From positions 1 through 34,745 of the forward strand of contig JAFZDU010000054.1 in NCBI GenBank assembly GCA_017561025.1: DNA of 34,745 nt. Reading direction: 5' to 3'. The stretch comes from Bacteroidales bacterium. GTDB lineage: Bacteria > Bacteroidota > Bacteroidia > Bacteroidales > F082. The first letter of the stretch is position 1; each line of letters opens with the position of its first letter. A model generated the notes under the pieces. That model had not been told where the DNA came from and ran no database searches. It saw only the letters and a list, made by a program, of their open reading frames with translations. A program made the position numbers and the translations under genes. Of the stretch, positions 1 to 34,745 are shown piece by piece.

Positions 1-75
1 GGATTTGTTATATTGAATAATATATTGTTCATAATATAGGATTTTGTATATTAACAAATAAAATGTTATTTGTTG

Positions 76-107
76 CAAAGATAAGATTTAATCGTTTAAA
101 TAACAAA
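76..107 (-). promoter_or_regulatory. Bacteroidota-type promoter, leftward
   Basis: Read on the minus strand, TTTG (107-104) is followed after 20 nt by TATCTTTG (83-76). This fits the Bacteroidota primary sigma factor consensus of TTTG at -33 and TAnnTTTG at -7. It would drive a gene lying to the left of the window. Confidence 0.6.
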
Positions 108-193
108 TAAACAGCGAAAAATATTTGTTATTTAGCTGTTATCTTCTTTTGCCTCAATGAGAGATGAATAACAACGTCAATTTTTACAAGGCT

Positions 194-214
194 AAAGTCG
201 CAGTGCGATTTTTT
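194..214 (+). terminator. Weak terminator-like hairpin
   Basis: The arms AAAGTCGC and GCGATTTT (one G-U pair) enclose a 3-nt loop and run into T residues. No gene upstream within the window would use it, so it may be fortuitous or may end a short untranslated transcript. Confidence 0.3.
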
Positions 215-323
215 ATATTATTTCTAACTTCAACTGTATCAGTATGATAATAATTGTTGAAAAAAATTCAATTTTTACTGAATTTTTGTAACACTTTAGT
301 TATATATAAGTAATAAAAATAAT

Positions 324-355
324 GGACAATGTCTGTTGACTGTTGTCCGTTGACT
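324..355. repeat. Degenerate heptamer array before the Fib_succ gene
   Basis: Four consecutive 7-nt units can be read: GGACAAT, GTCTGTT, GACTGTT, GTCCGTT, followed by a partial GACT. The outer parts GGACAA and TTGTCC could also pair as a hairpin. The array ends 13 nt before the ATG at 369. A similar array, also ending in GACTGTT and a GTC unit, lies at 24712-24746. Confidence 0.55.
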
Positions 356-368
356 AAAAAAAGCAAAT

Positions 369-911
369 ATGAACCACGAATACATTGATTTAGGATTGCC
401 AAGCGGCGTGAAATGGGCGGCTTGCAACATCGGCGCAAATTCTCCAGAGGAAATCGGCGACTATTTCGCTTGGGGCGAGATAAAACCAAAAGAAAATTAT
501 TGCCTAGAGAACAGTCTGACTCATGAAAAGAATATTGCGACAAGCAAGAACAGGCTGTGGAATATTTCTGGCAAACCGAAATATGACGCTGCCACTGCCA
601 ACTGGGGCGAGGAGTGGAGAATGCCGACAAAAGACGAGATGTTGGAACTGATAACCTTTTGTGAGTTGGAAAAGGACGTGATGCTGAATGGAAAACAAGG
701 ACTTAAGATCATAGGACCTAACGGCAATAGCATCTTCCTTCCGCACAACAGTGTGGCTTTTGAGAAAATGTTCCTTGAAAAGACATACTGCAATTATTGG
801 ACATCATCAGCGATGGCAGGCGTTTTTCTTTCATTTCGATTAGAAGCTTTAAGGGTAGTCCCGACAAGCCGTGCCTTTGGTTATGGGGTAAGAGCGGTGA
901 GGAAAAATTGA
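369..911 (+). CDS. Fib_succ_major paralogous-domain protein, no signal peptide
   Basis: This 180-aa protein consists almost entirely of one domain of the Fibrobacter succinogenes major paralogous family. The opening YIDLGLPSGVKWAACN, the AWGE motif, the WRMPTKDEM motif, the IIGPNGNSIFLP motif and the closing aromatic/Arg-rich VRAVRKN are typical. Such domains are common in Bacteroidales surface proteins and their function is unknown. An in-frame TGA at 351-353 blocks any upstream extension, so the protein really lacks a signal peptide, unlike the two-domain lipoprotein at 30399-31829. It may be cytoplasmic, a truncated relic or a single-domain cassette. A hairpin terminator follows at 976-1033. 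Confidence 0.8.
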   Translation: MNHEYIDLGLPSGVKWAACNIGANSPEEIGDYFAWGEIKPKENYCLENSLTHEKNIATSKNRLWNISGKPKYDAATANWGEEWRMPTKDEMLELITFCELEKDVMLNGKQGLKIIGPNGNSIFLPHNSVAFEKMFLEKTYCNYWTSSAMAGVFLSFRLEALRVVPTSRAFGYGVRAVRKN

Positions 912-912
912 A

Positions 913-940
913 AGTCAGCTATCAGCTATCAGCAGTCAGT
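913..940. repeat. Degenerate heptamer array
   Basis: Four units of exactly 7 nt follow the stop codon: AGTCAGC, TATCAGC, TATCAGC, AGTCAGT. It is one of five such arrays in the window, all of them intergenic. Confidence 0.6.
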
Positions 941-947
941 ATTGTAG

Positions 948-967
948 GGATGCGATTCATCGCGTCC
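948..967. repeat. Palindromic dispersed-repeat hairpin
   Basis: The arms GGATGCGAT and ATCGCGTCC, with a 2-nt loop and one G-U pair, form a strong hairpin. The flanking words ATTGTAGGGATG and ATTGTAGAGACG show two adjacent copies of the same short unit, one folding on itself and the other supplying the left arm of the terminator at 976-1033. Confidence 0.5.
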
Positions 968-975
968 AATATTGT

Positions 976-1033
976 AGAGACGTGTCAACAATACCTATGA
1001 AATAAAAAATGATTGTTGAGGTGTCTCTTTTTT
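976..1033 (+). terminator. Terminator of the Fib_succ gene, built from a repeat
   Basis: The left arm at 976-992 (AGAGACGTGTCAACAAT) pairs with 1012-1028 across a 19-nt loop, with mismatches only in the central GTG/ACC triplet. A T-run at 1028-1033 follows. The word GAGACGTGTCAA recurs in the terminator at 2555-2580. Confidence 0.6.
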
Positions 1034-1121
1034 AAAAAAGCAAAATAATTTTTAATTTTTTGTCAAGTTTTGCTGCTTATCTATTATATATAGTAACGAC
1101 AATTGGTCTTAAAAAGTAAAT

Positions 1122-1316
1122 ATGAAACAATTGGATAAAATTACAGACGAAAGTGTAATAAATGGTTATACCACTCTCGATGGCGACGAGGGATATATGG
1201 AATGTCATAGTCATCCGCCGGTGGTTCAATGTTTTCCGGCAAACACTTTAAAAATGAATGAAGAGCATATGAAGAAACTGCTCAACGAATATCAGAAATT
1301 ATTTCATAAGGAATAA
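1122..1316 (+). CDS. Small hypothetical protein (64 aa)
   Basis: The product is an unrecognised, hydrophilic, probably cytoplasmic 64-aa protein with an acidic N-terminal half (DGDEGYME), a His/Cys-containing centre (ECHSHPPVVQC) and a Lys-rich helical C-terminus (MKKLLNEYQKLF). It has no signal peptide. Support for a real gene comes from its isolation between two terminators: the hairpin at 1317-1355 begins right after its TAA. The ECHSHPP...C cluster could bind metal, which is speculation. No good -33/-7 promoter was found upstream. Confidence 0.5.
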   Translation: MKQLDKITDESVINGYTTLDGDEGYMECHSHPPVVQCFPANTLKMNEEHMKKLLNEYQKLFHKE

Positions 1317-1355
1317 AAAACAATCTCGTCTAGAAATTCTAGGCGAGATTGTTTT
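1317..1355 (+). terminator. Strong intrinsic terminator
   Basis: A stem of about 15 bp (AACAATCTCGTCTAGA paired with TCTAGGCGAGATTGTT, one G-U pair) has a very short loop and ends in TTTT. It follows the 64-aa gene immediately. The A-run on the other side could make it bidirectional. Confidence 0.8.
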
Positions 1356-1433
1356 GCAATAATACAATGATATGTTAAAGAATTTTAAGGAAAAATGTTA
1401 ATAAATTCCATCAATATGAAAAATAATGAAAAT

Positions 1434-1449
1434 GTTAATGATTATTAAC
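1434..1449. promoter_or_regulatory. Possible operator: GTTAAT-4-ATTAAC palindrome
   Basis: GTTAAT and ATTAAC are perfect inverted repeats separated by GATT. They lie 8 nt upstream of the -33 element of the DUF1016 gene, a typical place for a regulator. AATGTTAAT also occurs about 40 nt further upstream. No binding protein is identified. Confidence 0.35.
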
Positions 1450-1457
1450 TAAAAATA

Positions 1458-1489
1458 TTTGGAAACCAATATGTAAGGATTTAGTTTTG
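1458..1489 (+). promoter_or_regulatory. Promoter of the DUF1016 gene
   Basis: TTTG (1458-1461), a 20-nt spacer and TAGTTTTG (1482-1489) match the Bacteroidota consensus closely. Transcription would start roughly 7 nt downstream, leaving a leader of about 20 nt before the ATG at 1515. The same -7 octamer TAGTTTTG precedes both other DUF1016 loci in this window. Confidence 0.7.
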
Positions 1490-1514
1490 CAGGGAGAAGC
1501 AAATAAATATTTTT

Positions 1515-2549
1515 ATGAAACAAATAAAGAAAGAAAAAGAGAAAGGCTACAATAACTTAGTCAGCGAAATCGGGGAATTATTAAAAGAATCTAGAAACAG
1601 ATATGCGGTTGCAACAAATACTATTTTAGTTAAAACATATTGGCATATCGGACGATATATTGTACTTTACGAACAAAATGGAGAAAGTAAAGCAATATAT
1701 GGAGATGAATTGATAAATCGTCTCTCTACTGATTTGCGACAAAAATTCGGAAGAGGTTTCAGCAGGAGCAACTTGTTTATGATAAGACAATTTTATCTGA
1801 AATTTCCAAAAATCCAGACAATGTCTGAACTTTTATCATGGAGTCATTATGTTGAATTGCTTAAACTTGATGATGTTCTTGAAATGAAATTTTACGCAAA
1901 ACAATGTGAAAACGAACATTGGAGTGTTCGAAAATTAAAACGCCAGCGAGACAGCATGCTCTTTCACAGACTTGCTATCGGGAAAGATAAAAAAGATATT
2001 GAAAAACTAGCAAATCAAGGTTATGATATCACAAAACCAGAAGATATACTTCGTGACCCATATATATTAGAATTTACAAAACTAAATACATTGCCAGAAA
2101 TAAAGGAAGATGATGTAGAAAAAGCACTCATCAGCAATCTTGAATCATTTCTATTAGAACTAGGCTATGGTTTTGCATTTGTCGGTCGTCAATATCGTAT
2201 TAGCATAGCTGGAAGACATCTTTATATTGACCTTGTTTTTTACCATCGCATACTCAAATGCTTTGTCCTTATAGATTTAAAGCGTGGTGAAATTCAACAT
2301 GAGGACATAGGACAGATGAATCTTTATCTTAATTATTTCAAAACAGAAGAAAATGTAAATGACGACAATGAACCAATAGGCATCGTATTAGGTTCTTTAA
2401 AAAATAAAATAATGATGGAATACGCATTACAAGGTATTACTAATCAACTATTTGTTGCACGATACCAATTATATCTTCCTAAAAGAGAAGAATTACAAGC
2501 ACAGTTGGATAAAGTATTATCGATGAATAAGATTGAAGATGAAAAATAA
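1515..2549 (+). CDS. DUF1016 / YhcG-type PDDEXK nuclease
   Basis: A full-length 344-aa member of the DUF1016 family. The N-terminal winged-helix-like DUF1016_N region (about 15-170) holds the typical KFGRGFSRSNLFMIRQFY and LSWSHYVELL motifs. The C-terminal YhcG-type PDDEXK nuclease fold (about 180-335) shows the catalytic pattern D239 (YIDLVFY), D254-x-K256 (IDLKRG) and Q267 (GQMNLYLNYF). The usual E of ExK is D here, which the superfamily tolerates. The C-terminal LPKREELQAQLDKV helix is family-typical. These proteins occur in accessory and defence regions; the cellular role is unsettled. It is transcribed alone and ends at a shared hairpin. It is one of three DUF1016 loci in the window. Confidence 0.9.
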   Translation: MKQIKKEKEKGYNNLVSEIGELLKESRNRYAVATNTILVKTYWHIGRYIVLYEQNGESKAIYGDELINRLSTDLRQKFGRGFSRSNLFMIRQFYLKFPKIQTMSELLSWSHYVELLKLDDVLEMKFYAKQCENEHWSVRKLKRQRDSMLFHRLAIGKDKKDIEKLANQGYDITKPEDILRDPYILEFTKLNTLPEIKEDDVEKALISNLESFLLELGYGFAFVGRQYRISIAGRHLYIDLVFYHRILKCFVLIDLKRGEIQHEDIGQMNLYLNYFKTEENVNDDNEPIGIVLGSLKNKIMMEYALQGITNQLFVARYQLYLPKREELQAQLDKVLSMNKIEDEK

Positions 2550-2580
2550 AAAAAGAGACGTGTCAAAATTGACACGCCTC
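2542..2580. terminator. Shared hairpin between convergent genes
   Basis: GAGACGTGTCAA (2555-2566) pairs with TTGACACGCCTC (2569-2580) with one mismatch and a 2-nt loop. On the minus strand it is followed by a long T-run (2554-2542), so it best terminates the leftward S9 peptidase transcript. It also lies just past the DUF1016 stop codon. Confidence 0.7.
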
Positions 2581-2583
2581 TTC

Positions 2584-2611
2584 AATTATGAATTATGCAT
2601 TATGAATTACT
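2584..2611. repeat. Heptamer repeat AATTATG
   Basis: AATTATG, AATTATG, CATTATG and a degenerate AATTACT run in 7-nt register. The last unit overlaps the end of the S9 peptidase gene. It belongs with the other intergenic heptamer arrays. Confidence 0.5.
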
Positions 2612-4682
2612 TCAAGTATTTATCCAACCAGTTGAAGAATCTTCTTTGCCATAAGATTCCGTTCTGTGCCTGGAGTACCCAGTGGTTTTCATCTGGGAAG
2701 TATAAGAACTCTGCTGGGATGCCTCTCAACACTGCTGCGTTGTATGCCTGCATGCCTTGTGTGAAGCAGATTCTGTAGTCCTCAGCTCCGTGTACGACCA
2801 TGATAGGCGCGGTCCATTTGTCAACGAATTTATGTGGCGAGTTGGCGTATGACCATTGTACTACCGGATTGTCCTTGTCCCAATAAGGTCCGCCTAAGTC
2901 CCAGTTGACAAACCACATCTCTTCTGTTTCAAGATATTGTGACTCGAAGTTGAACATGCCGTCGTGTGCTATCAATGCCTTGAAGCGTCCTTCGTGATGT
3001 CCTGCGAGCCAGAATACTGAGAAGCCGCCGAAGCTTGCGCCTACAGCGCCGAGTCTTTCTTCATCAACGAATGGTTCTTTTGCGATGGCGTCGATGGCTG
3101 AGAGATAATCCTTCATACATTGTCCGCCGTAGTCGCCGCTGATGGCTTCACACCATTCCTGACCGAATCCTGGGAGACCTCTTCTGTTTGGAGCCACTAC
3201 GATATAGTCGTTCGCTGCCATCATCTGGAAGTTCCAGCGATATGACCAGAACTGACTTACTGTGCTTTGAGGACCGCCTTCGCAGAAGAGAAGAGCTGGA
3301 TATTTCTTGTTCTTGTCGAAGTGAGGAGGGTAGATGACCCATACCAACATTCTCTTGCCGTCGGTTGTCTCAACCCAGCGTTCTTCAACGTTGCCCATTG
3401 TGAGTTGGTTGAAGATGTTGTCGTTGACTTTAGTGAGTTGTCTTGCTTCGCCGCTCTGTGGATCAACGATGTATAACTCTGTAGCGTGCGACATCGACTG
3501 ACGTCCAGCGATGAGTTTGTCGCCTGCCCATGCGATAGAGATATAATTATGTTTGCCTTCTGTTATCTTTCTGATAGAACCTGTTGCGAGGCTGAGAGCA
3601 TAAATCTGCTCTGTAGCGTTACGGTCGCTGATGAAATAGATTGTCTGACCGTCGGCAGCCCATAAGAGGTTGGTGGCGTTTTGGTCAAAGCCAACAGAAT
3701 AGTCTTTCTTTTCGCCTGTCTTTAAATCCATTACGAAGAGACGTTGTTTGTCAGCTTCGTAACCATCACGTTCCATGCTTTCCCAAGCTATCTTGTCGCC
3801 TTGTGGAGAAACGACGACATTCATGTCGTAACCCATCATGCCTTCTGTGAGGTTGATGCATTCTCCTGTTGGAATGTTGTATTGATAAATATCAGTGTTT
3901 GTTGATGTTGCATATTCTTTGCCAACTTTCTTTCTACATGAATAGAGGATGTTTTGTCCGTCATTAGTCCATGTCACTTGTTCGAGGCCGCCCCATGGTC
4001 TTACTGGTGCTTCCCACATTTCACCTTCCATAATATCTAAGGTGTTCTTGCCATTGTCGGCAGTGATGAAGATATGTCCGTAGGTGTCAACCCATTGATC
4101 CCAGTGACGATACATCAAGTCGTTGTTGATTCTTCCTGAAGAAAGCTGGAGGTCAGGGTAGATGTCGGCGACATTGTCTTTAAGTTTCACTTCAGCGGTA
4201 TAAAGAAGCTGTGATTCGTCAGGAGAATACTCGAAGCCGCCGATGCCGCCTTCCACGAATGACACTTGTTTTCTTCCGCTGCCGTCAGGATTCATTTCCC
4301 ATACTTGCATGTCGCCGCTTGCTGCGCTCATGAAGAGAATCTTGCTTCCGTCGTTGTTCCATGTCGGGCTATATTCGCTAGCAAATGATTGGGTGATACA
4401 TCTGTTGTTGTTGCCGTCGATGTCGATGATGTAGATGTCGGTCTTGCTTCTGTTTTCTGGAATGATGAAATAGGTGAGGTTGTAAACTACTGATTTTCCG
4501 TCAGGAGACACAGCGTATTCACCGATACGGTTCATCGACCACATCACTTCAGGAGTCATGATGTCTGACTCGATGACGATGTCTTGAGGTGGAGTGTAAG
4601 TCGCTGCTTTCTCATTAGTTGGCTTTCCGCATGAAGCCATAAACAAAGCAGCTAATGCAATGATAAAAATGTTTTTTCTCAT
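2607..4682 (-). CDS. dpp5: S9 prolyl oligopeptidase-family peptidase, DPP5-like lipoprotein
   Basis: A 691-aa serine peptidase of family S9. Its N-terminal signal ends in a lipobox (FMASC), so it should be a periplasmic or surface lipoprotein. An N-terminal beta-propeller of PD40-type repeats (YAVSPDGKSVVYN, YSPTWNNDGSKILF, FEYSPDESQLLY, about 45-420) is followed by an alpha/beta-hydrolase domain. The triad is S550 (GASFGG), D635 (HGAEDYRI) and H667 (DENHW). Spacing and length agree with the Porphyromonas dipeptidyl peptidase 5 group, which removes dipeptides after hydrophobic residues, but DPP5 specificity is inferred; another S9 acylaminoacyl or dipeptidyl peptidase is possible. It lies 85 nt downstream of the ZIP gene with no clear promoter of its own. 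Confidence 0.9.
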   Translation of the reverse strand: MRKNIFIIALAALFMASCGKPTNEKAATYTPPQDIVIESDIMTPEVMWSMNRIGEYAVSPDGKSVVYNLTYFIIPENRSKTDIYIIDIDGNNNRCITQSFASEYSPTWNNDGSKILFMSAASGDMQVWEMNPDGSGRKQVSFVEGGIGGFEYSPDESQLLYTAEVKLKDNVADIYPDLQLSSGRINNDLMYRHWDQWVDTYGHIFITADNGKNTLDIMEGEMWEAPVRPWGGLEQVTWTNDGQNILYSCRKKVGKEYATSTNTDIYQYNIPTGECINLTEGMMGYDMNVVVSPQGDKIAWESMERDGYEADKQRLFVMDLKTGEKKDYSVGFDQNATNLLWAADGQTIYFISDRNATEQIYALSLATGSIRKITEGKHNYISIAWAGDKLIAGRQSMSHATELYIVDPQSGEARQLTKVNDNIFNQLTMGNVEERWVETTDGKRMLVWVIYPPHFDKNKKYPALLFCEGGPQSTVSQFWSYRWNFQMMAANDYIVVAPNRRGLPGFGQEWCEAISGDYGGQCMKDYLSAIDAIAKEPFVDEERLGAVGASFGGFSVFWLAGHHEGRFKALIAHDGMFNFESQYLETEEMWFVNWDLGGPYWDKDNPVVQWSYANSPHKFVDKWTAPIMVVHGAEDYRICFTQGMQAYNAAVLRGIPAEFLYFPDENHWVLQAQNGILWQRRFFNWLDKYLK

Positions 4683-4767
4683 AATGATGTTGGTTTGATT
4701 TAACTTACAATTTTATGTGTATTTAATCTGATTTAATGGTTATACTATTTGATATTTATAAAATTTA

Positions 4768-5559
4768 TCATCCTAAAGCCACATCAAGAATCATCATGAT
4801 GATAAATCCTATCATGAAGCCCCATGTGCCAGTATGTGGATTTTCGCTAAGATTAGCATCAGGGATAAGGTCTTCTGCCACTACGAACAACATAGCACCG
4901 GCGGAGAAGGCGAGGAGCCAAGGCTGCAACACTATCAGATGAGAGGCCAGGAAGAATCCTACTATTGCTGAAATAGGTTCTACCACACCACTGCCCATGC
5001 CGAAAAGAAATGCCTTTCTGCTGCTTCCTGTCACTTGCTTCATCGGTAAAGATATGGCAGCTCCTTCAGGAAAGTTCTGTATGCCAATACCTATTGCCAG
5101 ACCTAATGCTGAAATATATGCAGCAGTATCACCTGCTACAGCAGCAGCTCCGAAGGCAAAACCAACAGCCAAGCCTTCTGGTACATTATGAAGTGTGACA
5201 GCAAAAAACAGTTTCATCGACTTGGAGAAATGAGAACGAGGTCCTTCTTCCTGATGTGTACCGTTGTGCATATGCGGAACTATCTTATCCAACAATGCAA
5301 GCAATAGACCACCTATTATAATACTAGTAGCTGCCGGAAACCAAGCGAACTTACCAAAAGTGACTTCAGACATGTCAATGGATGGTATGATCAGCGACCA
5401 TATCGAGGCAGCAACCATGATGCCACCGGCTAATCCCAACAACATGGAATTAACACTCTGGGAGATGTCCTTCTTGAAAAAGAATACCAATGACGCACCC
5501 AATGTCGTCATTATAAATATAATAGAAAAACCTATAATCGTTATCAATGTATTACTCAT
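4768..5559 (-). CDS. ZIP-family divalent metal transporter (GufA/ZupT-like)
   Basis: A 263-aa inner-membrane protein with about eight hydrophobic segments. The two signature helices of the ZIP family carry the metal-binding motifs HNVPEGLAVG (about residue 125) and QNFPEGAA (about 161), with a further VVEP and AEDLIPD in later helices. A His-rich stretch (PHMHNGTHQ) sits in the cytoplasmic loop before them, as is usual for ZIPs. The family imports Zn2+ and sometimes Fe2+ or Mn2+; the substrate cannot be told here. It is transcribed leftward, 61 nt after the MarC gene, probably in the same transcript. No Zur or Fur box was recognised. Confidence 0.9.
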   Translation of the reverse strand: MSNTLITIIGFSIIFIMTTLGASLVFFFKKDISQSVNSMLLGLAGGIMVAASIWSLIIPSIDMSEVTFGKFAWFPAATSIIIGGLLLALLDKIVPHMHNGTHQEEGPRSHFSKSMKLFFAVTLHNVPEGLAVGFAFGAAAVAGDTAAYISALGLAIGIGIQNFPEGAAISLPMKQVTGSSRKAFLFGMGSGVVEPISAIVGFFLASHLIVLQPWLLAFSAGAMLFVVAEDLIPDANLSENPHTGTWGFMIGFIIMMILDVALG

Positions 5560-5620
5560 GTCAATTACCAGATTATTCAGACTAATTATAGATATTTATC
5601 TTACATATTAACACATTACA

Positions 5621-6223
5621 TCAATTAGCCAACTCAGAAATCACGATTGACAAATTGCTTGCGAAAAGCTTAACTGCTAAAGCCAGCAAAATAACACCAA
5701 AGAACTTACGTAAGATAAAGATGATATCCTTGCCTAACCATTTTTCAATCTTACCAACAAAACGGATTACAATATATGCAAGAACAAGATTAAGTATAAG
5801 GCCTAACATAATGTTTACAACTGCATAATCAGCACGTAATGACAATAATGCTGTCAAGGCTCCTGGACCCGCAAGCAATGGAAACGCCACAGGGACCACC
5901 GATACATTAGAGCCTTGACTGTCGTATTTGATGATATCGAAACCGAGAACCATCTCTAATGCCAAGATGAAGATTACAAATGAACCTGCAACAGCAAAGG
6001 AAGCTACATCGATACTGAATAAGTCGAGGAGTCTGTCGCCTGCGTAAAAGAATGCAACGAACATCAAAAGAGCTATACCGCAGGCCTGACCAGCCTTGAT
6101 ATTCTTGTCGCCGCTTTTGAGACTTAAGAAAATAGGTATTGAACCTGTAACATCGATGATGACGAAAAGTACGATGAACGAACTTAATATCTGAACTAAA
6201 TTAATTTGTGATAAGAAACCCAT
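5621..6223 (-). CDS. MarC family (UPF0056) membrane protein
   Basis: A 200-aa integral membrane protein with six predicted helices. The opening LFVIIDVTGSIPIFLSL corresponds to the MarC pattern (…DP.G..P.F..L) and PVAFPLLAGPGAL is the second, central family motif. MarC proteins were once linked to multiple antibiotic resistance, but that link was not upheld and their function remains unknown; a transport role is plausible. It lies 24 nt downstream of the flippase gene, consistent with co-transcription. Confidence 0.88.
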   Translation of the reverse strand: MGFLSQINLVQILSSFIVLFVIIDVTGSIPIFLSLKSGDKNIKAGQACGIALLMFVAFFYAGDRLLDLFSIDVASFAVAGSFVIFILALEMVLGFDIIKYDSQGSNVSVVPVAFPLLAGPGALTALLSLRADYAVVNIMLGLILNLVLAYIVIRFVGKIEKWLGKDIIFILRKFFGVILLALAVKLFASNLSIVISELAN

Positions 6224-6247
6224 AACTTTATTGTTTTAAATTTATAA

Positions 6248-7543
6248 TCATGATTTAAAAAATTGTGACTTAAGGCTTTCAACCAAAGTCTTAAAATCGT
6301 TTAACGTAGGCAGAAGTTCCTTTGTTTTTATTCCATTCATTTTTTTGAATATTCTCCATTGATAGAATATGGTTCCAAAATATGTCAACGAAACAGAACT
6401 TCCTGCTCCTATGATTCCGTACGAAGGAATAAGTATTATTATTGATGGTATGGTTATCGCCAATCCAACCAAAGTTCCATACAGATTATATTGAGGCTTA
6501 TTGATTCCTGAGAAATAATGACTGAAAACCATATCTGCCGCCAAGAACACCATGCCAGGACTCAAAGTAATCAACACATCTTTTATCTCTGCAAACTCTT
6601 CAGTAAAAATCCATGCAAAAACAGCCTTAGGAATCAGACAGATAACAATCATGCACAAAGCAGTAAGAACAACAGCCAGCTTTAAGAAAGTCACTGTAAT
6701 AGCTGCAGCCTTATCTCTATCGTCCATATTGCTTATAGTCGAGAATTGAACCAAAGCAATGCTGTTTCCTATAAGCTTAGTAGCCTCAGAGACTTGTGTT
6801 CCAGAGGTATAGACTCCAACTTCAGCATCGCCAAAGACATTCTTGATGACGATATAGCTTATTCTCCTATTTATCATTGTCACCAATGTCGACAGCTGTA
6901 TCATACTTCCAAAACCTAACATCTCTTTTGCTGTGGCTAGTAGAGATTCCTTGCCTCTATCTTTGAAATAAGGGGTGATACAAATGAATCCGAATATGTT
7001 TACAATGAAATATCCAGTTATCAAGGAAAAGACAAATGCATCTGCATTACGTATGTCAAAGACGAAAATATACAATACCATAGACAGCAACTGTGTCATG
7101 AACTGAATGATAAACAGCATATTCTGCGTCCCAACTCTTTCTTTGCCAAGCAGGACATTCATATTGAAATTATGAAGGCTGTAGAGCAGAATCATAATTA
7201 TAATATGTATTCCATAACCTTCAGGCACAAAGCCATGATATATCTTCGGGAAGAAAGAATAGAGCAAGTAGAATACAAGACTGAAAAATGAAGTCACGAT
7301 GAAAATCCATGCATGAGAAAGTCGGTAGATTGTCGAGAACGATTTTCTAGGAGTGAAATATATAAGTCCACTGCCGGAAAGAAGCTCTACGGCTATAAGA
7401 AGAAGCGACACATCAACCAAAACAGTAGCTCCGATACCCCATGCTTCCTTACCTAAGAAATTTGTTCCAAACCATAAGGTAACAAAGCCGACCAAGGCAT
7501 TCAACAAACGAGTTCCAAATGTACCGAAAATCTTCTTTATCAT
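6248..7543 (-). CDS. Polysaccharide flippase, Wzx-like (MOP superfamily)
   Basis: A 431-aa polytopic membrane protein with about 12 hydrophobic segments. The N-terminus MIKKIFGTFGTRLLNALVGF, with its basic first residues and early helix, and the overall pattern are those of oligosaccharide/lipopolysaccharide flippases that move lipid-linked sugar units across the inner membrane. Its ATG directly abuts the TAA of the upstream formyltransferase-like gene (TAAATG), which implies translational coupling and a shared pathway, most likely surface-glycan assembly. The exact substrate is unknown. Confidence 0.85.
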   Translation of the reverse strand: MIKKIFGTFGTRLLNALVGFVTLWFGTNFLGKEAWGIGATVLVDVSLLLIAVELLSGSGLIYFTPRKSFSTIYRLSHAWIFIVTSFFSLVFYLLYSFFPKIYHGFVPEGYGIHIIIMILLYSLHNFNMNVLLGKERVGTQNMLFIIQFMTQLLSMVLYIFVFDIRNADAFVFSLITGYFIVNIFGFICITPYFKDRGKESLLATAKEMLGFGSMIQLSTLVTMINRRISYIVIKNVFGDAEVGVYTSGTQVSEATKLIGNSIALVQFSTISNMDDRDKAAAITVTFLKLAVVLTALCMIVICLIPKAVFAWIFTEEFAEIKDVLITLSPGMVFLAADMVFSHYFSGINKPQYNLYGTLVGLAITIPSIIILIPSYGIIGAGSSVSLTYFGTIFYQWRIFKKMNGIKTKELLPTLNDFKTLVESLKSQFFKS

Positions 7544-9184
7544 TTATTTATATAGTTTTTGTTTAAGTTGTTGTTTAAATCCAGACAAAGTAAAAACAAA
7601 TCTCTTTCCATCAAAAACAACGATATTTCCATCACTGTTTACAGTATGGATTCCTTTGTTATAGTCACTGTTTTCTATTGGCATAATATTGCCTAAGTCT
7701 TTTGTGACAAACTGCTTATCAGTCAGTCTTTCAATAATCTCAAGACATACCGACTGACCATAATGCTCAGTAGAATTCTGAGATGGACGTATTGTCATGC
7801 CATTATAATCAAAAATTTTGCCTGCCGGACGTGCCTTGCTACAATCTATCATTACCGGATTCAGCTCATGAGGAACATATCCGCCTCTCAAGTCGTTAGA
7901 AGAAAATATCTCGAGATGCGTATGGGATTTCTTTTGATTGACCAAAAACAAATACCATTTGCCCTCATTGTGGTATAAAGTCGCATCGACGATAGGGAAG
8001 CCCTCCAATAGAATCGAATCTTTTTCCATGGCAAGTCTTTCTTCATCAAAACGATATAATGTCAGCTTATTGGTCTTGTTAGCTTCCGGCATGCAATATA
8101 CCACACCTTCATGTTCGAAGACGTATGGATAGGAACGATGTTCACTGAAATCAGTAAGCTTATGGTACACGTTAAAGCCTTCAGATTTCAAAGCTACTGC
8201 AAGGTCAGCCTTTCCCTTCGGATATGAATACCATTCAAAAAATATGTATGTGTCTTTCTTTGTTGTAATGACAAATGGATCAGCAAAATAACAGTTCTTC
8301 TTTGGTTTCTTAAACCATTTGACATCCAATGTGTTTCTATCATCTGATTCAACAAAGTCTTTAATGTCACATTCACAATAAGCAACATTCCAATCTTCTT
8401 GGCAGAACATGTCATCAAGATGAAACATTATTCTTCTCCAAACAGATTTCCAAAAATACTGAATCATATTGAAATTGCCTGGAACATTATCCTCACGCAC
8501 AATCTTACTCTCTTTGGCCGGCATCTGCGTTTCATTGTAAATTATATCTTTATACATCTGCAACGGCAATAATGAACTTTCAAAATGAAGTTGCTCCAGA
8601 TGCGCTCTATAACTATGGAGAATTGTGCTTAACTGTATTTCTCTTAATACAGCCTCAGTCGTTTCATTTTTAAGACATGACAGACAGACACAAGTACTAT
8701 ATTTCCTGTTCATGAATTCCCAGAATCCAGGAAGAATGCCATGACTGAAGCTCCACACTCCGTATTTGGCAGTATTCAGCACTTCACCGCCAATCCTTTC
8801 AAATCCTAATTTAATTATAAAATCAAGATTCTGGTTTCTTATCTCCTGAATATCAATATCCTCCAAATGAAAGACATCATTTTTAATTATTGGTCTACAG
8901 AAAATGGCTGGAGTGTCTTGAGTCAGTTCTGTTATATCGGCAGGAAATTTACTTCTTGCTTTAAAGAAAAAATCATTCCACAAACCGAACAAAAACCACC
9001 TACACGACTTTTTCTTCAACCTGCTGATAAGAGAAGGCGTATCAGCATTATTGCTTTTCTGGATGACGAGAGACAACTTCATTCCATTATCCATCAATAA
9101 CTTGATGGTCTCATACTGCCAACATTCAACAGTTAAACTGTTAATCATCAGTCCGAAACGAAGTGATTTTCTCTTATTTTCCAT
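7544..9184 (-). CDS. Formyltransferase-like / beta-propeller (GINT1_N-type) fusion
   Basis: A protein of 546 aa when started at the ATG at 9184 (MENKRKSLRFGLM). A longer frame exists upstream but begins before the likely -7 element at 9208-9201, so the shorter start is preferred. Residues about 1-230 resemble a formyltransferase Rossmann fold; YGVWSFSHGILPGFWEF corresponds to the catalytic loop, with the His kept but the usual Asn replaced by Ser. Residues about 260-546 look like the five-bladed propeller found N-terminal in glucosamine inositolphosphorylceramide transferase (WFKKPKKNCYFADPFV, KADLAVA, HRSYPYVFEHEGVVYCMPE, GFPIVDATLYHNEGKWYLF). Such fusions sit in polysaccharide loci; the reaction is unknown. 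It is coupled to the flippase. Confidence 0.75.
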   Translation of the reverse strand: MENKRKSLRFGLMINSLTVECWQYETIKLLMDNGMKLSLVIQKSNNADTPSLISRLKKKSCRWFLFGLWNDFFFKARSKFPADITELTQDTPAIFCRPIIKNDVFHLEDIDIQEIRNQNLDFIIKLGFERIGGEVLNTAKYGVWSFSHGILPGFWEFMNRKYSTCVCLSCLKNETTEAVLREIQLSTILHSYRAHLEQLHFESSLLPLQMYKDIIYNETQMPAKESKIVREDNVPGNFNMIQYFWKSVWRRIMFHLDDMFCQEDWNVAYCECDIKDFVESDDRNTLDVKWFKKPKKNCYFADPFVITTKKDTYIFFEWYSYPKGKADLAVALKSEGFNVYHKLTDFSEHRSYPYVFEHEGVVYCMPEANKTNKLTLYRFDEERLAMEKDSILLEGFPIVDATLYHNEGKWYLFLVNQKKSHTHLEIFSSNDLRGGYVPHELNPVMIDCSKARPAGKIFDYNGMTIRPSQNSTEHYGQSVCLEIIERLTDKQFVTKDLGNIMPIENSDYNKGIHTVNSDGNIVVFDGKRFVFTLSGFKQQLKQKLYK

Positions 9185-9200
9185 CAATTTCTTTTTTATG

Positions 9201-9208
9201 CAAAAATA
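9201..9208 (-). promoter_or_regulatory. Probable -7 element for the leftward cluster
   Basis: TATTTTTG on the minus strand (9208 to 9201) matches TAnnTTTG and ends 17 nt before the ATG at 9184. A convincing -33 TTTG was not found at the expected distance, so the call rests on the -7 box and on the divergent layout. Confidence 0.45.
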
Positions 9209-9299
9209 AGATTTTAAAGATAATTTCACTAAAACTTTTTTGCTTTTTTTAAAACAATAAAAAATTATCAAAACCTTATGAAATTAGACAAAAAAACAT

Positions 9300-9307
9300 T
9301 ATTTTTG
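9300..9307 (+). promoter_or_regulatory. Probable -7 element for the GT2-nusB-porQ-recF cluster
   Basis: TATTTTTG at 9300-9307 matches TAnnTTTG, 17 nt before the ATG at 9325, which implies a short leader. The -33 element is not clear. Confidence 0.45.
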
Positions 9308-9324
9308 CAACTTTAATTTGGTTC

Positions 9325-11280
9325 ATGAAATTATCTATAGTCATAGTAAATTATAATGTCGAGCACTTCCTCGAGCAATGTCTTTTCTCTGTCAGAAAAG
9401 CCATTGCTAATATTGAGGCAGAAGTGTATGTAGTCGATAACAATTCCGTCGACGGTTCTCTAAAGATGCTCGCAGAGAAATTTCCTGAAGTAAAAGTCAT
9501 TGCCAACAAAGACAATGTTGGTTTCAGCAGAGCCAACAATCAAGCCATCAGAATCTCGACAGGAGAGTACGTGCTGCTGCTCAATCCTGATACTGTTGTT
9601 GAAGACGACACTTTCACCAAGACTATAGAATTTATGGACACTCATCCTGACGCTGGCGGTTTAGGCGTCAAGATGGTAGACGGCAAAGGCAGATTCCTTC
9701 CAGAATCCAAGCGCGGTCTCCCGACTCCAGCAACTGCCTTCTACAAAATGTTCGGACTGACCAAGTTATTCCCACATTCAAAACGCTTCGCCCATTATTA
9801 TATGGGACATCTCGACAATGACGAAATCAATGAGGTTGAGATACTTGCCGGTGCATTCATGCTTATGCGACGCAAGACACTCGACAAATGCGGACTCCTC
9901 GACGAGACTTTCTTCATGTACGGCGAAGATATCGACTTGTCATACAGAATAACATTAGCCGGTTACAAGAACTATTACTATCCAAAAACACGTATAATAC
10001 ATTACAAAGGAGAAAGCACCAAGAAGACTAGTGTCAACTATGTACTTGTGTTCTACAAGGCTATGGAGATATTCGTAAAGAAGCATTTCTCCAACAATGG
10101 CGCCAAGACATTCTCCTTCTTCATCAATATAGCAATATATCTCAAGGCTTTTCTAGCATTGCTATCACAGTTTTTCAGCAAGGCCGTGCAACCTCTTTTC
10201 GATACAATACTAGGCTATTCTGGTCTGGCAGCAATAGGATATTTTTGGGGAAATATGATGGTGTACGAAGGAACGGGGTCATACCCAATGACGTTGTTTG
10301 CGATAATATTACCCATATACCTCCTTATTTGGTTGTTGACATCTTATTTCTCAGGAGGTTACGATAAGCCATACAAAATTGCTCCTGCAGCAAGCGGCGT
10401 ATTTGTAGGAAGCTTCCTCATATTGGTTTTATACGCATTGCTTCCTGAACAGCTCCGTTTCTCAAGAGCGCTTATCTTGTTAGGAATGATTTGGGTCGCG
10501 GCAGAAATGAGTCTCACAAGATGGATAGGCTATTTACTGAAACGTCCTAACTTCCAATATGGGAAAAACGCAAAAAAACGCTTCCTTGTAATCGGCAGCG
10601 AAGAGGAAACACAAAGAGTGGAACAGCTTCTCCAGAGCACATCAATAAAACCTGACTTCATAGGTCTTATAACGCCATTCGACGATAAAGAAGTGCCAGC
10701 AGGTTTCCTCGGCAAGCTGCACCAGGTTCCAGACATCATTGACATTTATAAGATTAACGAGATAATATTCTGTTCAAAGGACATGTCACACCAGCTTATC
10801 ATCGACAAGATGGAAGAGTGGCATTCATCCTTAGACTATAAAATTGCACCTGAAGACACATTGTCAATCATCGGAAGCAATTCCATCAACACAAGAGGCG
10901 ATTTATATACTATAGACATAAAGACAATAAGCACAAACTCCAACAAAAGAAAGAAACGTCTGTTCGACCTTATATCATCTTTTATGGGAATAGTGCTCTG
11001 GATATTCCTGTTATGCTTCATCAACAGACCATTCCATTTCCTCAAGAGCTGCTTTAAGGTATTGTCAGGAAAGTACTCATGGATAGGTTATTGCGACGTC
11101 AAAGACAACGAAAAACTAAGACTTCCTAAAATTAAGAAAGGCATCTTCGACCCATCGACTAACATGAGCAGAATTGGATTGACAGAAGAGGAAAAAGAAC
11201 ATTTGAACTTAATGTATGCAAGAGATTATTCGTTATCAAAAGATATAAATTTCTTCTTTAGAGCATTGAGAAAGTCATAA
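9325..11280 (+). CDS. GT2 glycosyltransferase fused to a degenerate sugar-phosphate transferase module
   Basis: A 651-aa protein of two parts. Residues 1 to about 250 are a GT-A family 2 transferase of the rhamnosyltransferase (WbbL-like) type: SIVIVNYNVEHFLEQCL, VVDNNSVDGS, NVGFSRANNQAI, LLLNPDTV (the DxD-like metal site), LAGAFMLMRR and MYGEDIDLSYR (general base region). Several membrane helices (about 270-400) follow, then a Rossmann-like segment (about 415-545, RFLVIGSEEE) and a tail that aligns in layout with polyprenyl-phosphate sugar-1-phosphate transferases (KKRLFDLISSFMGIVLW, later YARDYSLSKDINFFFRAL). The catalytic core of that transferase is missing, so the second half is probably a membrane anchor or regulator. 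It starts the cluster with nusB 24 nt downstream. Confidence 0.85.
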   Translation: MKLSIVIVNYNVEHFLEQCLFSVRKAIANIEAEVYVVDNNSVDGSLKMLAEKFPEVKVIANKDNVGFSRANNQAIRISTGEYVLLLNPDTVVEDDTFTKTIEFMDTHPDAGGLGVKMVDGKGRFLPESKRGLPTPATAFYKMFGLTKLFPHSKRFAHYYMGHLDNDEINEVEILAGAFMLMRRKTLDKCGLLDETFFMYGEDIDLSYRITLAGYKNYYYPKTRIIHYKGESTKKTSVNYVLVFYKAMEIFVKKHFSNNGAKTFSFFINIAIYLKAFLALLSQFFSKAVQPLFDTILGYSGLAAIGYFWGNMMVYEGTGSYPMTLFAIILPIYLLIWLLTSYFSGGYDKPYKIAPAASGVFVGSFLILVLYALLPEQLRFSRALILLGMIWVAAEMSLTRWIGYLLKRPNFQYGKNAKKRFLVIGSEEETQRVEQLLQSTSIKPDFIGLITPFDDKEVPAGFLGKLHQVPDIIDIYKINEIIFCSKDMSHQLIIDKMEEWHSSLDYKIAPEDTLSIIGSNSINTRGDLYTIDIKTISTNSNKRKKRLFDLISSFMGIVLWIFLLCFINRPFHFLKSCFKVLSGKYSWIGYCDVKDNEKLRLPKIKKGIFDPSTNMSRIGLTEEEKEHLNLMYARDYSLSKDINFFFRALRKS

Positions 11281-11304
11281 GAAAACAATTAAAGTTTAAA
11301 CAAT

Positions 11305-12267
11305 ATGATAAACAGAAGGTTTTTAAGAGTTAAAGTTTTGCAAGCAGTTTATGCTTACTTAGAATCAGGTGAAGATTTTGTAGAAAATGGTGTTAAACAC
11401 CTACTCGAAAGCATTGACAAAATGCATGAGTTATTCGTTTGGCAGCTCTCTTTTCTCGTTGAGACAAAACGTTTTGCCGAAAATAGAATCGAAGAGAACA
11501 AACGCAAGAACTTCCCAACACAGGAAGATTTGAATCCTAATTTACGTTATGTGCAAAACCGAGTGCTCACTGCATTGGAAAACAATAGAGACCTTCGCAG
11601 AGAAGAAGAGAGCCTGAAAATCAACTGGTCAGACCATCAAGATATTATAAGGAACTATTACAATATGATGCGTAATACTCCAGAATATACTGAATATATG
11701 TCTGACTCTGCAGACAACTTCGAACACGACAAGAAGTTCATCGTAAAGATGATTACAAATTATTTCGCAGAACTAGAATTGCTCCAGGATTTCTATGAAG
11801 AAAAAAGCATATTCTTCGTCGACGACTACCATCTAGTTTCTTCTATGTTGGTAAAATTCTTCACCGACATAAAAGCTAGCTTCAACGAAACAAGCACACT
11901 TCCAACAATATACAAGACAGAAAAAGACATTATCAACGAGGATAAAGAATTTGTCAAGAACTTGTTCAGAGAAGTCATCAAGAACAACGACGAATACGGA
12001 AAACTCGTTGGAGAAAACACATCTAACTGGGAAAAAGAACGCGTCTGCGTCATGGACATGATAATCCTCAAGTTAGCTCTAACAGAATTCTGCCGTTTCC
12101 CTTACATTCCTGTAAAGGTTACAATGAACGAATATATCGAGATATCAAAATATTTCAGCACCCCAAAGAGCAAGATTTTCGTCAATGGAATATTGGACAG
12201 AATGTCAAAGAAACTCATGAACGAAAATGTCATTGTTAAAAAAGGCATCGGATTATTGGATTCTTGA
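11305..12267 (+). CDS. nusB: Transcription antitermination factor NusB, long Bacteroidota form
   Basis: A 320-aa protein. The start MINRRFLRVKVLQAVYAYLES and the C-terminal half (WEKERVCVMDMIILKLALTEF, PVKVTMNEYIEISKYFS, FVNGILDRM) are the NusB fold, which with NusE/S10 binds boxA RNA during rRNA transcription. The classical protein is about 140 aa; the extra helical region between the first helix and the C-terminal core is usual for Bacteroidota. The final residues form a short tail. It follows the glycosyltransferase by 24 nt and precedes porQ by 45 nt. Confidence 0.92.
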   Translation: MINRRFLRVKVLQAVYAYLESGEDFVENGVKHLLESIDKMHELFVWQLSFLVETKRFAENRIEENKRKNFPTQEDLNPNLRYVQNRVLTALENNRDLRREEESLKINWSDHQDIIRNYYNMMRNTPEYTEYMSDSADNFEHDKKFIVKMITNYFAELELLQDFYEEKSIFFVDDYHLVSSMLVKFFTDIKASFNETSTLPTIYKTEKDIINEDKEFVKNLFREVIKNNDEYGKLVGENTSNWEKERVCVMDMIILKLALTEFCRFPYIPVKVTMNEYIEISKYFSTPKSKIFVNGILDRMSKKLMNENVIVKKGIGLLDS

Positions 12268-12312
12268 TAATATTTGACAGATTATATCGTTACAACTAAA
12301 AATAAATGAATC

Positions 12313-13359
12313 GTGAATAAAAAGATATTTGTACTGTTTTTACTGTTGACATCTATTAACAACATCTTTGCTCAGCAGAAAGATGGTACATATACCTTTT
12401 TAAACACGCCGACTAATGCCCGTACCGCTGCACTCGGCGGAACTACCTTGCCAATTTATGACTCCGACATACAATTAACCACATTCAATCCATCATTGAT
12501 AAATTCTGACATAAACAATTCCATTTCTCTTTCTTATGTCGATTATTTCAATGACATCAATTTCGGAACTGTCCAATACGGACACACTTTCAATAAGATA
12601 GGAAGTTTTGTGGCAACACTCCAATATCACAATTACGGTGACTTTTTCTATTCAGATGAGACAGGATACTTTGACGAGACTACATTCAATGTATCGGATT
12701 ATGTCTTCAACATAGGATGGGGACGTCAGCTTAACGACAGACTTTCAATAGGAGCCAACCTGAAATTTGCAGGCATTCAGCATGAAAGCAACTCTTCTTT
12801 CGCAATAGCAGTGGATGTTGCCGGAAGCTATAGAACAAAATCTGACTGGAACCTGACTATAGCAGCCCGTAATATAGGAAGCGAGCTGTACAACAATTAC
12901 CAAAGCATCAGAAACAAACTTCCGTTCAGGATGCAGGCCGGCGCTTCCAAGAAATTAGAACACCTTCCTTTCACTGCAATAATCGTTTACGACAACATCC
13001 AAAAGTGGGACTTGAGCTACAATGACCCTCTTGACCTGGACGGAAATTACGATCCAATGACAGGAGAGATAGTTGAAAAGAACAAATTGGACAAATTTGC
13101 AATAAACCTCTTCAGCCATGTCGTTATAGCAGGAGAGTTGTCGCTGGGTAAAAACCTTCAGCTCAGAGCTGGATACAACTACGGATTGCGTCAAAACATG
13201 AAAACGCCTACGAAGAAAGGCGCTGTCGGATTCTCTTACGGACTTTGTATAAAAGTATACAAATTCAACATAAGCTATTCGAGATCTGAAATGCACATAC
13301 ACGGTTCACCGAATTTCCTAACAATAACAACGAATTTAGACAGCTTCAAAAAACACTGA
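12313..13359 (+). CDS. porQ: PorQ-family outer-membrane protein (type IX secretion)
   Basis: A 348-aa protein beginning at GTG, which directly encodes a Sec signal peptide (NKKIFVLFLLLTSINNIFAQ). The mature part opens with GTYTFLNTPTNARTAALGG, the hallmark of the PorQ family, and continues as a beta-barrel of the PorV/FadL type with alternating aromatic strands. PorQ assists type IX secretion in Porphyromonas; family members also occur in gut Bacteroidales, so a complete T9SS should not be assumed. A 4-codon reading frame (ATG at 12306, stop at 12318-12320) overlaps the GTG in another frame. Its stop is 3 nt before recF. Confidence 0.85.
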   Translation: MNKKIFVLFLLLTSINNIFAQQKDGTYTFLNTPTNARTAALGGTTLPIYDSDIQLTTFNPSLINSDINNSISLSYVDYFNDINFGTVQYGHTFNKIGSFVATLQYHNYGDFFYSDETGYFDETTFNVSDYVFNIGWGRQLNDRLSIGANLKFAGIQHESNSSFAIAVDVAGSYRTKSDWNLTIAARNIGSELYNNYQSIRNKLPFRMQAGASKKLEHLPFTAIIVYDNIQKWDLSYNDPLDLDGNYDPMTGEIVEKNKLDKFAINLFSHVVIAGELSLGKNLQLRAGYNYGLRQNMKTPTKKGAVGFSYGLCIKVYKFNISYSRSEMHIHGSPNFLTITTNLDSFKKH

Positions 13360-13362
13360 TAA

Positions 13363-14475
13363 ATGTATCTCCAGGAATTAAAGTTAAACAACTTCAAGAA
13401 CTGCCAGTCCGCAGAGTTATCATTATCGGAAAAGATCAATTGTTTTGTAGGCTTGAATGCAGCAGGCAAGACAAACATCTTGGATGCTATATATTATTTG
13501 GCTTTCTGCAAGAGCTATTTCACATTAACTGACAAACAGAACATCAGACACGGCGAGGACTTCTTCGCAGTGCATGGCGACTTCCATTTCGACAACGACG
13601 AACTTCATACCATATCATGCGTGCAGAAGTCGACTTCGAAGAAATCATTCAAATGTGACAAAAAGGAATACGAACGTCTAGCCGACCACATAGGCAAGAT
13701 ACCGCTTGTTATGATTTCCCCATACGACAGCGACCTCATAAACAGCGGCAGCGAGCTGAGACGCAAATTCATCGACGGCGTGATATCGCAATTTGACGCA
13801 TCTTATCTCAGCTGTCTTTTGAATTATAACAAAGCATTACAGCAGAGAAACAGACAACTGAAATATTTCTCTGAAAACAGAATATGGGACAGCACACTCC
13901 TTGAGATGTGGGATCAGCAACTGATACATAATGCGGTGCCAATCAACGAAAAGAGAAAGACATTCCTGGAAGAATTCGTTCCTGTATTTCAAAAATATTA
14001 CGAGATTGTATCAGGAACAAAAGAGCAGGTTGCCATAACATATAGCTCAGCTTTAAACGAAAAGCCATATCAAAATCTGCTGACAGAAAGCTTGAATCAC
14101 GACAGATATAGCACCTATACCAATGTTGGCATCCATAAAGACGATCTGGTTTTTCTTATCGACAATCATCAGGTAAAGCAGTTCGCCTCACAGGGCCAGC
14201 AGAAATCTTTCGTCGTAGCGATAAAGCTAGCTCAGTTTGATTTCAATTACAAGAAGATAGGACACAAGCCTATTCTGCTGCTGGACGACATATTCGACAA
14301 GCTAGATGACAACAGAGTCAGCCAGCTGGTCAAACTCGTTGGCAACGACCATTTCGGACAGGTGTTCATTACAGATACCCAACGCCAAAGAATCAAGTAT
14401 CTTATGGATAACACCATTGTAAACCATAAGATTTTCAATGTTAACAAAGGAATAATAACTTCTGACGATGAATGA
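13363..14475 (+). CDS. recF: DNA replication/repair protein RecF
   Basis: A 370-aa SMC-like ATPase that, with RecO and RecR, loads RecA at single-strand gaps. The start MYLQELKLNNFKNCQSAEL, the Walker A GLNAAGKTN (about 30-38), the RecF-typical SPYDSDLINSGSELRRKFID, the ABC signature region FASQGQQKSFVVAIKLAQ and Walker B PILLLDDIFDKLDD are all present in order. The length is normal. It begins 3 nt after porQ and its last 8 nt overlap the DUF721 gene. Confidence 0.96.
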   Translation: MYLQELKLNNFKNCQSAELSLSEKINCFVGLNAAGKTNILDAIYYLAFCKSYFTLTDKQNIRHGEDFFAVHGDFHFDNDELHTISCVQKSTSKKSFKCDKKEYERLADHIGKIPLVMISPYDSDLINSGSELRRKFIDGVISQFDASYLSCLLNYNKALQQRNRQLKYFSENRIWDSTLLEMWDQQLIHNAVPINEKRKTFLEEFVPVFQKYYEIVSGTKEQVAITYSSALNEKPYQNLLTESLNHDRYSTYTNVGIHKDDLVFLIDNHQVKQFASQGQQKSFVVAIKLAQFDFNYKKIGHKPILLLDDIFDKLDDNRVSQLVKLVGNDHFGQVFITDTQRQRIKYLMDNTIVNHKIFNVNKGIITSDDE

Positions 14476-14755
14476 AGACGGATATACATTAGCAGAGCTA
14501 ATCAAGGCATTTTACAAAAATCATAATAGAGAGAACGGTTTCGAGGAGATGAAGATTCTTGAATCGTGGCGCTCAGTCGTAGGCGATTTCATTTCATCAC
14601 ACACTTTGGATCTAAGGATTATAAAACACGTCCTTTATGTTAAGGTAGACGCTGATTCCTTAAGAAACGAATTGATATACTCCAAAACAATATTGCTGAG
14701 GAACCTTAACAGAATAGCCGGAAGTGAAATATTGAAAGATATTGTAATAATTTAA
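14468..14755 (+). CDS. DUF721 / DciA-family protein
   Basis: A 95-aa protein with the compact alpha/beta DUF721 fold: ILESWRSVVGDFISSHT, a short strand pair around LYVKVDADSLRNEL and a final LLRNLNRIAG helix. Larger DUF721 proteins (DciA) recruit the replicative helicase in bacteria lacking DnaC; the short Bacteroidota form next to recF suggests a similar replication or repair role, but that is inference. It overlaps recF by 8 nt (ATGAATGA arrangement), which is translational coupling. A terminator follows immediately. Confidence 0.85.
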   Translation: MNEDGYTLAELIKAFYKNHNRENGFEEMKILESWRSVVGDFISSHTLDLRIIKHVLYVKVDADSLRNELIYSKTILLRNLNRIAGSEILKDIVII

Positions 14756-14757
14756 GT

Positions 14758-14786
14758 ATTTAAACCTTGTTTAAATGCTTTTTTTT
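14758..14786 (+). terminator. Terminator overlapping the efp promoter
   Basis: ATTTAAAC and GTTTAAAT form a perfect 8-bp stem with a CTT loop, followed after GC by eight T residues. The right side of the hairpin contains the -33 element of efp. Confidence 0.7.
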
Positions 14787-14796
14787 CGTATCTTTG
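14766..14796 (+). promoter_or_regulatory. Promoter of efp
   Basis: CTTG (14766-14769), a 19-nt spacer and TATCTTTG (14789-14796) fit the Bacteroidota consensus. Initiation near 14803 leaves an AT-rich leader of about 60 nt before the ATG at 14862. Confidence 0.7.
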
Positions 14797-14861
14797 TACG
14801 CAAATAAACAAAAAAACTTGATTGATTTTTTATTAATTGAATATTAGTAACTTAGATAATT

Positions 14862-15425
14862 ATGATTAACTCACAAGACATTAAAAAAGGAACATGTATC
14901 CGTTTCAACGGAAAACTTTATTTCTGCGTTGATTTCCAACACGTAAAACCAGGTAAAGGCAACACATTCATGCGCGTTACATTGAAGAGCATCGTTGACG
15001 GACGTACATTAGAACATCGTTTTGACATCAGTGAAAAATTAGAAGACGTACGCGTTGAACGCCGTCAATACCAATATCTCTACAAAGAAGGTGATGACTT
15101 TATCTTCATGAACCAAGAAGACTACGAACAAATCCCTCTCTTAGGTGAATTGATCACTGGCGTTGACTTCCTTAAAGAAGGTGACATCTGCGAAGTTGTA
15201 TTTGACACATCAACAGAAACAGTTCTCTATGCAGAATTACCTATCAAGACTGTTTTGGAAGTAACATATACAGAACCAGGTGAAAAAGGCAATACAGCAA
15301 CTAACGCTATGAAAGACGCTACAGTTGAAACAGGCGCTACAGTTAGAGTTCCTTTATTCATCAACACTGGAGATAAAATCAGAATCGACACTCGTACAGG
15401 CGAATATACAGAAAGAGTAAAATAA
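14862..15425 (+). CDS. efp: Elongation factor P
   Basis: A 187-aa protein with the three beta-barrel domains of EF-P, which enters the ribosomal E site and relieves stalling at proline stretches. The N-terminal loop reads HVKPGKGNTF, with K32 at the position that carries a modification in many bacteria; whether and how it is modified here is unknown. LGELITGVDFLKEGD and the closing GDKIRIDTRTGEYTERVK are family signatures. It has its own promoter and is followed by an LpxD-like gene after 7 nt. Confidence 0.97.
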   Translation: MINSQDIKKGTCIRFNGKLYFCVDFQHVKPGKGNTFMRVTLKSIVDGRTLEHRFDISEKLEDVRVERRQYQYLYKEGDDFIFMNQEDYEQIPLLGELITGVDFLKEGDICEVVFDTSTETVLYAELPIKTVLEVTYTEPGEKGNTATNAMKDATVETGATVRVPLFINTGDKIRIDTRTGEYTERVK

Positions 15426-15432
15426 TATTTAA

Positions 15433-16371
15433 ATGAAAATCAATCCACATACAACACTTAAATGTGTTGCTGATTACGTCGGAGCTAAAAAGACAATTGG
15501 TGACCCAAACTTCGTAATAACAGGTCTTAACGAGATTCACGAAGTTGAGGAAGGCGATATAACTTTCGTCGACCATCCTAAATATTACACCAAAGCTTTG
15601 AACTCAAAAGCAACAACAATCATCATCAATACTGATGAGGTTGAATGCCCTGAAGGCAAGGCTTTGATAGTCCACGATAATCCGTTGGATGCCTTTAACA
15701 AACTCATATTGTCATATCGCAGATTTGAACCAGCAACAGCAATGATAGGACCTAAAGCCGAAATAGGTGAAGGCACAATCATAGAGCCAGGAACATTCAT
15801 TGGCGATAGAGTTAAAATCGGCAAGAATTGTATCATACATCCTAATGTTACAATCTATAACCATGTCATCATAGGTGACAATGTCATCATTCAAAGCGGT
15901 AGCGTAATCGGCGGAGACGCATGCTACTTCCAACGTCGTCCAAACGGCTTCGTGAAATTTGAATCATGCGGCAGAGTCATCATCGAAGACGATGTTGAAA
16001 TCGGAGCTTGCTGCTGCGTCGATATAGGCGTCACCAGCGACACTATCGTTGGCAAAGGAACTAAGATGGACAACTTCGTCCAGATTGGCCACGACGCTAA
16101 ATTAGGCAAGAACTGCTTCCTCGGCGCTCACGCATCAGTAGGCGGCGTTACTGTGGTTAAAGATAACGTTTCCATCTGGTCAATGTCGGCTGTCAACAAA
16201 GACCTCGTCATTGCTGAAGGAACAGTAGTACTCGCATATTCAGGAGTAGACAAAGACACTCAACCAGGACAGACATACTTCGGAGTTCCAGCTGTCGAAG
16301 TAAGAAAAAAATGGAGAGAAATAGCAACATTGAAAGCATTGCCTGACTTGATTGCTAAAATGAATAAATAA
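15433..16371 (+). CDS. LpxD-like UDP-3-O-acylglucosamine N-acyltransferase paralogue
   Basis: A 312-aa hexapeptide-repeat acyltransferase. Residues about 1-95 correspond to the uridine-binding N-terminal domain of LpxD. They are followed by a left-handed beta-helix of hexapeptide repeats (IGPKAEIGEGTIIEPGTFIGD, broken here by family-typical turns) and the FVQIGHDAKLG segment that holds the catalytic His of LpxD. LpxD adds the second acyl chain in lipid A synthesis. The protein is shorter than the main LpxD of Bacteroidales (about 345 aa), and many Bacteroidales carry a second copy next to efp, so it may act on another sugar nucleotide. Co-transcribed with efp; terminator at 16395-16431. Confidence 0.8.
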   Translation: MKINPHTTLKCVADYVGAKKTIGDPNFVITGLNEIHEVEEGDITFVDHPKYYTKALNSKATTIIINTDEVECPEGKALIVHDNPLDAFNKLILSYRRFEPATAMIGPKAEIGEGTIIEPGTFIGDRVKIGKNCIIHPNVTIYNHVIIGDNVIIQSGSVIGGDACYFQRRPNGFVKFESCGRVIIEDDVEIGACCCVDIGVTSDTIVGKGTKMDNFVQIGHDAKLGKNCFLGAHASVGGVTVVKDNVSIWSMSAVNKDLVIAEGTVVLAYSGVDKDTQPGQTYFGVPAVEVRKKWREIATLKALPDLIAKMNK

Positions 16372-16394
16372 AGGTATAAAAGTCAAACGACAAT

Positions 16395-16431
16395 AAAAAG
16401 ACTAAGGATAGATTTCTTTAGTCTTTTTTTT
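16395..16431 (+). terminator. Terminator of the efp operon
   Basis: AAAAAGACTAA pairs with TTAGTCTTTTT across a loop of about 14 nt and continues into more T residues. Confidence 0.75.
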
Positions 16432-16443
16432 ATTTATATAGAT

Positions 16444-16472
16444 AAAATAAAAGCGCCGCATTACGCAGCGCT
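16444..16472 (-). terminator. Terminator of the NagB-like gene
   Basis: On the minus strand AGCGCTGC and GCGGCGCT pair (one G-U) around a 5-nt loop and run into TTTATTTT. It lies 24 nt past the stop at 16496. Confidence 0.7.
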
Positions 16473-16495
16473 CCATATGATTTAGATATTTATTA

Positions 16496-18817
16496 TCAAA
16501 TAGTATCTTCTGAACGTTTTCTCATTTCTTCTGATATTGCAATGAACTCATCTACGTTCATGTCTTTAATAAATATCAATCCGTGTGTAGACCTGATCAA
16601 TGGACGTGGATTTTCATAGAAATAATCCTTACCCAAAATCAGCTGAATGTCTTGCAACTGTTTAATCCATGTGTTCTTTGATATATCACTGAATGGTCCA
16701 TTATAAAAAGGACTTGGGAATTCAGCCTTAACTTGGCTAAGATAACTAGCAGTAAATGACTTATCCAACACTGCAAGAGCATTTAACGATACAGGAACGT
16801 ACATATTAACGTCAGCAGGGTGGAACTTGAACCAAACATTTCTGTAACCATATATTCTCAGGTCTGACAGGTCTTTTTCCTTGCTCCATTCTGCAACAGC
16901 GGCTGCTGTAGCTTGCAACACTTTATAGTGAGTGTCTGGACCACTGCCTTCTGGGTCTAATGTAACGCTGATGATGTTTGGCTGTATCTCTCTGAATTGA
17001 TTCAAGATTGGCATAACGTCACGTTCCATGTTAGGACCTTTGCTTACACCGCTATCCTGATAAAAACCTAGATGCAAGTGGTGTACATTCTTGACCTGAA
17101 CACCATTGTATGCCCATACCAATTCCTCTTCAAACTCACGAATCATACCTTTGAGACGTTGCAAGTCGGATGTGTTCTTTTCTCCATCATAACTTCTTTC
17201 CAACACGCCAATGACTTCTCTGTATTTAGCCTTAAGCTCATCGAGACTCTTGAATTGCCATATTGCCACAGAACAACGTAACAATCTATGACAGAAGCCT
17301 CTGTTCATCTGATATTGGTCGTTTCTTGCAACGCTGTCAAGATAGTGATATATATCCTTGTCGTATTTGTGTTTATATCCTTCTTCGAAGAAATCAGCAT
17401 AGTGAACCATTTGTATCTCGTCTTTTTCAACAAAATCGAGAGTCATTTTCATTGAATCACACAAGAAGCCATTAGTTACAGAATTGTATCCAGAGGTCAT
17501 AACAGCAAAATGCACATTATTGCTTGCTGGACGTAATTGTCTGTTTGTTAATGGCATGATACCTAACATTATATCATCGTGGTGAGGTCCTGAGTTGTAT
17601 ATAACCTTATTTAAGGGTGTTGTAGAACCTCTCATCAACTTCTCTTCTGCAGATTGTATCACTTCCTGAACAGTATCAAGACTGAGGTTAGGAATCATTC
17701 GACATACATCGTCATTCTGCAAATCTTCCAATGTAAGCTTAGATGCATATCTATTTATTTTCTTACATAGAGAAAGGATAGCTCTTTCAGTCTTTTGGAA
17801 GTTCCATTCTTCTTTGAAATAATAATGATTTACACAATCTGTGAGCAATGAAGCTGCACCTTGGGTGAGATAGAATCTGGAGTTTTCAAGTCTTTGCAAT
17901 GCCGTTGCAGGATATTGGGTTGTCATCTCTGATTCGAGAGCGTTTTTGATTGTAACGGCATTTGACTCACCTGCTGCACATACTATTGCTACAGCATCAG
18001 GATTTCTTGTGATAGTCTCTAAACCTATTGTGATAACGAGACGGTTCTTTGCAACTTCAATACCGCCTAATGATGAAGCGGCATCAGCCTGTGTAGCGAA
18101 ATTAGTCTGACGTAACTCTGTATGAGAATGCTGACTTGTACCGCTGATATTGAATGCTATTCTGCCATCAGAGCCCAATGTGCTCAACAGGAATCCTATG
18201 TCGCCTTTAGTTCTGATTTTATCTTCATATCTCGAGCACCAGTCGTCAATCATGAAGATAGACTGCTGCTGGACTCTTTCTCTCTCATTCTCCGCTTGTC
18301 TGTAACGAAGACTCAAGTCGATTTTGAAATCAGGGAAGATTTCATTGAATGTTTTGTTGTTATGCAACTTGATATCATCACAGTTTATGAATAAAGCACG
18401 TTCTGGGTCGAGACCAAAACCGTTGATGTAATTTTCATTTACATAATGAAAGAATGAATTATGCTGTTTTGGTGAGATAGGGTAGAACTCGTCCATCTGA
18501 ACAAATTGAAGTCCGGATAGATTAGGCTTTTTAAGATTTGCCAAGCCGTACTTTTCAAGTACTTTCTTTGTTTCTTTATCGTCCCAAGTGTTGAGAAAAT
18601 GATGAGTATAATGGATGAAATTCTTGAATGACTTATCAGAAGAAAGACTTATTACACCTTCTTCATTTTCTGAAACCCATTCTAAAAAACGCAGCGCTGT
18701 CATAACGCCTAATTTAGGCACACTGTCGGTGATGATATATGGAACTTTCGTCGTGAACTCGTTGACTTTTGATTCTCTCAAAAAACACTGTTCAACCTTT
18801 GAATTTATATTAACCAT
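16496..18817 (-). CDS. NagB-like / PIG-L (LmbE) fusion, glucosamine-6-phosphate deaminase homologue
   Basis: A 773-aa protein counted from the ATG at 18817 (MVNINSK). A longer frame upstream starts with TTG inside the likely -7 box and is rejected. Residues about 1-340 are a NagB-type isomerase/deaminase domain: QMDEFYPI keeps the Asp of the active site (D109) and LGSDGRIAFN keeps D217, but the catalytic His of the DGHIAFNE motif is Arg (R219) and the following Glu is Ile. Residues about 405-620 are a PIG-L/LmbE deacetylase-like domain with the zinc motif PHHDD (411-415) and a later HHLHLGFY. The fusion is known in Bacteroidota under the deaminase name; loss of both NagB residues argues against ordinary deamination. 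Divergent from the GH95-GH20 operon. Confidence 0.82.
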   Translation of the reverse strand: MVNINSKVEQCFLRESKVNEFTTKVPYIITDSVPKLGVMTALRFLEWVSENEEGVISLSSDKSFKNFIHYTHHFLNTWDDKETKKVLEKYGLANLKKPNLSGLQFVQMDEFYPISPKQHNSFFHYVNENYINGFGLDPERALFINCDDIKLHNNKTFNEIFPDFKIDLSLRYRQAENERERVQQQSIFMIDDWCSRYEDKIRTKGDIGFLLSTLGSDGRIAFNISGTSQHSHTELRQTNFATQADAASSLGGIEVAKNRLVITIGLETITRNPDAVAIVCAAGESNAVTIKNALESEMTTQYPATALQRLENSRFYLTQGAASLLTDCVNHYYFKEEWNFQKTERAILSLCKKINRYASKLTLEDLQNDDVCRMIPNLSLDTVQEVIQSAEEKLMRGSTTPLNKVIYNSGPHHDDIMLGIMPLTNRQLRPASNNVHFAVMTSGYNSVTNGFLCDSMKMTLDFVEKDEIQMVHYADFFEEGYKHKYDKDIYHYLDSVARNDQYQMNRGFCHRLLRCSVAIWQFKSLDELKAKYREVIGVLERSYDGEKNTSDLQRLKGMIREFEEELVWAYNGVQVKNVHHLHLGFYQDSGVSKGPNMERDVMPILNQFREIQPNIISVTLDPEGSGPDTHYKVLQATAAAVAEWSKEKDLSDLRIYGYRNVWFKFHPADVNMYVPVSLNALAVLDKSFTASYLSQVKAEFPSPFYNGPFSDISKNTWIKQLQDIQLILGKDYFYENPRPLIRSTHGLIFIKDMNVDEFIAISEEMRKRSEDTI

Positions 18818-18844
18818 AATTTTAAAAAGTTTAAAAATATTCAA

Positions 18845-18852
18845 CAAAAATA
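18845..18852 (-). promoter_or_regulatory. Probable -7 element of the NagB-like gene
   Basis: TATTTTTG on the minus strand (18852 to 18845) lies 27 nt before the ATG at 18817. No clear -33 element was seen. It lies only 13 nt from the divergent -7 box of the fucosidase operon, so the two promoters must share or compete for space. Confidence 0.45.
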
Positions 18853-18865
18853 TGAAAAAAATAAT

Positions 18866-18873
18866 TATTTTTG
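18866..18873 (+). promoter_or_regulatory. Probable -7 element of the GH95-GH20 operon
   Basis: TATTTTTG at 18866-18873 matches TAnnTTTG and lies 16 nt before the ATG at 18890. The -33 element is not recognisable, which could mean an activator is needed. Confidence 0.45.
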
Positions 18874-18889
18874 AAGAAAAAAGTAATAT

Positions 18890-21304
18890 ATGAAACTTAT
18901 TTTAATACCCATCATTATATTCATGATTTTCAAGTGGAAAAAGCTTCATTTCCTATTAAAAGCAGCCACTATTTTAATGTGTATTCTATTGTTAAAACAG
19001 GAAAAGACAAAAGAATTATACTATTTCTTCGAAGAGTCTGCCACATGTTGGGAAGAGACTCTGCCTTTAGGAAATGGCCGTCTCGGAATCATGCCTGATG
19101 GTGGCATTGAAAAAGAAAATATAGTTCTTAACGACATAACATTATGGTCAGGGAAAGTGGCTGACTATTCCAATCCTAATGCCAAGGAAGCCCTGCCGGA
19201 AATACAACGTCTCCTGCTTGAAGACAAGAACTACGAAGCACAGGAACTTGTATACAACACATTCACATGTTCTAACAAAGGATCTAACTGGGGAAATGGC
19301 GCTACTGCCAACTTCGGATGCTTCCAGACATTAGGAAACATCAATATCGACTACACATATAATGATAATTCGAAGATAAAAGACGGATCTTACATCAGAA
19401 AACTCGACATTAACAATGCTGTAGCTACAACAGAATTCGAAACAGAAGACGCAAAATATCGCCGTGAATATTTCGTGTCAAGAGACTCTGACGTGGCTGT
19501 GATTCGCCTTGAAGCCAATAAGAATGAAATGATTTCGGTAGACATCAACTTAAATAGACAAGAACGCGTCAATTATGTCACAAACGATGAATCCATCGTG
19601 ATGTTCGGACAACTGAATGACGGCGATAATGGCGATGAAGGAATGAAATATCACTCACAACTCACAGTGAAAAACAATGGTGGAGAGGTCAAATATAAGG
19701 ACAACAAAATCATTGTAAGAAACGCAGACGAACTTACTCTTATCTTCTCATCTGCAACGAATTACAAAAATGAAAATTATGTCGCTTTCACCGACAGCCT
19801 GATGAATGATGCTAAAGACCGTTCATATATATCATTGAAGAAAAAACATATCAAGACTTATCAGGAGCTATTCAACAGAGTCGAGCTTGATTTGGGCGAT
19901 GCCATAACCGAAAACCATCCTATCAATGACAGACTCTTTGACTTCCAAGAAGAGGAAGACCCTCAGCTGGCTGCATTATATTTCCAATACGGACGTTATC
20001 TCATGATATCTTCAACTCGTGAAGACCTGCTGCCACCTAACCTGCAAGGACTATGGGCAAACAGCATACAAACTCCTTGGAATGGCGACTACCACCTTAA
20101 TATTAATGTACAGATGAACCACTGGCTCGCAGAAATATGTAACCTTTCCGAACTGCATAGACCGCTTATAGAGTTCACAAAAAGCATAGTAGAGTCAGGT
20201 GAAAACACAGCAGAAGGCTTCTACGGAGCCGATGGATGGACCGCACACTCAATCTGTAACTTATGGGGATTCACAGCTCCTGGCGAACATCCTTCATGGG
20301 GCGCAACCAACACTGGAGGCGCATGGCTGTGCCAACATCTGTACCAACATTATCTGTTCACAAAAGACATTGATTATCTAAGAGAAATATATCCTGTGAT
20401 GAAAGGCGCTGCCAAGTTCTTCAATTCCATCATGATCGAAGAAAAAGAACACTCATGGTTGGTGACAGCACCTACTTCATCACCAGAAAACTCATTCTAC
20501 CTGCCAGACGGAAGAATAGCAAGTGTTTGCATGGGACCAACAATGGACATACAAATCATCACCGAGTTATATCAAAACGTAATAGCTTCGGCTGAACTTT
20601 TGAACATAGATAATGAGTTCAGCGATACACTTAAAAATGCCTTGACAAAATTTCCTCCAATGCAGATAAGCGAAAACGGTTATCTCCAGGAATGGATTAA
20701 AGATTATGGCGAACCGGAGATTCATCATCGTCATGTCTCGCATCTCTTTGGCTTGCATCCTGGAAGACTTATAACAAAAACCAAGACACCTGACTTATAT
20801 GAAGCTTGCAAGATATCTTTAGACCGCCGCGGTGATGAAGGAACAGGATGGTCACGCGCATGGAAAATCAATTTTTGGGCACGACTACACGACGGTGACA
20901 GAGCATACAGACTTATTAAGAATCTCCTACAGCCAGCAATAGTCGGAGAAAGGGTAGGAGCTGGTACATATCCAAATCTATTCTGCGCTCATCCGCCATT
21001 CCAAATAGACGGTAACTTCGGAGGCACAGCTGGCATAGCAGAAATGCTGCTTCAATCTCACGACGGATTCATTGAAGTGTTGCCTGCATTACCCGCAGCG
21101 TGGAAAGACGGATACTTCAAAGGCTTATGTGCAGAAAACGGTGCTGTAGTAGACTGCTATTGGGAAGATGGTGAAATGACAAGGACAAAGATAAAATCTA
21201 AGACAGGTGGCACATATAATATATTAATGCCTGACGGTTCTGTTAAGGAAATTACTTTGAAAAAAAATGGAACTAAAATAATTAGGAATGATTTAAATAA
21301 ATAA
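18890..21304 (+). CDS. GH95 family alpha-L-fucosidase
   Basis: An 804-aa enzyme that removes terminal, typically alpha-1,2-linked, fucose from glycans by inversion. The entry motif WEETLPLGNGRLGIM and LNDITLWSG are GH95 signatures. Catalytic residues match those known from Bifidobacterium AfcA: N404 and N406 in HLNINVQMNHW, the acid E533 in SSPENSFY, and D707 in QIDGNFGG. The N-terminus is hydrophobic and basic, consistent with export, but it is odd, with two hydrophobic stretches; a start at the ATG at 18923 (MIFKWKKLHF) would give a more ordinary signal. It is followed by GH20 after 7 nt, so both enzymes are made together and probably trim mucin-type or milk-type glycans. No SusC/SusD pair is nearby. 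Confidence 0.93.
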   Translation: MKLILIPIIIFMIFKWKKLHFLLKAATILMCILLLKQEKTKELYYFFEESATCWEETLPLGNGRLGIMPDGGIEKENIVLNDITLWSGKVADYSNPNAKEALPEIQRLLLEDKNYEAQELVYNTFTCSNKGSNWGNGATANFGCFQTLGNINIDYTYNDNSKIKDGSYIRKLDINNAVATTEFETEDAKYRREYFVSRDSDVAVIRLEANKNEMISVDINLNRQERVNYVTNDESIVMFGQLNDGDNGDEGMKYHSQLTVKNNGGEVKYKDNKIIVRNADELTLIFSSATNYKNENYVAFTDSLMNDAKDRSYISLKKKHIKTYQELFNRVELDLGDAITENHPINDRLFDFQEEEDPQLAALYFQYGRYLMISSTREDLLPPNLQGLWANSIQTPWNGDYHLNINVQMNHWLAEICNLSELHRPLIEFTKSIVESGENTAEGFYGADGWTAHSICNLWGFTAPGEHPSWGATNTGGAWLCQHLYQHYLFTKDIDYLREIYPVMKGAAKFFNSIMIEEKEHSWLVTAPTSSPENSFYLPDGRIASVCMGPTMDIQIITELYQNVIASAELLNIDNEFSDTLKNALTKFPPMQISENGYLQEWIKDYGEPEIHHRHVSHLFGLHPGRLITKTKTPDLYEACKISLDRRGDEGTGWSRAWKINFWARLHDGDRAYRLIKNLLQPAIVGERVGAGTYPNLFCAHPPFQIDGNFGGTAGIAEMLLQSHDGFIEVLPALPAAWKDGYFKGLCAENGAVVDCYWEDGEMTRTKIKSKTGGTYNILMPDGSVKEITLKKNGTKIIRNDLNK

Positions 21305-21311
21305 TAAAAAT

Positions 21312-23570
21312 ATGAAAAGAATACTCTTGTTATCAGCAATCTTCGCATTGCTTTCATCATGTGCTGAGAAGAAAGCTGCTGTCGTAGATGCCAATCTCGA
21401 CATTGTACCTGTACCACAGGAAGTGGTAGTATGTATGAACGAAAACGGTTTCCAGCTCAACAAAGAAACTGTCATCATTTATGAAAATGAAGCAAATAAG
21501 TTCAATGCAGACTTTCTGCAATCCTACCTTAAAAACATTTTCAAGTCAGATTTGAAAATATGTAAAAATAACAGTGATGTGTCTAATAGCATTAAGCTTA
21601 ACATAATTGACGCTTCTCAATGTGAAAGCTTAGGCATGAAAAACGACAAAGAGGCTTACCTCTTGAGCGTTAGTCTCGACAAAATCGATATTTTCGCCAT
21701 AGATGCCGCCGGCATTTTCTACGGCATCCAAACTTTGATTCAAATGATGCCTAACGACATATATTCTGAAAATGCCGTCAAAGTCGCCGGAGTCACTTTC
21801 CCTTCATTGAATATCATCGACAATCCTCGTTTCAAATACAGAGGTCTTATGCTTGACTGCTCTCGTACTTTCTTCGATGTTGACTACATCAAGCATCTCT
21901 TAAATGGCCTGGCTCATTACAAGATAAACAACTTCCACTGGCATCTTGCTGACGACCAAGGCTGGAGATTGGAAATAAAGGCTTATCCAAAACTCACAGA
22001 GTTAGGTGCATGGAGAGGAGCCAACGAACTTCTCATGCCAGCTTATGGTTCAGGCAATGAACGTAACGGCGGCTACTATTCACAGGAAGAAATAAAAGAC
22101 ATAGTGAAATATGCTGCTGATAGAAATATAAATATCATCCCTGAAATTGATTTGCCTGGACACAGCAAGGCTGTCGCCGTGACATATCCAGAAATAGTCT
22201 GTCAGATAGAATCTAAACACCTTAGCGTACAAGGCGAATCTAACAACGTATGGTGCGTAGGTCGTGAGGAAAACTATGCTATGCTCGAGACTATCATAAC
22301 AGAGATGACAGAACTCTTCCCAAGCAAGATTTATCACATAGGAGCCGACGAAGTCAATATGAATTCATGGCGTGACTGCGATGTGTGCCAAAGTCTTATG
22401 AAAGAAAAAGAGATGACAGAACTCGTTGAGCTGCAGAATCATTTTGTAAGAAGAATAGAAAAGATATTGGCAAAACATGGCAAGACCATGGCTGGATGGG
22501 ATGAGATCCTCGATGGGGGCGACCTCATGGAAACTACTATACCTTACGTATGGCAACACTCAGAAAGAGGCATCAAATCTGTCAAAGCCGGACAGCCAAC
22601 AGTAATGCAAGTAGCACAATATATGTACTTCGACATGAAACAGTCTGCCGACGAACGCGGACTCAAATGGGCTGCTATCATTCCACTTGACACAGTGTAT
22701 TCCTTCGACCCAATAGGCAATTTCGAATTGACAGAAGATGAAAAAGAACTAGTTTACGGCATACAAGGCGGATTATGGACTGAATGCGGACAGGTTCCTG
22801 GCTATGCCCATTATCAGCTATTCCCTAAGGTACTCGTATTATCTGAAATAGGATGGTCAGCATACGAAGACAGAAACCTCGATTATTTCAAGAAGAGATT
22901 ATACGACAACCATCTGGAAAAATTATACAATATGGACTTCGAATTCAGAGTGGCTCCCCCAACAGTAAGATATGAAGACGGAATGCTCATTGCTGAAAAA
23001 GATTACGACTTCCTTACAATACATTACACCGACGACAAATCAACACCGACTTTAGAATCTGCAGAATATACAGAAGCTATTGTAACAGACAATCCTGAAG
23101 CATACCGCTTCGCTACATTCTACAAAGAACGTCCAAGTATCCCAAGAGGCGCACAAAACATCGACTTGTATCATTACCAAAAACCCAATACTGTCGTGAC
23201 ATCCAACGTTCCAATGGAACAGGATATCAACATATTGGCAGACTACAATATGAGCACATATTGCTACACCGCACGTCCTGTACAGGAAGGCGACTATTTC
23301 CTATACACATTCGAAAATCCTGTCGAATGTGAAAAGATTTTAGCAGGAACCGGACACTATGGCTTGGCTATAGTCGGTCTTCCAAACGCACGAATCGAAT
23401 GGTCTTATGACGGAGAGAGCTTCATAAAAGGCGAGGAGTTCGTATATGATTACTTCGACGGCTACAAAGCAGAAATACATCCAGAACAAGCGGTAAAGGC
23501 TGTGAAGATTGTCGTTACCGGAATAGGAGAGTGCGAATACGCTATTCTACAAGACTTAAGAATTCAGTAA
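21312..23570 (+). CDS. GH20 beta-N-acetylhexosaminidase, lipoprotein
   Basis: A 752-aa lipoprotein (signal ending LLSSC) that removes terminal GlcNAc or GalNAc by substrate-assisted catalysis. Order of domains: a GH20b-type alpha/beta domain (about 35-160), the catalytic barrel (about 165-510) with YRGLMLDCSRTF, NNFHWHLADDQGWR, the D346-E347 pair in HIGADEVNMNSW and WDEILDGG, then a C-terminal beta region (about 540-752) resembling the chitobiase C-terminal plus F5/8-type carbohydrate-binding modules. Length is normal for Bacteroidales enzymes. It is the second gene of the fucosidase operon; defucosylation would expose its substrate. A 12-bp terminator follows. Confidence 0.93.
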   Translation: MKRILLLSAIFALLSSCAEKKAAVVDANLDIVPVPQEVVVCMNENGFQLNKETVIIYENEANKFNADFLQSYLKNIFKSDLKICKNNSDVSNSIKLNIIDASQCESLGMKNDKEAYLLSVSLDKIDIFAIDAAGIFYGIQTLIQMMPNDIYSENAVKVAGVTFPSLNIIDNPRFKYRGLMLDCSRTFFDVDYIKHLLNGLAHYKINNFHWHLADDQGWRLEIKAYPKLTELGAWRGANELLMPAYGSGNERNGGYYSQEEIKDIVKYAADRNINIIPEIDLPGHSKAVAVTYPEIVCQIESKHLSVQGESNNVWCVGREENYAMLETIITEMTELFPSKIYHIGADEVNMNSWRDCDVCQSLMKEKEMTELVELQNHFVRRIEKILAKHGKTMAGWDEILDGGDLMETTIPYVWQHSERGIKSVKAGQPTVMQVAQYMYFDMKQSADERGLKWAAIIPLDTVYSFDPIGNFELTEDEKELVYGIQGGLWTECGQVPGYAHYQLFPKVLVLSEIGWSAYEDRNLDYFKKRLYDNHLEKLYNMDFEFRVAPPTVRYEDGMLIAEKDYDFLTIHYTDDKSTPTLESAEYTEAIVTDNPEAYRFATFYKERPSIPRGAQNIDLYHYQKPNTVVTSNVPMEQDINILADYNMSTYCYTARPVQEGDYFLYTFENPVECEKILAGTGHYGLAIVGLPNARIEWSYDGESFIKGEEFVYDYFDGYKAEIHPEQAVKAVKIVVTGIGECEYAILQDLRIQ

Positions 23571-23591
23571 TAAAGCACGTATTATGAGAAT

Positions 23592-23618
23592 AAAAGGCTG
23601 CGTCAGACGCAGCCTTTT
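23592..23618. terminator. Bidirectional terminator
   Basis: A perfect 12-bp stem (AAAAGGCTGCGT with ACGCAGCCTTTT) has a CAG loop. T-runs are present on both strands, and it lies between the convergent GH20 and 176-aa protein genes, serving both. Confidence 0.88.
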
Positions 23619-23646
23619 ATGTTATTGAGAAATAAGTTTTTAAAGA

Positions 23647-24177
23647 TCAATTTAGTCCAAGCATTTTATATCCCATATCGTTGAGTTGCATTGCCATTCC
23701 CATGAGATACATCTGATGCAGACATTCCAGATAAGCCTCAACAGCTTCCTTTGTTCCGTGTTCTATATTTTGGTTACGTAAGAATGTGTTAGTGATACAA
23801 GCACATTCCGCAACGATATCTGTGACTTTCTTGCATTTCTCTTCTTTAAATCTTAGAACGTCTTCAAGTATATATTCGTCCATTTCATCGAAGCCTCTTT
23901 TTTCACGGAGAGTCTCGTAAATGTTTTCTTTGAATGCATATTTATCCCAGTTGACATCCCAGTATTTTGCCATCGCCATACCGACGAACATAATCCATCC
24001 GAGCGAGACCATCGGATATTCGTTATATTCTCTCACACCATCGGGCATATAAGCAGTTAAAATATTCTGCCATTTGTCTTCAACATCTGGGCAAATAGGG
24101 AAACGTTCTCCCACTACACCTTCCTGACGAAGATATTGCAATAATAAAGTCTTTAATTTATCACCGAAGTTTTCCAT
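23647..24177 (-). CDS. Conserved-looking hypothetical protein (176 aa)
   Basis: The family is not recognised by name. The protein is soluble, mostly helical and acidic, with no signal peptide. The N-terminal part (GDKLKTLLLQYLRQEG) is helical, the middle has a hydrophobic SLGWIMFVGMAMAKYWD stretch that is probably a buried helix, and the C-terminus (CLHQMYLMGMAMQLNDMGY) repeats the Met-rich MGMAM theme. It lies 19 nt after a 49-codon frame (24197-24346) and probably shares its promoter (24393-24400). The gene ends at a strong bidirectional terminator. Confidence 0.75.
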   Translation of the reverse strand: MENFGDKLKTLLLQYLRQEGVVGERFPICPDVEDKWQNILTAYMPDGVREYNEYPMVSLGWIMFVGMAMAKYWDVNWDKYAFKENIYETLREKRGFDEMDEYILEDVLRFKEEKCKKVTDIVAECACITNTFLRNQNIEHGTKEAVEAYLECLHQMYLMGMAMQLNDMGYKMLGLN

Positions 24178-24196
24178 AATTGATATTTTGTTATTT

Positions 24197-24346
24197 TTAT
24201 TTAGTTAATTCGTTGAACAGATTTCGGAATATTCGTGTTAAGAATTTGGAATCATATGCGATAGCCACGCACCATGCTTCAGCACGTTCTCGCTGCTGCG
24301 GCTCGCCTTGTCGAAGGTCTTCTTCAAAATCCAAATATCTTTTCAT
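24197..24346 (-). CDS. Small protein (49 aa), possible antitoxin-like helix
   Basis: A 49-codon frame from ATG at 24346 to TAA at 24199-24197. The peptide begins MKRYLDFEEDLRQGEPQQRE and continues with an amphipathic helix around RAEAWCVAIAYDSKFLTR, ending NELTK. Its GC-rich codons contrast with its flanks. The DFEEDLRQGEPQQR stretch weakly recalls N-terminal segments associated with Fic-domain proteins of Bacteroidales, but the (S/T)xxxE(G/N) inhibitory motif of VbhA-type antitoxins is absent and no fic gene is near. It is positioned as the first gene of an operon with the 176-aa protein and downstream of a -7 box, which supports real expression. It may be the surviving N-terminus of a longer gene. 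Confidence 0.5.
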   Translation of the reverse strand: MKRYLDFEEDLRQGEPQQRERAEAWCVAIAYDSKFLTRIFRNLFNELTK

Positions 24347-24392
24347 AAAATGTCTTTTTTAGATATAACAAAAACATTCCAAATGTAGTTTA

Positions 24393-24400
24393 CAAAGTTA
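24393..24400 (-). promoter_or_regulatory. Probable -7 element for the 49-aa and 176-aa genes
   Basis: TAACTTTG on the minus strand (24400 to 24393) matches TAnnTTTG, 46 nt before the ATG at 24346. A -33 element at the usual distance was not found. Confidence 0.45.
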
Positions 24401-24522
24401 CGAAATAATATAAGAATAGGAGAGGTTTTTGTAAAATAAAAATTCACCTTTCTCTTAGAAAAACTAGGCAAGCCTATCGACTTTAACGGACTATAAACTC
24501 TCAATTAAAAAATCTTTGTACT

Positions 24523-24557
24523 TTAGCCATTAGCCTTTTGACTTTTGTCTTGTAGTC
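24523..24557. repeat. Degenerate heptamer array
   Basis: Five 7-nt units: TTAGCCA, TTAGCCT, TTTGACT, TTTGTCT, TGTAGTC. Same register and style as the arrays at 324, 913, 2584 and 24712. Confidence 0.5.
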
Positions 24558-24570
24558 TTATTATCTTTCT

Positions 24571-24692
24571 CTCGGGCGTTACGGCTCCGCTTCCAGCTCC
24601 GCCGTCGGGCTTTCCGCTATATCTTTGTTCGCTCCGTTATCACTTCGCTTCGCAAAGGATGCCGCTCCAATCCCTAACGCAGAGGGCTGCTA
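24571..24692. other. GC-rich intergenic patch
   Basis: About 120 nt with many GCTCCG, TTCGCT and GGGC words in strongly AT-rich surroundings. It contains near-repeats of GCTCCGC and CTTTCCGCT/CTTCGCTTCGC. No frame looks coding. Its origin is unknown; it may be debris of a foreign element or a dispersed repeat. Confidence 0.4.
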
Positions 24693-24711
24693 TCAATAAG
24701 ATGCAAACTCA

Positions 24712-24746
24712 GACTGTTGTCAATTGTCAGTTGACTGTTGTCTTAA
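24712..24746. repeat. Degenerate heptamer array at the edge of the direct repeat
   Basis: Five 7-nt units: GACTGTT, GTCAATT, GTCAGTT, GACTGTT, GTCTTAA. The last unit runs into the 135-bp direct repeat that starts at 24741. GACTGTT followed by a GTC unit also occurs in the array before the gene at 369. Confidence 0.6.
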
Positions 24747-24875
24747 CAAACCTTAACACCATTTCTTAATTTTTTACTGCTTTTATGTTAAAAATTGTTA
24801 AAAACGAAACATTTCCTTTGCAAACGCTTGACAAAAGGATGATGCTTGTTGTAGTTTTGCAAGAACCAAAGTTTA
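24741..24875. repeat. 135-bp direct repeat, copy A
   Basis: This segment matches 34083-34217 over 135 nt with three substitutions and no gaps. It contains the upstream region and promoter of a DUF1016 gene and ends just before where the start codon stands in copy B. Two tandem TGTTAAAAA words lie in its centre. Confidence 0.92.
24827..24859 (+). promoter_or_regulatory. Promoter of the decayed DUF1016 locus
   Basis: CTTG (24827-24830), a 21-nt spacer and TAGTTTTG (24852-24859). The inverted repeat that flanks the -7 box in copy B is broken here by two substitutions (GCTTGTTG and CAAGAACC). Confidence 0.5.
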
Positions 24876-25180
24876 GAAGTGGGCAATTATGTATCCGTCA
24901 ATAGCTAAATTGGCAGACATCATCTGCCGATTTGAGCGATGAGGACTGGGTACGAAGAGGGAACGGAGGAGGTAGGGTGAATTTAACCTCTTGACGACAA
25001 AATTTTTAAACGCGATTTCTCCGAGGCGGCAGACTGAAAGTTGAAAATCGAAAAAAGTCCTGTTAGGGACGACATTTCCCAGGCAGGTATGGAGAGCGAA
25101 GCTCGGAATGCCTGCAAGTATGACCGGACTAATAATCAAAGTGCTGAAGGCACGGTAGAAAATGGCCTATTGACAGACTA
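24876..25180. other. Foreign, GC-richer, structured insert in the DUF1016 relic
   Basis: These 305 nt occupy the place of 216 nt of coding DNA in copy B and show no resemblance to it. The base composition is richer in G and C than either flank. It can form hairpins: an AAATTGGCAGA/TCTGCCGATTT pair near 24908-24934 with a short loop, GTCC/GGAC near 25056, and GCAGG...CCTGC near 25083-25114 enclosing GAGC-GAA-GCTC. Two open frames (minus strand 24873-25139, plus strand 25041-25235) have no recognised domain and may be fortuitous. It may be a mobile-element remnant or a structured RNA; neither is proven. Confidence 0.5.
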
Positions 25181-25501
25181 TCTCTTACTGAAGAATTTGG
25201 GAAAGGGTATGACGAAAGCAATCTTAGATATATGAGGTTATTCTATAAAACCTTTCCAATTTGCGACTCACTGCGTCCCGAATTGAGTTGCTCTCATTAT
25301 CGACGTTTATTAAGTGTTGAGAATCAAGAAGCTATTGCTAAATATTCTGTTTTAAATGATGCCAAACACATTTTTGCATCCAAATATAAATTAACACTGC
25401 CAACGGAAGAAGATCTGCAAACAGAACTAAACAAAGCCCGAAAACGATTGGAATTAGAGGCACCATCCATAATCTACACAAAATTATGGATGGTGCCTTG
25501 A
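25181..25501 (+). pseudogene. DUF1016/YhcG pseudogene (N-terminus replaced, core deleted)
   Basis: From 25181 the sequence is homologous to the intact copy at 34434-34586 for 153 nt; most differences are synonymous. The encoded stretch includes EEFGKGYDESNLRYMRLFYK and the YRRLLSVENQEA motif. At 25334 it jumps straight to a family-type C-terminus (HIFASKYKLTLPTEEDLQTE), comparable with the end of the gene at 1515-2549. The whole PDDEXK nuclease core is therefore missing. The N-terminal 70 or so codons are replaced by the insert at 24876-25180, and a TGA in this frame lies just upstream. An 89-codon frame from ATG 25232 remains open but cannot make an active nuclease. Confidence 0.85.
25458..25498. 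terminator. 16-bp perfect hairpin between pseudogene and Hsp70-like gene
   Basis: AGGCACCATCCATAAT pairs perfectly with ATTATGGATGGTGCCT around a 9-nt loop. It lies 16 nt past the stop codon of the leftward Hsp70-like gene and overlaps the last codons of the pseudogene. There is no clear T-run on either strand, so it could be a terminator of lower efficiency, an mRNA-stabilising hairpin or the trace of an inserted element. Confidence 0.6.
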
Positions 25502-25514
25502 ATTATTAGTCAGT

Positions 25515-27095
25515 CTACAAATCTGTTAAACCATGCTCATACTTATACTCATTCTGTTCTTCTAAAATTTTAAAAACTTTTCTATCTTGCAAATAAATTC
25601 CATCAAACAATTGGTTTACACTTTCAAGTCTTACATCATCAGTTAGTTCAGAATGTGCCAAACCATAAGCATTAGCCAATATAGCGTATTCACCTAAAGT
25701 TAAGTTATTATTTGTTACTATAATAGGAAATGTACTTTCATCTATTCTTTTAACATCCTCAAAATATTTGTACTTTTGACATAATGAATCATATGTTGAG
25801 CCTCCACCAACATACAGCGACATATTATTATTTATAACTTCTTTCAACAAACTAGATGGTCGATTTGTCTGCTTAACAAATGTATTTATTACTTCTAAAA
25901 TTAGATCTTCTATCTTTTCTTTTACCTTTTGATAATAATATTTATTTATCTTATTTTTATCAAATTCCTTATCGTTAATAGAACACTTCTCCCTGATAAA
26001 GTTCAGACCATAAGGCATAGATATAAACTTAAATATATTTGTTTTATCATCAGATATACTAAAAAAAGAAATATCAGTAGTACCTCCGCCTATATCAAAT
26101 ATAAGATGTAACTTATTAGGTGTTATTTTTCTATTAGAAACCATCCTATTCAAGCAAGCGCATGCTTCTGGAAAAATCAAAATACCATATTCATTCTTAA
26201 GCGATTCGTCAAAATCTATAATTTTTGTAGTCTTGATTAAATCTTCATATTTTGCAGAAAGATAATCATTAAAATTATTTTTATACACATCTTCAACAAG
26301 ATAATATGCACTTAACAGCAAAGATGTGCCTGTCATTCGTCTTTCTAAATGATTTTGTATATCACATGGTATCCCCATTTGTATCGAAAAATATTCACCA
26401 TATTTTTCTTTAATCAAAAATATAACATATGATAAATACCATATAGATAATAGTTTATGATCAATTTTAAAATCCAATTCACCATAATCATACACCGCTT
26501 GTTTAAAATATTTGAAATAAAATTTATTGTTTTGGGCATTAGATTCTATTTCTTTTTCATATTCTTTATAAAGACTTTCGTTAATATTTTTTATTCTATT
26601 CAGTTCTTTTAAATGAAAATTTTCAATTTCAACACATTTTTTCTCCCATTTAATTATTTTTTCCTTATATCTGTTGTTATCATCAGTCCATTTTTTATAT
26701 TCAATACTTTTCTTGTAATTAAATTTCTGTTTAACAGATAATAGAACCTTTTGCCATGGCAATAAATCCAAACCTGTTGTAAATGCTGTTTTAATATCAA
26801 ATTCCTTTGGTTTAGTGGGTTTATCTGGATATTTTAATTCAGGCTCTTTTAAATATTCTGGTTCCTTTACATCTACTATATCATGATCATATAAACAATT
26901 TTCTTCGTTACAAAACCCATAACTTAATGTATGATCTTTATTTATTTGAATTATGGATGGTAGACAATAACTAATATTTCCATTTAAATCGTCAAAAGAA
27001 AGGAATTCATAATAAACATTTATAGGGTTATCATTATTTTCGATACAAACCTTTGTTTGATGTGTTCCAAAATCAAGACCAACTGTTATTGACAT
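25515..27095 (-). CDS. Divergent Hsp70/actin-fold ATPase with helical insert
   Basis: A 526-aa ATPase of the Hsp70/actin superfamily. The phosphate-1 motif is VGLDFGTHQTKV (5-16), the phosphate-2 motif DIGGGTTD (334-341), and an adenosine-type motif YVGGGSTYD lies near 432-440; FPEACACL (308-315) occupies the connect-1 position. The nucleotide-binding core is therefore complete. It is interrupted by a Lys/Glu-rich, probably coiled-coil insert of about 110 residues (about 80-190), and the C-terminal DnaK substrate-binding domain is absent. It is not DnaK, FtsA or MreB. It starts 2 nt after the SNF2 gene stop, so the two are one operon and probably one system. The DNA is very AT-rich, suggesting acquisition. 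No function can be assigned with certainty. Confidence 0.8.
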   Translation of the reverse strand: MSITVGLDFGTHQTKVCIENNDNPINVYYEFLSFDDLNGNISYCLPSIIQINKDHTLSYGFCNEENCLYDHDIVDVKEPEYLKEPELKYPDKPTKPKEFDIKTAFTTGLDLLPWQKVLLSVKQKFNYKKSIEYKKWTDDNNRYKEKIIKWEKKCVEIENFHLKELNRIKNINESLYKEYEKEIESNAQNNKFYFKYFKQAVYDYGELDFKIDHKLLSIWYLSYVIFLIKEKYGEYFSIQMGIPCDIQNHLERRMTGTSLLLSAYYLVEDVYKNNFNDYLSAKYEDLIKTTKIIDFDESLKNEYGILIFPEACACLNRMVSNRKITPNKLHLIFDIGGGTTDISFFSISDDKTNIFKFISMPYGLNFIREKCSINDKEFDKNKINKYYYQKVKEKIEDLILEVINTFVKQTNRPSSLLKEVINNNMSLYVGGGSTYDSLCQKYKYFEDVKRIDESTFPIIVTNNNLTLGEYAILANAYGLAHSELTDDVRLESVNQLFDGIYLQDRKVFKILEEQNEYKYEHGLTDL

Positions 27096-27097
27096 AC

Positions 27098-30000
27098 TTA
27101 ATATATTTTAATATAATTGATAGATAATAAATCACTATGAATAGAAATATCACTTACTCTTCTATGTTTCTCAATTTCTTCATCTCTTTTAATTTCATGA
27201 TCTTTTATATTCGATTCCATCAACCTGATAATATTGGAGAGTTCGTTTTTTCTTTTTAAATCACTACAATATAATATTTCATTTTCAAATCGTTTTTTGC
27301 TTTCTTGCAATGATTTGATACGAGTTTCATACTCTTCTTCAGTTCTTTGTATTAATTGCATTTGAACAGCATCCATTCTCATTTTAAGATCATTTCTCAT
27401 TTCGGTTTCTATAGAATCGATTTTTTCTGATAATAGAAATCTCATTAATTCAATAGAATCAGGAGAAATATCGTGCGTTATATTATTCATTGGCTCTGCT
27501 ACAGTTTGTGATACACCAATCAAGTTATCAGCATATTCATTATTATCAATGATTGATTCATCATTTACCGAATATATCAATGGCAATAATTTTTCTAAAC
27601 ACTGACTTTTTCCATAAATTGACCTTTTTGTCTTTATTATATATATAGCCATATAATACAAACCAATAGGTAATTTAACATTATTTTTATTTATCTGAAA
27701 GCAGAATGTTTTCTTTACAGTATTACCTAATAAATTCTTAAAATAATTTGAAGCTGCTAAAATTATAGGATTATACATATTTATATATATTAAATCTTTA
27801 TGATAATATGCTTTTTCCTGTTCAAATGTTATCTTCAATCTTGTTTCATTATATATTAATTTCTTAAATTCAGAAAGCAATCTTTTATTTTCTTCATCAA
27901 TAGGCATATATTCATCAAGAAACCTTAATAACAATTTAGGATTATTCAATGGTATATTGAATTCATAAATTTTATCTCCCAATGATTTTAAAGTACAGAA
28001 AGTAAGTTTATGCTTTATTAAGGCATTAACATAATTATTCATTTCTATTTCTGTAACATAAGAATTGTTTGATTTAATCCTACTTATCTCATTTCTAAAA
28101 TATATGTCATTTGTAAGAGTATTTGTCAATCCTTCTTCTATGTTTTTTAAATTTTTACTTTCGTTTTCAATAGCTCTTTCGATTTGTTCTCCTTTTATCC
28201 TCATTTCTTCCTCAGATAGTTTTTTACAATAGAATTCTCTTTCCGTTGCTTCCAACATCTGATTAATATTGCTATATTGATATCCTTCTTTTTCTAAATC
28301 TTTATCAAGAATTGATTCTAAATCCCCAATCGAATTTCTAAATATACCAATTCTATCAAGCAATCTCGCATATATTTCTTCCTGTATAGAATTTTTTACT
28401 ATGATATTAGATATATTAACAATCTGTGATTTCTGTCCAAACCTATCTATACGGCCAATACGTTGTTCTACTACCATAGGATTCCATGGTAAATCATAAT
28501 TAACCATAGAACTACAGAATTGCATGTCAAGACCTTCACTTCCAACTTCAGATGATAACAACACTCTTATTTTAGGATTATCTCTAAATTCAGACAAGAT
28601 TGTGTCCCTTTCTTTAATATCTCCATGAAGGCTCAAACAATCATATCCTTTTGATTTTAAACGTAGTGCTAGGTACTTAATGGTATTTTTAAATAAAGCA
28701 AAAACAATTATCTTATTCTCGCCATTAGAAAAAGTTTCTTCTATTATCTCTACAAGTTTATCAAATTTAGCGTCTGGTCTTTCATTAAAATAATCTATTC
28801 CATTATCTAGATTGTGCGAATCATTCATAAATCCATATACACTACTAGCAATCCTACGTTTCTTCTGAACCAGACCAAGCGCTTTTCCAGGATCCATTCT
28901 AACATCATCATTCCAATCAATATATGAATTGTCATCAATATATTCATCAATAACTTTTTGAAACAATTCTCTTTCATATTCATACAAAGAAACTCTATGA
29001 GTATGTGGTCGTCTTTCCGCTTGTGACCAATCTGTTGTAATATCTCTTTTTCTTGTTCTTGAAAATATATTATTCATAGGACTCATTGTAGACAAGTCAT
29101 ATTGCAATTGGGCTCTAACTGCAGGAGTATCCTCACAATTCAAACAATTATCAATAATTTTATTGTATAGTTGTACTGATGAATATAATTCATCTACTGT
29201 TTTAGATGTTTCATAATATCTTTCATCAATCTTTCGACTTGTAATGACTTCCTCTTTTCTTAATGTATCAGCAATTTCTTTTAACGGAACATTATTATTA
29301 ATCGACGACAAAGCATGTAAGAAAGGTCTATTAGAAGATAATATGTTATTAAAATTTTGACTATCATTGTATCTATCGCTATCCATCAAATGCAATAAAT
29401 TATAAAGATTTTCTGTACTTATCATAATAGGCGTTGCTGTTAATAAAACAACAGCATTAGAATGCTGTAATATAATTTCAGCCCCTTTGTAAGATTGAGT
29501 ATTACGATTTCTTAGTCTATGAGCTTCATCACAAATAACTATATCGAATTTTTTATCACTATTTTCGATATAGCTTATCAAATCTGTTTTAGAAGATTTT
29601 AGTGAATCATACTTTTGTCGTCTTATTTTTTCATAATTGATGATTCCTTTAATAGAAGAATCTTTTAAATTTTGAATTAAACTGTTTTTATCTTCATAGA
29701 TAGTAAATGATATTCCAAATTTATTATATAATTCATCTTTCCACTTTTCTTGAAGTGATTTCGGGCATATAATCAGTGCATTCCTAAGTTCACCTCTAGC
29801 TTTTTGTTCTAACAATACATGTCCAGTTTCAATGGTTTTTCCCAAACCCACCTCATCAGCAATAAGGATTCTTTTATTATCCGAATTTAAAAATTTTAGT
29901 AATGGTATGAATTGATATGCTTTAAATATAGTTTTTGATGCAGCTAATGATGATATTGTGTTATTATTTGAATTGAATATTTTAAATGTTGTATTTAACA

Positions 30001-30226
30001 ATGAATAATCGTCATGTGAACCGTATATGTTTTGTTTACAACATTCAAACGGATTATCCATATCATAGCATGGAATAATATTGGACTCCAATTCATCCTT
30101 ATCAAAATCAGTGTATCTTATATTATATAACTGTCTTCCTCTTTGAGGTTTGCAAACTTCAATAACAACACCTTTTTCTAGAGTATTTACATTTTGTATT
30201 TTATCACCAATGTTAAATTTTGCCAT
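27098..30226 (-). CDS. SNF2-family ATPase, RapA/HepA-like
   Basis: A 1042-aa SF2 ATPase. An N-terminal Tudor/SH3-like region (1-55, FNIGDKIQN...GVVIEV...YNIRYTDF) recalls RapA. The SNF2 core follows: Q-motif AYQFIPLLKFL, Walker A DEVGLGKT (124-131), Ia ALIICPKSLQEKWKDEL, DEAH box (233-236), LLTATP (262-266), IV KIIVFALFKNTIKYL, V LLSSEVGSEGLDMQF and VI RIGRIDRFGQ. The last 400 residues are helical and charged, with coiled coils near the end. Such enzymes translocate on DNA or remodel polymerase or nucleoprotein; related proteins occur in defence systems (for example DrmD in DISARM). It leads a two-gene operon with the Hsp70-like ATPase and has a good promoter. No methylase, nuclease or phospholipase gene lies in the same operon. 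Confidence 0.9.
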   Translation of the reverse strand: MAKFNIGDKIQNVNTLEKGVVIEVCKPQRGRQLYNIRYTDFDKDELESNIIPCYDMDNPFECCKQNIYGSHDDYSLLNTTFKIFNSNNNTISSLAASKTIFKAYQFIPLLKFLNSDNKRILIADEVGLGKTIETGHVLLEQKARGELRNALIICPKSLQEKWKDELYNKFGISFTIYEDKNSLIQNLKDSSIKGIINYEKIRRQKYDSLKSSKTDLISYIENSDKKFDIVICDEAHRLRNRNTQSYKGAEIILQHSNAVVLLTATPIMISTENLYNLLHLMDSDRYNDSQNFNNILSSNRPFLHALSSINNNVPLKEIADTLRKEEVITSRKIDERYYETSKTVDELYSSVQLYNKIIDNCLNCEDTPAVRAQLQYDLSTMSPMNNIFSRTRKRDITTDWSQAERRPHTHRVSLYEYERELFQKVIDEYIDDNSYIDWNDDVRMDPGKALGLVQKKRRIASSVYGFMNDSHNLDNGIDYFNERPDAKFDKLVEIIEETFSNGENKIIVFALFKNTIKYLALRLKSKGYDCLSLHGDIKERDTILSEFRDNPKIRVLLSSEVGSEGLDMQFCSSMVNYDLPWNPMVVEQRIGRIDRFGQKSQIVNISNIIVKNSIQEEIYARLLDRIGIFRNSIGDLESILDKDLEKEGYQYSNINQMLEATEREFYCKKLSEEEMRIKGEQIERAIENESKNLKNIEEGLTNTLTNDIYFRNEISRIKSNNSYVTEIEMNNYVNALIKHKLTFCTLKSLGDKIYEFNIPLNNPKLLLRFLDEYMPIDEENKRLLSEFKKLIYNETRLKITFEQEKAYYHKDLIYINMYNPIILAASNYFKNLLGNTVKKTFCFQINKNNVKLPIGLYYMAIYIIKTKRSIYGKSQCLEKLLPLIYSVNDESIIDNNEYADNLIGVSQTVAEPMNNITHDISPDSIELMRFLLSEKIDSIETEMRNDLKMRMDAVQMQLIQRTEEEYETRIKSLQESKKRFENEILYCSDLKRKNELSNIIRLMESNIKDHEIKRDEEIEKHRRVSDISIHSDLLSINYIKIY

Positions 30227-30254
30227 ATCAATTACATATATTCAGATTGTATCG

Positions 30255-30286
30255 CAAAGTTAATAAAATAGTAAAATCAACACAAA
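30255..30286 (-). promoter_or_regulatory. Promoter of the SNF2-Hsp70 operon
   Basis: On the minus strand TTTG (30286-30283), a 20-nt spacer and TAACTTTG (30262-30255) match the consensus well. The leader before ATG 30226 would be about 20 nt. The rest of 30227-30398 is AT-rich spacer with no gene. Confidence 0.7.
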
Positions 30287-30398
30287 ATATATTGGTAATT
30301 TTGTCTAATGCATTTCAAATAATCAGCCTATAATGTTCACCAATTATTTTGGTATATTGCTGTGTATATTGGATGATGATTTCTAATTAAGTTATGCA

Positions 30399-31829
30399 TT
30401 ATTCTATAACGGGACGTATAGTTAATCCACATTCTCTAGAACGAACACCCATTAAACCAGTATCATTTTTATCAGATTCTAGACAATATGAAACATAATT
30501 ATTTAAAGGTTTGCTAATCCAATAGCACCCACTTAAATCTGAATTAATTATTGTTGAATCTATATTTCTTCCTGCTGCTGGGAAAAATATATAGTTACCA
30601 TTAGGTCCTGTTATTCTAAAACCTTTTATTCCATCTTGCTCAATCCATTTTTTAGAACATTTATTTTGTAATTCATACATTTCAGTACTTGTCGGAATTC
30701 TCCAAGCACCACCCCACTTATTTCTTGCTGCATCATACTGTGGATTTCCTGAAATATCATTCATTTCAATCCCATATGTTAAACTGTTTTCAGACGTATA
30801 TTCATTTTTAATTTCAGTTTCACCCCATGCATAATAATTTCCATATTCTTCAGGATAATCGGCACCAATATTACAAGTTGCCCATTTTATACCACTATCC
30901 AATCCTAAATCAACCCAGTCATGTCCATCAATTAATTTATTAGTCTTAAACTCTATTATTTGACTATAAGTTATGTCTTCTGCATCAATTGAATATGCTC
31001 TTAAGTAATAAGTAGTATCATCTATTAAATTATTTATAATAGTTGTAAAATTATTTGTTTCATAATTTATTATTGTATAGTTATCATCAATTGTTGGATT
31101 ATCATAATTACTCCAGCAAAATCCATAATCAAGTATTGACAAACCTCCTTCAGACACAATATTTAATGTACATTCTACAGAAGTTGCTGTGATATTAGAT
31201 ATTTTAGACTCTATCATTGGTTTGTTTATATCTCCTCCAAAAACAGGACGAATCAATTTTGCAACATAACGGTAATCAGAATATAGTCTAGGATTACCAT
31301 TCCCAAAATCATAAAGAGAATAGGAATAATTATTGTAATTAGATGTATTAGGAGTTGAAGTCCAATAATCTAACTTTTCTTGAATAGGAAGAAAAATATA
31401 ATTATCATTAGGACCTATAATCTTAAATCCTTCAATGTCTTTTTGAGATATTCTCTTCCATTCACAATTTTTTATCAATTCTTCCATTTCTGTCTTTGTA
31501 GGAATTCTCCAAGGGAATTGCCAATTTGCACATGCAACATCATATTCTTCATTAGCAGAAATATCATGTATTTGCATTCCATACGTTAAACTATTTTCCG
31601 CCGTATATTTTAATTTCACTTTTATTTCTCCCCAAGCGTATTTATTGCCATAATTTTCGGGTATTGATGCGCCGACATTACATGTTGCCCATTTTACTCC
31701 ACTAGGCAACCCCAAATCTACATACAAACGATTATTCTTAAAATTTGTAACAGGAGGAATATCGTCTTTTGTACATGCATAATTCAACATTATCATTGCA
31801 CATATCGCAAACAAAGTAATCCTTTTCAT
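30399..31829 (-). CDS. Lipoprotein with two Fib_succ_major domains and an Fn3-like linker
   Basis: A 476-aa surface lipoprotein. The signal peptide ends at Cys19 (LNYAC) and the following TKDD fits the acidic Lys-Asp surface-export signal of Bacteroidota lipoproteins. Residues about 35-200 and about 305-475 are two copies of the Fib_succ_major domain; both show VDLGL.SG.KWATCN, AWGE, WRIPT.TEM and IIGPN/ITGPN.NYIF. Between them is an Fn3-like segment (about 205-300) with SVECTLNIVSEGG and TTYYLRAYSID. The domain also forms the protein at 369-911. The gene starts 29 nt after the PEGA protein gene, so the two are one operon. Adhesion or glycan binding is a guess. Confidence 0.85.
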   Translation of the reverse strand: MKRITLFAICAMIMLNYACTKDDIPPVTNFKNNRLYVDLGLPSGVKWATCNVGASIPENYGNKYAWGEIKVKLKYTAENSLTYGMQIHDISANEEYDVACANWQFPWRIPTKTEMEELIKNCEWKRISQKDIEGFKIIGPNDNYIFLPIQEKLDYWTSTPNTSNYNNYSYSLYDFGNGNPRLYSDYRYVAKLIRPVFGGDINKPMIESKISNITATSVECTLNIVSEGGLSILDYGFCWSNYDNPTIDDNYTIINYETNNFTTIINNLIDDTTYYLRAYSIDAEDITYSQIIEFKTNKLIDGHDWVDLGLDSGIKWATCNIGADYPEEYGNYYAWGETEIKNEYTSENSLTYGIEMNDISGNPQYDAARNKWGGAWRIPTSTEMYELQNKCSKKWIEQDGIKGFRITGPNGNYIFFPAAGRNIDSTIINSDLSGCYWISKPLNNYVSYCLESDKNDTGLMGVRSRECGLTIRPVIE

Positions 31830-31858
31830 ATTTTACATATTTATATTGTATTTTACAT

Positions 31859-34000
31859 TTATTTTTTCCAATTTATACCTATGGAAAACCTAATTTCTGT
31901 CATACTGAATAAATTCGATGTTACAATATCTAAACCAAAACTCACATTTCTGTTCCATTGTAAACCCACCAAAAAATCTAATCCTTTATAACTATTGTTA
32001 GGATAATATACGTATTCTTGATCATATGTTTCCCAACATTTAATTTTCATTCCGTAACCCATCCCCAATCTATAATAACATCCACTTTTATCATCAAGAA
32101 ATCGTCCTATAACTCCTCCTATAAATGATAATTTTGTGGATTCTGTTTTTCCGTTTAAAGCTACCTCATTATATGTTTTATCAATAGTATTAAATCCAAC
32201 AAAATTAAAATTACTCATTGCAGTGACAAACCAACCAACTTTTTTAACAGAGCCAAATGATAAACCATATGAAAACTGTGGTGCTGATGAATATGCTGCA
32301 TTAATAGTAATGAAATCAACACCATTTTTTAAGTATTGTTCCAAAGACTCTCTCTGGGGATATAAATGATATGAATCAACACTTGTTTTTGTTAAATAAA
32401 TTGTTTTAGATTCAGATTTCTTACCTCTTTTTACTTCTACTATGTGATCACCTAAAGATAGTTCTAATGTAATTGGAGATTTACCAACGTTCTTTCCATC
32501 AACATATATATTATCTCCTTTTTTAGATGAAGTTATTGTAATGGTTTTTCCAAATTTTAGAGTATATTCAGCATTGCTGTTACTTTCAATCTTAATTGTT
32601 TCTATAGTTGTTTGACTTTCTCTAATTGCCTTAATCTCGTGATTTCCATAAGGCAAATTTATTGTCACAGGACTAATGCCAACATATTCTCCATCAACAT
32701 AAATCTTATCACCACTTTGTCCTGTATTTATTGTAACTTCTTTACCAGTTTCTAATATTTCATTTATCGACAATAGTTTTCCCTCCTCAACAAAAATGGT
32801 TTTCTTTAACTCAGCGCATCCTTGTTTTATGAGCTTCAATTCGTGCTCTCCAATTAATATTTCAGAGATATAATTTGGTGTTTCCCCATATTTATTACCA
32901 TCAATATAAATATCTGCTTCCATAGGAGTGGTGTTTATCTCTAAAGACCCATTTATTGGTTTCGGTGCATCAATTTGTATATCTTGTGTTTTACCTAAAA
33001 ACAAACTCACACTTTTCTTACTTGTCTTATGATTATTTTTTCTTGCTTCCAAAATGTGGTCTCCATCGGAAAGTCTACCACTCCAGCTGCCTTTACCTTT
33101 GTATTCTTCATCAATATATATGTCAGATTGAGCATCTGTGCTAATTGTTACGTTCACATAATTTGCAGACATTTTAATATTTGCATTTATTGTCTCTCCA
33201 TCAGTTATAGTAAATGTCTCCTCTTTCATTTTGTACATATCCATCATAACTTTGACAGTATGAGAACCGCTTCTCAACTTATCGGTTTTTATAGGTGATA
33301 TTCCTAAATATTCTTCATCAACAAAGACTTTAGCTCCTTGTTCCGGAGTTGTTGAGATATTCAGATAACCAAAGTTTGGACGTAGCTTTTTATCTATTAC
33401 AGTTCTTTCATTTAATGTTACAGTTCCACTTTCTGTATGATACATATTACATTTTATCATCCAAGTATGTGTGGAACCGACCGCAAAAAGTTTAGATGTT
33501 TCTTTTGTCGAGAGAGGTTGATCATCAATATAAATAACAGCATCATCTTGGTCTGCTTTAATGATAAGATGCGCTTTTTGAGATTGCAATTGTTCTTCTT
33601 CAACCACAATCGGCACATACTGCAACACCATTTCGTATGTACAAAAATCGCATAGTTTCTCAGGAAGGTAATATTTATAGGTTCCGTAATCTGGGTGCAT
33701 TATATTAACAAAGGTGGCGTTTTCTGCAGAGATGTATATCCACATCTGACCGGTCTTTGGTGTTTTGGTTATTTGCGTTGCAAGGTTACCGCTGAACTTC
33801 AAGCGTAATCTTTCTTGCTCCGGTATGTTCTCCGTCGATATCTTTATCAATGCCATAGGAAGGTCGTTTCCGTCTAAATGGTCGTATTTGTCATTCATTA
33901 TGGCATTAGGAATTTGCTTGAAAGAACCTTCTTTCACTTGCATCTGTGCAAAGGTATTCAATGAAATAAAGGTCAATAATATAAGTAGTAGTTTCTTCAT
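31859..34000 (-). CDS. PEGA-repeat protein with C-terminal barrel-like domain
   Basis: A 713-aa exported protein: a Sec signal peptide (MKKLLLILLTFISLNTFAQ), a beta-rich N-terminal domain (about 20-142), six PEGA-type repeats of about 65-70 residues (starting near 143, 209, 279, 348, 418 and 483) and a C-terminal part (about 550-713) with alternating Gly/aromatic strands ending in IRFSIGINWKK, as in small outer-membrane barrels. Clear repeat motifs are GAKVFVDEEYLGISPI, DKIYVDGEYVGISPV and DNIYVDGKNVGKSPI. PEGA domains are thought to bind or anchor at the cell surface. It has its own -7 element and is co-transcribed with the lipoprotein gene. Its partner and ligand are unknown. Confidence 0.85.
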   Translation of the reverse strand: MKKLLLILLTFISLNTFAQMQVKEGSFKQIPNAIMNDKYDHLDGNDLPMALIKISTENIPEQERLRLKFSGNLATQITKTPKTGQMWIYISAENATFVNIMHPDYGTYKYYLPEKLCDFCTYEMVLQYVPIVVEEEQLQSQKAHLIIKADQDDAVIYIDDQPLSTKETSKLFAVGSTHTWMIKCNMYHTESGTVTLNERTVIDKKLRPNFGYLNISTTPEQGAKVFVDEEYLGISPIKTDKLRSGSHTVKVMMDMYKMKEETFTITDGETINANIKMSANYVNVTISTDAQSDIYIDEEYKGKGSWSGRLSDGDHILEARKNNHKTSKKSVSLFLGKTQDIQIDAPKPINGSLEINTTPMEADIYIDGNKYGETPNYISEILIGEHELKLIKQGCAELKKTIFVEEGKLLSINEILETGKEVTINTGQSGDKIYVDGEYVGISPVTINLPYGNHEIKAIRESQTTIETIKIESNSNAEYTLKFGKTITITSSKKGDNIYVDGKNVGKSPITLELSLGDHIVEVKRGKKSESKTIYLTKTSVDSYHLYPQRESLEQYLKNGVDFITINAAYSSAPQFSYGLSFGSVKKVGWFVTAMSNFNFVGFNTIDKTYNEVALNGKTESTKLSFIGGVIGRFLDDKSGCYYRLGMGYGMKIKCWETYDQEYVYYPNNSYKGLDFLVGLQWNRNVSFGLDIVTSNLFSMTEIRFSIGINWKK

Positions 34001-34020
34001 TATCTCTAATTTGATGTAGA

Positions 34021-34028
34021 CAAATATA
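34021..34028 (-). promoter_or_regulatory. Probable -7 element of the PEGA-lipoprotein operon
   Basis: TATATTTG on the minus strand (34028 to 34021) fits TAnnTTTG, 20 nt before the ATG at 34000. No -33 TTTG was found at the usual spacing. Confidence 0.45.
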
Positions 34029-34082
34029 GATAAAAAGACAATATAAATAATTGTAAATTTTAAAGATTTACTTCCTTTTAAT

Positions 34083-34217
34083 TCTTAACAAACCTTAACA
34101 TCATTTCTTAATTTTTTACTGCTTTTATGTTAAAAATTGTTAAAAACGAAACATTTCCTTTGCAAACGCTTGACAAAAGGATGATGGTTGTTGTAGTTTT
34201 GCAACAACCAAAGTTTA
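34083..34217. repeat. 135-bp direct repeat, copy B
   Basis: Matches 24741-24875 over 135 nt with three substitutions. It is the complete upstream region of the DUF1016 gene at 34224, up to 6 nt before its start codon. Confidence 0.92.
34169..34201 (+). promoter_or_regulatory. Promoter of the DUF1016 gene with flanking inverted repeat
   Basis: CTTG (34169-34172), a 21-nt spacer and TAGTTTTG (34194-34201). The -7 octamer is enclosed exactly by the perfect inverted repeat GGTTGTTG (34186-34193) and CAACAACC (34202-34209), a likely operator or leader hairpin. Confidence 0.65.
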
Positions 34218-34223
34218 TGTCAC

Positions 34224-34745
34224 ATGAAAAAAATCATTAATAGCAAAGAGGAAAGTATTTTCCTGGATTCATTAAAGGATATCGTTAAGTCCGCAAGAAA
34301 ATATGCTTATTCATCTATATGTTTCGCTCAAGTTCAATCTAATTGGTTATTAGGGAAACGTATTGTTGAACAAATACAGAAGGGCAATGACAAAGCTGAA
34401 TATGGAAAGCATATTTTAAAAATCGCTTCTGAATCTCTTACGGAAGAATTTGGTAAGGGTTATGATGAAAGTAATCTTAGATATATGAGATTATTTTATA
34501 AAACTTTTCCAATTTGTGACGCACTGCGTCACGAATTGAGTTGGACGCATTATCGTCGTTTATTAAGTGTTGAGAACCAAGAAGCTCGTATCTGGTATAT
34601 GAACGAAGCCGCTAATTCTGTCTGGTCAACACGACAATTGGACAGACAAATCTCTACTTTATATTACGATCGTTTGTTAGGCAGTCATGACAAGAAAATT
34701 GTAACTGATGAAGCGGAAGAAAAACTACAGAAGATAATTCCTGAA
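34224..34745 (+). CDS. DUF1016 / YhcG-type nuclease, N-terminal part (runs off window)
   Basis: The first 174 codons of a DUF1016-family protein; the gene continues past the window end, so the PDDEXK nuclease domain is not seen. The start is ATG 34224 (MKKIINSKEES). An ATG at 34217 in another frame stops after seven codons and overlaps it. The DUF1016_N motifs EEFGKGYDESNLRYMRLFYK and ELSWTHYRRLLSVENQEAR are present, as is the WSTRQLDRQISTLYYDRLL helix. It is clearly more similar to the pseudogene at 25181 than to the copy at 1515. Autoregulation is possible given the inverted repeat around its -7 box. Confidence 0.9.
   Translation, partial: MKKIINSKEESIFLDSLKDIVKSARKYAYSSICFAQVQSNWLLGKRIVEQIQKGNDKAEYGKHILKIASESLTEEFGKGYDESNLRYMRLFYKTFPICDALRHELSWTHYRRLLSVENQEARIWYMNEAANSVWSTRQLDRQISTLYYDRLLGSHDKKIVTDEAEEKLQKIIPE

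What the first reader, a model, noticed from the sequence alone, without database searches (positions are those of the whole stretch)
25515..30226. Two-gene SNF2 (RapA-like) plus divergent Hsp70-like ATPase system
The two genes are 2 nt apart under one good promoter and are markedly AT-rich. Both are NTPases with intact nucleotide motifs but unusual architecture: an SNF2 motor with a Tudor-like N-terminus and a 400-aa charged helical tail, and an Hsp70-fold protein lacking the substrate-binding domain but carrying a coiled-coil insert. They sit between repeats that carry DUF1016 nuclease genes. I do not recall a named defence system made of just this pair. SNF2 motors do occur in DISARM. An anti-phage or nucleoprotein-remodelling role is inference.
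Basis: partly seen in the sequence, partly recalled or inferred. Interest (0 to 1): 0.78.

Follow-up and report, generated by a model that had tools for sequence, protein, structure and literature searches.

The report
SNF2 motor with actin-fold ATPase
Two neighbouring genes encode a DNA-motor protein and an actin/Hsp70-fold ATPase that were found side by side in nearly every locus examined where the ATPase occurs, often among virus-defence genes, so they are probably an undescribed two-part bacterial immune module.

Summary
The SNF2 gene (27098-30226, minus) and the actin/Hsp70-fold ATPase gene (25515-27095, minus) are 2 nt apart, AT-rich, motif-intact and preceded by a Bacteroidetes-type promoter match. 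The pair is a real unit: in 37 of 37 ATPase loci outside plasmids an SNF2 gene of one family lies directly upstream on the same strand, and the two proteins co-diverge (r 0.92). Six plasmids of Alphaproteobacteria and Cyanobacteriota carry the same pairing. It is rare (3 of 393 genomes of the order, own genome included), differs between sister genomes, and has type I restriction, Schlafen or WYL genes nearby in 15 of 35 loci. In one genome (L075) the ATPase is fused to the Septu ATPase PtuA, with PtuB next. PADLOC models do not name the pair: its SNF2 is caught by a model labelled DrmD, its ATPase only by a short unspecific match. Most likely it is an undescribed two-gene anti-invader module: a RapA-like DNA translocase gated by an actin-fold ATPase, sometimes wired to an effector. 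Mechanism is inferred; no structure prediction or experiment was possible.

The parts
27098..30226 (-). SNF2-family translocase, 1042 aa: N-terminal region alignable to RapA (Tudor part, by recall), SNF2 core (DEVGLGKT, DEAH, QRIGRIDRFGQ), C-terminal region of falling conservation ending in a charged, helix-like stretch (aa ~920-1015)
   Evidence: domain limits approximate, helical end judged from sequence
25515..27095 (-). Actin/Hsp70-superfamily ATPase, 526 aa, without substrate-binding domain, charged insert of about 130 aa before aa ~193, C-terminal tail ...YKYEHGLTDL
30255..30286 (-). Bacteroidetes-type promoter match TTTG-N20-TAACTTTG, 28 nt upstream of the SNF2 start codon
   Evidence: consensus recalled
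25452..25504 (.). 22-nt inverted repeat (91%, 9-nt loop) just 3' of the ATPase stop; possible terminator
   Evidence: not listed by the terminator scan
24741..24875 (+). Left copy of the 135-nt direct repeat
   Evidence: 98% to 34083-34217
34083..34217 (+). Right copy of the 135-nt direct repeat
25180..25501 (+). Remnant of a DUF1016/YhcG nuclease gene (about 520 nt of the middle absent relative to sister genome G790)
34224..34745 (+). 5' part of a second DUF1016 gene, cut by the contig end

Best explanation
The two genes are one horizontally moving two-component immune module. Shown: adjacency in every non-plasmid locus found through the ATPase, co-divergence, NTPase motifs kept in both, sporadic presence, defence-gene neighbours in part of the loci, and in one lineage fusion of the ATPase to the Septu effector ATPase. 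Inferred: the RapA-like SNF2 protein binds and moves along double-stranded DNA and engages nucleoprotein of the invader (for example a foreign transcription or replication complex); the actin-fold ATPase sits on the motor, perhaps through its C-terminal tail or charged insert and the motor's helical C-terminus, and its ATP/ADP state or assembly gates or counts motor activity; the output is removal or blocking of invader complexes, or a trigger to a separate effector, as the PtuA fusion suggests.
For: ATPase-seeded scans: 33 loci in genome contigs and 1 in viral contigs plus L002: 35 of 35 have the SNF2 gene directly upstream on the same strand, spacing -14 to +24 nt, median 2; 2 further loci, L073 and L075, likewise. 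Only these two families recur in all 35; the next is in 6 of 35. Co-divergence r 0.923 over 34 loci, 0 of 2000 permutations as high. Pairing on 6 of the 9 plasmid records with an SNF2 match, with all five motif places recognisable in the 5 distinct ATPases. Type I RM, AlbA_2/Schlafen or WYL relatives in 15 of 35 loci. PADLOC families hit at 1e-15 by 126 neighbours against 126 control proteins: 196 against 50. L075: aa 5-474 match the ATPase family (E 3.9e-38), aa 420-865 match PtuA (1.9e-79), next gene PtuB (1.7e-72). Presence/absence at one site between sister genomes. Rarity: 3 of 393 and 3 of 395 genomes, own genome included. A DUF1016 gene of the window is itself a PADLOC candidate, PDC-S02.
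Against: No experiment. No nuclease or other toxic domain was recognised in either protein, and no effector recurs beside them. 20 of 35 loci have none of the three recurrent defence classes within the stretch held; some stretches are short. The PtuA fusion is a single case. The neighbour control is small (14 stretches, about 9 proteins each, against about 4 per locus), and PADLOC counts families, not genes; one type I methyltransferase can hit many models. More distant SNF2 relatives lack the ATPase in the stretches held: G533, 3 of 9 plasmid records, 3 of 3 phage records (two of them cut right after the SNF2 frame), and 79 of 80 viral-contig loci have no strong match; SNF2 scores of paired and unpaired plasmid copies almost touch (455 against 449 bits). 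Three of six plasmid copies sit near ParA genes, which a maintenance role would also explain.
Confidence: 0.6

Rival explanations
1. A RapA-like transcription or nucleoprotein-remodelling accessory for the host itself: the SNF2 protein recycles stalled host RNA polymerase and the ATPase acts as its chaperone-like switch, with no immune role.
For: Best solved relative of the SNF2 profile is RapA (2.1e-55), including the part before the motor.
Against: Under 1% of genomes of the order or phylum sampled carry it, it is absent from the same site in sister genomes, occurs on plasmids, and is fused to a Septu protein once. DISARM, BREX and Dpd helicase models also match the same protein.
Confidence: 0.12
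2. A maintenance or partition device of mobile elements: a ParM-like actin ATPase paired with a DNA-tracking motor in place of a centromere-binding adaptor.
For: Weak match of the ATPase to a phage 'partition protein' family (3e-5); ParM among the weak PDB matches (0.0053); three of six plasmid copies lie near ParA genes.
Against: Those three plasmids already carry ParA; no direct repeats in the 172 bp upstream of the window pair; the window copy lies in a chromosomal gene context shared with sister genomes. Whether other copies are on plasmids was not tested.
Confidence: 0.1
3. A remnant or variant of DISARM (the SNF2 is an orphan DrmD that kept or gained an unrelated neighbour).
For: PADLOC PDLC02623 'DrmD' matches the SNF2 at 6.9e-117 (window) and almost over its whole length in plasmid relatives (720 and 990 bits).
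Against: NCBIfam DISARM_DrmD score 324.7 against a cut-off of 610; no DrmA, DrmB or DrmC partner among the window proteins scanned (13 of 21 main ORFs by PADLOC, 2 more by Pfam); MZB (DUF1998) domain in this incomplete genome only on another contig, in a 2052-aa frame; the partner is conserved across phyla.
Confidence: 0.08
4. A sensor or regulator that serves whatever restriction system is next to it rather than acting alone.
For: Varied restriction or nuclease neighbours and the PtuA/PtuB fusion.
Against: 20 of 35 loci show none of the recurrent defence classes in the stretch held; no single neighbour family recurs in more than 6 of 35.
Confidence: 0.1

Closest known systems
DrmD of DISARM (PADLOC PDLC02623; NCBIfam NF038317)
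   Same: Same SNF2 family; PDLC02623 fits two plasmid relatives almost end to end.
   Different: Below the NCBIfam DrmD cut-off; no DISARM core genes found beside it in the window proteins scanned; constant partner is an actin-fold ATPase.
RapA (RNA polymerase-associated SNF2 ATPase) and BrxHII / BREX-related helicases
   Same: Motor and the region before it alignable to RapA; passages of PMC12839542 describe TUDOR-SNF2-inactive REase-alpha+beta architecture for BREX-related helicases and liken BrxHII to RapA.
   Different: No BREX partner found in the window proteins scanned; the passages shown (12 of 17 places) mention no actin-fold partner.
Septu (PtuA/PtuB)
   Same: In L075 the ATPase is fused to a PtuA-like domain and followed by PtuB.
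   Different: The window ATPase has no PtuA match; Septu as modelled in PADLOC has no SNF2 protein (recalled).
Hsp70, MreB, ParM, FtsA (actin/Hsp70 superfamily)
   Same: Phosphate and adenosine motifs; weak profile matches.
   Different: No match meets a Pfam or NCBIfam cut-off; no substrate-binding domain; matches cover only part of the protein.
CoCoNuTs and other conflict systems with Hsp70-like proteins (PMC11090510, PMC7159879)
   Same: Use of Hsp70-like NTPase domains in predicted defence (abstract and passages).
   Different: McrBC- or GTPase-centred; passages read describe no SNF2 plus stand-alone ATPase pair.
Eukaryotic SNF2 remodellers with actin/Arp subunits (SWI/SNF, INO80; recalled)
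   Same: SNF2 motor with an actin-superfamily partner.
   Different: Resemblance of plan only; no homology of the pairing was tested.

Membership tests
DISARM | SNF2 protein reaches the DrmD equivalog cut-off | tested here: not met
   324.7 bits against 610; PADLOC DrmD 6.9e-117, no cut-off given
DISARM | drmA, drmB, drmC and a methyltransferase in the operon (PMC9142583, passages) | tested here: not met
   None among the window proteins scanned: 13 of 21 main ORFs by PADLOC and 2 more by Pfam; MZB only on contig C14. Not tested for every relative: searches list only 25 families each
Septu | PtuA ATPase and PtuB HNH nuclease | tested here: not met
   No PtuA/PtuB match for the window ATPase; met only in relative L075
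Hsp70 | Match over the Pfam/NCBIfam Hsp70 cut-off | tested here: not met
   No PF00012 match at 0.1, no NCBIfam match over a cut-off; profile to own-genome DnaK N-part 8.9e-6 over 51 columns
Hsp70 | Substrate-binding domain after the nucleotide-binding domain | tested here: not met
   Protein ends 47 aa after the connect-2 Gly-Leu at 478-479
Actin/Hsp70/sugar-kinase superfamily | Phosphate-1, connect-1, phosphate-2, adenosine, connect-2 motifs in order | tested here: met
   18 of 18 sequences show all five places, with substitutions in several; motif names recalled
Actin/Hsp70/sugar-kinase superfamily | Three-dimensional fold | not testable with these tools
RapA/BrxHII-type SNF2 ATPase | Tudor-like N-terminus, SNF2 core, RapA-like C-terminal region | tested here: inconclusive
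   N-terminal part and core align to RapA; C-terminal match 6.9 bits, not significant alone
ParM-type partition system | Centromere repeats and ParR-like adaptor | tested here: inconclusive
   No direct repeats in the 172 bp upstream of the window pair; a ParR-like protein was not searched for
Anti-phage defence system | Protection in a plating assay | not testable with these tools
   No experiment possible

The most novel reading that the evidence does not exclude
A prokaryotic counterpart of the eukaryotic SNF2-plus-actin remodellers: an immune machine in which an actin-fold subunit is a constant, co-diverging partner of a RapA-like DNA translocase, found in four phyla by NCBI names (Bacteroidota, Balneolota, Pseudomonadota, Cyanobacteriota), that remodels invader nucleoprotein and can be wired by gene fusion to separate killers such as Septu.
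Probability: 0.35. Interest if true: 0.87.

Novelty: new variant of a known kind. Interest (0 to 1): 0.7.

Why it matters
SNF2 motors recur in DISARM, BREX, Dpd and Zorya models, but what controls them is often unclear (recalled). A minimal two-protein version with a dedicated actin-fold partner would be a tractable system to learn how such motors tell self from non-self, and would show an actin/Hsp70-family ATPase in a constant immune partnership with a DNA motor. It would also mean that some genes now labelled DrmD belong to another system.

Tried and rejected
Rejected: PADLOC PDC-M61B as the identity of the ATPase; the match covers 43 residues at the phosphate-2 motif and the same model matches 106 of 198 genomes of the order, in the rows listed mostly over about 40-60 residues at that place in frames of 420-510 aa, with several frames near 640 aa; I take these for FtsA and DnaK by eye. 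A single-sequence scan of genome contigs found no relative; the two-row alignment A1 did. The single-sequence ATPase search of plasmids and phages found nothing. The sigma-70 promoter scan was uninformative (49 found, 43.1 expected). The first profile comparison with own-genome DnaK and MreB used wrong reading frames for three of four loci; repeated with the right frames. A third conserved gene was looked for and not found beyond 6 of 35 loci; the downstream gene shared by L017, L018 and L026 (LRR_5 match in L017) is in 3 of 35. The actin-like FcmB family of cyanobacteria (PMC12645912: abstract and passages) has a different neighbour, fcmC; the text has no occurrence of 'SNF2' or 'helicase'. 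Papers: the ten searches listed none that I recognised as describing this pair; mostly only listings were seen. The library holds only open-licence PubMed Central papers, and DefenseFinder and PADLOC after 2023 were not searchable.
Full report
WHAT IS THERE. The window is one whole contig, C51 of 126, of a 2.79-Mb genome estimated 84% complete. On the minus strand lie a 1042-aa SNF2 protein (27098-30226) and, 2 nt downstream, a 526-aa protein (25515-27095). Both are AT-rich (GC 0.272 and 0.261). A Bacteroidetes-type promoter match lies 28 nt before the first start codon (consensus recalled), and a 22-nt inverted repeat follows the last stop.

THE SNF2 PROTEIN. Pfam finds SNF2-rel_dom and Helicase_C. 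NCBIfam DISARM_DrmD is the best family, but at 324.7 bits against a cut-off of 610; DpdE and RapA follow, also below their cut-offs. In PADLOC the best model is DrmD PDLC02623, 6.9e-117. That model matches the SNF2 proteins of Sphingobium (720 bits) and Cyanobacterium sp. HL-69 (990 bits) almost end to end, and both have the ATPase as next gene, so some of what PADLOC calls DrmD belongs to the pair described here. A profile of 35 SNF2 proteins matches RapA best among solved structures (2.1e-55), from before the motor through the motor; the C-terminal match (6.9 bits) is not significant on its own. Conservation peaks at the motor (0.87) and falls to about 0.4 at the C-terminus.

THE ATPASE. Family libraries give only sub-threshold or short matches. 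A profile of 34 ATPases matches MreB (3.6e-5), then an actin-family protein (0.0085) and Hsp70 (from 0.015); with more divergent rows MreB 2.3e-5, Hsp70 from 1.2e-4, ParM 0.0053. Against proteins of its own genome the 34-row profile matches an FtsA-like protein best (2e-9; named by eye), then MreB and DnaK (4.8e-6, 8.9e-6), each over 18-54 columns. It is therefore an actin/Hsp70-superfamily ATPase not assignable here to a known family, and not demonstrably Hsp70. The charged insert before aa ~193 is absent in 14 of 35 aligned sequences. The C-terminus of 25 of 34 is a short recurring tail, EHGLTD-like (13) or DDWDAWK-like (12), after a variable linker (patterns loose), perhaps a docking peptide (inference).

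THE PAIR IS A UNIT. Loci were found with the ATPase alone: 33 of 87 pattern-matching stretches in genome contigs, 1 of 34 in viral contigs, and L002. In 35 of 35 the SNF2 gene lies directly upstream on the same strand, spacing -14 to +24 nt, median 2; the SNF2 of L002 is cut by the stretch held and complete in L074. In L021 the ATPase gene is split into two frames. Two more ATPase loci, L073 (G615) and L075 (G016), are also pairs, giving 37 of 37. One remnant, about 83 aa of the ATPase on a Rippkaea plasmid, has no SNF2 gene in the stretch viewed. Pairwise distances of the two proteins over 34 loci correlate at 0.923, against at most 0.296 in 2000 permutations; shared descent alone would also give correlation.

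WIDER SPREAD. Of 9 plasmid records with an SNF2 match at 1e-30, 6 carry the ATPase next to it: two Sphingobium, Aminobacter, Shinella, Cyanobacterium and, with the order reversed, Leptolyngbya. The other 3, the lowest-scoring, show no ATPase in the stretch held: an HSP90-family neighbour, a DUF1156 neighbour, and no recognised partner. ATPase queries return the same plasmids plus the remnant. Profile comparison links the window family with L081, L083 and L084 (6e-14 to 4e-12), L082 (7e-10) and weakly L080 (2e-4). Other SNF2 relatives have other partners: of 3 genomes with an SNF2 match at 1e-100 (296 searched) 2 have the pair and G533 does not; G533 and phage record L085 have a sacsin/GHKL-type gene next; the two other phage records show no ATPase but end with the SNF2 frame. 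Of 80 SNF2 loci kept from 321 in viral contigs one has a strong ATPase match, the locus already found; two weak ones (28 and 20 bits) were not followed. SNF2 score alone hardly separates paired from unpaired plasmid copies (455-533 against 216-449 bits). In a quick tree of 30 SNF2 proteins the 25 with the actin-fold partner need 2 changes of label, with one origin not excluded; the outgroup has long branches and is not one side of a branch.

RARITY AND MOBILITY. The pair is in 3 of 393 genomes of the order (pairs) and 3 of 395 of the phylum (pairs); the own genome counts in each, and the G687 hit appears, by equal contig length, to be the genome of L047. In sister genome G790, whose flanking 176-aa protein is 93% identical, the site holds flank, DUF1016, PEGA, DUF1016 and then chromosome, without the pair; G808 has neither the pair nor DUF1016 there (PEGA there by similarity). 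In the window the left DUF1016 gene appears to have lost about 520 nt of its middle. The DUF1016 gene at 1515-2549 matches the PADLOC candidate PDC-S02.

DEFENCE CONTEXT. Only the two genes recur in all 35 loci. Next come WYL regulators (6), HsdM (5), HsdR (5), HsdS (4) and AlbA_2 (4); 15 of 35 loci have at least one, 20 have none in the stretch held (names). I scanned 126 of 127 nearest neighbours (up to two per side, 100 aa or more; one dropped for the size limit) and 126 of 141 control ORFs, from 14 of 15 full-length 12-kb stretches of genomes of the same order: 196 against 50 PADLOC families at 1e-15, led by WYL and type I methyltransferase in the first and by mad3 and UvrD/GajB-type matches in the second. 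This counts families, not genes, and the control is small. Pfam adds GmrSD, Schlafen, Eco57I and BsuBI/PstI domains among neighbours.

THE SEPTU FUSION. In G016 (L075) the gene after SNF2 encodes 878 aa: residues 5-474 align to the ATPase family (3.9e-38) and 420-865 match PtuA (1.9e-79). The next gene matches PtuB (1.7e-72); further genes match PDC-S13 and a type III methyltransferase. A fusion usually reports functional coupling (general inference), and Septu is an established defence system (recalled; also PMC13096335, seen only in a search listing). It is a single case.

HOW IT MAY WORK. A RapA-like translocase that engages invader DNA-protein complexes, gated by an actin-fold ATPase whose nucleotide state or assembly decides the output; the output may be eviction of the complex or triggering of another effector. 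Every step after 'both look like NTPases and belong together' is inference. The plan resembles eukaryotic SNF2 remodellers with actin/Arp subunits (recalled), an analogy that was not tested.

LITERATURE. Passages of PMC12839542 (BREX diversity) describe Tudor-SNF2 helicases in BREX-related systems; those shown name no actin-fold partner. PMC12458937 and PMC7159879 (passages) and PMC11090510 (abstract and passages) have SNF2 or Hsp70-like parts in other systems. PMC9142583 (passages) gives the DISARM genes and calls DrmD less conserved. PMC9716671 (passages) reports drmD without a complete DISARM in a cyanobacterium, as expected if the label covers this family, but its neighbour was not checked. 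Ten searches listed no paper that I recognised as describing the pair.

VERDICT. Real, conserved, unnamed in the sources available, probably immune; mechanism open.

Noticed in passing
L075 (G016:C181), about 5789-12599: Actin-fold ATPase fused to a PtuA-like domain between an SNF2 gene and PtuB: a compound SNF2/actin/Septu locus, followed by a 966-aa protein without PADLOC match, PDC-S13 and a type III methyltransferase.
   Followed up: partly
window 24741-34745 and G790:C91 (L197), G808:C87 (L198): A variable site next to a conserved 176-aa gene: DUF1016 and PEGA genes in one sister, no such genes in another, and the SNF2 pair plus an Lcl_C gene added here.
   Followed up: partly
L017:11445-13004, L018:11425-13509, L026:11283-12971: Three loci share a downstream gene of 519-694 aa (LRR_5 match in L017) that overlaps or nearly touches the ATPase gene; possible third component of a sub-type.
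   Followed up: no
L020:2241-6758, L048:5141-8815, L079:9747-13490: Large helicase-like proteins with a similar N-terminus (SIRV-WHD, by eye; the first two with UvrD/RecD-type domains) recur beside SNF2 genes of different clades.
   Followed up: no
L079:3050-9732 and L085:9257-16042: Distant SNF2 genes directly followed by a gene of about 1030-1050 aa with a sacsin/GHKL-type N-terminal domain, in a bacterial genome and in a phage record.
   Followed up: partly
L021:9998-11614: ATPase gene split into two reading frames next to an intact SNF2 gene; broken gene or assembly error.
   Followed up: no
window 30399-31829 and 369-911: Proteins of similar sequence (Lcl_C domain in the first; the second by eye) lie near DUF1016 genes at both ends of the window.
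   Followed up: no
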